Positions 1-64,000 of a stretch of DNA of 64,000 nt are shown in pieces; the stretch's first letter is position 1; each line of letters opens with the position of its first letter. Both the position numbers and the translations under genes were made by a program. This DNA is from Cryphonectria parasitica EP155 (lineage: Eukaryota; Ascomycota; Sordariomycetes; Diaporthales; Cryphonectriaceae), in contig NW_024468910.1 in NCBI RefSeq assembly GCF_011745365.1, positions 1,144,068 to 1,208,067 of the forward strand. Reading direction: 5' to 3'. The notes beneath the pieces are model-generated. The model did not search any database. It saw only the letters and a list, made by a program, of their open reading frames with translations, and was not told the origin of the DNA.

Positions 1-199
1 CAGGGTCCATGATCAGGGATAGGGAACAGGGATAGAGACCATAGTCAGGAACCATGATCAGGGAAAAGAAACAGGGATAGCGACCATAGCCAGGATCCAT
101 AATCAGGGATAGGGAACAGGGATAGAGACCATAGTCAGGGTCCATGATCAGGGATAAGAAACAGGGATAGGGACCATAGTCAGGGTCCATGATCAGGGA
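1..199 (+). repeat. 45-bp minisatellite, about 4.4 copies
   Basis: Units begin at 1, 46, 91, 136 and 181. Each carries the core CAGGGTCCATGATCAGGGAT followed by a variant of AGGGAACAGGGATAGAGACC. The array runs off the left edge, so its full size is unknown. The reverse complement of the same unit forms a second array at 12028-12244. Confidence 0.93.
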
Positions 200-792
200 T
201 TGTGAACGACATTCTAAGTAATATTCAAAGAGGATATTATTTTCCAGTCTTAGAGATCATCAGACACAAGCCTGCTTGGATTATATCTAATTTTTTCTGC
301 AGATTTTCAGTAGGACAGAGGGGCTTGGGGTAGGCAAGAGAGAGCATATACATCTCTTACTTCTCCGAGAATGCTGCTGCTCATCAACCTGTCTTTTGCC
401 CCACCCTGACCAAATCATGAATCCTCCCTATCAATGTGTTTCCGTCGATCTATAGTACCTAGTGATGCCTGTGTTGCTTTTACTTGTTGTGATATATGAT
501 AGCTGCATAGGATGAAGTCATGAGATGCAATCAGTCATGATTCGTGAGCCAGACTGCTGATCACCCCATCACGACTTTATCCTGCTGACCGGCCGAGCTG
601 TTTCAGCTGCTTGAACGGTGCCAGGAACTGATCTACCGCTCTCTCAGCTGACATAGGATCAGCAACAGAAAAAGTTCCGCTGCGAGGGTCACATCAAATG
701 ACCCATGATGTGGGATTAGATCAAGAAAATACAGACATAGTTTGTAGAGCATCGAGAAGGCGAATTTTGTAGACATAAATTCCAGTATGTGA
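200..792. other. Intergenic, no gene seen
   Basis: Mixed-composition DNA without a convincing open frame, RNA gene or repeat. Confidence 0.5.
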
Positions 793-1300
793 CTAAGACT
801 CTTGATGTCCAATACACTCCCTCATAGGAGCAAAGGAGGTACCCTGGTCCCAATTGACCCATGTCCAGACCTCAATCTGAATGAAGTTTTCTCTCTCTCG
901 GACTAGGTGGTCGAGGAACCTGTAAATTCGTGCCCCAGGGATGCTTTCAACATCGTAGAATGGAAGACAGATATTTCCAGACAGATATCGGACATTACTA
1001 TCCTGACCAAATGGACCCTGACGGAAAGATGTAAATCCATCGAGATCCGCAGCACATGCATTTTCCCAGCTGAGTACAACATGGCTCAATCTGCACAGAT
1101 ACAAAGTATCCGATGGAACTCTGATGCTATTCACACATGACCAAACAGGCGTATAATGTACTAAAATCTGTTACCAGAGGTCTTGGTTTTTGAACTTGTA
1201 AGCACTCACCAGATGCATCCCATTCAATCATCACAGGTGGGCAAGGAAATGTCTCGTCAGAAGAAGGCGACTCCAAGGAATGTGCGCTCCTAGGATGCAT
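793..1300 (-). CDS. Hypothetical protein, paralogue of the 11008-11538 gene (two exons, junction unresolved)
   Basis: The main exon (1134 to 793) shares with the 11008-11538 gene the block LP-[FI]-YD-[VI]-x-SIPG-x-RI followed by [RK]FLD, and aligns with it over about 110 residues. A likely first exon starts at the ATG at 1300-1298 and ends near 1217 before a GGTGAGTG donor; it encodes a Ser/Glu-rich leader ending in a Trp-Asp-Ala-Ser motif. I could not find an acceptor that joins the two in frame, so the gene may be broken or have another exon. The family is unknown to me and no function is assigned. Base composition is ordinary and the main exon has no internal stop. Confidence 0.45.
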
Positions 1301-2149
1301 GTCGAATTAATGGATAGAGAATTCTAAAGTTTTCCTAGGTGAAAGTACGGAGAACAGCTTGAGGGCAAAGAAAATGCGGCATGGGAAGAATCAATTGTTG
1401 ATGTTTTATAGACTGAAGGCTCCTAAAACCCACCCCCCTCCCCCCGCTTTCATGCTAATTCCTGGCTTGCACCAAGTAATTTTTCTTTTGCAGACTTGGT
1501 GGTCCACCGGGATATCTCAGGTAAAGCAGCGGGAGATCATCTCCGCGATAGCTTCCAGCGATGAGACCATGCATGGTATTGGGGATGAGGAGTGAGGGAT
1601 GAAAGTCAAGGAAACATTGATTGGGCTTGTACTGTCTGCATTGCTACTTTTTTAATCTCTGACCAAGCTCATCATACCCTAAAGAATGCTAGTGCAGCAA
1701 TTTAGGTATCATTATATTTCAGCTCTCTCCTCAAGATTTGCTCTTCGATAGATTGAATCAAATGTGGCAGCAGATTTACTTTATACAGCATAGGAAAAGG
1801 TTCCAGAACAGGTTAAGACTCATCTAAGCTGGGATGCATAACCTGATGGAATATTGTATTTTTGTTTCTAATGTTTATTGAGTATGATACACTAATTATG
1901 CAGAGACTTGCTGGAATAAACCCTGATGATATCACTGATGCAAGATCAACAATGATCCTGTATCCTAGCCAGAGGAACCTTGAGCATATCTTGCCTGCAG
2001 CATTCAAAAGTGCACATATCAGCAGCTTACTTCTTGTATCAGAGCCTTCTTATTCAGCTATCATAAGTTACTGAATGATCGAAAATAACTTCTGATATCA
2101 GCTAATATTCAGTTATTATTGCATATATTTCATTTGCTATTATATTTGT
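1301..2149. other. Intergenic, no confident gene
   Basis: Short frames exist on both strands (for example 1813-2007 minus and 1862-2074 plus), but they overlap each other and have no recognisable motif. Confidence 0.4.
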
Positions 2150-2830
2150 TATTCAAGTCACTCTTATTATTCTGAAAATCTACACTAAGCAGCTACAATG
2201 CTTTCAACATAGCTACCAGTTGCTTTTCAGTATTTGCATATTATCTACATTAGCTGAATTCACTTTTTCCATCATTTCTTTAACTGCCAGCTTTGATATC
2301 ACATCTCAAACCCTTCTGATTCCCTCATATCTAAGTCTGAAGAGTATTACTATTCTATCTATTACTCTTTTCGAAGTATATATCTATTCTCTTCAAACTT
2401 ATAAAGATATTAATAATTGTACAGATTACAGACATTATATATAAGCTTATGATAACAATCGATACAATTATTCTCGCTTATTATAATCTTATTCTCAGCA
2501 CTATGCTCTTTTGAACAAGCATTGTTCTACAAGTGATATTTTTTATTATTGAAGATTAGCTGCTTATTCATCAGGGATATGAATATATTTAAGCTTTTTC
2601 AGCTATATCTCATTTTCAAAGTTTCCTTCTCAGCATCTTATATATAACGCGTCTTCGAAACAGGAAATATGCTGTAAAACTGTTATTATGAATACTGATA
2701 AGCTGTATTGCACTGGCTGTATCAGTCACAGTCTGCTTCAACACATTGCATACTCAATACCTTGTGCAGTGCATTCTGTGCTCATATATTCTAGTGGAAA
2801 AATATGTATAGTAGATTAGTTATAATATGT
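2150..2830 (+). pseudogene. RIP-degraded copy of the 13895-14655 membrane-protein gene
   Basis: This AT-rich stretch aligns with 14040-14650: both contain a frame reading close to LSLKSITIL-x-IT-[IL]-FEV, and both end in a region with TATTTTGGTGGAAAAA-like sequence (2793-2806 and 14614-14628). Differences are mainly C-to-T or G-to-A and introduce stops, as expected of RIP on a duplicated gene. The product would be hydrophobic with several helices. The better preserved copy is described separately; this one cannot be functional. Confidence 0.5.
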
Positions 2831-2999
2831 TTTATTAGCAGAAGGGATCTGGAGAATCTGATTTTGCTTTGGCTTTGAATGATATTTAATGTATATCAAG
2901 TTCTTCATAATTCAATCCACCCTATTATCCTAAAATTCCGTATCTGGTGTATTGGAGTTAGTGCTAGTATTGCTTGCTCTTTCTTTCTCCTGTAGAATA

Positions 3000-3895
3000 T
3001 CAATACTATTAGATCTGCAGCTAATAGCATGTTTAGAATGATGCAACTGCTCGAGTAATAAGTGTTAATTTCTTTCTAACAAAAGAATCAGAGATACTAA
3101 CTTTAACATAATGTTGAGTTGCTCTTGAAGCATCTTCTCACAGAAGCTAAGAACTGAGATTTCGATTAATTATATTATCAATATGCTTTTTCACTTTACC
3201 GAAAAGCATCTTATAGCCCTTCTCTAATAAGTACAAGCTGTTATCCAAAGTCTTCTCATAATTTGTTTCTATAAGATTCATAAAGAGATCAATCAAAATC
3301 ATATCAAGCTCTTCCTTCTAAAGCTTAGTATATACTTGCTTCTTACAATTCGCATATAACCGAGTTAATTCTTCAGTCCGAACTATGCTTCTGCTATAAG
3401 AAATATCCCATTGAAACTATATAGCTTCATACAATAAAGCTAATAGCATAAGCAAGATTGTCGGATTGTACAATCTCATAAGAGAATATTTGATAATAGC
3501 TTCAATATTCTTCTCAAACTCATCTAGAGATATATGCTGTTAATATTCTGAAATATGTGTATCATTAGCACCCGCGAAAAATATCTGCTTAGAGAAGACT
3601 TGGTTAGAAAAGATATCCCAGCATATAACTCAATAAAAGCAGAACAACTCACTTCGCTTGCAATTTCTCCAGATAAAGAAATTATCTCTGATATTGCTTG
3701 TAGTATTTGCAATATATTCCAGCTAATAAATCCTCGGTTAATAATATTGAGATAGTTATTAGTAACTAGAAATACATTAGTATTAAATAACCACAAATCA
3801 GATCTGCTTAACTTATTCTTTGTAATCCTATTATAGAAGCTAGTGCTGGGAGCATTATAGATCTGAGAATCCCCTAGTAGCAACAGCTGAAGCAA
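3000..3895 (-). pseudogene. RIP-degraded gene of unknown family
   Basis: Reading the minus strand, one frame is open from about 3895 to 3524 and stays coherent down to about 3050 if scattered TAG/TAA/TGA codons are taken as former CAG, TGG or CGA. It encodes a Leu/Ile-rich, probably helical protein with local motifs such as RTEELTRLY followed by CKKQ. I do not recognise the family. A shorter plus-strand frame (3555-3755) is taken as its shadow. Boundaries are approximate. Confidence 0.3.
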
Positions 3896-4559
3896 TAGTT
3901 TCTTTCAATATTTGTTAATCTGCAGCCTTGTTTATGTCTGCTGATAATGGAAAACTCACAGCTATAGATTTATCAGTGAAGTATGCTCTTGAACAGACAA
4001 TTACAGCCAGTATTGATGCAGTTGAATAGAATTTCAAATCGAGAATGAAATTGTCTTTAAGTAGAGTAAGTGAAGGCTTTTAATAGCTTGATCTCACCTC
4101 TACCAATTATTTGGTTTTGAACACAGCTAAGCGCTCAGCTGCCTTAGCTCTTATGCACATTAATATAGCAACTGATCAAAGTTTTTCACATCTTAGATAT
4201 GTTTAACTTGTTGGGACTAAGCAGTCTCCCGCCTTCAATGCAACAGCTCCTATGATGCTGTTTCAGCAATCCGCTGCTGACTGGAATATGAGTATTGTAT
4301 AGTAGAGTGATAGGAACAGGCCTTTTTGCATCACACCGCTATTCTTTATACTGGCAAATGATTACCTCTGAGCTATCAATAGTGCTACATAGCTAGTTTC
4401 TAATCTTACAAGTCTGATAACAGCTGAACAGAGACGAGTAGTTGATTCATAGTCTGCACTTTGTTGCAGTTGTTAACATTCCTTTTTTTGTCCAAATTAG
4501 GAAAAGATCTGTTGTATTCCTTGCATTGCTAGCTAAGTCAATTCAACAGTGGATATATT

Positions 4560-4861
4560 GTGGGTCTACTTAGGTTTTCAGCTTTCTGTTCAGCGGTTAA
4601 AGCTACTCGGTGTGTATTTAATCACTCACTTTCATTGTATAGCAGCAGAAAATTCTGCAGTTAATACCACACCCTTGTTCTGTTACAGCATGCTGGCTAG
4701 TGTACATGAGCTACATAGTACATCTAAATGCTCAACCCTAGTAATAGCCATCAAATCAATTGCGCAGTTAGAGCTACCTAGCGTGTATTTATCCACCAAG
4801 TTTTGTTCTGCTATAGCAGAAAATTCTGCGATTAATGCCACCTGGTGTGAGCCTAATTACT
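4560..4861. repeat. 171-bp tandem duplication
   Basis: The segments GTGTATTTA (4612 and 4783) and GCAGAAAATTCTGC (4645 and 4816) recur at exactly 171-bp spacing, with similar flanking sequence on both sides. The copies have diverged, partly by transitions. No gene is assigned. Confidence 0.6.
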
Positions 4862-5608
4862 GTGGCAAGGATGATCTGCTAGTGATGTTATAATTAAAGG
4901 AGTTGATACTGTGAGTCACTGAGAATAGCTAGCAATTTCAGCTAAATAGCAATATTAATTACAGCTTTGGATAACTCACGCTACACAAAACTGTCTCAAG
5001 GGAAAGACGATAGATATCAAAATATTCTAGATTGTGGCATGCTAGATATAAGTTTGAAATACTCACTTTCGAAAGCTCTGCCTCCCGTATGATTTGTTCT
5101 TATTACTGCAGCATGCTTGCCTGATTTCATTTTATCAGCTTTTAGCAACTATCAAGAAGGGAATATTGTTAAAATGTCCCAGAATGTGATACTCAGTTCT
5201 GATGCTGCGGATCAGTCTCTGCAACAACCTTCAACTTATAATTATCTGCTTCCCAATGAATCAGAGCTGAGGAGTTTCGATCAGTGGCCGCTAGAACCTA
5301 TGTATAGTCATATGAGATATGGTACGCAAGTGAGAGCGCCAACGTAAGTACAGAAAGACCTGTCTGAGAGTTTGATGCCGTGATCACGTCGCTCATTGCC
5401 ATCAAAACGCGTGACAGACCTCTGGAAAGACACCCGCTGCCGAAGGGAAGAACAGTCCAGCAAACACCATTCCCAGATTCTCCGCATCCTCCCGCAACCC
5501 TAGCCGAACAGACCCAGATATATTTCCCTACCACGGGATCAAATTCACCAGGTTTCGCAACTAAGCATAGGCGAGTTCTAAGAGCCTCGATAGTATATTC
5601 ATGATACA

Positions 5609-5935
5609 TCCTATCTGGAACAAATATATACTGACTCTCTTAAGGCTTGCAATAGCTGTTGGATGCTTAAAGCAAAATGCAATAAAGGCTAACCATGTAA
5701 GAATTGTTGGAAGAAAAATAGCACCTGCGAATACTCTGCTTCAGCTCGAAAGTAAGCTAATCAGCCCAATTATCGATGTTCGCTCTAACAATCAAACTCT
5801 TAAAGAAACGAATCCCATTACAAATAGAATAAATGAGATGTTGATGGAGCACAACAGAGTAATTATAGCGGCTATAGGAGAAGTGCGGTCTGAAATCCAT
5901 GATTTGTGGAATAACAGTCTAGGGAATGGATCATA
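5609..5935 (+). pseudogene. Zn2Cys6 (fungal binuclear zinc cluster) regulator, broken
   Basis: In the frame starting at 5645 the translation gives C-x2-C-x6-C-x5-C-x2-C-x6-C (5648-5728), the exact spacing of the fungal Gal4-type DNA-binding domain, with the usual Lys between Cys2 and Cys3 and Pro before Cys4. A TAA at 5690-5692 sits where a CAA would fit, i.e. one C-to-T change. Just after the cluster (5735-5745) the frame must shift. The next frame is open to 5935 and encodes a coiled-coil-like segment (ESKLISP... to EVRSEIHDL). Zn2Cys6 proteins bind CGG-type DNA sites as dimers; the order cluster, linker, coil fits such a regulator. No downstream regulatory domain is visible, so this is a remnant. 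Confidence 0.75.
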
Positions 5936-6568
5936 AGGCTCTGCGCAACGAGGACTGAGCAGTAACTCAAGCGCAAATGAAAATTGAGAGATTGCCCAAA
6001 CCTGTTATATAATATGGATAACTACACTCCAAAGACGTTCTTGCAACAGGGGAAAATGAAATATATACTATCTGCTATAAGGATCAAGCAATATAGCAAC
6101 CTTTTCTTCCGCAATTTTTCCGACCCTGACTCCCCGTGGCTAATGATATAGCCAATCAGAGTCACAAAGCACCCAAGTCTATCTCCATTCATCGCCAGCC
6201 AAAGCTTTCGCAAGATTTCAAGCTGGATAAGCGCAGAACCACGGAAAGTAAGCACAGTTCATCAGTCATGGAAGCAATGCCTATGCTTCCAAGATTTCAG
6301 ATCGATTCGTTAGAAATGCCCGAGCGCACTGGCGCAAATCTGATCAGGCTAATGATTCTCAATACAAGTGTATATGCAGAGCTGAGGATAGATGCGCTGA
6401 GGGCTGCCTCAACCGCATTACGTAGTATGAGTGTCATGATACGAATTGCAATGTTGGAAAGAAACAATGCAAGAATCGTGCCTTCCAGAATGAATAAAGT
6501 GGAAGTCATGAAGACTCCAGATCGTGGTTACGGCATCCAGTAAACAATCTTTTGAGCCGGGCCAGCTT
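5936..6568. other. Unassigned stretch
   Basis: It contains a 135-codon plus-strand frame (6136-6543) and an overlapping minus-strand frame (6297-6509), neither with a motif I recognise. It could be the decayed 3' part of the zinc-cluster gene or the 3' UTR of the RRM gene. Confidence 0.35.
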
Positions 6569-7728
6569 TTACTGGAGTATAATGCTGGTGCTGGTGCTAG
6601 TCTTCTGGGAATTGACTGTCTCCTTCCACTCGTCCCGATGCGGATTGGGATAATAGTGTTGCCGGACCTTTCGTGGTGCTCCTACAGCAGCAGTAGCCGC
6701 AGCAGCAGAAGCAAGAGGAGAAGGACCGTGGTGATGCTCGGCACTGCTGTAAATCGTCTCGCCCTCCACCTGCAGCTTTCGGCCCCTAAACACGAACCCG
6801 TTGAGAAGCATCACCATACGCTTGGCCAGTTCGGCAGTTTGGAAATGGACAAAGGCCAGGCCGCGTGGCTTGCCTTCCCTGGAAAGGGGGATGCGGATCT
6901 CGCTGATGAAGCTAGCCTCAGACCCTATCAGATTTAGTACTGCCTCGCGGGTCTGGCTCTCTGTGGCGCGGCTGGAAAGATTGCGTATCTGGATGCCTCG
7001 CTGTTCTGTATAGATGACGCCACGCTCTGGGGTCTTACTAGTATCCATAGCTGCCATCTGGCTGTTTTGCATTGCTACCGCCTGCGATCCATACTTGCTG
7101 TAGGGCTCATGCGCCGCATATAAGGTGCCTGGATTATATCGTTGCGTGGCGTCCAGGATGCTGCCGGCATAGGCTAGGATAGGTGCTGAGACTTGCCCAG
7201 GCTTTTCAGGGGCCGCGAACATGGTACAATAGTTCCTGCCGTCGAGCCGTCCGCTCGATGCCGCCTTTGATTTGCAGGCCTCAAGGCCTCGCACCAGGAT
7301 TGGGCTGTTTGCGTTCTTGCCTTCCGCAATAATTGCCCTGCCGTTGAATTCAGTACCGTTGAGATGTCCTGTGGTCCAAACTATCATATCAGCACGAGAC
7401 TTGATATATCAGTATACAACATATGATGGGTACTATCGTCGTACTGAAAGCTGTCTCAAAGTTCTTACGGCCCTTGAGCCTCACCCAGCCCGACGTGCTC
7501 TTCCGGAAGAACTCCACATGGTCTACCTCGCAGCCCTGTCGGACGAAGTCTTTGATCTGCTGCCATGATGTGTTGAACGGGAGCTGCAGGCCGCGCCAGT
7601 CAGTGGGTGAAATTCTTCTCCAGAAGCTGGGTATAGGTTCTCACATTCGAAATAGGAATATAATAGACACCCGTTTGGTTCCCTGGTAGGGCCATATCCT
7701 TAAGCATTTCATGGTCAGAGGCTACCAT
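6569..7728 (-). CDS. RNA-binding protein with two RRM domains (three exons)
   Basis: Exons are 7728-7645, 7583-7445 and 7368-6569. Introns are 7644-7584 (GTGAGA to CAG, branch CTGAC) and 7444-7369 (GTACGA to CAG, branch CTGAT). Phases agree, giving 340 residues from the ATG at 7728. RRM1 is restored only after splicing: the RNP2-like YYIPISNLPF spans intron 1, and the RNP1-like region is SGWVRLKG, less aromatic than consensus. RRM2 has RNP2 IQIRNLS and RNP1 RGLAFVHF. An Ala-rich stretch and a polar tail follow. Layout recalls fungal Gbp2/Hrb1- or hnRNP-like mRNA-binding proteins, so a role in nuclear mRNA processing or export is an inference. An in-frame TGA lies just 5' of this ATG (7743-7741), so a longer protein would need another 5' exon. 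It is the best preserved, most GC-rich gene of the first 15 kb. Confidence 0.85.
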
Positions 7729-8661
7729 ATTCTTGTTGCCTCAGGAATACCACACAAGCTGGGCAATACAGGTGACAAGAGGAGGAAAGATATTTGTTCT
7801 TCCCTATAATTATGAGAGGAGATACAGGGGAGGAAAGGGGGACACGAGGACTCATCTGCCCAAGATATTTAAGTGAAGGGGCATCACGCCAAGTTTAAGA
7901 GACGGCATGCCGTCGCGCTCCCTCCCTCCCCTCCTCTCCGGACCAGCAAGGAACCCCGCGCATGCAAACACGCCAGCTCTGCCCGCGCTATTGCACATGG
8001 TCAAGTAAAGTAGAAGTAGTGGGGATGATGGGTGTATATGTAGTACCATTGCTGTACTATATAATGATGTCTCGAGTACTGTATACTCATTCCTCAGGCA
8101 ATATGCCTAAGAGAAGAAAGTATTACAATACAATAGCATACACATAAATATACATAGCGCAGTACACACATCATAGCAGGAACACCTTGTGATGATACCG
8201 AGTAGTATGTATGTACGAAGTACTTTGACAGGAAAGAAAGGAGAGGAGTACTATTATCAATAGGGCTATGCAGACGAAGCAGGTACTGAGCAGGGAGTCC
8301 CTTGCAGTAGATATTAGCTTATACTTGGATATGAATCCCAGTGGCGCATCCTATACCTTTCTCCGCCTCTGCGCCGGAAGTATCGTTGTCGATCCCGCTG
8401 CAGGACGTCTCAGCGCCCTAGGTGCTTAACTAGAAATTGTCGTTTCCGCGCATGTTGTGACAACAGCTTGTAACATTGTTTCCAAAGTCATCTGGTCAAA
8501 AGTGATGAATTCCTTTTCTATGAAACACCCTTTACTTACTATTCTGGTTCACAAGATTCACATGTCCATCCCAGTTTCTACTGACCTATTATTCTCTCCC
8601 CCGTCCCTCCCTCTCACTTACTCATCGCTTTTTCCTCAGGCCGCCAGCATCATCTCATATG
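7729..8661. other. Intergenic, no gene seen
   Basis: Probably the 5' region of the RRM gene at its left end; polypyrimidine tracts occur at 7917-7940 and 8595-8625. Short frames have no supporting motif. Confidence 0.45.
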
Positions 8662-9931
8662 TCAAACGACAATTGGAAATCGGTCCATTGTTCTGTTATC
8701 CTCGTGAGCACGCTCTGAAATTCTTGGTATTCCCGAGCGATCCATTGTGACCATCGGACCCGGCAAACACAGCCTATCGGTTTCCACCATATGTGGCTGG
8801 GCCAGAGCCATCGCTCGATCGATTGTCATATTCACATGCGATGCTTCAACGAAGTCGCCCAATCGTAGAAGGTTCTGTGACTTGTAATGGACGAGTCGAA
8901 TAGGAAGGGTTTCGAGCCGAACTATTCTGTATGAAAATTCATCATTGACAAGCTTCATGTTCGGGTTGAGTCTTCGACCTTCTTGAGGACTATGATTTCG
9001 GCTGCCCTCGGAGATTTTGAGCGAAAAAGTCGAGAGCGGCAACAGAGAGTAACATCGTGTACAGAAACATACGTCCCCATCAGACGAAACTTGTTGAGAT
9101 GTCTGGAGATAAATATCAATTTCAAACATGATGCGATAAATGCCAACACCTCTGACAGAGACCTGATTTCCAGCAGGCCAGAAGGCTTGCCCAAGGATCC
9201 GGAGGTAGGTAAGGAACCTCAACTTCTCCAATTGTCTGACAGTCTGGAACATTCTGCAATACAACTTAGTAATCATTAGACCTCGTGATAGCAAAATATT
9301 AGAGTAACATACACTCTCTCCTGTAATCTCTTCAGAGTTCAGTGATAATCCATTCTCTGTGGGAGACTGCTTGGCCATAGGATCAATGTATGTGTTGTCT
9401 GTGTTGAAGGTGTTGTCTGTGTGTTGTCTGAAAGAGGAGACTGAAAGGTTGAGCCATCGTTGTAAGTGTTGTCTCTGTCTGTAGGAGCCTGCGACGTCGA
9501 GAGACAGCTCACAATGTAGGAAGCATTGTCCAAAGTCTCAACATGGATATGGAGAAGAAATCGGAGGTTCGGATGGAAAATCAAGTTGCACTTGAGTCGC
9601 AGTTATCAGGCTATCCTATAGAATCCTGGCTTTTCCAGATGCTTGACCGTGCATATCGGCGGAGGTAGTTGTGTCGTGCAGGGCTAATGTCTTCCCCTGA
9701 AATTCGAGGTAGCAATTTTTCACGGTTCTGTCCAAAGCTGGCAATTTGAAATCGCATTCTTCTGTTGTCCCAAAAACGTATTTTGAAAGAAGACCATCAG
9801 TCAAATTTATAGGAAGAGAGGGAGGATGCGTTTTGGGCAGTCGACGAAGCCAGCAGTTCCGCTGGATAACAGCCTTGGCAATTGGCAGTGATATGAGCGA
9901 TGATAAAGACTGGGCACTCTTGAGATGACAT
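8662..9931 (-). pseudogene. FHA-domain protein gene, frameshifted
   Basis: On the minus strand the frame around 9800-9610 gives KYVFGTTEECDFKLP, matching the start of a forkhead-associated (FHA) phosphothreonine-binding domain (FGR-x-x-x-CD-x-x-LP type), followed by a plausible beta-strand pattern. Two frames compete upstream: one from the ATG at 9931 stops before the FHA block, the other runs through it. A stop follows at about 9616; further coherent frames at 9584-9339 and 9378-8662 probably belong to the same gene after introns or frameshifts. One contains AAEIIVLKKVE, possibly a kinase-like beta strand, but no catalytic loop was found. I call a decayed FHA gene; an FHA-kinase is only a guess. 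Confidence 0.45.
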
Positions 9932-9978
9932 GGTAATGAGTTCTGCCTGAGAAAGTTAAAATAACTTCTCATGCGCAT

Positions 9979-11007
9979 TTAATTACAACCAAGCTGATTT
10001 CGTGTGATTGTGGCAATCTGGATCAACATACTGATGGTACGATATAGCTTGCCTGGAACTAGCTTAATTTATTGCCTATATGATCTTCGTCTCACTTCCT
10101 AGAAATTTCTACATGCAGGTCCGGTCTGGTGATGATGCAGGCGAATGAAGATGCGCTGGCTGCGTATGCTACAAGCAATCAGGGCCCATCTGTGCAGATA
10201 GATCAGGTTACAATTCTTCTTGAGTTTTCTCTGTCTTGAGTCTTGTAGATGCTTCCCTTCGAATTGTTATGCGTTTTGCAACCAGTTTCTCAGTTTTCTC
10301 ATTGTCCTCTTTGCCGACTTCCAAGTCCACTTTATTGTATGAGTTCTCCTATAGCCTAAATGCGAATCGTGTTGCGGAGGCTGTAACATCTGCCGAACTC
10401 GTCGTTGGAGCCGGGGGCTCGAAAATTCCTTCTGCGACGGCATTTCTGAGAATGATATTTTTATCTGACGAAACTAGTCAGACAACAAGTTTTCTCATGG
10501 AAATGATGTCTGATTACCTTACGGAGGCTCTTAGTAATGAATTGATATGAGGCTGAAGCAAATTGTGACATCCAAGGGAGAAATGCTTGATATAACGAGG
10601 TTGCGTACTGATATAATTTCCATAGTAGAGAGGAGACTCGGGTTGTGAGCTTAATAAATTGAGAAACATTGCTCAAGATGTTTGCGATATTTAGCTGTTG
10701 CAAGATATATGCAGCACGCGCGGGCAGTGAAAGGAGGAGAGGGGAGAGTACACGTTACATGTGCAAAGGTTAGTGAGTCACTTGCATGTGCATGCTGGAC
10801 ATCTACTTGGCCCACAGCTTTTTCTGTGGACAAACTTAGCTAGCTGGCCTTCTGCCGTCTTTTTTACACCATCTGCTTTCTCTTACTCAGAACTTTTCCA
10901 CGTAAGAGATATTTGCTTCTACAGAGATCTCGGAAAGGAAAGTAGATTAAATATGACTGAACCAGTATAGCTATTTCCAATTGCAAATAACTCCGACTAA
11001 ATTAGGT
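9979..11007. other. No confident gene
   Basis: The longest frame (10236-10550 plus, 104 codons) is Ser/Leu-rich without a recognisable domain and overlaps minus-strand frames. Nothing here can be supported as coding. Confidence 0.35.
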
Positions 11008-11538
11008 TCAATTTTCATGTAATTCTATACAAAACTTAATAGAATTATACTTGGAAACCTGATCAACGCATACAACTGTTCTAACTTCCATCACCACCAT
11101 GAGTTCTTTGCCCCAGTATACCTGATCTAGGAATTTACAAATGCGCTGGCCTGGAATACTATCGATATCGTAGATAGGAAGACGAGTGCTAGGATTCACT
11201 TTCCGGATTTTCTCTTCGCGGTAGTTGTAGAAAAATTTCAGAGCTTCGGACAGATTCAAGGTCAGTGCTTGATGGAAGCGGCATACTACAGGTCGCAACT
11301 TGAGCTCATGGGCCAGCGTGCCATCGGAAAATTTGACAATTTTTTCGACTGTCCAGATGGGAAGATAGACTGATATCATCAGCAAACAGCTTAGTATCTT
11401 GAGGATTAATAACAACTCACGCAATTCATTCCAAGAAACATCCCAGAAATTCTCCACATCGGATACCTCTGTCGCATTTTGAGGAGACAACCTATCCCAC
11501 GGAATATCCCACAAATCCTCACCCTTAGATGACCCCAT
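11008..11538 (-). CDS. Hypothetical protein, 159 residues, two exons
   Basis: Exon 1 is 11538-11421 and exon 2 is 11369-11008. The 51-bp intron has donor GTGAGT, branch CTGATGA and acceptor ATCAG, interrupts a codon after its first base, and removal leaves 480 nt, an exact reading frame. Without splicing a hydrophobic insert would sit mid-protein, so splicing is the better model. The product has an acidic Trp-rich N-terminus and the block RLPIYDIDSIPGQRI with KFLDQ, shared with the 793-1300 gene. No signal peptide or membrane segment remains after splicing. The family is unknown to me. It appears intact and not RIP-affected. Confidence 0.65.
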   Translation of the reverse strand: MGSSKGEDLWDIPWDRLSPQNATEVSDVENFWDVSWNELRELLLILKILSCLLMISVYLPIWTVEKIVKFSDGTLAHELKLRPVVCRFHQALTLNLSEALKFFYNYREEKIRKVNPSTRLPIYDIDSIPGQRICKFLDQVYWGKELMVVMEVRTVVCVDQVSKYNSIKFCIELHEN

Positions 11539-12027
11539 GTCGTCTTGGGTGAGGACTAGAGAAGGTGTTCAGCTAAACAGTGTACGCAGCTCCGACGATT
11601 GTTGATTCCATGTCCGTTCCGTATTGAGCCAAAAGGTAGGAGAGCTTGGAGTCTCCTGCTTAGTAGAGGAGCTGGACATTTTGTTGTAAGTCATGAGAGA
11701 AGCTTGGGAAGTAAAGAGTTAAAATCAACAGGAAGACAGGAAGAGTAACATTCTTTTATACTTGAATTGAAATTATTGCTCACGGTTTATGCATCAACAT
11801 CTCGCTATACCAGTCACGACCTAATATAAACCTCCCTTTTCCTCCCTTGGTACCTTTTTTCCCTTGTTGATTTGGCTGCTTTGACAGTCCTATGCAACAT
11901 AAATCTAGAGTTTACCCAATCGCGAGCTTTAAACAGGAGATTTATCTAAGTACAGGGGTAACAATACATACCATGTACCATTGCTGGAAGCTATCCATGG
12001 TAGTTACCATACCTGGATGCCATATAC
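11539..12027. other. Upstream region of the 11008-11538 gene
   Basis: No gene seen. The stretch around 11760-11880 is pyrimidine-rich (CCTCCCTTTTCCTCCC), as in fungal promoters. Confidence 0.4.
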
Positions 12028-12244
12028 TGTTCCTCATCCCTGATCATGGTCCCTGACTATGGTTCCTATCCCTGTTCCTCATCCCTGATCATGGACCCTC
12101 GCTATCCCTGTTCCTCATCCCTGATCATGGTTCCTGACCATGGTTCCTATCCCTGTTCCCTATCCCTGATCATGGACCCTGACTATGGTCCCTATCCCTA
12201 TTTCTTATCCCTGATTATGGTTCCTGACTATGGTCCCTATCCCT
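12028..12244 (-). repeat. 45-bp minisatellite, inverted copy of the array at 1-199
   Basis: About five units starting at 12028, 12073 (shortened to 36 bp), 12109, 12154 and 12199, built on TGTTCCTCATCCCTGATCAT and variants of GGTCCCTGACTATGG. It is the reverse complement of the unit at the left window edge. Open frames across it are repeat artefacts. Confidence 0.93.
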
Positions 12245-12563
12245 AGTTCTCTGTATTTTCAAGTCTCTCTATGCATGCTTGTATGTATATTGTTCCCAGG
12301 CTTCCAAGAGCAACAGATCCTGCGGGGTGAAAGATCATCGAGTTTCATATACTTGTTAGTCCTTGTTCTATCGGATTCCGGCTGTTGCATATGCTGCCTA
12401 AGGTTAAACCAAATGCATATACTAGGTATGGCATCGGTAGCATCGCCGTATGGAGATCATGGTATCAGCTGCAGCTTGATGAACGGTATAAAGTCATGAA
12501 TGTACCACTTGCACACCCTGCACAGGCTGCTTCCGTCTTCTTAAGCTTGACCCTTTTGCTACG

Positions 12564-12800
12564 ATGAGTCTGTATTCTATAGAGTACCGCAGAGTCCTTG
12601 CAGGGCTGTACTGCGCATCTTGCGGAGCTTACTGTGTTGATATGATCTTTCGAGAGATTGAAACAAGTGAAGTGCTCTGCAAGTCCTGCTTCCTACCCAA
12701 GCCTTCAAAAGCACGAGATGCTTTATTTTCGAATTGGATGAAGGACTTTAGTAGAAGAAAGGCCTATGATCGGTTAGTATTTCCAGCCATTCCAGTTTGA
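12564..12800 (+). CDS. Small Cys-rich ORF, doubtful
   Basis: A 78-codon frame from an ATG contains CASCGAYC and, 16 residues on, CKSC; four of these cysteines are spaced like a zinc ribbon or treble clef. It ends in a basic stretch. A frame at 12385-12567 might be a preceding exon. There is no independent support, so it may be a remnant. Confidence 0.25.
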   Translation: MSLYSIEYRRVLAGLYCASCGAYCVDMIFREIETSEVLCKSCFLPKPSKARDALFSNWMKDFSRRKAYDRLVFPAIPV

Positions 12801-13189
12801 TCTTCATAAATACTAAGAAATTACTTGGCAGAAAACGAGCTTGCAATTCTGCATATGCCAAAGCTGAGAGCTGTCAGGCGCAAGAGCACTGAACAGCTGC
12901 AGATTATAGATATCCCGAGAGGACAAGGGGACTTCATTTGAGCCATCTACTTGAGAACATGCTCATGTACATAGTTACACAACCTCCACCCGGGTAACAC
13001 AGCCTTACCCTACTTCAAAATTGAAGCTAAAGGTTTCTCAGCAACCTTCTGGTATGCTCACACTGCTGTTGAAATCATGTTCAGCAAAGAATTTTTTAGT
13101 CAGGAGCTGCCACGCAAACTGCAGTCATCCCGTGCCTGGGGCTCTCTATGATGACTTGTCACAGATAGTCCACGCAACAGACGCTCCTT

Positions 13190-13600
13190 CGCGGGAACTT
13201 CTCCGAGCACAATGATCTTGTCGGCCTCCTTGACAACCGACATGCCTATGGATGTAAGCACAGGAAGACAGAGACAAGGACAGAGAAGGAGTTTAGCTTA
13301 CGAGACTATGATCACTGTACGGCCCGCAAAGGCCAAGTCCGCAGCTGCCTTGATCAGCCGCGTTGTCTCCGTCGAGGGAGGCTGTCAGCTCGTCTAGCAA
13401 TACAATTTCGGGCTTTGCGAGAAAAATGCGGGCCCATAGGAGGGGCTGCTGCTGCCCGCCGGAAAGGGTGCTGTCCTCGAACTTAGCTGCTATCTCAGTC
13501 TCCTCGATTTGACGATCGATCATGCTTTCCCATGTTACTGGTGGAGCTGGTGGCAGCGCTTGTGCAAGCCAGCCAAGCTGCAATCAATTTGGTCCCGAAT
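13190..13600 (-). pseudogene. ABC transporter nucleotide-binding domain fragment
   Basis: The minus-strand frame 13583-13293 contains the ABC signature STLSGGQQQ followed by an ARIFLAKPEIVLLDELTASLD block, i.e. signature, Walker B and D-loop in the right order and spacing of an exporter ATPase. After the D-loop the frame must shift to continue as ETTRLIKAAADLAF and GRTVIIVS, the strand before the H-loop. A GTAAGC donor at about 13304 and a further coherent exon (SVVKEADKIIVLGE) follow, though the expected H-loop His falls at a damaged junction. The Walker A/P-loop and transmembrane parts were not found. It is a broken piece of a transporter gene. Confidence 0.75.
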
Positions 13601-13894
13601 ATATTTTTCCGGACGGGAACAAATATTAGCACCGGCTGCATGTTAGAAGCATTGGTCTGGCATATCCCTGGACTGGTAGCAAAGGCTGCATTAGCACAGT
13701 CCATACCTAGAAGGCTTGTAAGATCGGAAGAGATCACACTAGAGAAAGTTTATTTCACAGGGATTATCCGATCAGAGTATGTGACCCGAGACACTCTAGT
13801 CAGATCTTTGGTTCTAATATCAGGAGAGAGCCATTGACCATATCCCAATTTGATAGGCTTTGACTGCCAGATTTTATAACAGCGACGCAGCCTT

Positions 13895-14655
13895 ATGGCT
13901 TCCCTTCACGTTGTTGCATTTTTGCCGGATGCTATCATTCGCTTGATATTCACAATGACCCTCCTGAGCCAAGAATCAGTCATCATTACATGTATCTCGT
14001 TTCTTCTTATCTTTTCTGTTCAAATCACTCTACTCTACCTAAAAATCCACATGAACCAGCTATCCGTACAGTCTTCGATTGCTTCTCAGTGCTTTTATAT
14101 TATCTACATCAGCTGGAGTTATACTTGCCAGTGTCTCCTTGGCTGCTAGTTTCGGGTTGACTTCACACAACCTATTAGTCCCCTCCATTCTCAGCCTGAA
14201 AAGTATCACTATTCTTTTAATTACTATATTTGAAGTAAGTCTTTTCTATCAGATATTATATCCAAGATACTGACAAGTTGTAGGTAGTAGATGTTGTCTA
14301 TGGTCCTTCAAGGATACTTAATAATATCTGCTTTCGCAATCTCTTTTTCTGGACAGGAGTAGCACTACAACTGGTGCTCTTTGTTATTAGGTGGCTGATT
14401 CCTAATTGGCATAATCATATCTGGGCTTTGCCAGCTATCTCCCATCTACAAATCTTCCTCCTCAGCATAATTTTCATGATGCACCTTCAACAGAGATACA
14501 AGGGAAGAATATTGTCAATGATGGTAGTGAACTGTACTGTCCTGGCAGGATCAGTCGTGGTCTGTTTCACGAATTTGCCCTTTCAACATCTTGCGCGATG
14601 TGTTCTTTGTGCATGTATTTTGGTGGAAAAACTTACATGGCAACTTCTTCGGTAG
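13895..14655 (+). pseudogene. Multi-pass membrane protein gene, probably frameshifted
   Basis: From the ATG at 13895 a hydrophobic frame runs to about 14070. The continuation (14084 on) lies in another frame and reads LLSAFILS to LSLKSITILLITIFEV. A likely intron (GTAAGT at 14234, branch CTGAC, end TTGTAG at about 14283) joins it to a last open exon ending in the TAG at 14653-14655. About six hydrophobic helices are predicted by eye. The frame change near 14075 has no obvious splice sites. Helix layout loosely recalls the N-terminal membrane part of ABC-C transporters, but this is weak. A more damaged paralogue lies at 2150-2830. Confidence 0.45.
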
Positions 14656-15336
14656 AATGATACTTCTTTATAGCAGGATACGCCCTTACGGTTGGAACCT
14701 GTTAGTCCCCATCAGTAACCTTATCCAAATATCTAGTTAATTATGTTCTAGCAAGTGGATTCCAGCTGCAGTATATGCTTTACAACAACCTTAGATCACT
14801 CGAGGGGAGAGCTGACTGCTTTACTATGAGCGCTGTCCCCAAGCATTGGAGAGTGCACGGTCATGAGACTCATGACTCTGGGGCTACCGGATAGACTCTG
14901 GAGGTTGGATCCTGAAAGTTGGTCCTTGTTGCCTGTGACATGATTCGTAACTAAATCTAACTGAACTTTCAGTTACCAGCCTGTACACAAGTCTGGGCGG
15001 CTTCATTTGCCGGACTGAATAGCCGGAGCATAACGTGGTTCTCCAAAAGTAAATGAGTCGCAAAACTAGCCAGTGCCTCGATGTTTAGCTGTGAGTGCGT
15101 TCTCGCGGGATTGGCGAGGTAATCTTTTAGCCAATCGTCGGTCTACAGGTCCGGAAGGCGAAAAGACGGACAGCAAGCGAGTAGCTAGCAATGAACTCGG
15201 AACTGGAAACGAGGGCACATCTCTCGAAGATTGCAAAGATCTGGTCTGTTTTTCTTCGCAATATTCGCAAGATCAGAAAAGTGTGTACGCGGGCTTTGTT
15301 ACGGAGTGCTCGTTTCTGATAGTATCCTCGCGTGAC
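14656..15336. other. Intergenic, no confident gene
   Basis: Contains a 120-codon plus frame (15073-15435) running into the solo LTR and an overlapping minus frame. The plus frame crosses the LTR and transposon boundaries, so it is not a gene as it stands. Confidence 0.4.
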
Positions 15337-15437
15337 TGTTATGACATCTTCGACATTCAGGTCACAGAAAAAAGCGGCACGCACAGAAGACACCCAAAAC
15401 GGACCCATTGGCGCTGGAAGTTCAACACTTACTAGTA

Positions 15438-15583
15438 CACCCCGTTCCATTCAGGTGAACGGACCCGCTTTATTTTTGCACTTCCCAACTTCTCCACCCA
15501 AAACGCGTGTGATTTATGGGCTCGTGAAAACGCCCTTTTTTTGCTTCGACTTTTGAAGAACTTCCTCGCCTGGCCACCCCCCA
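15438..15583 (+). repeat. Left terminal inverted repeat of the Tc1/mariner element
   Basis: 146 bp. Compared with the right repeat it differs by one missing T (after CCGTTCCATT) and two transitions. Subterminal CTGGCCACCCCCC closes the repeat. Confidence 0.93.
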
Positions 15584-15626
15584 ACACGTGAAGCTATTCC
15601 AAACTATACGAATTTTGACTGTATAC

Positions 15627-18101
15627 ATGATAGAATATATGGATCTATCACCAGACCTGTCATCTCCAGCGTCTGACAGTGCTGCCGGCGCTCAAGCGTT
15701 GCTAGCCCTCAGCACCAGTAAGTCCTACGCCTTCGAGAACAACAGCTATAGCCATATAGCTGTTGACGACGAGGTATATAAGCAGGGAAATAGCCAATTC
15801 GATGTCTGATATACGTCTCCTCTAGAAGACCATCTGCCTGAGCCACAGCCTATCCTCCGGAGGGCATCCCAAGAGCGCGAGGCATCCCCTCGCCGGCTTC
15901 GTTCGAACCCTAAAGCACGCATGCGATTCGAGCCAGCACCCTTGAAGCCTGCTAAAATGCCTGCTAAACGCAAGGCTAAAGCCTCTTTGAAAGCTCCTGC
16001 TGCGAAACGTACAATAGTACAGGAGACTTCTCGTCAACCTGAGCCTGGGAAGTTATCAGCAAAGGCTCAGGCCAGGCTGGATGCCAAAGCAGCTGCTGAA
16101 GAGGCAGCAGTCCAGCGAAGAGCTGCTGAACGAGCAGCAATTGCCGAAGAGAAGAGAGCTGAACGAGTAGCAATTGCTGAGGAGAGAAGAGCTCGAGACG
16201 AGGAACTGGCAGCGGCTTGAGAGGCTAGAAGAGCTGCTTCTAGGCGCGCTTCTGAGCAGAGGACCGCAGAGCGAGCTGCTGATCGAGCTGCTGCCAAAGC
16301 CGCCAAAGCTGCTATCACAAAGGCACAAACGCCTGCCAGCCCTATCGTGATAGAGGGCGAGGATGAGAGCGATGATGCTGAGCAGGCTGAGGACCCCGAG
16401 GCTATCGAGATTGCTACTCCAGCAGAGGTCCGCATCGACTGGCATTACCCTCCTCATCGGCGCGCACAGTTTCGAGGAATCGCGCCTCCAGGAGTGCTCA
16501 CAAAGAGGTTTGCTGGCGTGCCTTGTTTCCTCGACATCGTTATCAAGGATGCCTTAACTGCCTGGCTGGACGAACAAACCATACGAGTTGCTCGAGTTGT
16601 AGAAGGACGAACTGTTCGTGCTAAATACAGCTTTGCCAGGATCGTCGTGGGCAGAGGAAATACCATCCATCGAGGCGAGAAGATCCATTGCGACGAGGTA
16701 ATGAACGACGATTTTCGCAGTGCTGCACAACAAATTAGCGATGTCCTGCTCGATAGGAAGAATCCCCATTGGCTTATCATCACATATACCTTCAACCTCG
16801 AGGTCAGCGGCAGCAGATATGTCCCTCATGCTCTATCCAGAGGACTCCCTCCAGCTGCAGCTGGCCAGCTAGCAGCAGATACTCAAGTCGCCATCGAAGC
16901 GGAAGCCAGCGAGTTCAACGATCTCTTCACGCCTGCAAGCACAACAGCACGAGCGCTCCAGACGCCAGGAACAGCTCGCTCGCGCTCAAAAGCCTCGAGT
17001 CTGTACGAGCAGATCAATGCCGAGATCGCCAGCCAGAGGGACCTCCACAGGCAGCTCAATATCCATTGGCAATGCCGTGATCCTATACGCTATACCAACA
17101 ACAGAAACAGTACCAAGTTTGCTGTACATTGTTGGGTCGAGCCTGATGGTCGTCATCTGAAGCTTGATCAACAGGACCTGATGCAATGGGCAGAGAAGAT
17201 CGCGAACAAGGCTGAAAAGGCTGATGTTGACCATATTCCACTTAGTATATATCGCCAGATCCTCGGTCGTGCTATCTTCCGTGCACAAGCAACCTCGAGC
17301 ACTGGAGATAGCCTTGCATCCAGCTCAACAGCTGAAGCAGCGCCAGCATCAGGTATATGGGAAGACCTCCTAGGCAGAAGAGGGAAGGCACGCGCTGGGA
17401 AAAGCAACAGCTCTATCGGCGGCAATATCATCAATATCAACGGAGGAGGAGATCCTGCGATGCTGGCGCAGTTGCTTCAAGGGCAGCTGAACAGACCCGA
17501 GTCGACGATGCCCTCATTCCTGCCGCCATCAGCCCCTCCGATGATGCCTCCCTCTGTATATACATCTTATCAGATGCCTGGAGCTGGGCCTTCCTCGAGA
17601 TATACGCCTTCTCAGGCGCCAACTACGCCACCAGGCCGGCTAATCGTGATATTCTCTTCGAGCCCTGTCGTGCCAGAAGGGCTTGATATAGATGGCTTTA
17701 TGGACGAGTTCTTCAGGGTACTTCGACGGCGCAAGGCTCGAGATCTGGTGGAGGCTGAGGCTGTTCGTCGCATGGAAGAGAGGCTAGCTCGCGAGAATAT
17801 TGCCCTCAGCAAGCTTGGCAGCGTGCCATATGGCTGGTACGATACACATGGCATTGAAACACGCACTGTCAACCTGATGCGTCAGTTTCTAAAGGAGTTC
17901 CTCATCGAGAAGGGTGGGAATAGCGTCAACTTAGCTGATCAACAGCCTAGAACCCCTTCTGTCTCGCGACAGCCTGATCAACAGCCTGTACCGCCTTCGC
18001 AAGCGACGACAGCATCAGCAGCTTCGCCTGGATGGCATCGAATGCCTGGATGGCGAGAGGATTCGTTGCTTCGCGATAGTCAGGTGCCGTTGCCATCTTA
18101 G
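15627..18101 (+). pseudogene. Transposon accessory protein, 788 residues, one in-frame TGA
   Basis: Exon 1 is 15627-15717; a 108-bp intron 15718-15825 (GTAAGT, branch CTGAT, TAG) leads into a frame open to 18101 except for a TGA at 16218-16220, which lies in an Arg/Ala-rich stretch where CGA is expected. Restoring the frame conceptually gives about 788 residues. Residues about 90-240 form a highly charged Ala/Arg/Glu coil (KAQARLDAKAAAEE). Next comes a globular part with WHYPPHRRAQF and, near the middle, an Asn-Gly-rich GGNIININGGGD motif and a Pro-rich linker. The C-terminal domain (PYGWYDTHGIETRTVNLMRQ) is helical and SAM-like at best. I know no function. Its position inside the inverted repeats implies a role in, or hitch-hiking with, transposition. 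Confidence 0.8.
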
Positions 18102-18343
18102 TGTTGATAGCGATAGTTGAAGTGGATTGATAAGGGAGGTTGTAAAACGGGAGGGAGGAGATATAAGAAATAAGAATCTGCAAGGTCTGAGAAATCTATG
18201 TATAGCAGGAAACAAGGATATAAGTAATATTAGTGTAATTTGTATGGCAATAGTCGATATATTTCTGTTTTCAAGCTCTGTTCAATACCTAGCATTCTCA
18301 AAATCCTCAGTTATACCTCGTCTCCTAACTTCAGCACTATTAT

Positions 18344-19405
18344 CTACCTTTCTCCTAGCCCTAGCACCTGAGCAGCCAGGAAATGCCCTCTAATATTCTC
18401 CTTCTTCTCGCCTATCGTGTATACTGATTCAATCAAGAACTGGCGCCAATCATCCTCACTTTCCCAGTTATCTTGGACGTACGCCGCATGCCGTCGAATA
18501 TATGCCTTAAGCTCGCCAAAGAAGGCTTCAATAGAGTTGAGATGAGGGCTGTACGGAAGGAGGTACTTCAAAACAACACCAGCATCCTCGCACAGCTGCC
18601 TGAGGCTATCATGATAGTGGAAAGACGCATTGTTCATCACCAGCACGCTCCGAGGGCCAGGGAAAGGAGTACATCGTGGCAGGACCAGCTCTTGGATATA
18701 TAGCAGGAAGCCCTCAGCATCAGTGGTACCCTCGTATACCGACAGAGCCACGATGCCTTCAAGAGAAAGCGCTGGCAATATCTGATACCGCATGCCACGA
18801 TGGGTTCCTCCGCCAGGCACTCGCTTGCGAGCTTTCAATCCGCTAGGTGCCCAGGCAGTTCGTCGGTTTGTCCCTCTCTTATCGATGCCAGATTCATCTA
18901 TGAAGATGAACTGGCCTGGCTGCCACTCTCTGATTGTCCAGATATAGTCAGCACAAAGGGCTTCATCGCGCTCGAGGGCAACAAGAGCCTGTTTCTTCTT
19001 GGTCCAGTTCTCGGTATGAAGACAGCGGCTCAGTATGGCTTTCGAGATCTCGAGATTGAATCATTCGAATAGCCATAGTTGCATCTCATCGAGGTACATA
19101 TCGCCCTTTTCAGCCAGAAGATCAAGCAATTCCTATCGTTCGAAGTATCAGCATCTGACACAGCCAAGATCGACGAGGAGGATAGGTTTAGGGCATACAG
19201 CTAGGTGAAATAGCAGGAGCTTCGTTCGACCAGTGCGGTCCTGCTTAATGAAGATACTCCCTGTGATAACCCATCGCTTTCGAAGCTTTTGAGCATAGTC
19301 CGGAGTGATATTTACGCTGGTGGCGATATCTTTGTTGGAAAAGCCACCCTCGAGCAGGCCAGTGATGATGGAGCGGTCTCCATCGCTAAGCCGTGGGCCA
19401 GGCAT
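18344..19405 (-). pseudogene. Tc1/mariner DDE transposase, 331 residues, inactivated
   Basis: Exon 1 is 19405-19199. A 66-bp intron 19198-19133 (GTATGC, branch CTGAT, TAG) restores the frame into ELLDLLAEKGD, and exon 2 runs to 18344. The N-terminus has a helix-turn-helix (DGDRSIITGLLEGGFSNKDI). The catalytic core shows IFIDESG (first Asp), VMNNASFH where VxDNASxH is expected (second Asp changed to Asn), and YSPHLNSIEAFF carrying the third acidic residue. A TGA at 19063-19061 interrupts the linker where CGA fits. Transposases of this family cut at the inverted repeats and insert at TA. The lost Asp and the stop make this copy non-autonomous. Confidence 0.9.
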
Positions 19406-19492
19406 TGGTCCTAATAAGGCCTAACCACCATCATTCGATTCGCGATACTCGATTTTGGTACACTGAATAGCTTCAAAGCCGGACAGCGAGGG

Positions 19493-19639
19493 TGGGGGGC
19501 GGCCAGGCGAGGAAGTTCTTCAAAAGTCGAAGCAAAAAAAGGGCGTTTTCACGAGCCCGTAAATCACACGCGTTTTGGGTGGAGAAGTTGGGAAGTGCAA
19601 AAATAAAGCGGGTCCGTTCACCTGAAATGGAACGGGGTG
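19493..19639 (-). repeat. Right terminal inverted repeat of the Tc1/mariner element
   Basis: 147 bp, reverse complement of 15438-15583 with a one-base indel and two transitions; followed by TA at 19640-19641. Confidence 0.93.
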
Positions 19640-19990
19640 TACAGTCCGGGACAGGATTCCATAATCTGGGGTTAGGGTTATACTGACCAATCAGGAGGGG
19701 ACCGCAACATTCGCACTGCGACAGCTACGGTCCAGTACTGAAGAGCCAGGTATATAACAACATGTTCCTTACCACAGATAGATCATAGTACATAGCTCTT
19801 CAGTCGTCAATCTAAGTTTCAAGTCTAAATACTGCATTCTTGAAAGCCCCAAAGGCAGTGAATACTCGCAAAGCTTATTAGGACTTGTACAGTTTCGTAT
19901 TCAAGGACTTAACACTTTGATATCGCTCTTGCCTAATATAAACCCAATCAGTACTTACATTATCTTCGGATTACTGCAGTGCTCATTACA

Positions 19991-20490
19991 GTGACCCAGT
20001 TTGAGCTGAGACTTCGACGGGTTGGAGAATCCGGGTGTGAAGTTCGAGGCTTGTAGAATTCACCCTATAACTTTAGCTTCTTGGTTGGAATATGGTCTTG
20101 CGAAGTTCTCTGCGCTCTACTAGAGCTGTGTCCGTTGTCGAAAAGGAGAATAATCAAGGAGATACAGTGAGCCAAAGCGCAGTCACACAACAGAGCAATC
20201 TGCAAAAGCTTATGTATCCCAAGCGTGCCGAGTAGTTATAGGGACGACAACAAACAAAGGCCCCATGAGCACAAGACACAGTGAGAAACCTGCCTTAGTC
20301 CTGTTCAGATAGCTGAGATTGAAAAGAAAAGGAAAGAATAGCTGAATTATCTATATATAAAGAAAATCGAAAAGAAGTAATGCTCTTATATTTATACTAA
20401 TTACTGAACTCATATATCTTATATTCTAAAATCAACTATACTAGCTATCATAATAATATAAAGATTAAGTAGTTAATCAACAGAACGGAA
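19991..20490. other. Unassigned, right flank of the solo LTR
   Basis: An ATG at 20092 opens a short frame of about 47 codons (Ser/Arg/Gln-rich), then the DNA becomes AT-rich. It might be the start of a lost gene; nothing more can be supported. Confidence 0.3.
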
Positions 20491-21794
20491 TTAAGACTTA
20501 ATAATACTCTGTAGAGCAGATTGAAATAAACTCTGAACATGCTTCACAGAATCTTTGCAATCAATTATTTTGATCAGATTCCGAGATAACAAATGCTCAA
20601 TAATCTGCTTATGATTCTCTCTAAACTTCTGTACTCTCCGCTGTATTATATCAGATTTATTATCGCTCTATTCAGAATCTTTCGCGCAATGCTCAAGCTG
20701 TAGAACCAGAGTTTGATCAGAGTATTTCATATTAATTATTGCAAATTCTGCAGTAATCTATATCTTATTAGTTTATGCTTTAGATAGAAAGTAAGAATAG
20801 TATATCTTATTCTGAAATTCAGAGAGCTATTCTAAGCTTTATAGAAATCTATTTATAAGTATATCAGCTTTTCTCTATACTTCTGCATTCTGAAGTTTGT
20901 TTTCAAGCAGCTGGAGAGTTAATATTGCTGGTATAATAATAGACTTGCAAAAGCTCTTGCTAATAAAGTCTTTGAAAACTGAATCAGAATTCTCTCTCTC
21001 CATCCGAAGCAAATCTCTTATAGAAACATGCTCAACATTTAGCTGCTTAGCTGCTCATGCGCATTGAGTTCCTTTACTAACACTAGGCTCTTCAATCACG
21101 AAAACTATAAGCAGATTTGCTTTATTGCGCATTTCAAGTATCTCTCACTCTTTAATAATATTATCTGCCTATTATATAAGATAAGAGTTGGTAATCGAGT
21201 CTCGATAATGCTTAAAATCATTAAGATTATCATGAGTGAGATGTTGCTTCTTGTATAAGAAGCTCTAATGAAGAGCATTCAATTGGTCGATTTGATGCAA
21301 AATTTGAGAAACAAAGCTCTTACGCTTCTCATATTCATCCCAAATCCTCTGTATTCGAATAGCAAAATCCGAATTGCTGCCTTAGTTTGCTAAATAATAG
21401 AGAAAGAGCAGTCTCAGACGCTCCCGCATATGTTTCTCCTCTTTCCCTCTCGTATTAGCTTCAACTGGGATGATTAACTGGTTTAGTCTTGCATACCTCA
21501 GCTCACTCCATCCGATGGGATGATATCTCCAGCAAAAGCTTCAAGCGCATTATAAATAATAGCCATCTCTATAGTATGAGCTCTATTACTTTCCAATAAC
21601 TGTAGATCTGTAAGCATAGAGAACTATAATTCTTGCAGAGAAGTGCTTATCCAAGGATAGCTGATACACATTAACGCCATCTGATACATATGAGCAGCAA
21701 CAGACTCGGGATTCTCGATCCCGCGAAGCATTCAGCCTTGCTGGAGCAATTCTTTTAACTGCGCTGAGGCAGTAAAGAATCGTAACATATTCAT
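20491..21794 (-). pseudogene. HD-domain nucleotidase fused to nucleoside-monophosphate kinase, RIP-degraded
   Basis: The minus strand from the ATG at 21794 reads RFFTASAQLKELLQQG, then RGIENPESVAAHMYQMALM, then AIIYNALEAFAGDIIPSDGV. This is the order of the HDDC2/YGK1-type 5'-deoxynucleotidase fold, with the central HD pair changed to Tyr-Asn (CAT-GAC to TAT-AAT). After an interval with a WDEYEKRKS segment the frame shifts. From about 21108 to 20491 it reads as an adenylate/UMP kinase: SKGTQCA (damaged P-loop, expected GxxGxGKGTQ), EHVSIRDLLR, a lid-like IIPAILTLQLLENKL and a terminal IIQRRVQKFREN. Many TAG/TAA/TGA codons sit where CAG, CAA, CGA or TGG fit. Intact proteins of these types act on (deoxy)nucleoside monophosphates. 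One gene or two adjacent same-strand genes cannot be fully separated; no start is visible between them. Confidence 0.7.
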
Positions 21795-22029
21795 ACCGCA
21801 TTCAACTCAGTAGCATTGAATGAGGAGAGTTTAGGATTTGGAAAGCTAAAGGTGATGAAGGGTTAAGAAAGGCTTGTTTACTTAAGTAGACCTGAGAATC
21901 GGCTAACCAAATCGAGTAAGTTTGCGGGGTTAACGACCGCTTGAATAAAAGTATTAAAAACATAACCTAAAGCGCAGGAATTACGACAGACATCTCTGCT
22001 AATACATTTACTATTTATCTACTATCAAC
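21795..22029. other. Divergent promoter interval
   Basis: AT-rich gap between the minus-strand HD/kinase remnant and the plus-strand zinc-cluster remnant, which are therefore arranged head to head. Confidence 0.4.
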
Positions 22030-23520
22030 GATTACAGTATAGCTTCCCTATCCGAGAACGAGCTCGATAAGATCAATATCATACTATCCGCTCTAAACCA
22101 ATCAGTTGATCTTTCTACCTTCGAACATCTCAATAAACCTCTCTCAACAAACTTCGATGCGCTAACTCTCCGATGCCCTAAGCTGCCTGCATTACTGAAT
22201 GCGCCCATTCCATCTTTACCAGACTATACTCCTCAGGCCGGCTCTACACAGCTTAGCGAACCCCCTCTGCCTCTGCATACATTCGATTCTAGCTGGGAGC
22301 AAGAATTTGATATAGGAGACGTTTGTAGCAATTGAGCTCTTCTAACAAACCTTGATATGCTATCTCTACAAGGAGCATAATGCTCCGAGCTGCCTGTTTC
22401 GCCAAGTCCGCTCATCTTGTTTCTATCAGACTACACTCGTTAGACCAGCTCTATACAACTCAGTGTATATGCTTCTAGCTGGGATCGAGAAGTTGATATA
22501 GAAGTTGTTCATAATAATTAGGGAAATTTGGCGGAGAATTTGATTGATTCAGCTCGGGCAATCAAACGCACTCGCAAGGAAGCGAACGACAGAAAACAGA
22601 AGCGATTTCGTCAATCAGTTGCCAGATGCGTGAGCTGCGTATTTCATTATGAAAAGGTATTCAATCTCGAGCTCTTACTTCGAGATTCAAGCTTATGAAG
22701 CAAATGCAAGCGCTCTTCTCTCTGTAAGCTATGTCTCCGGCGCAGTATTTCTGAAAGTCTTTGTTCAAAAGCAAGATTATTTAACAAGCTAATTTTTCGA
22801 AAGTGTAAGTATGCAGCTATCTTCTCGCTGGTATGATTCTGATAATTTCCAGAGAATAATGCCGAATATCGCTCGCAACTTCGATAGCTGGATATTACGT
22901 AGTGCGGCAAGCTATTATATACTACAGTATATTATTACAATTCAGGTTTTCAACTTACAGTGCAGGAGCGTATGTTTGATTCTATAGATGAGAACTAAAT
23001 CAAGCTGTAGGGAAAAAGTAGTACTGGTTGGAAATCTATTGATATATCAGCTTGAGATATACCCGATGTCTCATTCTTGAATATTGATGAATACATTGCT
23101 GAATATATGCCTTATGCTCTCAAGCATTCAAGCGAAGCATGCTAGCTCGATCCGGCTATGGCTGTGGCAGCTGGCAGACTCCAGCTTCTGAAGAGTGCTC
23201 AGAGGCTGTGAACAGCGAACTGTCTTCTGCTCAAGAGCTGGCAAGCCTCAAGTGTAAAGCGCGTAAACGATCGAAACAACCTGTACTTTCGAACGAGGCC
23301 AGCCCCCAGAGCTGTGCAGAATGCACTGGATTTTAGACTTGAAAGCTATATCTCCAAACTCGAGCGATCACTTCTTGCCAATATCGACAAGAGTATGAAG
23401 GATCGTAAGTTAGCTTCGAGAGAGGAATTCTTCAGTACCATTTTCATATTCTTAGCTATCATCAAGAAAAACATCTGGAGATTACTTTTCTGAATCCGCC
23501 ACAGAGAAGAGGGAAGTTAA
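22030..23520 (+). pseudogene. Zinc-cluster-type regulator gene, RIP-degraded
   Basis: A frame from about 22034 to 22335 is open and polar (SENELDKIN, LPDYTPQAG) and ends at a TGA. A related motif (Asp/Trp-Ser-rich, with DYTR and SWDREV) follows at 22336-22520. At 22550-22665 the frame reads a basic KRTRKEANDRKQKRFRQS, then CVSCVFHYEK and a GTATTC donor. After about 45 bp the frame resumes as CKRSSLCKLCL and SISESLC. Joined, the Cys spacing is close to C-x2-C-x7-C-x5-C-x2-C-x9-C, a variant Zn2Cys6 cluster split by an intron. Further coherent pieces run to about 23520. Stops at CAG/TGG/CGA positions show RIP. Confidence 0.5.
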
Positions 23521-24798
23521 TCTCTTTGGAAACATAAGTACCAATAAGCTAACAATCCTGACAGGCTTACAAATAGCGACATTCTGAGACTGCGCAAGTT
23601 CTGATTAACCGTGCTGTCTTTCAAGTACAAACTCTGCTTACTTATTTGTGATTTGAAGAGATAATTCCAAAATCTTTCCAACAATCTATCTTATACTATA
23701 AGATATATATGTTCTAGTTATTTACTATCTTACTAATCTATACAGTTTCGAATAACTAAGCAACTAGTTTATATCTTGAGCATAATAATAATAGCTTGCA
23801 GGGCACTTTAACTAGGTTTTGCTTAATTGAGGAGGATAAGAAGTTTGAAGCGTTTGCACATATTAAGTTTTCATAATGTTTCTACGCAGAACTATTCGAA
23901 GCTATTTTCTGTTAAGCATTGTTTATTGGAAAATCCCCCCCCCCCCCTTTTCTTTATTCGAAGTCTCTTTTGTATCTATAAGCAGCATAATAGATTGCTA
24001 TATACTTAGGGACTCGCATATAAAGACTCATATATGATGAACGACTGCACGGGCCACAAGCCCCATTTCAGTCTTGTGGCCCGTGCCCAGTGGTATGTAC
24101 AGATGGGTATGCAGATATGAGGGATACACCCTTTCGGATTCTCTCAACATGCATTGTATTTCAAGCAATCCTTTCCCTTCTTTCTGATGTTGAGCCCTCT
24201 GAGTAGATCCCAGGAAGGCTTTCGATCTGTTCTTGTGCCCTCGTGGCCTCGTTAGTTGTCGTTCTTCTGACTTCAGCACCCCTGGGCTGCAAGAGCTCTT
24301 GCCCATTGCTCCGGTGTCAGTCCTCTTGTGCGACTGCGCCCGAATCCTGGTTCATCAGCTATCACAGAGCGTTACATTATCCAAAAAAAAACCATATAAT
24401 CGAAAGACTTTCACATAGTCTACCTTGCGTACCGGACAGGACCTTCATTTGTTGTTGTATAGTCCACCTGCATCACCCTAACCCTAGCCTATTTCATCCC
24501 AAAATGCTCGGACAGAGTCTGGATTCTTGCTTGTGAGTTAATATTCATCTGCTTATCAGATGGCTTACAACATAGCAAAATGATTTTAAAGCAGAATCAA
24601 ACATTGATCTGGGCTGATCAATTGGGAGGTCATTCTCAACTAGTGAAATTTATTACTGACTTTTAATTAAGTGCTTCTAGAGAAACACCTAAATGCTATT
24701 TCCTGAAAATTATTTTTAGTTTTCCGTTTTCTATTTTAATCTCACTACTTTGAACTTGTAAAATCTGTAAGAATAATATAAATAAAGGCACTCAATTG
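23521..24798. other. Intergenic with a C14 tract
   Basis: No supportable gene. A run of 14 C lies at 23935-23948, and ACCCTAACCCTAGCC, a telomere-like motif, at about 24476-24490. Frames at 24028-24536 overlap on both strands without motifs. Confidence 0.45.
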
Positions 24799-25419
24799 AT
24801 GTTTTGCTTGAAAAGAGAACTGGATTTCTGCGACTTTTCATTAAAAATAGCAACTCAGTTATGCTTCATAATGATTGCAACATACCACTCAATGGTCATA
24901 GAATCGAACGAGATTTCTGCAAAGTACAATTTTGCAGCTGCAGCTGCATGTTGGATAATGCTTGCTGGCTTTTTCATCTTACCTGGCACGTTTACAACAT
25001 TAAGAAAATCAACAGTCTTCAGCTCTTCCAATGATGGACAGTATATACAAAGCGCAGTCCAAAATATACCGCTTTTGCCTCTCGCTAGCGTTTGCTATCT
25101 ATCGGGTATAAGCATTATTATCTTTTCTTGGTACTGCTTTCAATCCAAATATATTTGGATTATACGCTATCTTTTAATGTAAGCAATCATTATATTTTAC
25201 TCTTTCCAAGTATAAATGCTAATGTAAGTTAGGCCAACTATGCTCAATTGTTTGAGCGGACTTCTTACAATTCTGATAAATGTTTATACTGCTCAGAATG
25301 GCTTTTGGTCACCGACCGCATGGGCTACTTTAGCAGTTGTTCTATTTACAACTCTTCTTGTATCAAGTGGGATTCTTGTATATCAATGGCGCCTTCGAGC
25401 GCTCCGTACAGGACAGTAA
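24799..25419 (+). CDS. Four-helix integral membrane protein, two exons
   Basis: Exon 1 is 24799-25178 and exon 2 is 25233-25419. The 54-bp intron has donor GTAAGC, a GCTAAT branch and acceptor GTTAG. Splicing makes an ATG codon across the junction and an exact 188-residue frame. Hydrophobic segments: FAAAAACWIMLAGFFILPG, LASVCYLSGISIIIF, LNCLSGLLTILINVY and LAVVLFTTLLVSSGILVY. A short polar loop with FTTLRKS lies between helices 1 and 2, and the C-terminus is basic (QWRLRALRTGQ). I recognise the pattern as a common family of uncharacterised fungal membrane proteins, without known function. The N-terminal 45 residues may be wrong if another 5' exon exists. No RIP stops occur although the surroundings are AT-rich. 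Confidence 0.75.
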
Positions 25420-27211
25420 TTACGTGATTACATTATTTGATATGTATCCCTGTGTCTTCAGTTTGGATACATTGATACTGCTTGTAAGTGTACTTTCGAA
25501 AGTCTCTCCAAAGTCTTGTAGTTCACAAGGCCTCGATCTATAACAATGATGGATTCTAATATGCTCGGGATCTTCTCAATCAAGGCTTATATACAAGAAT
25601 AACATCCTTTTTCTTGAAATGCACACCAATTAGTTATCCGCTGTAGAATCAGTAGATACTGCGCTCTTGATATGGCTCAACCTGTCCTCTTTCTGCTGAG
25701 AAAGTAGCCTCCGCCAGGCAGGTCCTCTTGCGAGTTTGACACCAAAGGAATAGAAACAGGCAAGATCATTCTCATGCCATTAGCTACTCGTATCATCAAG
25801 TCCCAGCTTGCAAGATCCCTAATACCGTTCTGAGCCAGGGCGACAACAACAGAATCAACCTGATCTTGCAATGTGATAGATGAATTTTGTCTTTGTGTTT
25901 GTGTAGCTTTTCACAGATACATAGGCATATCGGGAGAGTCGTTCTGTGAAGTAGCAGGGCTGCAAGAAGAGAGACACCAATCTTTGTCATGCTTTCTGGA
26001 GGCAGATTATTCAGATTTACAATCCGTTAGCAGACTGCTTCCAGTTCTCCTCCTAGTATAGCAAATATAAACTACCATTTGGGTACCTCTACGAGTCGAC
26101 CCGTAAAGGTCAGGCTCTCACAGGAATGGGTGTTTCGGAGAAAGTGGTTAAAGGAGAATTGCTAATAAAAAGGTCGCGTGTTGGTACCTGGTAAGACCGG
26201 CCGGTCGAGCTTGCAATGCTTATGCCGGGCAAATCAATATGAAAATTATACTTGAGGCAGATGATGAAATCTCTTAAGCAGGTGGCTAGAAGACTGACAT
26301 AGCGAGTGCAGACCAGATGCTGTGTTTTCTTATCGTCCAGTGACAGCACGGGAGCTTCAGCATCTGTACTATGATGATTTGACTCCAGTCATTCACTTTG
26401 CATAAGCGAAAATGGTACGAAAGGCATCGAGGTGATCTCCAATAGGGTGCTCTTTGATACGTTCGGAACTCGTCATCGTGATATAGGCGTTTAGTAAAAG
26501 TGGAAGTGTAAACAACGAGCAAAGAGAAATCATAGTTTGATACCAAACACAACAGGCAAACAGAGCAGCGCTAGTCTATACAGAGCAGGGATGTCTGGTC
26601 ATTCATTACATAAGCATCATGCTGTCGTACTCGGATTAAGCGGGTCCAGAATGCAAGTTGATCAATATGAGATCATAGTTATACTACATGAGCCTTCTTG
26701 TTAGCTTGTCCGCCTCTCACGAAAAAAGGGAGTATACTAACACCGCGGAGGGGAAACAGTACGAAAGAGAGCACGAACAGGCTGGCGTCTGGATAGTGAA
26801 CCGGGCTCAGACATCGAGAACCCCATTTATTTGACAGATGTAGGCTCATATCGAACATAAACAAACTCGCAGCCAACCAGTCACATGTGCGGAGCTCTCA
26901 TCCGGTGAATAGATTATCCGCGGCCAATGAACAGTAATCACTGTGGGGCTAGAATCAATCAGTGACATCGCGCCAATGACCAGTAATCGCACCGGCACCC
27001 CACACCACCTTATCGATAAGTGCCCAAATTCCTACAAGAACACATGACAAATTGCGTCCTGCCACGACACCTTGAATTTCTACCTGACATCTTTCCATAT
27101 TTTAACACATTACCTCCGTTCTCCGAAGCTCAAAACACCGGATATTTTGAATCTTATTTGGAACCTATCTTTCTTTAGCCTTTCGGTCGGACCGTCGATA
27201 TCGGGATTGTC
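25420..27211. other. No confident gene
   Basis: Frames of 60-90 codons occur on both strands (for example 26110-26349 and 26286-26552, minus), overlapping and without motifs. Near 26930-26980 the motif (C)CAATGAxCAGTAATC is repeated twice. The region just before 27212 is pyrimidine-rich and probably the promoter of the next gene. Confidence 0.4.
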
Positions 27212-27517
27212 ATGTCAGCTACTACATTTTCCTGGGTAATTTCCTCATTCCCTTAGTCAAACCTTGACATACAGGAACTTACAATTAAGCAGGAGGGTAA
27301 ACAGCTCAGCCAAGGCGCTGATTTCTTCGATGAGAGACAGCCTCTAATCGACATCAAGCCTGTGGATTATGAAAGAAAGCTGTACTTTCGTCAATGCGAC
27401 CTCGTTACGTTTTCAGCGAATGGGGTTCTTTTGTTCAGCACAAATGGCAGTGAGGAAGGTATACTCCCGAAAGGTATTGGGGTTCGAATATTCCGGGGTC
27501 AAGGGAGGTTAGGATGA
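27212..27517 (+). CDS. Small hypothetical protein, 88 residues, two exons
   Basis: ATG at 27212, exon 1 to 27235, proposed intron 27236-27274 (GTAATT, TTGAC branch, ACAG), exon 2 27275-27517 ending in TGA. The 81-codon second exon is fully open and reads like a globular protein (DFFDERQPLIDIKP, LYFRQCDLVTFSANG, GIGVRIFRG). At 39 bp the intron is shorter than usual, and it contains an in-frame TAG, so without splicing the ORF would end early. The true start may be elsewhere. No family recognised. Confidence 0.5.
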
Positions 27518-27624
27518 AGGGGCATAAGTAAGATGAGATGCTGGGTTCTACCAAGGCTCGCATTCTTTTACTCTTGATTAGTTAGGCATTAGTCAGGCTG
27601 GAATATGTACATGACAAGGAGCAT

Positions 27625-28743
27625 CTAAGTGAACAATGAATGCACAATCGGTTGGGCCGAATCCCATCCAAGCCTCAGTTTCAGTATGCCATAGCGCGAA
27701 GTCGAATCACGCATCTCCAAGCTGACGCATTCGGTTGTCTCCCTCATCCCAACATCTAGCTCCCACCTGCGCAGCTGGCTTTCTGCAATAGCCTGTGTAA
27801 TATACCCGCCAAACAAGGCGGGAAATGCTGCAACAGAAGCACCTGTACAAACATAAGGATCCAGAGCTGTGTTGTCAGAATCGGGATCATAAATTTGTGT
27901 GACAGGCATACTTACAATATCGAGGGCTGTCCGAGCGATTCTCAGGGGGAAACAACTCAGCTATGAGATCCTGAGCTGAGCCGATATCCAGAAATAAAGA
28001 GCTATCTGCTTCTCCAAACGCTGGGATGGCCATCCTGATGGTCTCTGTTGTGCCTGCCTCCAATCTACCCTCCTCCCAAATTTTGATAGGACTTAGGTCT
28101 ATAGACTGGAGGAGACGAGCGGATAGATAATCAGCTTGAGAATCTAGCTTTGTGACGAGCGTGTATGTATAGGAGAGTGCAGTTGTTTCAGGCTTTGGCC
28201 GAGTTGTACGAATGGCTGACTATGTGAGTATCTGAGTTACTAACTAAGAGAAACAGTGAAAGACATACCCTGTAGATGCACGGATATCATGCCCTGTAGA
28301 TATCCAAGCTTGATATGCGTTTTCTTCGCTTGAAGTATACTCAAAAGTTCTGCGCGGTTTCTTTGGTTCATCGCCGCAATGCGAGCTTGACCGAGGCCAA
28401 CAATGCAGAGAACAACAAAGGGGGGACCGCATCTTTGCTGTACATCTCGAAGAAAAAGCCGAGCTCTTTTCTGCTTCTTGTCCTTAGGTGGTTGTGGCTG
28501 TAGCATCAGAGTTGTGTTCAATTGAACTTGCCCCTGTATTCTACTCATACGGCGATGGTCAAGTTTCGTATTCTCCAGTCGTTTCCATGCTTCCGAGGCG
28601 GAGAGCGAACGCTGAGCACTCATGATGTCGAGTCTTTGGAGAATGAGGGGGACGTCGTCATTAACGATCGATGGTGAACAAGCTCGGTTATCAGCTCGCG
28701 TAACTGGTAAGATTGCAGGGGTTCGAAACCAATGACCAGTCAC
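27625..28743 (-). CDS. Hypothetical protein, three exons, up to 330 residues
   Basis: Exons 28743-28269, 28215-27916 and 27842-27625; introns 28268-28216 (GTATGT, TAGTCAG, 53 bp) and 27915-27843 (GTAAGT, TACAG, 73 bp). Total 993 nt in frame. A second in-frame ATG at 28623 (MSAQRSLSASEAWKRLE) may be the better start, giving 290 residues, because the first 40 residues are less protein-like. The N-terminal half has a basic KDKKQKRARLFLRD stretch; the middle is polar with alternating beta-type segments (ALSYTYTLVTKLD); the C-terminal exon carries AFPALFGGYITQAIAE. No family recognised. Splice phases fit exactly, which supports an intact gene. Confidence 0.7.
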
Positions 28744-29471
28744 GTGAGGTTTATCCCGCTAGTTACATCATCTGAGCGCCGCAGTGCCGGCCTTCAGCTT
28801 CCACGCCCTGGGATGTTGTCTCGGCCACCAAGCAGACAGACATCCAGCTAAGCTGGCAACTTCCTGCCGTCCAGCGGTCAACCGGTGGGCAGACGGCTGT
28901 CCAGCTAAGGAGGCACTGCCGCCGACGAAACGGCCATCCAGCCACACCGATGCACCTCCGCTTTCGCAAACTCCGAACAAGGCCAGCAACACCATCCTGC
29001 CAGACCAGGAACACAGGCACCATTATTCGTTACGGTCAGCTTGAGTACGCTGTTGGACAGTTCTTTGAGGCGGCTTATTGGTTGCGGGCGCGAAGGGTCC
29101 TCATGCGCTGGTTGCTTCAGCAGATTGAGAATCCCTGAATTCTCGTGCCACTGGCTCAAATTTCTTGCTGAGCTCCGTAGCAGTTGAACTCGATTTAGGC
29201 GTGAGCGGATATAGCAGGGCGTGACAATGAAAAAGCGGTGGTGTGGTAACATCACGGTGTTGCATGATGAGAAGGTGGTGGTGACTTTGCGTGTTTTAGT
29301 CATTTCCCTGGGCGTCGACCCGTGATCGAGGCGTAAGCTATATATACAGGCACCTTCAACCACGATTCGTTACACCAACCTTACAAATGTTCACCTACAT
29401 AGAGAGGAAGAGACTGCATATATTTCCGGCAAACTCATTCGGTATAGCAAAGAACCAATTCAAGCACGTCT
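28744..29471. other. Intergenic, GC-richer
   Basis: Several overlapping frames on both strands (28763-29363) without motifs. Partly repetitive near 28850-28920 (GTCCAGCTAA and related). Probably the shared promoter side of the 28743 gene and the 3' side of the 30734 gene. Confidence 0.4.
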
Positions 29472-30734
29472 TTAATATATAGGGTGTAGCGGGAATGTTA
29501 AATCTGCCCTCAAGGGCATCGAGGTCAGGCGGTCCATCACAGCGTCCTCTATTGCCTCCTGCATTGCCTCCTCCTTACTCGAGAATTTCTCATCAATTGA
29601 GCTCTCAAGTCCATCTAATACATTCTCCCTCACCCGTTCTTCAGAAGAAGCTAGCTTCTCAGCAAACTCAGCCGCCAATATCTGTACAATTTCCTTCTTT
29701 TGCATAGCAAGCAACTTCATAACTTCCGATATGAGGGCATCTCGGTGTTCCTGCAGTCGAGCGTCCTGGAGTGCTTCCACAACTGCACGTTTCATGGGTC
29801 GAGAGGAAACTTCAACTTCGGTAGCAGGGCTACTCCGGCCGCGTTTTCTGCCACGAGCTGTAAAGGAGTCAGACCGATTATTTGCCAAATGTAGAAAATA
29901 CTTACAAGAAAATGTAGGAGGCGAGGTATTTGCAACCGCGCTATCATAGGCAGGTGGCACAGGAGTGTTGGTCACACCGGCATCGATTTCAGAAAGGCAA
30001 TCTCCTTCAAGTATCTGTCCGCCTTGACCCTCGTATAACGACGGGATGATTGCAAATGCAAGACGGCTGATGCTCGGCAGTTGATGGGCTGAGATCGCTA
30101 TGCAAAGCTGGCGTATCCACCTAGCAGGGAACCTCCTATCTGCAATGCTTGCATGAACTGTGAAAGACGTTTGCGTAGTCAATATGCGCAGAGACTTGAT
30201 CCTATCATTCGATGGCTGATCTGGAGATGCGAATGTCTTCGGGAGCACCAGAGCCGGTGGCCTGAGCATATCGAAAGTCAGAGCAATTGTGTTACGACCC
30301 ACGAATTCCTTGGGATCGGGGTCAAAATGAAGTTGCCGAATGCGCTCTGGAGGAATGAAAACAAAGACGCGGACGCCGTTGCGGTGGCGGCTACGGCCCG
30401 TGCTAGGCACATCCAGCTTAACACGTGTGTGGACTTTGAAAAAAGCGCCTCTGTTGGTACTCCCTGGGATCCAATGTACATCCAGAAACACGTTTTCCAG
30501 GCGATTGCTTGGTTGCCATAAGGCCAAAGCTGGTGCATGTGTAATATCAACATTGGTAGCAGGCCATGTCGGATATATGCCGCCAGAGTTATCAGATGAT
30601 AAGCTGCTGTCGTTGCTACTGGGAACATGTAGACACCTTGTACCTCTTGAAACGCGTCGATCGATCTCGTCTTCAGCAAGGGGCGTGTTTGGGTTCGTCG
30701 CAGTGCACGAGTGGATTGAGGGTGTTGGAGACAT
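29472..30734 (-). CDS. Conserved-looking hypothetical protein, 420 residues, with an in-frame 48-nt intron candidate
   Basis: Uninterrupted frame from the ATG at 30734 to TAG. The N-terminus is Ser/Thr-rich and disordered. Residues about 80-250 form a beta-rich domain (VFLDVHWIPGSTNRGAFFKVH, VRVFVFIPPERIRQLHF, TIALTFDMLRPPALVLPK). This pattern recurs, as I recall, in many uncharacterised filamentous-fungal proteins. A basic RGRKRGRS patch that could be a nuclear localisation signal is followed by a long C-terminal coiled coil (residues about 330-410). Within the frame, GTAAGT...CTGACTCCTTTACAG is a perfect 48-nt intron, divisible by three and stop-free, so both spliced (404 aa) and unspliced (420 aa) forms are coding. 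Function unknown. Confidence 0.75.
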   Translation of the reverse strand: MSPTPSIHSCTATNPNTPLAEDEIDRRVSRGTRCLHVPSSNDSSLSSDNSGGIYPTWPATNVDITHAPALALWQPSNRLENVFLDVHWIPGSTNRGAFFKVHTRVKLDVPSTGRSRHRNGVRVFVFIPPERIRQLHFDPDPKEFVGRNTIALTFDMLRPPALVLPKTFASPDQPSNDRIKSLRILTTQTSFTVHASIADRRFPARWIRQLCIAISAHQLPSISRLAFAIIPSLYEGQGGQILEGDCLSEIDAGVTNTPVPPAYDSAVANTSPPTFSCKYFLHLANNRSDSFTARGRKRGRSSPATEVEVSSRPMKRAVVEALQDARLQEHRDALISEVMKLLAMQKKEIVQILAAEFAEKLASSEERVRENVLDGLESSIDEKFSSKEEAMQEAIEDAVMDRLTSMPLRADLTFPLHPIY

Positions 30735-32019
30735 AGTAGAACAATAGACTATCGAACAGAGAACCTCTTCATGAAAATGTTAGTATTGCGCGTAGTTACA
30801 TTGCAAAGGAAGAAAAACCCCCAAGAAAAATCTCAGGATCCCACCCACCCAGGCTTCTGTTTCGAAGAGCAGCCTTGACTCTTAAAAAAAAAAGGATGTG
30901 GAAATGACCGCTGAAGTTGAGGATCAGAGATTGCAGGCCGGTGACACCTAACTGGCCGGCCCAGCCACGCCGCCGCCCCAGATTAGTATGCACTGAACCC
31001 AACACCCAGGGTCTTTCGTCGGCCGTAGGCGACGAGTGGAAGCCTGTAGATTGGTGCTGGTCGTACTATACTGTCCGTGGAGGAATCGTGGGCAGTGAGA
31101 GGGCACAGTGAGGGCACACGTCTACTGTCGCGGTGGGAGGTTGAGTGTCGTTGGTTGAAGGTATATAATGAAGCGGAATACAGATGTCTGGAAAGCGAAC
31201 CCAAATAGATTCCGGGCGGGCCCATATAGAGTACCATCGGTTCGGATGTCGGCGTGGTCAATGCTTTACCCCGCAGTAATTGGCTGTAGATCACGCCATA
31301 CCCCTTGCAGAGTTGCTTCAACAAGATGGTCAAGTGTGGTGTTCTGCGATGTATTACGGGGGGGAGCAATCCACAGTGCCCCACTACCTTCTTCAGGGGC
31401 AAAAGCGGGTATTGACGAATATACCATTGCTGCAGGCAGGTATGATTCACAAGGGATTATGATTCCTGGCTGGATGGACTACGTAGTTCTCCTCCTTATC
31501 CAGCTATTCGGTGCACCACCTCAGCCAGCTCTGCTATCAGCAGGCATGTCCTGTGCGTCTATCGTTGTCAGAGTACCTATCAGCCTCGATCTCCTCAGGC
31601 ACCATGACTTTTTGATATTCTTCGTTCGCAATCTGCGCAGTGCTGATGCTGGACTCGTATAACTAGCCAACCAGAGTACGTAGAAATTGGCACTACAAGG
31701 GCTAAAATGTAGCTAATATGGCGCTAATGACAATCTCGTATCTTTGCCAATCAAAATACAGAAACATAGGACGATGGGGCCTAAAAACATCTAGCGCTGC
31801 ACTAACACTCGGAGGGATTCGATCCGAAATTACGCCAAGAAAGGAGGCATCACACCGGTACATGAAAACAGAGAGATGGTACATAACAATCGCGATAAGG
31901 TACATGAAAGAATACCTTAGGGAAAAACGGGAAACCAGAAATCAGAGGCAGTCGCAAAACGGAAACCACGAAACGGGAAAAAGGAGTGGAACGACGCCGC
32001 CATGATTCGAACATGGGCC
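30735..32019. other. No confident gene
   Basis: Two long opposed frames overlap (30983-31450 minus, 155 codons; 31168-31662 plus, 164 codons). Neither has a motif and at most one is real. A(11) occurs near 30884. At 31996-32023 a short hairpin with loop ATTCGAA resembles the T-arm of a tRNA on the minus strand, without the rest of a tRNA. Confidence 0.35.
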
Positions 32020-32112
32020 TCCGAAGATTCTTAAGTACTGATTGGGTTTATGCTAACAAGAGCGATGTCGAAGTGTAAGTCCTCGAATACAGACTCGTAC
32101 ACCACCACACAG
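32020..32112 (-). repeat. Degenerate LTR fragment of the gypsy family
   Basis: Reverse-orientation match to the 3' end of the family LTR: CTAACAAGAGCGATGTCGAAG here versus CTAACAAGAGCGATATCAAAG at 45890. The terminal 30 bp of the LTR are missing. Confidence 0.65.
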
Positions 32113-32617
32113 TAGATCAATACGGTAGCTGTTATAGCAACATTCAGTAACGTGCCAGAACGGTCGGTTTGACCGTTTTGCCAACGGACCACGATAACGC
32201 CAAGGCCGTATCACGAAGCCAGGCTGGGGGGCCCTGGTCCGATATTCTCACACCCTCCACAGAACACAGCCTTTTCCACCCTGTTTCATTTCGACCCTGC
32301 CTCGCACTCTATCTCTTCCAAAAATAGCAAGCTAATTACAAACACCTGCCGCCTGACTAGTAATACGGAATTTAACCTATGTTTAATTTAACTGAGGTTG
32401 AAGCTCTTCAAGTAAAGCCGCCTTATTATATCTACATCGATTTTCACCTCGACGCGAGTATAACGTGAATGCTTCACATGCACATTTGGAGCCTGCAAAC
32501 TTCCTGTCACAATAAATCGATATTTTTGATCATTACAGATCAGTAGCAGATGGATCAGCAGGTGGATCAGCAGATGGATCAGCAGAACCAAGCCAGCTGC
32601 GCATCGCATTGCAGCAG

Positions 32618-33284
32618 TGTTATGACCCATCCAACATGCAGGTCACGAAACAGGTCACGAGTAACAAGGACCAGGTGTCAAGAACCCGAACATTCTGACA
32701 AAGCACTGATTATATACCCAGTGTCAGGGCCGATTGTGCCAGCAAGGCTCAGGGCCAGCTAAGCCAGCTGGATTACGGATGACTAAGCAATATGCGGCTA
32801 TAAAGCGGCTTTCTAGCCACGTCAGCACTGCTGAGCAGAACTTAGCTCCTTAGGCCTCAATGTTATTCTGGTTGTATACCCCTGAAAGAGAGAAAAGACC
32901 TCGCCACATTGCCTTTGCAACCTTTCCACCTGACACCCAGGGTTAGGATTATAGGCACAGCCAATCAGGAAGGATAGCTTCGGATATGCGCTATCCAAAG
33001 CTAGCAGGATAACTTGGATATGTTGCTATTCTACATATCCATACCGAAGAGTCGGATATATAAGGATACGTTCATTACCATGAGAAAGATTCAGTACATA
33101 GCTCTTCAGTTGTCAATCTAAGTATCAGATTACCCTCTTACTCTGATAGCCCCAAAGGTAGTGAACACTTGCACGATTACTCAGTTGTGTTTCCGTATTC
33201 AAGGCCTGAACCTAGTACCGCTCTTGTTAGCATAAACCCCTTTGTGTACTTTGGAATCTTCGGATTGCTGCAGTGCTCATTACA
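32618..33284 (+). repeat. Gypsy-family LTR (about 448 bp) interrupted by a solo LTR-B
   Basis: Starts TGTTATGACCCATCCAACAT and ends GCTCATTACA. Removing 32722-32935 plus one CCCAG leaves about 448 bp. It has TATATAAGG and CTCTTCAGTTGTCAATC. Flanks (AGCAG before, AATGC after) do not match, as expected because the element behind it is deleted. Confidence 0.9.
32722..32935 (+). mobile_element. Solo LTR of element B, 214 bp
   Basis: Starts TGTCAGGGCCGATTG, ends TTTCCACCTGACA, flanked by CCCAG on both sides (32717-32721 and 32936-32940). Contains GGCTATAAAGCGG as a TATA-like box. Same sequence as 43487-43700 and, reversed, 60839-61052. Confidence 0.92.
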
Positions 33285-34880
33285 AATGCAATACTCAATC
33301 AAGATTTATCCAGATTATAAAAATCTAACTATATTTATAATAATTAAGATCTTGAATAAGTAACAAGTTAGATAAGCAGAGTTTCTTTTATAGTTCGATT
33401 TCAGGATTATATACTGCAAAAGCTTAGAAAATGGTTGAGCAGATACTCTTAGCAGAAGATTAGATTATTGGAATGTAGATTTCTTGGATATATAAAACAT
33501 CTTTATTTAAGATGAATCGAAGAATCTTATTAATGCATATAAAGAGCTGAATACTATCTTCAGAATCGGATCTTCAGGAAAAGATTCAAAATCAATAACT
33601 TTAGATAAATAAGACAGCTATATTAAGAATATATATAGTATATCAGCATATGAATACTAAGAAATCAAAGCAATCTATAAATGTATTAAAAAATATTAGA
33701 ACTTATTAAGCTTTAGAAAAAGAATTAAAAATCTTCTATAATAATGCAATAACTGCAAGAAAAACAAGGTAGAAAGATATAAGCTTTACAAACTATTACA
33801 TTTTTTATCAGTACTTACAACTATATAGCAATCCATTAGTTTAGATTTTATTATTAAGCTATCTCTCTAATAAGAACTCTTAACTAAAATGCAATATAAT
33901 AGCATTTTAGTAATAGTTTATAAACTAAGCAAGTATGCTTATTTTCTTCTCTATAAGAAAAGCAGTATAATAGAAGAACTTGTATATACATTTCTTAGAA
34001 TAATTATTGCTAATTACAGTATATTAGAAGAAGTAATTTCTAATAGAAACAGAAAGTTTAATTCAAAGTTTTAAACTTTGCTTATAAAACAGCTTAGAAT
34101 ATACTACAGAATATTTACAGTATTTTACTTGCAAACAAATAAACAAATGGAAAGAATAAATCAGATTATCGAATAGTATCTTTAATACTATATTAACCAA
34201 GAATAGAATAATTAAGTTAATCTATTACTTCTTATATAATTCGCATATAATAGTGCAGATATAAGCATAATAAAGAAATTACTATTCTTTATATTCTATA
34301 GATATAATTCAATAGCTTACTATAAAATACTGCTAGAAGCAAATGCAGAAACTGCAAATAAAAAAGTTAAAAAGATTAAGAAAGTTTAGAAAGAATTCTA
34401 GTTAGAACTATAATTTATCCAGAAATAGATAATGCAGTATGCAAACTCCAAGAAAATTGAAAGATTAATCCTACAGAAGAAAGATAAGATCTATTTACTT
34501 CGAAAAAATATTAAAATAACTAAGCTTAATAGTAAACTCAATTACAAGAAATTGGAATTATTCAAAATCTTGCAATAGATTTCTCTAATTAATTATAAAT
34601 TAATACTACTTTATAGAATGAGAATATACTCAGTATTTTACATCTTACTGCTAGAATCAGTAGTATAGAAAATACTAACAAATAATACAATAGAAGTAGA
34701 AAATAATAAATCAGAGTATAAGATTGAAAAAATTCTTAAGTACAGAAGTACAAACAATATGCAAGAATATTTTATTAAATAGAAAGATTATCTAGCAAGC
34801 GAGAATTTATAGAAACTATAGGAAAATGTTAAAAATGCTCGGGAAAAGATAGCTGAGTATTGGAAAAAGAAAATCAGCAC
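33285..34880 (+). pseudogene. Deleted gypsy pol fragment (RNase H end, integrase, chromodomain)
   Basis: Directly after the LTR the sequence matches E1 from about 40613 on, beginning in RNase H (AAAAATCTAACTATATT). It continues through the integrase core (33889-34074; SILVIVYKLSKYAYF, EEVISNRNRKFNSKF) to a chromodomain remnant ending GCACCTAAGAAG at about 34880. Gag, protease and RT are deleted. It is the most AT-rich copy, with stops every few codons. The expected catalytic Asp of the second integrase motif (SDRD) is Asn. Confidence 0.8.
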
Positions 34881-35250
34881 CTAAGAAGATCGCTTCGCTC
34901 CGGAATAAGAATCAGGCGCTACAACTTCACTTAAAATACTATCCCAATCCACTACATCAAGAGCATCCCAAGACTAAGCCTCAGCTACAGCTTCAGATTC
35001 AGCAGCACGCTAAGCATCCTCCTCTTAACGCTCCTTCTCCTTCAGCTCATTCAGAGAACGCAGACTCTAACTAACTATCTTTGCGCTACAATCATACAAG
35101 GAACATTTCTGTTTTTGCAAATGCATCAGACGAGCTGTTGCTTTATCTAGTTTGAACTAAAGCTCAAGAAGAACTTCCTCCGCATTTAACTCCTCTCAAT
35201 CTAAACAACCAAGCTCGATAATAATGCAAGATACTACCATAGGAGTCAGG
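34880..35250 (-). pseudogene. Antisense accessory gene of the gypsy family, fourth copy, degraded
   Basis: On the minus strand the frame reads a coiled coil (EELNAEEVLLEL, then ATARLMHLQKQK), then LRSLNELKEKER and an acidic tail ending WDALDVVDWDSIL. This has the same order as the better copies at 42190-42816 and 46387-47002. Several stops occur. The Cys-rich N-terminus could not be followed. Confidence 0.55.
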
Positions 35251-35940
35251 AAGCAAGCAGGAAAGAACTCGGAAGGAAAGAAATCTATAAGCATTTACTG
35301 GAATACTGAAGCTATTGCAGAAACAATCTCAACGAATACAACAGGAATACCTCTTAGTACCTTTCATTATTTTATATTCCAACCCCTTTGATATACAAAA
35401 AAAACAAGGCATAACTTCAAAGTCTTAAAGATCAATAATCAGAGAAAGCTAAAGGCATTATAATATCCGTAGAATCTGAATAAGAATAGCAAATTTTATT
35501 GCAACACTTATCAAGAAAAGGATTCCCTATTCTGCAATGGAATTCTGATATGAATTATATGGAGCTATATCCTTATACTGAATACTTTCTTCTTTACAGA
35601 ACTTTCTCAAAGCAGCTAGAACAAATTCCTTCTCTTCATCAAGCTTAATCTACTTTATCATTCTTTATATCTGTATACTGAGAATTCTAATAATTGCCTT
35701 AATACTATTCAGAACCTTATTCTTCTTAATTCCAAATCTAACAATCTTGTATTGCATAGTATTATTAATTATTAGATATATATACTAATATCCTCGGATT
35801 GAGATAAGGATTACTATAATAATATTAATATAAATGCCTGCAGCAGCCTCTTCTTCTTAAGCTATAGAATTATAGAACTAGTATTGTAAAGCTATTGCTT
35901 CATTGCATATATTGCATAGCAGATACTCAATCTTCTTAGG
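35251..35940. other. AT-rich sequence, unassigned
   Basis: Probably the RIP-mutated 3' end of the deleted gypsy copy or older repeat. Its last five bases TTAGG are the target site of E1. Confidence 0.4.
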
Positions 35941-36386
35941 TGTTATGACCCATCCAACATGCAGGTCACAGAACAGGTCACGAGTAACAGGGACCAGGTG
36001 TCAAGGATTCAACGTCCTGACAAAGCATCGATTACATAACTCAGGGTTAGGGTTATTAGCGGATAGATACAGTCGACGTCTATCCCGTCGATGAAGGAAT
36101 CGATGGAGTCGACATCGATCCTATCTATCCGAACTGGAGAACCAAGTATATAAAGGTTTACATTTCCTACTGTTAGATAGATTTCCTTCAGATAGTTCTT
36201 CAGTTGTCAATCTAAGTATCAGACTACTCGCTACTCTGATAGCCCCAAAGGCAGTGAACACTTGCATCGCTTACTGGGACTTGTACGGTTCCGTATTCAA
36301 GAACTTGGCACTTTGACACCGCTCTTGTTAGCATAAACCCCCTTTGTATACTTTGGAATCTTCGGATTGCTGCAGTGCTCATTACA
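35941..36386 (+). repeat. 5' LTR of E1
   Basis: TG...CA ends. A GGGTTAGGGTTA telomere-like motif lies at about 36043-36054. TATATAAA at 36147-36154 is the likely promoter; the transcript start is expected about 50 bp on, near 36202. U3 contains the short palindrome GTCGAC twice. Confidence 0.93.
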
Positions 36387-36388
36387 TT

Positions 36389-36397
36389 TTGACAACT
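36389..36397 (+). promoter_or_regulatory. Self-priming primer-binding site of E1
   Basis: TTGACAACT just inside the 5' LTR is the exact complement of AGTTGTCAA at 36202-36210 in the same LTR, close to the predicted RNA start. No TGG-type tRNA primer site is present. A TCTTG-TT-CAAGA hairpin follows. In E2 and E3 the site is the same apart from transitions. Tf1/sushi-group chromoviruses are known to self-prime in this way. Confidence 0.65.
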
Positions 36398-36446
36398 CTT
36401 GTTCAAGAACGATTCAGTATTACCTTCTTGAGCAATACGGAACACG

Positions 36447-38546
36447 ATAGCTCCTTCAGGAACCTCTTCATTCTCATGCGCCTCTACTCAGGAAGAACTG
36501 GTTAATCAGGTGTATCAGCTTATCCAGCATATCCAGGATCTGTGCGAATAACAGCAGGCTCAGAGCGCTATCATTGCTAACTAACAAGCTCAGCTAGCCT
36601 AATAGGCTCAGCAGGCGCAGTCTATCTCTGCAATCATCAGTAGCGCTGGAAAAGTATACAAAATAAACAAGCTCGCTATATATAATAGCAACCAAAAGAC
36701 GCTGCATGGATTCCTTATCCACTGCAGAGCGTATTTTCTATACTACAAGACTCAGTTTATCAAGGAATCTGAGAAAGTTATTCTTGCAGAAACTTGTTTC
36801 GAAAAGAATGCTCTTATCTAGTACAAGCCTTCTCTATACAATCACTTGGAGCATCAGAACAACCCCGATGTATATATCCAGGATATCAAGAATATATTTA
36901 ATTCTTTTGAAAGCTTTAAGAAAGCTCTCAAGAAAACCTTTAGTAATTCCAACGAAGAATGTATTACAGCTCAGCAGCTTATGAACCTCAAGCAGATTAA
37001 ATTAGCTTCTGCTTATATAGTTAGATTCAAGCAATTCTCAATGCAACTTCTATAGAAAGATAAGAATCTTATAAAGCATTATTATAAGGAATTTAAGAAT
37101 AATATTAAAGATGAAATTTTTAAGCAGAATTAGCTGAAGAACTTTGCAATATTCTCTAATTAAGCTATCTGCATTAATAACTATTTGTATAAATAATGAA
37201 TAGAGAAATTTAAGAAGAAAGGAAGCTAGACTTGGAGATTTCCAGCTAATATGAGTAAGAAACTTCAAAACAAGAATAGCGGTTAATATAGCAGTATAGC
37301 TTAGAGCAGCACTATGCATACTGGTTCCATAGAACTCGATATAGCTAACAAGCAGTATAGCAAGAGGAATAATATCACTTACTATAACTACAATAAACAA
37401 GAATACATAGCATACAACTGCTATCAACTCTGAAAAAACAAATAGCAACCAGTTCAGGAAGAATGCTAAGTAAATATTGCTCAGCAATAGGAATCCAATC
37501 AACTAAGCAAAAACATTCCCTTGGAACAAATATCGGACTCTGTTAATCATAGAAGTCTCAGCTAAATATTCTGCTATAATAACAACTGCTTAATATATCT
37601 CTCGAGTAAGGAAGGTTCAGAATAGTTCTCTTAGAAATCTAGATGCTGCAGACAAATAGCAACAGCAGAACGAGAGTGCATGCTCAGCACTCTTACAAGT
37701 AGCAACTCGGACTGCTCTGATATTGCAGAATAGAGCATTCAGACGTTGAAAGAAGAGCTTAATAATAATATTCTTTAATATTCTTCATTGCTTATACTAA
37801 ATACTATAATCAGAGATATGAATAAGGGATAGTACTCTCTTAGTTACTAGTACAAATACATAAACGATACTGAAAATGCTTTTCAAGCAACGAAAGAATC
37901 AAACCAGAGTAAATAGCTTAACGATTCATCAGAATCTCTCATAAACAATGAACTCAAAAAGCTTATAAGAAGGTTTCCCTTCGGTATTAGATGAAACAAG
38001 AAAATAACATGAATTGAATATCTTATTTATAGGATAGAATTAGAGAAGCTCTTTACCTGCATTCCCTTGCAGAACATTGAGATATAAGAAAATAAGAACT
38101 CTCAAATCAGCTTACTTCACAACCTACACTACGAATTAGCATGGATCTCCTGCACCTATTATAGCTATAGAACGCATTTCTCAGAAAAAGTGCAATACGA
38201 ATAGTTCCCCATTAGAAAACTAGAACAAATCCTTCAAGCTGTTGAAGAACAGAAACTCCGCTTCAGGAAAGTTCTCAACAGGCAATACTACAATGCATAT
38301 ATCGGGCTACTGGATGATTGCTCCATGCAATGCGCAGATAAAAAGATAGAGTGATAGCAGTATAAGATAATACTCTGCATAATTCATATCAATAACAAAG
38401 TTTGCAACTAGCATTAATAGAAGGAAGACTAGGAATAATAATGATACGAGCAAAGGCAAGCTAAGAAGCTTGCTCAAGAAGCAGCAAAGCAGGCTCAGAA
38501 GAACAAATAGTTCTCAATGAATTCAAAAGAACAGGATTGCTTGTAA
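36447..38546 (+). pseudogene. gag: E1 gag
   Basis: The start codon is ATA here (ATG lost by G-to-A). The frame to the TAA at 38544-38546 is about 699 codons, interrupted by many stops. It shows a Gln-rich coiled N-terminus, the capsid-type segment (36846-37055: EHQNNPDVYIQDIKNIF, AQQLMNLKQIKLASAY) and a damaged CCHC zinc knuckle near 37380-37430 (YNYNKQEYIAYNCY-like, Cys to Tyr). Gag packages the RNA and forms the particle. Pol lies in the -1 frame. Confidence 0.8.
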
Positions 38547-41500
38547 AGGAATTGCAGATGATTAGATCAGAACAGTTCCTATATAAAGCTTTCAGAATAG
38601 ATTATACTCATATTAAGTTCAACATATACATTCAAGAATATAAGTATAGCATACTATTGAATAGTAGCGCTCAGAAAAACTTTATATTCTTATATATTAT
38701 CAATCAGACATAATTACAATAGAGATAGAAGAAATGCTTATATACTTTCAGCACTATAGAAGAATAATCTGTTGCATACAACTAAGGAATAATTAATAAG
38801 GAAACTAATTATCTATCTATCTTAATCTGAGAATATGTAATCAGAGCTTCTTTTGATATTATGAATACAGCATAGTATGAGCTGATTATAGAGCTTCCAT
38901 GGCTCAAAGAGCACAATTCTCGAATTAATTGAATTACTGGCTAGATCTTATAAGAACAAGCTATATCCAGAGAAATAGTTGTAATTAATGATGCAGGATT
39001 GAAGCTAGTTATTGAAGAATACTCGGAAAAAGAAGCTTCAGATAACTTCATACATACCTTCAAGTCAGCAGAGCTAGCAGTTCAAGGAGAAGAACCTAGT
39101 AACAAGCAAATCCAAACAGTGCTAGAGCGCCAACAGGTTAGCAAAACAACGGAAGCAAGACCCTCAGCAAGTCAGTTCGCTCTGGAGCAATAAGGAAAAG
39201 CTTCAGAATGTGGATTGTAAATCTACACGGGAAAAATCTCGAAACCAGGCTCTCGAGCGCTCGATCCGGCTCGGAGCGAACGCTCAAGGCTCCCAAAAAC
39301 GCTATCAAAAACAACGAGCGAAAAGAAGCACGCTCAACAATACCTACTATTTCTCCAGATAGCAGAAACAGCATATGGATCAGAACTAACACTTGCAAGC
39401 ATACTACGAGAATATCACAAGTTTAAGAAACTATTTTAGAAAGAATTGAATACAGAGTTGCTAGAATACAGCTCATACAACCACGAGATCCTGCTATAAG
39501 AAGAGAAACAGCTCAAGTTCTTTCCTATCTACGAACTAGATAAAGCATAGCTAGAAATACTTAGGAAGTATCTCGATAAGAATCTTAAGAAAGAATACAT
39601 ATAATCATTACAATTATCAGCAGAATACTCTATTCTATTTATATCTAAGAAAAACAGCAAGCTCAGGCTATATATTGATTACAGGCAATTCAATGATATT
39701 ACAATTAAGAACTGATATCCGTTGCTACTTATTAAGGAATTATAAGATAGATTACAAGGAGCATAGTAGTTCATAGTTCTAAATCTAAAAGGAGCTTATA
39801 ATCTAATCAGAGTAAAGAAAGAAGAAGAATAGAAAACTGCTTTCAGAATACGCTATGGATACTACGAATATTTGATTATACTCTTTGGTCTAACGAATGC
39901 TTCAGCTTCATTCCAGGAAATGATTAATCATGTTCTATGCAAGCATCTGAATCAGTTCATTATTGCTTATCTCGATAACATTCTTATCTACTCTCGAATA
40001 CTTGAAGAATACAAGAAATATATGAAAACAGTGTTGCAAACGCTTCAAGATGCAAAGCTTCTTGTAGAACCCGCAAAGAATTACTTTCACATACAAAAGA
40101 TCAATTACTTCGAATTTACAATCAAGCTAGGGTGCATTAAGCTACAGAAAGATAAGATGGAAGCTGTTAGGAACTAGCTAATTCCTAGGAATATTAGGAA
40201 TATTAAATCTTTTCTCGAATACATCAACTTCTACAAACAGTTCATTAAGAACTATAGCTGAATCGCATACTCTCTTACAAATCTTACTAAGAAAGAATAG
40301 CCTTTCGAATAGATCTCCAAGGCGCAAGAAGCTTTCAACGAGATCATCAGGCATGTTACTTTAGAACCAGTTCTGTATGAAGCAGATCCTCACAAACCTT
40401 TTGAAATTGAAACTGATGCATCAGAATATGCACTCAGGAGACAACTTGGTTAGCAAGATGACTAAGAATGTTTAAGAATTATAAGCAACTTTTCGAAGAA
40501 GCTGAATAAGCTAGAAGTTAATTACAGAATCCCTAATTAGAAGCTTATAGCAATAGTAAAAGCTTTTAAGGAATAGCAATACTATCTTATTAGCATACAG
40601 CACCTGATCATAGTGCACTTAGATTACAAAAATCTAACTATATTCATAATGATCAAAGTTTTGAACAAACAATAAATCAAATAAGCAGAATTTCTTTTAC
40701 AATTCAACTTCAGAATTGTATACTGCAAAGGCTCAGAAAACGGACGAGCAGATGCTCTTAGCAGAAGATCAGACTATCGAAATACAGATTCCTCGGATAT
40801 ACAGAACATCTTTGCCCAAGACGAATCGGGAAACCTCGTTAATATACATAGAGAACTGAATGCTGCCTTCAGAATTGAATCTTCAGGAAAAGACTTAGAA
40901 TCAATAACTCCAGACGAATAAAACAACTATATTAAGAATGTATACAGTACACCAGCATACGGATATCAGAAAGTCAGAGCAACTTACGAATGCATTAGAA
41001 AACACTAAAGTTTACTAAGCCTTAGGAAAAGAATTGAGAATATCCTATAGCAATGCAACAGCTGCAAAAAGAATAAGGCAGAAAGATACAAGCTTTATAA
41101 ATTACTGCATCTCTTACTAGTACTTACAACTATTTAGCAGTCTATCAGTCTAAACTTTATTATCAAGCTACCTTTCTCACGAGAATTCTTAACTAAGATA
41201 CAATATAATAGCATTCTAGTAATGGTTTGCAAACTGAGCAAATATGCTTATTTTCTTTCTTATAAGGAAAGCAGTATAGCAGAGAAACTTGCATATACAT
41301 TCCTCAGAACGATCATTGCTAATTATAGCATACTAGAGGAAGTAATCTCCGATAGAGATAGAAAGTTCAATTCGAAGTTTTGAACTTTGCTTATAAAATA
41401 GCTCGGAATACATTACAGAATGTTTACAGTATTTCATCTACAAATAGATGAACAGATAGAAAGAATGAATTAAGTTGTTAAACAGTATTTTCGATACTAT

Positions 41501-42193
41501 ATCAACTAGGAATAGAATAACTGGATTAATCTATTATTCCTCGCACAGTTCGCTTATAATAATACAAATACGAGTATAACGAAGAAATCACTGTTCTTTA
41601 CACTCTACGAATACAATCTAACAGCTTACTACAAAGCACTGCTAGAAGCAGATGCAGAAGCTGCAGACAAAAGAGTTAAAAAGATCAGGAAAGTTCAGAA
41701 GGAATTCCGATTAGAATTACAATTTGTTCAAGAACAAATAATACGATATGCAAACTTCAAAAGAATTGAGGAACTAATCCTACAGAAAGGAAATAAAGCT
41801 TACTTACTTTGAAAAAACATTAAAACAACTAAACCCAGCAATAAACTTGATTACAAAAAGTTGGGACTATTCAAAATCTTACAATAAATCTCCCCGATTA
41901 ACTACGAATTAGCATTACCTCATGGAATAAGAATACACCCGGTTTTCCACATCTCACTACTGAAACCAGCAGCATAGAAAACATCAACGGATGATACAGC
42001 AGAAGTAGAAAATAACGAACCAGAGTATGAGATAGAGAAGATCTTCAAGCATAGAGGTATAGACAATACAAGAGAATATCTCATCAAATGGAAAGATTAC
42101 TCAGCAAGCGAAAATTCTTGGAAACTGCAGAAAAACGTTAAAAATGCTCAGGAAAAGGTAGCTGAATATTGGAAAAGGAAAACCAGCACCTAA
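38512..42193 (+). pseudogene. pol: E1 pol (protease, RT, RNase H, integrase, chromodomain)
   Basis: The protease motif reads LLNSS where LxDSG/DSA is normal (about 38657). RT carries the LRLYIDYRQFND-like block and YLDN (39968-39979) instead of YLDD. RNase H lies near 40400-40760. The integrase has a zinc-finger remnant (CNSCKKNKAE) and core (EEVISDRDRKFNSKF near 41365). Its final part has VFHIS and a chromodomain (EYLIKWKDYSASENSWK, 42081-42125), which in chromoviruses reads histone marks to guide integration. The final TAA (42191-42193) overlaps the stop of the antisense gene. Confidence 0.85.
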
Positions 42194-42816
42194 GACGATC
42201 GCTCCGCCCCGGACCGAGATCCAGGGCCCTCAGAAACCTCGCTCTCCAGGAAACCCGACCAATCTACCACTGCATTCCCCACGTCCACGGAATTCCAGTC
42301 AAAACCCTCAAAAGAAGAATCTTCAGCAACCACAGCAGATTCCTCTGCAACCACAGAACGAACCCCGGCAGCGATGCGAGCCCGCTTCTCCGCCTCCACC
42401 CTTTCCAACTCCTTCACATTGTTAATACCCCGACGAACGGCACGCATCATCTTTTCGTACCACATCCTTTTCTGCTTACGCAGCCTAAGGAGTTTAGCAT
42501 TCAGCTCAGCAGCCTCCTCTTCAATCACCTCCACCTCTGCCTCCAGGCAACAGTATTAAGCGGTCATACGATTCAATTGTGCAGACGTTAGGCTACGAAC
42601 ATCGCAATTCGATAAACTCAGACGTACACAGGTCTGACAACGGGAAGATTCGGACTCGGCAACCTTGCACTCAGCTGAAAGATTGTGATCTTCGCAGTAT
42701 GAGCAAGGCATGGGCGAAAGAGAACTGAAGGTGGCCACGGCAGAAAGAAGGGACGATTTCTGCGAAGAACGAGAATAAGGCTTAGCAACACGACGAGAAC
42801 TGACTCTGTTCGACAT
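42190..42816 (-). pseudogene. Antisense accessory gene of E1: zinc-cluster-like plus coiled coil
   Basis: The minus-strand frame from ATG 42816 (MSNRVSSRRV) is open to 42190 except one TAA (42558-42556) where CAA fits; about 208 residues. An earlier ATG at 42885 is in frame, but copies differ there by indels and share a GTAAGT, so it is likely leader or intron. Cys pattern C-x2-C-x8-C-x9-C-x2-C-x7-C resembles a fungal Zn2Cys6 cluster. It is followed by a coiled coil (EEEAAELNAKLLRLRKQKR), a linker and a Ser/acidic tail (FEGFDWNSVDVGNAVVDW). Its stop overlaps the pol stop tail to tail. Homologous frames occur in E2, E3 and the 33-35 kb fragment. It may be transcribed from the 3' LTR side; function unknown. 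Confidence 0.75.
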
Positions 42817-42906
42817 CTCGATTAGGAAGGCAAGATCATGGACGGAAGATTTGCTAGGGTACTTACGAAAGATCGTTGGGGACAATGACTGATAGGAGGG
42901 AGATGA

Positions 42907-43352
42907 TGTTATGATCCATCCAACATGCAGGTCACAGAACAGGTCATGAGTAACAGGGATCAGGTGTCAAGGATTCAACGTCCTGATAAAGCATCGATTA
43001 TATAACCCAGGGTTAGGGTTATTAGCGGATAGATACAGTCAACGTCTATCCCGTTGATAAAGGAATCGATGGAGTCGATATCGATCCTATCTATCCGGAC
43101 TGGAGAACCAAGTATATGAAGGTTTACATTTCCTACTGTTAGATAGATTTCCTTCAGATAGTTCTTCAGTTGTCAATCTAAGTATCAGACTACTTGCTAC
43201 TCTGATAGCCCCAAAGGCAGTGAACACTTGCATCGCTTACTGGGACTTGTATGGTTCCGTATTCAAGGACTTGGCACTTTGACACCGCTCTTGTTAGCAT
43301 AAACCCCCTTTGTGTACTTTGGAATCTTCGGATTGCTGCAGTGCTCATTACA
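42907..43352 (+). repeat. 3' LTR of E1
   Basis: 446 bp, preceded by the polypurine tract AGGAGGGAGATGA and followed by TTAGG. Relative to the 5' LTR it shows mostly C-to-T changes (for example GACCCATCC to GATCCATCC). Confidence 0.93.
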
Positions 43353-43486
43353 TTAGGATTAATCTGCACTTCAGTGCTTATCTCAATAATCTTCGCAAGC
43401 TATTCTAGGCTTGAATGCTTTAGGCAGCAATGCTAGAGCTTGAAATGCTTCTTTTCCTTATTGCTCAGCATAGCTATTATAGCCTG
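43353..43486. other. Short spacer between E1 and element B
   Basis: Continuation of the E1 target site. No feature seen. Confidence 0.5.
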
Positions 43487-43702
43487 TGTTAGGGCCGATT
43501 GTGCCAGCAAGGCTCAGAGCCAGCTAAGCCAGCTGGATTACGGATGACTAAGCAATATGCGGCTATAAAGCGGCTTTCTAGCTATATCAGCACTGCTGAG
43601 CAGAACTTAGCTCCTTAGGCTTCAATGTTATTCTGGTTGTATGCCCCTGAAAGAGAGAAAAGATCTCGCTACATTGCCTTTGCAACCTTTTCACCTGATA
43701 GT

Positions 43703-43711
43703 TTGAGGCTT
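43703..43711 (+). promoter_or_regulatory. Possible self-priming site of element B
   Basis: TTGAGGCTT directly after LTR-B complements AGGCCTCAA in LTR-B (AGGCTTCAA in this copy, 43617-43625), allowing for C/T changes. The latter lies about 45 bp downstream of the TATAAAG box. This is the same layout as in the gypsy family. Confidence 0.45.
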
Positions 43712-43826
43712 AGCCCTTTTAAAGGAGGCAATCTAGCGAGGCTTTCTATCTTTTTTTTCTCCTAGGAGCAGCGCTAATACTGAGTAGGAGCAGAGCAAAC
43801 GATCAGACTACTATTTTTTTTCGAAT

Positions 43827-43940
43827 CTTCAAGCCTTTAATCTTCGAGCTTTTAATCTTCGAGCCTTTAATCTTCGAGCCTTTAACCTTCGAGCCTTTGA
43901 TCTTCGAGCTTTTAATCTTCGAGCTTTCGATTTTCGAACT
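43827..43940 (+). repeat. 15-bp tandem repeat
   Basis: Seven to eight units of AGCCTTTAATCTTCG with transitions between units. Confidence 0.9.
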
Positions 43941-43956
43941 TTCGAGCTTTGAAGAC

Positions 43957-44366
43957 AGCGAGCAAGCAGTGTGCAAGCAGCGTGCGAGAAGCGTTCAGAA
44001 GAGATTCAGAGCACTCGAGTCGCTAGGCTAGAGCAAATAGCGAGCAAGCAGTATGCAAGCAGCATGCGAGAAGCATTCAGAAGAGATTCAGAGCATTCGA
44101 GTCGCTAAGCTAGAGCAAACAGCGAGCAAGCAGTATGCAAGCAGCATGCGAAAAGCGTTCAGAAGAGAGTTAGAGCATTCGAGTTGCTAAGCTAGAGCAA
44201 ATAGCAAGCAAGCAGTATGCAAGCAGCATGCGAGAAGCATTCAGAAGAGATTTAGAGCATTCGAGTTGCTAAGCTAGAGCAAACAGCGAGCAAGCAGTAT
44301 ACAAGCAGCATGCAAAAAGCGTTCAGAAGAGATTCAGAGCATTCGAGTTGCTAAGCTAGAACAAAG
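43957..44366 (+). repeat. 82-bp tandem repeat, five units
   Basis: Units start at 43957, 44039, 44121, 44203 and 44285, each beginning AGCGAGCAAGCAGT and ending near GCTAGAGCAAA. Differences between units are mostly C/T and G/A. Confidence 0.93.
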
Positions 44367-44377
44367 TATGCTCTTTG

Positions 44378-44670
44378 CTATTCGAGCAAGAGAGCAGAGT
44401 GAGCAAGCAGCAGATCTGAGTGTTTTCTGTTTTCGAGAGTGCATCTTTCGCTATTCGAGCAAGGAAGCAGAGTAAGCAAGCAGTAGATCTGAGTATCTTC
44501 TGTTTTCGAGAGTATATTCTTTGCTATTCGAGTGAGAGAGCAAAGTGAGCAAGCAGTAGATCTGAGTATCTTCTGTTTTCGAAAGTATATTTTTTGCTAT
44601 TCAAGCAAGAGAGCAGAGTGAGCAAGCAGTAGATCTGAGTATCTTCTGTTTTTGAGAGTATATTCTTTGC
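44378..44670 (+). repeat. 73-bp tandem repeat, about four units
   Basis: Units carry GCTATTCGAGCAAGAGAGC, GATCTGAGTATCTTCTG and TTTTCGAGAGTATATTC. The array follows directly after the 82-bp array. Confidence 0.85.
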
Positions 44671-45079
44671 TATTTAAGTAAGAGCATAGAGCTAAAGCGG
44701 AGTATCTGCTTAGCAACTGAAGTTGCTTAGATATTAGATTGCGAACTAATTACTTTTCTATATCTAGCAGTAAAACGAAGCATAGCAATAGCTTCAGAGT
44801 TGCTAGAGAGCAACTCTTAAGATAGAAAGCTGTAATTATTCGTTATAGCTATAGAAATGCTATTCTGAATGCTAAGCTTCTTAGCTGCAAATCAAGTTCC
44901 TAATGAAAGGCTTGCAATCTACATCAAATAGCTTTAAGTTCTGAAGAATATCTGAATAAAGCGCTGAGAGAGCAGCAACTGAGCAGCGTATATAGCGTGG
45001 ATATTGTACTCGGAAGATTTACGTTTGGAATGTGATTAAAAAGAGATTTTTTTTTTCACAGGCTTCGGGAACGAAGCTA

Positions 45080-45640
45080 GAAGAGAAGGAGGGAGATGGT
45101 TGAGAGGCTTTGAGAGGCTTGAGGCACTGAGAGATCTTGAGAAGCTTTGAGAAGCCTGAGACTCTGAAAGGCTTTGAGAAGCCTGAAGCACTGAGAGATC
45201 TTGAGAGACCTTGAGTGGCTTAGAAGCCTGAGGCACTGAGAGATCTTGAGAAGCCTTAAGAGGCCTGAAGCACTGAGAGACCTTGAGAAGCCTTGAGAGG
45301 CTTGAGGCACTGAGAGACCTTGAGAGACCTTGAGAGGCCTGAGGCACTGAGAGATCTTGAGAGGCCTTGAGAGGCCTGAGGCACTGAGAGACCTTGAGAA
45401 ACCTTGAGTGGCTTAGAAGCCTGAGGCACTGAGAGATCTTGAGAGGCTTTGAGAAACCTGAGGCACTGAGGGATCTTGAGAAGCTTTGAGAAGCCTGAAG
45501 CACTGAGAGATCTTAAGAGCCTGAAGCATTGAGAAGGAGTAGGAGCAGCTAGGAAGCAGCGAAAGCCTGGAAGCAACGGAAGCCTGGGAGCAACGGAAGC
45601 CTGGAAGCAACGAAAGCTTAGAAGCCTCAAAGGCCTTGAG
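45080..45640. repeat. Degenerate minisatellite (GAGAGATCTTGAGAAGCCT type) plus 18-bp array
   Basis: Many variants of CTGAGGCACTGAGAGATCTT fill 45100-45515. Four units of about 18 bp (GGAAGCAACGGAAGCCT) lie near 45560-45620. Minus-strand frames of up to 155 codons here are repetitive Ser/Gln/Leu artefacts of the array. Confidence 0.85.
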
Positions 45641-45830
45641 AACAAGGCCTGATAAGAGGGAACAATCTGTCAGAGCCGATTGTGCTAGCAAGGCTCAGAG
45701 CCAGCTAAGCCAGCTGGATTACGGATGACTAAGCAATATGCGGCTATAAAGCGGCTTTCTAGCCACGTCAGCACTGCTGAGCAGAACTTAGCTCCTTAGG
45801 CCTCAATGTTATTCTGGTTGTATGCCCCTG

Positions 45831-46284
45831 TGTAATGAGCACTGCAGCAATCCGAAGATTCCTAAGTACACGAAGGGGTTTATGCTAACAAGAGCGATAT
45901 CAAAGTATCAAGTCCTTGAATACGGAACCGTACAAGTCTTAATAAGCGATGCAAGTGTTCACTGCCTTTGGAGCTATCAGAGTTGAGAGTAATCTGATAC
46001 TTAGATTGACAACTGAAGAGCTATGTACTGAATCTATCTAATAGTAATGAACGTTTGCTTATATATTCAGCTCTTCAGTATGGCTTGTTGGGATCGCTGG
46101 CAAGCTTAGCGATCCAAGGTGTGAAGCTCGTCAGGATCGCTAGCGAGCCCAGCGATCCTTTCTTCTTTACAATCTTAATCCTGGGTTATGTAATCAATGT
46201 TTTGTCAGAACGTTGGATTCTTGATACCTGGTTCTTATTACTCGTGATCTGTTTTGTAATCTGCATGTTGGATGGATTATAACA
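45831..46284 (-). repeat. 3' LTR of E3
   Basis: Reverse orientation. U3 contains two copies of a near-palindrome of the type GGATCGCTxGCGAGCxxAGCGATCC. Confidence 0.93.
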
Positions 46285-46386
46285 TCATTTCCCTTCTATC
46301 AGTCGTTGTTCTCAACGATCTTCTGTAAGTATTCTAGCAAGTTTCCGTATTCATGATCTTGCCTTCCTAATTGAGATGTTGAATAG

Positions 46387-47002
46387 GATTAATAAAGTTG
46401 CGAAACTGAAATCTTCGAATTCTCGTTCTAACAAAAAGAAACAGAAAGACTTCCTTCTTCAGTTCATTCTCTTAAACAGTTTCGATATGCGTTCCTGTTC
46501 TTATTGCAATAGTTGGGGCCTGTAATCGTATATCGTTTCTTCTTACGATTCGTTCCGTTGCTCGGAGTGCGTTTTCCAGAATCGTGCTAAGTGTAACGTT
46601 CTGGAACTGATAAACGCTGCTGAACTTCTCTTTATCTCTATTCAATATCGAAAGCTGAAGGATAAGATAGAAGAGTTGGAGTTAAAGTTGCTTTGATTGC
46701 ATTAATAAAAGAAGATGTGGCGTGAAAGGATGTCTCGAGCTATTTATCGAAGCTTTACGAATCTCGAAGAGCTTGAGAAAGAGAAAGCTGAGAAGGCTGA
46801 GGCTGAGAGAGTGCATGTTGCTGCTGAAATGCAGGCTATAGTAGCTGAGGAATCTGCTGTTGCAGCTGGGGATTCTTCTTTTGAGGGTTTTGATTGGAAT
46901 TCTGTAGATTTGGGGAATTCTGTGGTTAATTGATCGGATTTCCTGGAGAATAAGATCTCCGAAGCTCCTGGATCTCGGTTTGGGGCGGAGCGATCATTCT
47001 AG
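46387..47002 (+). pseudogene. Antisense accessory gene of E3, degraded
   Basis: Here the gene is on the plus strand because E3 is reversed. The frame from about 46387 reads basic residues (KSSNSRSNKKKQK), CSYC, later FRCSECVFQNRAKC, a coil (YRKLKDKIEELELKLL), and after stops MWRERMSRAIYRSFTNLEEL (46715 on) and SSFEGFDWNSVDLGNSVVN. The final TAG (47000-47002) again overlaps the pol stop. Cys spacing C-x2-C-x7-C of the second half matches E1. Confidence 0.65.
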
Positions 47003-48188
47003 GTGCTGGCTTTTCTTTTCCAATATTCAGCTACCTTTTTCTGAGCATTTTCAACGTTTTTTCGTAGTTTCTACGAATTCTTGCTTGCTGGATAACCTTT
47101 TCACTTGATGAGGTACTCCCTTGTATTATCTATGCTTCTGTGCTTAAGGATTTTCTCTACCTCGTATTCTAGCTCGTTATTTTCTATTTCTGCTGTATTA
47201 TCCACTGATACTTCCTATGCTGCTGATTTCAGCAGTAAGATGTGAAATACTGAATATATTCTCATCTTGTAAGATAATGCTAACTTGTAATTAACTGAGA
47301 AAATTTGTTGCAAGATTTTGAATGATTCCAACTTCTTATAATCGAGTTTGTTGCTAGGCTTGATTATTTTAATGTTTTTCCGAAGTAGATAGATCTTATC
47401 TCCTTTCTATAGAATTGATCTTTCAATCCTTTTGGAGTTTGCATATTGCATTATTCGTTTTTGAATGAATTGTAATTCTGATCAGAATTTCTTCCAAACT
47501 TTCTTAATCTTTTTAACTTTTTCATCTGCAGTTTCTGCATTTGCTTCTAGCAGTGCTTTATAATAAGTTGTTAGATTGTATTTATAGAGTATAAAGAATA
47601 ATAATTTCTTTATTATACTTGTATTTGCGCTATTATAAGCGAACTATATAAGAAGTAATAGATTAATTCAGTTATTCTGTTTCTGATTGATATAGTATTA
47701 AAAGTATTATTTAATAACTTGATTTATTCTTTTTATCTATTTATCTGTTTGTAAATGAAATGCTATAGATATTCTATAGTATATTCTAAGCTATTTTATA
47801 AGTAAAGTTCAGAACTTTGAGTTGAACTTTCTATCTTTATTAGAGATTACTTCTTCTGATATACTATAGTTAGCAATAATCATTCTGAGGAATGCATATA
47901 CAAGTTCTTCTGCTATACTGCTTTTCTTATAAGAAAGAAAGTAAGTATACTTGCTCAATCTGCAAACTATTACTAGAATGCTATTATATTGCATCTTAGT
48001 TAAGAGTTCTTATAAGAGAAATAGCTTGATAATAAAATCTAAACTAATGAATTGCTAAATAGTTATAGATATTAGTAAGAAATGTAATAATTTGTAAAGC
48101 TTATATCTTTTTGCTTTATTCTTCTTGCAGCTGTTGTATTGTTATAGGATATTCTTAATTCTTTTTCTAAAGCTTAGTAAACTCTAGT
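46999..48188 (-). pseudogene. pol: E3 pol, 3' part (integrase, chromodomain)
   Basis: Minus-strand continuation of the pol frame interrupted by E2. The integrase core (47994-47809) reads SILVIVCRLSKYTYF and ISNKDRKFNSKF, with Asp to Asn in the second catalytic motif. The chromodomain end lies near 47110-47020. Confidence 0.8.
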
Positions 48189-48642
48189 TGTTATGACCCA
48201 TCCAACATGCAGGTCACGAAACAGATCACGAGCAACAAGGACCAGGTGTCAAGAACCCAACGTTCTGACAAAGCATTGATTACATAACCTAGGAAGGAGA
48301 TAGGGATGGATTACTAGGAGCACCAGGAGCGCGGCTCACTAGGCTCACCCGGATCACCGCGGTGATCCGCAAGACGCTGCCAGACAGTGATCCATACTGA
48401 AGAGCTGAATATATAAGAACACAGTTATTACCATTAGAAGGATTCAGTACATAGCTCTTCAGTTGTGAATCTAAGTATTCAGTCTTCTATATTGAGTAGC
48501 TTCAAAGGCAGTGAATACTTGCATCGCTTATTAGGACTTGTATGATTCCGTATTTAAGAACTTGATACTTTGATACTGCTCTTGTTAGCATAAATCCCTT
48601 CGTATACTTAGGAATCTTCGGATTGCTGCAATGCTTATTACA
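48189..48642 (+). repeat. 5' LTR of E2
   Basis: U3 has the perfect 18-bp palindrome GGATCACCGCGGTGATCC (about 48342-48359). A TATATAAG box follows at about 48408. Confidence 0.93.
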
Positions 48643-48701
48643 TTTTTACAACTCTTGTTCAAGAACAGTTCAGTATTATCCCTTGAGCAATACGGAATAC
48701 G

Positions 48702-50828
48702 ATAGCTTCTCCAGGAACTCCTTCGTCCTCGCGCGCCCCTACTCAGGAAGAACTGGTTAACTAGATGTATCAGCTTACCCAGCGTATCCAGGACCTGCGC
48801 GAACAACAGCAGGCCCAAAGCGCTACCATCGCTAACCAGCAGGCCCAGCTAGCCCAACAGGCTCAGCAGGCCCAGCTAGCCTAACAAGCTCAGCAGGCGC
48901 AGTCCATCTCCGCAGTCATCAGTGGTGCTGGAAAGGCATACAAGATGGATAAGCTCGCTATGTACAACAGCAACCAGAAGATGCTATATGGGTTCCTTAC
49001 TCACTGCAGGGCGTACTTTTTGCATTATGCAATTCAGTTTATTATGGAATCTGAGAAAGTTATTTTAGCAGGAACTCGTTTCGAAAAGAATGCTCTTATT
49101 TAGTATGAATCTTCTCTGCGCAATTACTTGGAGCATTAGAACAATTCCAGCGCGCATATTCAGGATATCAAGAATATATTCGATTCTTTTGAAGGCTTCG
49201 AGAAAGCTTTCAAAGAGATCTTTGATGATTCCAACGAAGAACATACTACAGCTCAGCAGCTTATGAATCTCAAACAGACCAAGTCAGCTTCTGCTTACAC
49301 AATTAGATTCAAGCAACTCTCAGCGTAACTTCCGTAGGAAGATAAGAATCTCATAAAATACTATTACAAGGGACTCAAGGATAATGTTAAAGATGAAATC
49401 TCCAAGCAGGATTGGCTGGAGAACTTCGCAACGTTCTCTAATCAAGCTATCCGCATCAACAACTGTCTATACAAACAATGGATGAAGAAGTTCAAGAAGA
49501 GAGGAAGCTAGACTTGGAGATTTCCAGCTAATACAGGCAAGAAACTCCAAAACAAGAATAGCGATCGATATGGCAGTACAGCTCAGAGCAGCACTACGCA
49601 TGCCAGTTCTATGAAACTCAATGCAGCTAATAGGCAGTATAGCAAGAAGAATAGTATTACTTGCTATAACTGCAATAAATAAGAACACATCGCATGCAAC
49701 TGCTATTAATCTCAGAAGAACAAGTAGCAACCAGTTCAGGAAGAACGCCAGGTAAATATTGCTTGATAACAGAAACCTAATCAACTGAGCAAAAACACCC
49801 TCTCGAAGCAAGTATCGGACTCTATTAACTACGGAAGTCTCAGCTAGACATTCTGCTATAATGATAACTGCTTAATATACCTCTCGAGTAAGGAAGGTTC
49901 AGGATGGTTCTCTTAGAAACCTAGGCGCTGCAGACAAATAGCAACAGCAGAACGAGGGTGCATGCCCAGCACTCCCACGAGTAGCAACTCGGACTGCTCT
50001 AACATCGTGGAACAGAGCATTCAGGCGTTGGAAGAAGGGCTTAGCAATGATATCCTTCAACATTCTTCATCGCTTACGCCAAGCACTATAACCAGGGACA
50101 TGAATAAGGGATGATACTCTCTTGGCTACTGGTACGAACATCTAGGCGACATAGAGAACGCTTCTCAGGCAACAGAAAGATCAAGCCAGAGCAAACAACC
50201 TAGCAGCTTGCAGAAGCTCTCTGCGAACAACATGCTCAACAAGCCTAAAGGAAAGTTCTCCTTCAACATTAGGTAGAACAAGAAAACAACATGGATTAAA
50301 TATCTCATCTATAGAATAGAACTAGAGAAGCTCTTTATTTGCATCTCCTTGCAGAACATCAAGATACAAGAAGATAAGAATCCTCGAATCAGCCCACTTC
50401 ACAACCTACATTACGAACTAGCTTGGATCTCCTGCACCTATCATAGCTGCAGAACGCATTTCTCAGACAAGATGCAATACGAATAATTCCCCATCAGAGA
50501 ACCAGAGCAAATCCTTTAGGCTGTTGAAAAACAGAAACTCCGCTTTAGAGAGATTCTCAACAAATAATACTACAACGCGTACATCGGGCTACCAGATGAT
50601 TGCCCCATGCAATATATAAACAAGAAGATAAAATAGTAGCAGTACAAAACAACACTCTGCACGATTCACATTAACAACAAAGTTCGCAACTAGCATTAAC
50701 AGAAGAAAGACTAGAAATAACAACGATACAGGCAAAAACAAGCTAAGAAGCTTGCTCAAGAAGCAGCGAAGCAGGCTCAGAAGGATAAGCAGTTCTCAAT
50801 AAACTCAAAAGAACAGAATTGCCTGTAA
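48702..50828 (+). pseudogene. gag: E2 gag
   Basis: 708-codon frame from ATA (former ATG) to the TAA at 50826-50828. Order: Pro/Ser-rich start, a Gln-rich coiled stretch with repeated QQAQLAQQAQ, the gag domain (GFLTHCRAYFLHY to EISKQDWLENFATF) and the CCHC knuckle CYNCNK-x-EHIACNC (49660-49702), complete except for a nonsense codon inside. About 25 stops at CAG, CAA, TGG or CGA positions. The knuckle binds the RNA genome. Confidence 0.85.
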
Positions 50829-53800
50829 AGAAACTGCAAACGATCAGACCAGAACAGTCCCTATATAGAGCTTTCAAAACAGATTACGCTTACATCAAGT
50901 TCGATATATATATTCAAGAATACAAGTACAGCGCACTATTGAATAGTAGCATCCAGAGAAACTTCATATCCCTATACATCATCAATCAGGCACAACTACA
51001 ATGGAGATGGAAGAGATGCTCATATACCCTCAGCACCGTAAAAGAACAACCTGTTGCATACAACCAAGAAATAATCAATAAGAAGACTGATCATCTACCT
51101 ATCTTGATCCAAGAACGCGCAATCAGAGCTTCTTTTGATATCACAGATATAGCATAACATAAGCTGATTATAGAGCTTTCATAGCTCAAAGAATACAATC
51201 CTCGAATCGATTGGGCTACTGGCTAGATCTTATAAGAACAAGCTGTACCCAGAGAGATAATCACAATCAACGGCGTAGGATCGAAGCCAGTGGTTGAAGA
51301 ATACTCAGGAAAAGAAGCTTCACACGACTTCATACATACTTCCAAGTCAGCAGGGCTGGCAGTTCAAGGAGAAGGATCTAGTAACAGGCAAACCCAAACA
51401 GTGCCAGAGCGCCAACAGGTTAGCAAAACAACGGAAGCGAGACCCTCAGCAAGTTGGTCCGCCCCGGAGCGACAAGGAAAGGCTTCAGAAAGTGGATTGT
51501 GAATCCACACGGGAAAAACCTCGAAACCAGGCCCTCGAGCGCTCGGTCCAGCCCGGAGCGAACGCTCAAGGCTCTCAAAAACGTTACCAAAAACAACGAA
51601 CGAAAAGAAGCACGCTCAACAGTACCTACTGTTCCTCCAGGTAGCAGAAACAGCACAAGAATCAGAACCAACACTCGCAAACATACCACAAGAATATCAC
51701 AAGTTTAAGAAACTATTCCAGAAAGAATTGGATACAGGATTGCCAGAATACAGCTCATACAACTACAAGATTCCGCTACAAGAAGGGAAACAGCCCAAAT
51801 TCTTCCCCATCTACAGACTAAACAAGGTACAGCTAGAAGCACTTCAGGAGTACCTCAACAAGAATCTTAAGAAAGAATATATACAACTATTGCGATCATC
51901 AGCAGAATACCCCATCCTGTTTATACCCAAGAAAAACAGCAAGCTCAGGCTATGTATTGATTACAGGCAACTTAACGATATTACAATTAAGAATCAATAT
52001 CCGTTACTACTCATCAAGGAACTACGAGATAGATTGCAAGAAGCATAATAGTTTACAGTTCTAGATCTAAAAAAAGCTTACAATCTGATCAGAGTAAAGG
52101 AAGGAGAAGAATGGAAAACTGCCTTCAGAACGCGCTATAGACACTACGAATATTTGGTTATGCTCTTCAGCTTAACGAACGCCCCAGCTTTGTTTCAGAA
52201 GATGATCAATCACGTTCTACGCGAGCACCTGAACCAGTTCATCATCGCATACCTCGATAATATCCTTATTTACTCTCGAATACTTGAAGAATATAAGAAA
52301 CATATGGAAACAGTGCTGCAGACGCTCCAAGATGCAAAACTCCTTGTAAAACCTGCAAAGAATCACTTTTACGAATAAAAGATTAACTACCTCGGATTCA
52401 CAATCGAGCCAGAATGCATTAAGCTACAGAAAAACAAGATAGAAGCTATCAGAAATTAGCCAGTTCTTAGGAATATCAGGGATATTAGATCTTTCCTCGG
52501 ATACATCAACTTCTACAAGCAGTTCATTAAGAACTACAGCTGGATCGCACATCCCCTTACAAATCTCACCAAAAAGAAGCAGCTCTTCGAATAGAATCCC
52601 AAGGCGCAAGAAGCCTTCAACAAGATCATCAGGCATATTACCTCAGAGCCAATTCTGTATAAAGCAAACCCTTATAAACTCTTTGAAGTTGAGACTAATG
52701 CATTAGAATATGCATTCGGAGAACAACTTAGCTAGCGAGATGATCAAGGATATCTAAGAATTGTAAGCAACTTCTCAAAAAAGTTGAATAGCTCGGAAAT
52801 CAACTACAGAATCTCTAATCAGGAACTCATAGCAATAGTGAAGACCTTCGAGGAATAGCAATACTATCTTATCAGCGCATAATACCCGATTATAGTTCAC
52901 TCAGATCACAAGAATCTAACTACATTCATAACAATCAAGGTTTTGAATAAGCAATAAGTTAGATGGGCAGAATTCCTCTTACAATTCGACTTCAAGATTG
53001 TGCACTGCAAAAGCTTGGAAAATGGATAAGCAGACGCTCTCAGCAGAAAATCAGACTATCAAAATACAGATTCCTCGGATTTATAGAACATCTTCGCCTA
53101 AAACGAATCGGGAAATCTTGTTAATGCATATAGAGAACTGAATGCTGCTTTCAGGATTGAACCCTCGGAAAGAGATTCAGAATCAATGATTCCGAACGAA
53201 CAAGATAACTACATCAAGAATATATACAGTATACCAGCACACAGGCATCAGAGAATCAGAGCAACCTACAAATGCATTAAAAGATACTGGAACCCACCAG
53301 ATCTTAGGAAAAGAATTAAGAGCATCCTACAACAATGCAACAGCTGCAAGAAGAATAAAGCAGAAAGATACAAGCCTTACAGACTACTACATTCCTTATC
53401 AGTACTTATAACTATTTAGCAATCCATCAGTCTAAACTTTATTACCAAGCTACCTCTCTTATAAGAATCCTTAACTAAGATGCAATATAATAGCATTTTA
53501 GTAGTGATTTGCAAACTGAGCAAGTATGCTTACTTTCTCTCCTACAAGGAAAGCAGTACAGCAGAAGAACTTGTATATGCGTTCCTTAGAACGATCATTG
53601 CTAATCATGGCATGCTAGAAGAAGTAATCTCTAATAGAGATAGAAAGTTCAACTCGAAATTTTGAACTTCATTCATAAAACAGCTCGGAACATACTACAG
53701 AATATCCACAGCATTCTATCTGCAGATAGATAAACAGATAGAAAGAATGAATCAGGTTATTGAACAGTATCTTCAATACTATATCAACCAGAAACAGGAT

Positions 53801-54475
53801 AACTGGATTAACCTGTTGCCCCTTACACAGTTTGCTTATAATAGCGCAGATACAAGCATGATAAAGAAGTTATCATTCTTCGTACTCTATAGATACAACT
53901 CAACAGCTTATCACGAAGCACTGCTAGGAGCAGATGCAGAAGCTGCGGATAAAAGGGTTAAGAAGATCAAGAAAGTTCAAGAGAAACTCCGATCAGAATT
54001 ACAATTCGTTCAAGAACGAATGACGCAGTATGCAAACTCCAAAAGAATTGAGAGACCAATCCTACAGGAAGGAGATAAGGCCTACCTACTTCGAAAAAAT
54101 ATCAAAACAACCAGATCCAGCAATAAACTCGATTACAAAAAGTTGGAACTATTCAAAATCTTGCAACAGATTTCTCCAGTTAACTACGAATTAGCATTAT
54201 CTCATAGGATAAGAATATACCCGGTTTTTCACGTCTTACTGCTGAAACTAGCAGTATAGGAAACACTAACAAACAATACAGCAGAAGTGGAAAACAATGA
54301 ATCAGAGTATAAGATAGAAAAGATCCTCAAGCACAGAGGCATAGACAACACAAGAGAATACCTCATCAAGTGAAAAGGTTACCCAGCAAGTGAAAACTCA
54401 TGGGAACCACGGAAGAATGTCGAAAACGCTCAGGAAAAGGTAGCTGAATATTGGAAAAGGAAAGCCAGCACCTAA
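50794..54475 (+). pseudogene. pol: E2 pol (protease, RT, RNase H, integrase, chromodomain)
   Basis: Begins in the -1 frame relative to gag. Protease: ALLNSS (50936 on) instead of [20 protein letters not shown] and YLDN (52250-52261). RNase H near 52650-52990. Integrase: zinc-finger part with CNSCKKNKAE (53337 on), LNFITKLP and ISNRDRKFNSKF, both catalytic Asp now Asn, and the third-motif region QIERMNQVIEQYL. Chromodomain REYLIK to NSWEPRKNVENAQEK (about 54355-54440). The final TAA at 54473-54475 overlaps the antisense stop. Confidence 0.88.
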
Positions 54476-55235
54476 GACGATCGCTCCGCCCCGAACCGAG
54501 ATCCAGAGCCCTCAGAGGTCTCATTCCCCAGGAAACCCGACCAGTTAACCACAGAATTCCTCAGATTCACAGAATTCCAGTCAAAACTCTCAAAAGAAGA
54601 ATTCCCAGCCACAACAGCAGAATCCTCAGCCAAAATACTCTCAGCCGATACTGCCTTACGAACCGATGCAGCAAGGTTGCATTCCTCCTCCTCACGACGT
54701 TCCCGCTCATCCAGCTCGTCAAGGGACTCAAGGCCCGCATTCACCATTTGAGCGCCCCGAGAGGCAAGAGATCTACGCTGGGTGCGCAGGCAAGCAAGAC
54801 AGGCAGCGGACTCCGAGATCTTCGTGCACGCCTCATCAAGAACTTCCAACGCTCAACAATGAGCTCCCTCCAACTCTGCCTCCGCCTCCCGCTCCTTCGA
54901 TTCCAGCCTCTTATCTTCTGCTATAATGCGCGAAACTAAGGAAAGAAGAAGGATATTAGCGAAGAGGTTAGAAAAGGAGAAAAAGAGGACTTATGAGCAG
55001 AAATAGGAATCCTACAGCTATTACAAGAACGAGTACAACGGATATACTGAGAACAACGCTTTGCATCATCCATTATCTTGCATACCAAGCCCTGGAAAGC
55101 GCAAGCAGTGCAAGATATAATCTCAAAACCAAACTGATTAATAGCTAGGAAAAGATGGTTATGCTGTTCAGTTTTCTTGGAAAAAGATTTCTCAACTCTG
55201 CTCAATATCTCAATTAGGAAGGCAAGATTATACAT
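54472..55235 (-). pseudogene. Antisense accessory gene of E2, frameshifted
   Basis: The first part (55235-54936) has a Cys cluster C-x2-C-x6-C-x8-C-x2-Y-x6-C, Zn2Cys6 spacing with the fifth Cys changed to Tyr. The second part (54849-54472), in another frame, gives a coil (ACLACLRTQRRSLASRG), LESLDELDERERREEE and the tail SFESFDWNSVNLRNSVVNW. The likely start is the position of ATATTGAGCAGAGTTG near 55205, where ATG became ATA. Confidence 0.68.
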
Positions 55236-55300
55236 ATGGAAAACTTATCAGAATACTTATGGAAGATCGTTAGGAACAACGATCGATAGAAGGGAGATGA

Positions 55301-55754
55301 TGTTATGATCCATCCAACATGCAGATCACGAAACAGATTACAAGCAACAAGGATCAGGTATTAAGAACCCAACGTTCTGATAAAGCATTGATTATATAAT
55401 CTAGGAAGGAGACAGAGATGGATCACTAGGAGCACTAGGAGCGCGGCTTACTAGGCTCACCCGGATCACCGCGGTGATCCGCGAGACGCTGCCAGATAGT
55501 GATCCATACTGAAGAGCTGGATATATAAGAACACGGTCATTACCATTAGAAGGATTCAGTACATAGCTCTTCAGTTGTGAATCTAAGTATTCAGTCTTCT
55601 ATACTGAGTAGCCCCAAAGGCAGTGAATACTTGCATCGCTTATTAGGACTTGTACGGTTCCGTATTCAAGGACTTGACACTTTGATACCGCTCTTGTTAG
55701 CATAAACCCCTTCGTATACTTAGGAATCTTCGGATTGCTGCAGTGCTCATTACA
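55301..55754 (+). repeat. 3' LTR of E2
   Basis: 454 bp, preceded by the purine tract GAAGGGAGATGA and followed by CTAGT. Confidence 0.93.
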
Positions 55755-58240
55755 CTAGTATTTTCTGATGCATTTGTAGATTATTCTAACTTTCTGATAT
55801 TTATATGCTAATGCACTATGTATATTCTTGATATAGTTGTTTTGTTTGTTTAGAGTTATTGATTCTGAATTCTTTTCCAAGAATTCAATTCTGAAAGCAG
55901 CATTCAGTTCTCTGTATGCATTGATAAGGTTTTCTGACTTGTTTTGAGCGAAGATGTTCTGTATATCTGAGAAGTCTGTATCTTGGTAATCTGATTGTCT
56001 GCTAAGAGCGTTTGCTTGTTCGTTTTCTAAGCTTTTGCAGTATACAATCTTGAAATCAAACTGTAAAAGGAATTCTGCCTATCTAACTTGTTGCTTATTC
56101 AGAACTTTGGTTGTTATGAATATAGTTAGATTCTTGTGATCCGAGTGAATTATGATTGAGTATTGTATGCTAATGAGATAGTATTGCTATTTCTCGAAAG
56201 CTTTTATTATTGCTATAAGCTTCTGATTAGGGATTCTGTAGTTGACTTCTGAGCTGTTCAGCTTCTTCGAAAAGTTGCTTACAACTCTTAGATGCTCTTA
56301 GTTATCTTGCTAATCAAGTTGTTCTTCAAGTATATATTCTAATGCATTAGTCTCAACTTTAAAAGATTTGTAAGAATCTGCTTTATATAGAATTAGCTCT
56401 GAAGTAATATATCTAATAATCTTATCAAAAGCTTCTTATATCTTGAAGGTTTATTCGAAAGATTGATTCTTTTTAGTAAGATTTGTAAGAGAGTATGCAA
56501 TCCAGCTGTAGTTTTTGATAAACTGCTTATAGAAGTTAATATATCTGAGAAAAGATCTAATGTTTCTAATATTCTTAGGAATTAGCTAGTTTCTAATAGC
56601 TTCTATCTTATCTTTCTATAGCTTGATGCATTCTAGCTTGATTGTGAATCTGAGATAATCGATTTTTTGTATATGAAAGTAGCTTTTTGCGAGTTTTACA
56701 AGGAGTTTCGCATTCTGAAGCATTTGCAATACTGTTTCCATATATTCCTTATATTCTTCCAGTATTCGGAAGTAAATAAGAATATTATTAAGATAGATAA
56801 TAATGAATTAATCCAGATGCTTGCATAGAATATGATTGATTATTTCTTAGAATGAAGCTGGAGCATTCGTTAAACTGAAGAGCATAATCAAATATTCATA
56901 ATATTCATAGCGTATTCTGAAAGCAGTTTTCCATTCTTCTTCTTCTTTTATTCTGATTAGATATAAGCTTCTTTTAAGTCTAGAATTGTAAACTATTATA
57001 CTTCTTGCAATCTATCTCATAGTTTCTTAATAAGTAGCAATGGATATTAGTTCTTAATTGTAATATTGTTAAGTTGCCTGTAGTTAATGCATAGCCTGAG
57101 CTTGCTATTTTTCTTAAGTACAAATAGGATGGGATATTCTGCTAGTGATTGCAATAATCATATATATTTCTTTTTAAAGTTTTCATTGAGATACTCTCTG
57201 AGTGCTTCTAGTTATACTTTGTCTAGTCTATAGATAGGAAAGAATTTCAGCTATTTCCCTTTCTGCAGTAGGATTTCGTAATTATATAAGCTGTATTCTA
57301 GCAATCCCGTATCTAATTCTTTCTGAAACAGTTTCTTGAACTTATAGTATTCTCGTAATATGTTTGCAAGTATTGGTTCTGATTTCTATGCTGTTTCTGC
57401 TATCTGAAGGAATAGTAGATACTGCTGAGCGTGCTTCTTTTCTGATAGCGTTTTTGAAGGCTTTAAGCGTTTGCTCCGGGCTGAATCGAGCGCTCGAGAG
57501 CCTGATTTCGAGGTTTTTCCTGTGTAGATCTACAATCCACTTTCTGAAGCTTTTCTTTATTGCTCCGAAGCGGACTGATGTGCTGAGGGTCTCGCTTCCG
57601 TTATTTTGCTAACCTGTTAGCGCTCTAGCACTGTTTGGGTTCGCTTGTTACTAGGTTCTTCTCCTTGAACTGCTAGCCTCGCTGACTTAAAGGTATATAT
57701 GAAGTTATATGAAGCCTCTTTTCTTGAGTGTCTTTCAACAACTAGCTTTGATCCTACGCTGTTAATTGCAACTATCTCTCTGAGTATAGCTTATTCTCAT
57801 AAGATCTAGCTAGTAGTCCAATCGATTCGAGAATTATGCTTCTTGAGCTATGGAAATCCTACAATCAGCTTATGCTATGCTGTATCCGTAATATCAAAAG
57901 AAACTCTGATTGCGTATTCTTGAATTGAGATAGGTAGATAATTAGTCTTCTTATTGATTACTTCTTAGTTGTATGCAATAGATTGTTCTTTTACAGTGCT
58001 GAGGATATATGATTGCTTCTTTCATTTCCACTATAGTTATGCTTAGTTGATAATGTATAAGAATATAAAGTTTTCCTAAGCGCTACTATTCAATAGTGCG
58101 CTATACTTATATTCTTGAATGTATATATCGAACTTGATATAAGCATAGTCTGCCTTGAAAGCTTTATATAGGAATCGTTCTAATCTAATTATCTGCAGTT
58201 TCTTTATAAGCGATTCTGTTCTTTTGAGTTTATCGAGAAT
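55755..58240 (-). pseudogene. pol: E3 pol, 5' part (protease, RT, RNase H)
   Basis: Minus-strand frame with dense stops. The RT active site reads YLNN (near 56790), the protease motif lies near 58090. The plus-strand ORF 57364-57612 is a shadow of the pre-RT region. It continues after E2 at 48188. Confidence 0.8.
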
Positions 58241-60306
58241 CGCTTATTCTTTTAAGCCTGCTTCGCTGCTTCTTGAGCGAGCTTCTTAGCTTATTTTTGC
58301 TTGTATCATTATTATTCCTAGTCTTTCTTCTATTAATGCTAGTTGCAAACCTTATTATTGATATGAATTGTACAGAATATTGTTTTGCACTATTACTATT
58401 CTATTTTCTTGTTTATGCATTGCATGGAATAGTTGTCTAATAGTTCAATATATACATTATAGTGCTGCTTGTTAAGAACTTCTCTAAAGCGGAATTCTTA
58501 TTCTTTAATAGCTTGAAGAATTTGTTCTAGTTTCTGAATGGAAAATCATTTGTAATATACTTTCTCTGAGAAATGCGTTCTGCAGCTATGATAGGTGTAG
58601 AAGATTTATGCTAGTTTGTAATATAGATTGTAAAGTGAACTGATTTGAGAATTCTTATCTTGTTATGCTTCAATGTTTTGCAAGGGGATGCAGATGAAGA
58701 GCTTTTCCAGCTTTATTCTATAAACAAGATATTTAATCTATATTGTTTCCTTATTCTATCCAATGCTGAAGGAAAACCTTCCTGCAGACTTCTTGGGTTT
58801 ATTGTTTACAAGAGATTCTAATAGTTCGTCAGATCGTTTAGCCTAGCTCAATCCTTCTGCTGCTTGAAAAACGTTCTTAATATCGTTCAGATACTTGTAT
58901 CAGTAGCTAAGAGAATATCATTCCTTATCCATATTCCTAATCATAGTGCTTAGCATAAGCAATGAAGAATATTAAAGAGTATTGTTACTAAGCTCTTCTT
59001 TTAATGCCTGAATGCCCTGTTTCGTGACTTCAGAGCAATCCGAGTTACTGCTGTTCGTGATAGTGCTGAGTATATGCTCTCATCCTGCTGTTGCTATCTA
59101 TCTGCAGTATCTAGATTTCTAAGGAAACCATTCTGAATCTTCCTTACTTGAGAGATATATTAAGCAGTTGTTGTTGTAGCAGAATGTTCAGCTAAGACTT
59201 CCGTAATCAACAGGATCCGATACTTGCTCCAAGAGAATGTTTTTGCTTAGTTGATTGGGTTTCTATTGCTAAGCGATATTCATCTAGCATTCTTTCTGAA
59301 CTAATTGCTATTTATTCTTTCAGGATTGATAGCAATTGTATGCTATATATTTCTGTTTGTTGCAGTTATAGCAAGTAATACTATTCCTCTTGCTATACTG
59401 CCTGCTAGCTGCATTAAGTTTTATAAGACCAGCATGCATAGTGCTGCTCTAAGCTATACTGCTATATCGACTGCTATTTTTATTTTAAAGTTTCTTGCTT
59501 ATATTAGCTGAAAACCTTCAAGTTTAGCTTTCTTTCTTCTTAGATTTCTCTACTCATCATTTATACAGATAGTTATTAATGCAGATTGCTTGGTTTGAGA
59601 ATATTGCAAAGTTCTCTAGCTAATTCTGCTTGGAGATTTCATTCTTAATATTATTCTTAAGCTCCTTATAATAATATTCCATGAGATTCTTATCTTTTTA
59701 CAGAAGTCTTGCTAAAAGCTGCTTGAATCTAACTGTATAAGCAGAAGCTAATTTAATCTGCTTGAGATTTATAAGCTGCTGAGCTGTAATATATTCTTCA
59801 TTGAAATTGCTAAAGATTTCTTTAAGAGCTTTCTCAAAGCTTTCAAAAGAATTAAATATATTCTTAGTATTCTGAGTATATATATTGAGATTATTCTGAT
59901 GCTCCAGATAGTTATATAGAGAAAGCTTGTATTAGATAAGAGTATTCTTTTCGAAATGAGTTCTTGCAAGAATAACTTTCTCAGATTCCCTAATAAACTG
60001 AGTTGCATGATACAAAAAGTACGCTCTGCAGTAGATGAGAAACCCATGCAGTATCTTTTGATTACTATTATATATAGCAAGCTTATTCATCTTGTATGCT
60101 TTTCTAGCGCTACTGATAGTTGCAGAGGTAAACTGCGCCTGCTAAGCTTATTAAGCTAGCTGAGCTTGTTAATTAGCAATAATAGCGCTCTAAGCTTGCT
60201 GTTATTCGCGCAGGTTCTGAATACGCTGAATAAGTTAGTATATCTAGTTAATTAGTTCTTCCTAAGTAGAAGCATACAAGAACGAAAGGATTTCTGGAGA
60301 AGCTAT
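58206..60306 (-). pseudogene. gag: E3 gag
   Basis: Start codon changed to ATA (60306-60304), gag stop TAA at 58208-58206. The length is not a multiple of three, so at least one indel is present. The gag domain near 60080-59560 is readable; the CCHC knuckle near 59370 has Cys to Tyr/Thr changes. Confidence 0.78.
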
Positions 60307-60365
60307 CGTATTCCGTATTGCTCAAGAAGTAATACCGAACCATTCTTAAACAAGAATTGTTAAAA

Positions 60366-60819
60366 TGTAATAAGCACTGCAGCAATCCAAAGATTTCTAA
60401 GTATACGAAGGGATTTATGCTAATAAAAGCGATATCAAAGTATCAAGTCCTTGAATACGGAATCATACAAGTCTTAATAAGCGATGCAAGTATTCACTGC
60501 CTTTGGAGCTATCAGAGTTGAGAGTAATCTGATACTTAGATTGACAACTGAAGAGCTATGTACTGAATCTATCTAATGGTAATGAATGTTTGCTTATATA
60601 TCCAGCTCTTCAGTGTGGCTCGTTGGGATCGCTGGCGAGCTCAGCGATCCAAGGTGTGAAGCTCGTCGGGATCGCTGGCGAGCCCAGCGATCCTCCCTCC
60701 TTTACAACCCTAACCCTGGGTTATGTAATCAATGTTTTGTCAGAACGTTGGATTCTTAACACCTGGTCCTTGTTACTCGTGACCTGTTTCGTGACCTGCA
60801 TGTTGGATGGGTCATAACA
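60366..60819 (-). repeat. 5' LTR of E3
   Basis: 454 bp, reverse. It contains AACCCTAACCCTGGG (telomere-like) at about 60708-60722 and two GGATCGCT...AGCGATCC palindromes. The adjacent primer site reads TTTTAACAATTCTTG on the minus strand, the family site with two transitions. Confidence 0.93.
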
Positions 60820-60838
60820 CCCTGAAAGAGAGAAAAGA

Positions 60839-61052
60839 TGTCAGGTGGAAAGGTTGCAAAGGCAATGTGGCGAGGTCTTTTCTCTCTTTCAGGGGCATAC
60901 AACCAGAATAACATTGAGGCCTAAGGAGCTAAGTTCTGCTCAGCAGTGCTGATGTGGCTAGAAAGCCGCTTTATAGCCGCATATTGCTTAGTCATCCGTA
61001 ATCCAGCTGGCTTAGCTGGCTCTGAGCCTTGCTGGCACAATCGGCCCTGACA
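60839..61052 (-). mobile_element. Solo LTR-B, reverse, inside the 3' LTR-B of element B
   Basis: 214 bp starting TGTCAGGTGG and ending CGGCCCTGACA, flanked by AAAGA on both sides (60834-60838 and 61053-61057). Little diverged from 32722-32935. Confidence 0.93.
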
Positions 61053-61094
61053 AAAGACCTCGCCACATTGCCTTTGCAACCTTTCCACCTGACA

Positions 61095-61732
61095 TAAGCT
61101 AAAGCTGATTTAGTTTGCTTTAGATTCATAAGTTATTAAGCTATAGTATATTCTTTATTAGAATTGCTAAAAGCTTCTCTTAAAGCTTTTTCAAAGCTTG
61201 CAAAGAAATTGAATATATTCTTTATATCTTGAATATATGCATTAAGATTATTCTAATACTTCAGATGATTATATAGAGAAGATTTATATCAAATAAGAGC
61301 ATTCTTCTTAAGGCGGATTTCAGTGAAAATGATCTTTTCATGCTCGGATATAAACTGAATTGCATAATATAGAAAGTATGCTTTATAGTAAGTAAGAAAT
61401 CCATAAAGCATTTTATAAGTATTATTATATATAGCTAGCTTATTCACCTTATATGCTTTCCTGATATTACTAATAACTATAGAAATAAGCTATACTTGCT
61501 AAGCTTATTAATCTTGCTATTCTAGCTAAGCTTGCTAATTAGCAATAATAATACTCTAAGCCTGCTGCTGATTGCATAATTCCTAAATATGCTGAATAAG
61601 CTAATATATCTGATTAATCAGTTCTTTCTAAGTAGGAGCGCATAAGAATGAAGAGAATTCTTGAAAAGCTATTATATTCCGTCTTGCTTCAGAGAATAAT
61701 ACTGAATCATTTCTGAATAAAAGTTATTAAAA
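61095..61732 (-). pseudogene. gag: Gypsy gag fragment, strongly RIP-mutated
   Basis: Matches E3 59740-60360: the block around 61180-61270 aligns with the gag-domain segment encoding AQQLMNLKQ. It lies directly upstream (in element sense, to the left) of its own reversed 5' LTR. The rest of the element is missing at the junction with element B. Confidence 0.7.
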
Positions 61733-62208
61733 TATAATAAGCGCATTACAATATCCGAAGATCTATAGTATATAAAAAAGATTTATGCTAACAAGAGCAG
61801 TATCAAAGTAGAATTTACTGAATACAGAAATATAACTAAGTAATCTGTACAAGTACTGATTATTCGCTTTTGAAGCTATTCAAATATATAATAAATAAAT
61901 ACTTAGATTAATAACTGAAAAGCTATATTCTGATAGTTTATCTAGTAATAATGAATATAGTCTTATATATTCAGCTCTTTAGTATGAGTTAATAGAGTTG
62001 ATTGTTAACTCTTTCAACTAGTTAATAGGGTTAATTGTTGACTTTTTTAATTATGCAATTCTTATAATTTTAATTCTGGTTATATAATCCTAACTTGTGT
62101 TTCTTCATAAGCTAGTGCTGAATTCCTAGCGCTGAAGGATCCGCTCTGAGTGTTCTTAGTGCTGTGCTGTTTCCTTGTTGTGATCTGCATGTTGGATGAG
62201 TTATAACA
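61733..62208 (-). repeat. Gypsy-family LTR, reverse, of the gag fragment
   Basis: About 476 bp, from TATAATAAGCGC to GGATGAGTTATAACA. Heavily transitioned relative to the family (for example GATGGGTCATAACA to GATGAGTTATAACA). Confidence 0.8.
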
Positions 62209-62678
62209 GGAGATGATATTATAACTCATTCAGCATGCAGATTATAAAGCAAGCTTCGCTGAACAAGAAACCAGAAATCAGAATCCAACAGCAAACAATC
62301 ATTGGAATTAGATAAGCAGAGATTAGAATTGAATTACAACAGAACGAGTAAGCTACTTACTGAATTACAGTAAGCTGCTTACTGAATCATCAAGCTCCGG
62401 ATCAAGAATTACAGTAAGTCAGATGAGCTACGCTAAAGAGCTGGATATATAAGAATACATTCATTATCATTAGATAGACTATTAGAATATAGCTCTTCAG
62501 TTATCAATCTAAGTATTCATTTATTACATACTTAAATAGCCCCAAAAGCGAATGATCAGCACTTGCACGGATTACAGTTATATTCTGTATTCAGTGAATT
62601 CTACTTTGATACCGCTCTTGTTAGCATAAACCTTTTGTATACTTCAGATCTTCGGATATTGCAGTGCATATCATTACA
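62209..62678 (+). repeat. Polypurine-tract remnant plus gypsy-family LTR, forward
   Basis: GGAGATGA (62209-62216) is the family polypurine tract, followed by an LTR from TATTATAACTCATTC (former TGTTATGACCCATCC) to ATCATTACA. It abuts the reversed LTR before it, so two elements meet head to head. Confidence 0.75.
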
Positions 62679-63030
62679 TCATGCAAGTGCTGATTATTCA
62701 TCTTTGGAGCTATTCAAGTATATAATAAATGAATACTTAGATTGATGATTGAAGAGCTATATTCTGATAGCCTATCTAATGATAATAAATGTATTCTTAT
62801 ATATTCAGCTCTTCAGTGTGGCTCATCTGGCTCACTATGATCCTCGATTCAGCGCTTGGTAATCCAGTGAGCAGCTCACTGCGATCCAGTGAGTAGCTCA
62901 CTCTTTTCATCGTGATCCAACCCTAACCCTTGCTTATCTAAGCCCAATGGTTGTTCGCTGTTGGATCCCGATTCCTGTTCCTTGTTTGGCAGGGCCTGCT
63001 TTGTGACCTGCATGCTAGATGGGTCATAAC
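62679..63030 (-). repeat. Truncated gypsy-family LTR, reverse
   Basis: Begins inside the LTR at TCATGCAAGTGCTG and ends GCTAGATGGGTCATAACA. Contains CCAACCCTAACCC near 62920. Together with 62217-62678 it forms an inverted LTR pair. Confidence 0.75.
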
Positions 63031-63097
63031 ATCCTGCGTAACCTGACCACCTCCGAACATCAAATCCTAGCTGAGCGGAGTTTTTGTTGCTCCTTAA

Positions 63098-63319
63098 CAA
63101 CCTCCACCAGATGAAAATCTGATAAAACGACGCGCAACGACTATAGCTGAAGTATACTTTAGTAAATTTTATTCTCTTCTTAAATCAAGAAAGATTGAAT
63201 ATGGGAAGGATGATTATTGGGCTCTTGAGTCTCTGGATATCGACTCTATTGTAGAATATAGCTTGGAATTATCATTCACTATGCACCCCAGCGCAGTCAG
63301 TCTCTGGTTCACAGTCTAG
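63098..63319 (+). pseudogene. Exon remnant of an unknown host gene
   Basis: A 73-codon frame (QPPPDENLIKRRATTIAEVY to SLWFTV) is open to a TAG. Just upstream is an in-frame TAA at 63095-63097. It reads like protein (YGKDDYWALESLDIDS) and lies right after the LTR cluster, so the retrotransposons may have destroyed its 5' part. No family recognised. Confidence 0.4.
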
Positions 63320-63897
63320 CCAAGCACTTCTATAGATCTTATTTGAAAATTTTATGCTATACTACAATTGACCTTATACACTTACAGATAAGATTTTGTT
63401 CTCTTTAAAGCTAGTGCTGCTTAAGTATTTGGAATACATACCTTGTTATGTCCGTAACTCGTCTGGGAGACTGTCGTATCGATAGGCCTTACAGGATTCA
63501 TAGCTATCGAAACAATGCCCATGGATAATATTCTGAATCTATATAGTACATCATTTTACATGCATTCCTCAGTTGTTCTGCAGTTTTGCTTAATTAAGCA
63601 TAGAATATATGTAGAAGGAGACCCAAAGCAAAGGTTCTGGCTATACTTAGGATCTTAACAGGCCTAGCCAATTGGCCCAACCTGGTGGTTCTAATCTTTT
63701 GAGGGTGGGCGGATGTGTCTAAAATCTGCGACCACCTACCTCATCCACCCGCAATGGCACGCACTCAGGCTCAATTACGCATCGATTAGCACGTGTATCA
63801 CAACATAACGCTCGATTATCAAGGTACTCGTCCCGTGCTCTACTACATTCTCATCAAGCTGATTATTGGCAGGAGAGGAACAATAGGATAGGGTGTA
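63320..63897. other. No gene seen
   Basis: AT-rich to 63640, then mixed. No motif. Confidence 0.4.
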
Positions 63898-63982
63898 AAA
63901 TATACGAAACCGTTCCACTAAATTTGGTATACTACAGCCCTCTGCACGCTCTGGGGAGTACACCAAATTTTTTCGTATATTT
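63898..63982. repeat. Compound inverted repeat
   Basis: AAATATACGAAA (63898-63909) pairs perfectly with TTTCGTATATTT (63971-63982). Inside it AAATTTGGTATA (63920-63931) pairs with TACACCAAATTT (63959-63970) with one mismatch. It could be a hairpin, an operator or the end of a small DNA element continuing past the window. Confidence 0.65.
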
Positions 63983-64000
63983 AAATCTATATCCTAGAAA

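What the first reader, a model, noticed from the sequence alone, without database searches (positions are those of the whole stretch)
42190..42816. Conserved antisense accessory gene in a fungal Ty3/gypsy family
All four copies (34880-35250, 42190-42816, 46387-47002, 54472-55235) carry, between pol and the 3' LTR and on the opposite strand, a frame with the same plan: Cys cluster (traceable in the three full-length copies), coiled coil, FDWNSVD-type acidic tail. In the three full-length elements its stop overlaps the pol stop. Sequences of the copies have diverged well beyond RIP while the plan is kept, which points to selection on the protein. A zinc-cluster-like protein made from the antisense strand could regulate the element or its host.
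Basis: partly seen in the sequence, partly recalled or inferred. Interest (0 to 1): 0.88.

Follow-up and report, generated by a model that had tools for sequence, protein, structure and literature searches.

The report
Retrotransposon with swappable regulator-and-target cassettes
A fungal jumping gene carries, on its opposite strand, a gene for a probable DNA-binding protein, and this gene and a short palindrome-rich patch of the element's own promoter change together as matched sets while most of the rest stays the same, as if each set were a private lock and key.

Summary
The antisense frame is real. The host is Cryphonectria parasitica EP155. The frame at 42816-42190(-) is already a predicted protein there (M406DRAFT_250526), and antisense genes at this place are known (brtn in Boty elements). 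New here is how it varies. Between window copies 2 and 4, gag-pol differs by 24 transversions in 5.7 kb (0.4%); the rest of the difference is RIP-type transitions. The gene's Cys-cluster/coiled-coil module comes in types: five in 62 of 63 copies cut out, differing by 14% or more in transversions, and a sixth in a later sample. A second island, about 100 bp of LTR just upstream of the sense TATA box, falls into the same types: 57 of 57 copies, then 7 of 7 new copies, and the sixth type has its own core. Cores hold type-specific inverted repeats. Pol beside the gene does not follow type. Modules A-D are nearer to proteins from elsewhere than to each other. Both AlphaFold models match only Zn2Cys6 DNA-binding domains in the PDB, weakly. 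Transversions favour third codon positions in the antisense frame; type E has an intron on that strand. Best reading: an element-encoded, Gal4-like dimeric regulator of its own LTR, exchanged with its operator. Binding and direction are untested.

The parts
42190..42816 (-). Copy 2 antisense gene, type A; = predicted protein M406DRAFT_250526 (P0001), whose model skips the in-frame stop (42556-42558) by a 33-nt intron
42361..42816 (-). Copy 2 variable module (Cys cluster about 42604-42705, coiled coil), type A
42190..42360 (-). Copy 2 acidic tail (FDWNSVDVGNAVVDWSGFL); stop overlaps the pol stop at 42191-42193
42817..42907 (-). Copy 2 conserved leader between 3' LTR and antisense ATG, with GTAAGT and CTAAT
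43019..43120 (.). Copy 2 3' LTR variable core, type A (CGGATAGATA at 43026-43035, TATCTATCCG at 43088-43097); 5' LTR counterpart 36050-36144
46376..47002 (+). Copy 3 antisense gene, type C
46071..46172 (.). Copy 3 LTR variable core, type C; two GGATCGCT-N9-AGCGATCC inverted repeats at 46091-46115 and 46134-46158; counterpart in its other LTR 60606-60713
54472..55208 (-). Copy 4 antisense gene, type E
54936..54994 (-). Spliceosomal-type intron in the copy 4 antisense gene (59 nt; first base of the 5' splice site RIP-changed here, and the NCBI model that reads like copy 4, P0126, uses another donor)
55413..55514 (.). Copy 4 3' LTR variable core, type E; perfect 20-bp palindrome at 55462-55481 (5' LTR 48350-48369); sense TATATAA at 55523-55529
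34880..35250 (-). Copy 1 remnant: coil and tail only, by translation
36425..42147 (+). Copy 2 gag-pol: 24 transversions against copy 4 over 5,722 aligned bases; RVT_1 found at 39872-40177

Best explanation
A Ty3/gypsy element of Cryphonectria parasitica encodes on its antisense strand, from next to the 3' LTR back to the pol stop, a small protein: a six-Cys binuclear-cluster-like DNA-binding head, a long coiled coil for pairing, and an acidic, hydrophobic tail. It most likely binds as a dimer to inverted repeats in the U3 part of the LTR, between the sense TATA box and the antisense gene. In the 5' LTR this would set gag-pol transcription; in the 3' LTR it would set its own. Head and target repeats form matched types (six found) that are exchanged as a unit into otherwise near-identical elements, so each type regulates only elements of its own type. 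Shown: gene, selection on the frame, intron on that strand in type E, two variable islands, their coupling, pol not coupled, modules A-D older than their background. Inferred: zinc binding, DNA binding at these sites, dimer. Least sure: direction. I favour an activator (acidic tail, sites directly upstream of TATA) at about 0.55, against repressor/immunity 0.35. The overall odds went from 0.68 to 0.70 after the later sample.
For: Two variable islands: copy 2 against copy 4 has 24 transversions in 5.7 kb of gag-pol, 28-39% in the module windows and 14-18% in LTR windows; the last 2.4 kb of copy 3 shows the same. Coupling: nearest neighbour by LTR block has the same module type in 57 of 57 copies, against 18.1 for pol and 23.5 for leader (many ties); LTR-core transversions are at most 0.051 within types and at least 0.103 between; 0 of 1178 between-type pairs are at or under 0.02, against 886 of 1178 for the leader. 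Later sample of 10 copies: 7 have known modules and all 7 the matching core; 2 share a new module (0.5% transversions) and a new core (2%), both unlike the five types; 1 stands alone. 335 of 1399 different-type pairs share pol with at most 2 transversions. Type-specific inverted repeats; exact E and D palindromes occur 14 and 7 times in 43.8 Mb, reversed controls 0, in this family's LTRs. Fold: all 5 Foldseek rows over two models are Zn2Cys6 domains, and so are the VIA rows shown. Codon-position bias. Type E intron. All 104 tails hold an acidic-hydrophobic 12-mer, shuffled tails 75%.
Confidence: 0.7

Rival explanations
1. Same protein and same LTR sites, but a repressor: resident elements shut off newcomers of their own type (immunity, copy-number control). 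New types escape, so rare types gain and many old types are kept, as in the immunity regions of temperate phages or plasmid incompatibility groups.
For: Old types kept side by side and, for A-D, nearer to proteins from elsewhere than to each other; head and target changing together; sites beside the sense TATA box.
Against: Acidic, aromatic tails look like activation domains (104 of 104 against 75% of shuffles).
Confidence: 0.3
2. Coupling is plain linkage: template switching moves the whole 3' end (module plus U3) from older element lineages, and the LTR repeats serve host factors or nothing.
For: The two islands lie about 200 bp apart at the same end of the element; U3 of both LTRs derives from the 3' end of one RNA (established knowledge of reverse transcription). 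The leader between them is too uniform to show exchange.
Against: On the other side tail and pol are shuffled against the module at the same or shorter distance (tail: 155 of 1178 between-type pairs at or under 2%; pol). A piece moved whole from lineages this old would be expected to bring a diverged leader too, yet 886 of 1178 between-type leaders are at or under 2%.
Confidence: 0.2
3. The protein works on RNA, silencing or chromatin and does not read LTR DNA; LTR and module types mark element lineages only.
For: Antisense genes of plant elements have no known function; a regulatory role of the protein, or silencing by the antisense RNA itself, has been proposed.
Against: Fold search gives only DNA-binding zinc clusters; the pol of the same copies does not follow the types.
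Confidence: 0.08
4. A chance open frame opposite low-complexity sequence.
For: Window copies all hold stops.
Against: 227 database relatives at E 1e-3 or better, codon-position bias, intron.
Confidence: 0.01

Closest known systems
brtn, antisense gene of Boty-like elements of Botrytis cinerea (Zhao et al. 2011, doi 10.1016/j.virol.2011.06.020; not held, seen only through passages of papers that cite it)
   Same: Ty3/gypsy element of an ascomycete with an extra gene between pol and 3' LTR, antisense
   Different: Sequence relation not tested; no type-matched LTR targets are mentioned in the passages I saw
aORF-3R of plant elements: Grande gene23, RIRE2, Retand, PvRetro13 (review PMC7264820, passages)
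   Same: Place and strand; proposed regulatory role
   Different: No swapped module with matched LTR target in the passages I saw; proteins not compared
VANC proteins of VANDAL DNA transposons (Hosaka 2017, PMC5735166, passages)
   Same: Element-encoded, type-specific protein evolving together with motifs in its own element
   Different: DNA transposon, anti-silencing, tandem motifs; protein family not compared
Fungal Zn2Cys6 regulators (Gal4, HAP1, Leu3, Pho7, LAC9)
   Same: Plan of Cys6 head, coiled coil, acidic region (plan recalled); the PDB fold matches
   Different: Head spacing mostly CX2CX7C; encoded by a retroelement; not matched by Pfam at its cut-off
HTLV HBZ and foamy virus Tas (recalled)
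   Same: HBZ: antisense-encoded regulator of the LTR; Tas: DNA-binding LTR transactivator
   Different: Other protein families; no swapped head-and-operator types known to me
Immunity regions of lambdoid phages (recalled)
   Same: Regulator and operators exchanged as matched cassettes in a common genome
   Different: Prokaryotic, other proteins

Membership tests
Zn2Cys6 binuclear cluster (PF00172) | Six Cys as CX2CX6CX5-12CX2CX6-8C (pattern recalled) | tested here: inconclusive
   Six Cys in 108 of 121 proteins; 18 of 108 have the X6 second gap, 85 have (2,7,9,2,7); type E model P0124 reads CX2CX6CX8CX2CX6C by eye
Zn2Cys6 binuclear cluster (PF00172) | Pfam profile match above curated cut-off | tested here: not met
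   2 of 30 members matched, best E 0.32; of 9 further scanned, only P0060, E 8.8, 7 bits against cut-off 21
Zn2Cys6 binuclear cluster (PF00172) | Fold | tested here: inconclusive
Zn2Cys6 binuclear cluster (PF00172) | Two zinc ions; binds DNA half-sites | not testable with these tools
   Needs protein
brtn | Antisense gene between pol and 3' LTR of an ascomycete Ty3/gypsy element | tested here: met
brtn | Sequence homology to BRTN | not tested
   BRTN sequence not in hand; no Botrytis name among the 120 listed of 227 hits
Ty3/gypsy LTR retrotransposon | LTRs, 5-bp target duplication, RT, integrase with Tf2-1-like SH3 | tested here: met
   TSDs TTAGG and CTAGT; RVT_1 3.9e-10 (copy 2), SH3_Tf2-1 4.7e-13 (copy 4); 3 of 6 pieces scanned gave no match
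VANC | VANC protein family | not tested
   Compared as a way of working only

The most novel reading that the evidence does not exclude
A eukaryotic retroelement has an immunity-type specificity system: antisense-encoded zinc-cluster regulators and cognate palindromic operators in the LTR form private, interchangeable types that recombine as sealed units through near-identical elements and are kept as old polymorphism across ascomycete genera.
Probability: 0.42. Interest if true: 0.93.

Novelty: new variant of a known kind. Interest (0 to 1): 0.86.

Why it matters
What antisense accessory genes of LTR retrotransposons do is an open question (review PMC7264820, passages). Here the sequence names both the protein and its likely target and predicts a binding matrix (each head by each LTR core) that a simple in-vitro test can confirm or refute. 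If true, retroelements in one genome are split into private regulatory groups, which bears on how transposons compete and escape control, and it would give a natural set of head and site pairs for zinc-cluster DNA recognition.

Tried and rejected
The 33-nt intron in the NCBI model of copy 2 removes a stretch with an in-frame stop that codes in relatives; I take it as an annotation artefact. Of six NCBI models of type E, four (P0122, P0123, P0124, P0127) use the intron I describe; P0125 and P0126 use another donor. Pfam matches to coiled-coil families I take as composition. A profile search of PDB sequences found nothing useful (5 rows, best E 0.096). IMG/VR scan: 140 stretches matched a pattern, none confirmed. 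The third protein search (type E) found only C. parasitica proteins (6), so type E has no age test. Single-linkage clustering of whole LTR blocks merged all 57, I think because shared flanks dominate; I then compared nearest neighbours and cores. Blastn clustering put types C and D together; I split them by module sequence and LTR block, so for C and D the label is not independent of the LTR. AU test on 122 rows: dlnL 46.6, p 0.146, not rejected; other tests in that call did not finish. No dN/dS was run, since RIP damages the copies; transversions by codon position stand in for it. No paper with LTR-matched antisense regulators appeared in the listings of searches (open-access library, 8 to 20 rows listed each).

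Rows dropped: 63 distinct copies with leader, module, tail and pol came out of 73 loci plus three window copies; 57 of 63 had both LTR anchors; L050 (odd block) counted and left out; 61 of 63 had 800 nt or more of pol. The 63 are part of the family: later protein searches scored 150 of 285-377 candidates, so types and copy numbers are lower bounds.

Full report
What was checked. Translation of the four stretches confirms the frames. Copy 2 reads MSNRV...MPCSYCEDHNLSAECKVAESESSRCQTCVRLSLSNCDV..., a coil, and ...FDWNSVDVGNAVVDWSGFL..., with one internal stop. The window is G000:C2:1144068-1208067. A database protein that matches copy 2 on both sides of a modelled 33-nt intron lies on a contig of 5,527,719 bases, the length of C2, and is named M406DRAFT_250526 of Cryphonectria parasitica EP155. 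So the gene had been predicted, and antisense genes at this place are known as brtn in Boty elements (passages; the original paper was not held).

A wide protein family. A profile search found 227 proteins at E 1e-3 or better, 120 listed, with names from Pyricularia, Colletotrichum, Cordyceps, Hirsutella, Beauveria, Metarhizium, Microdochium, Fusarium and Cytospora plus many unnamed metagenome contigs. Of 121 proteins, 108 hold six Cys, mostly spaced CX2CX6-8C...CX2CX7C. Their genomic place could not be seen here, so that they too are antisense retroelement genes is inferred.

Module replacement. I took 73 loci from the genome and cut 63 distinct copies into leader, first module, tail and pol. 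By module: B 21, E 14, D 14, A 10, C 3, and one outlier, L055. RIP causes transitions only, so I counted transversions. Between A and E: pol 0.4%, leader 1.4%, module 26.7%; between A and B: pol 1.6%, tail 1.5%, leader 1.0%, module 18.7%. Not all are so clean: within C/D taken together pol differs by 5.5% and leader by 7.6% (up to 40 pairs sampled for each type pair). Sliding windows for copy 2 against copies 3 and 4 over the last 2.4 kb show most pol windows without any transversion, and two islands: the module and a part of the LTR. Over the whole element, copy 2 against copy 4, the two LTRs and the antisense gene stand out.

The LTR island follows the module. Printed by type, the LTR cores fall into five unrelated sequences in common flanks. 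The nearest neighbour by LTR block has the same module type in 57 of 57 copies; by pol in 18.1, by leader in 23.5, by tail in 46.4 (ties shared). Core transversions within types reach at most 0.051 and between types at least 0.103, while 886 of 1178 between-type pairs have leaders at or under 2% (56 copies). 335 of 1399 different-type pairs share 700 nt or more of pol with at most two transversions, and their modules differ by 14.7-31.8%. So pol moves freely against the module, and the LTR core does not.

A later sample. On rechecking I fetched ten more copies that protein searches had placed. Seven have a known module (six C, one B), and their best core match is of the same type in all seven. 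L099 and L101 share a new module (0.5% transversions between them; 13% or more from L099 to types A-E) and a new core (2% between them; 9.6% or more to A-E), a sixth type with its own repeat, CTGGATCAT-CTA-ATGATCCAG in L099. L102 is more distant and stands alone.

What the cores hold. C: GGATCGCT-N9-AGCGATCC twice. D: GTTGACTATG-N2-CATAGTCAAC. E: CGGATCACCGCGGTGATCCG. B: GGATATGTTG-N5-CAACATATCC. A: CGGATAGATA ... TATCTATCCG (as seen in the better kept copies). Support is uneven: exact repeats beat shuffles in 16 of 57 copies and repeated 7-mers in 29 of 57. Genome-wide, the E pattern occurs at 14 places and the D pattern at 7, with no hit of the reversed control; 19 were fetched and all show flanks of this LTR (one D place by the R part alone, two by short U3 matches plus R), and the other two are the LTRs of copy 4. 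The last repeat arm ends 15, 16 and 25 bases before the sense TATA-like box in copies 2, 4 and 3.

Age of the modules. Modules of type A are 66-76% identical to P0002/P0005 and at most 56% to other types in this genome; B 72-74% to P0036, and two of three B copies 62-64% to P0082 of Microdochium; C 59-70% to P0042/P0086; D (L028) 70% to P0047 and 67% to P0053 of Colletotrichum, against at most 56% inside (ten rows; the more damaged D copy L037 reaches 54% outside and 48% inside). P0002, P0036 and P0042 come from unnamed contigs, but this genome does not encode them: their best rows here are 63, 72 and 58% identical (highest among the rows shown). Type E could not be tested. P0005 and P0008 share a near-identical tail but have different heads. 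In a 22-row tree, one clade for the C. parasitica types is rejected (dlnL 101, p 4e-74), as is one clade for seven proteins of one tail group (dlnL 130, p 4e-11). These rows were picked after a 122-row tree, in which the first test gave p 0.146.

The protein. Transversions fall on codon positions 1, 2 and 3 as 5, 1, 9 in the tails of copies 2 and 4, and as 0, 0, 26 in the modules of type D (36 pairs, not independent). Type E modules hold an intron on the antisense strand: a scan found GTAAGT-type to TTAG in 13 of 14 copies, and the 14th (L051) has a near match by eye. It restores the frame, and four of six NCBI models use it. AlphaFold models of P0002 and P0032 have mean pLDDT 79.9 and 80.8, with short helices after each CXXC and one long helix. 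Foldseek against 350,542 PDB chains returned one and four rows at E 10 or better, all Leu3 or Pho7 zinc clusters with DNA; the VIA second look shows HAP1 rows and 1cld, which I recall as LAC9. Scores are weak, and Pfam does not place the family in Zn_clus. All 104 tails carry an acidic-hydrophobic 12-mer by a rule of my own, against 75% of shuffled tails.

Reading. Heads and LTR cores behave as regulator and operator. The sites lie between the sense promoter and the antisense gene, as in a two-way switch. Acidic tails favour activation; the many old types favour escape from repression. Elements evolving private targets are known from VANC (passages of PMC5735166: VANC proteins 'evolve together with their targets'), but there in a DNA transposon. 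I know of no LTR element described this way; the listings of searches of an open-access library showed none.

Limits. One host genome, damaged copies, six types, no RNA or binding data, and homology to BRTN untested.

Noticed in passing
42817-42907 (-), 46284-46375 (+), 55209-55301 (-) and the leaders of 63 genome copies: The leader keeps GTAAGT (47 of 63) or a RIP-like form of it (63 of 63), a CTAAT-like box (63 of 63) and a CAG/TAG just after the ATG (62 of 63); in L028, L060, L063, L066 and L070 the stretch between differs but these signals stay. A possible 5' intron that would splice out the ATG and use one in the LTR end.
   Followed up: partly
43487-45830: Arrays of 82-, 73- and 37-bp tandem units between two 163-nt direct repeats (96% alike), between copies 2 and 3.
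   Followed up: no
48184-48188 and 55755-55759: Copy 4 is inserted inside the pol of copy 3 with a CTAGT duplication.
   Followed up: yes
G000:C2, about 0.2-1.9 Mb: Copies crowd on this part of contig C2: 13 of 23 type E rows lie on C2, 11 of them at 0.5-1.9 Mb. I recall the mating-type region with low recombination lying on this scaffold; not checked.
   Followed up: no
33000-33285: An LTR with a type B-like core (GGATATGTTG...CTACATATCC) abuts the copy 1 remnant.
   Followed up: no
28120-28129: A lone CGGATAGATA half-site outside the four copies.
   Followed up: no
L102 (C6:2061460-2062360): A distant copy whose LTR holds GGATATGTT-N8-AACATATCC, a half-site like type B's, beside a head that also resembles type B's: perhaps like heads go with like sites.
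   Followed up: no
L055, L057 (C12, C16): Distant matches to the type E module query; L055 was cut and has another module sequence, perhaps a further type.
   Followed up: no
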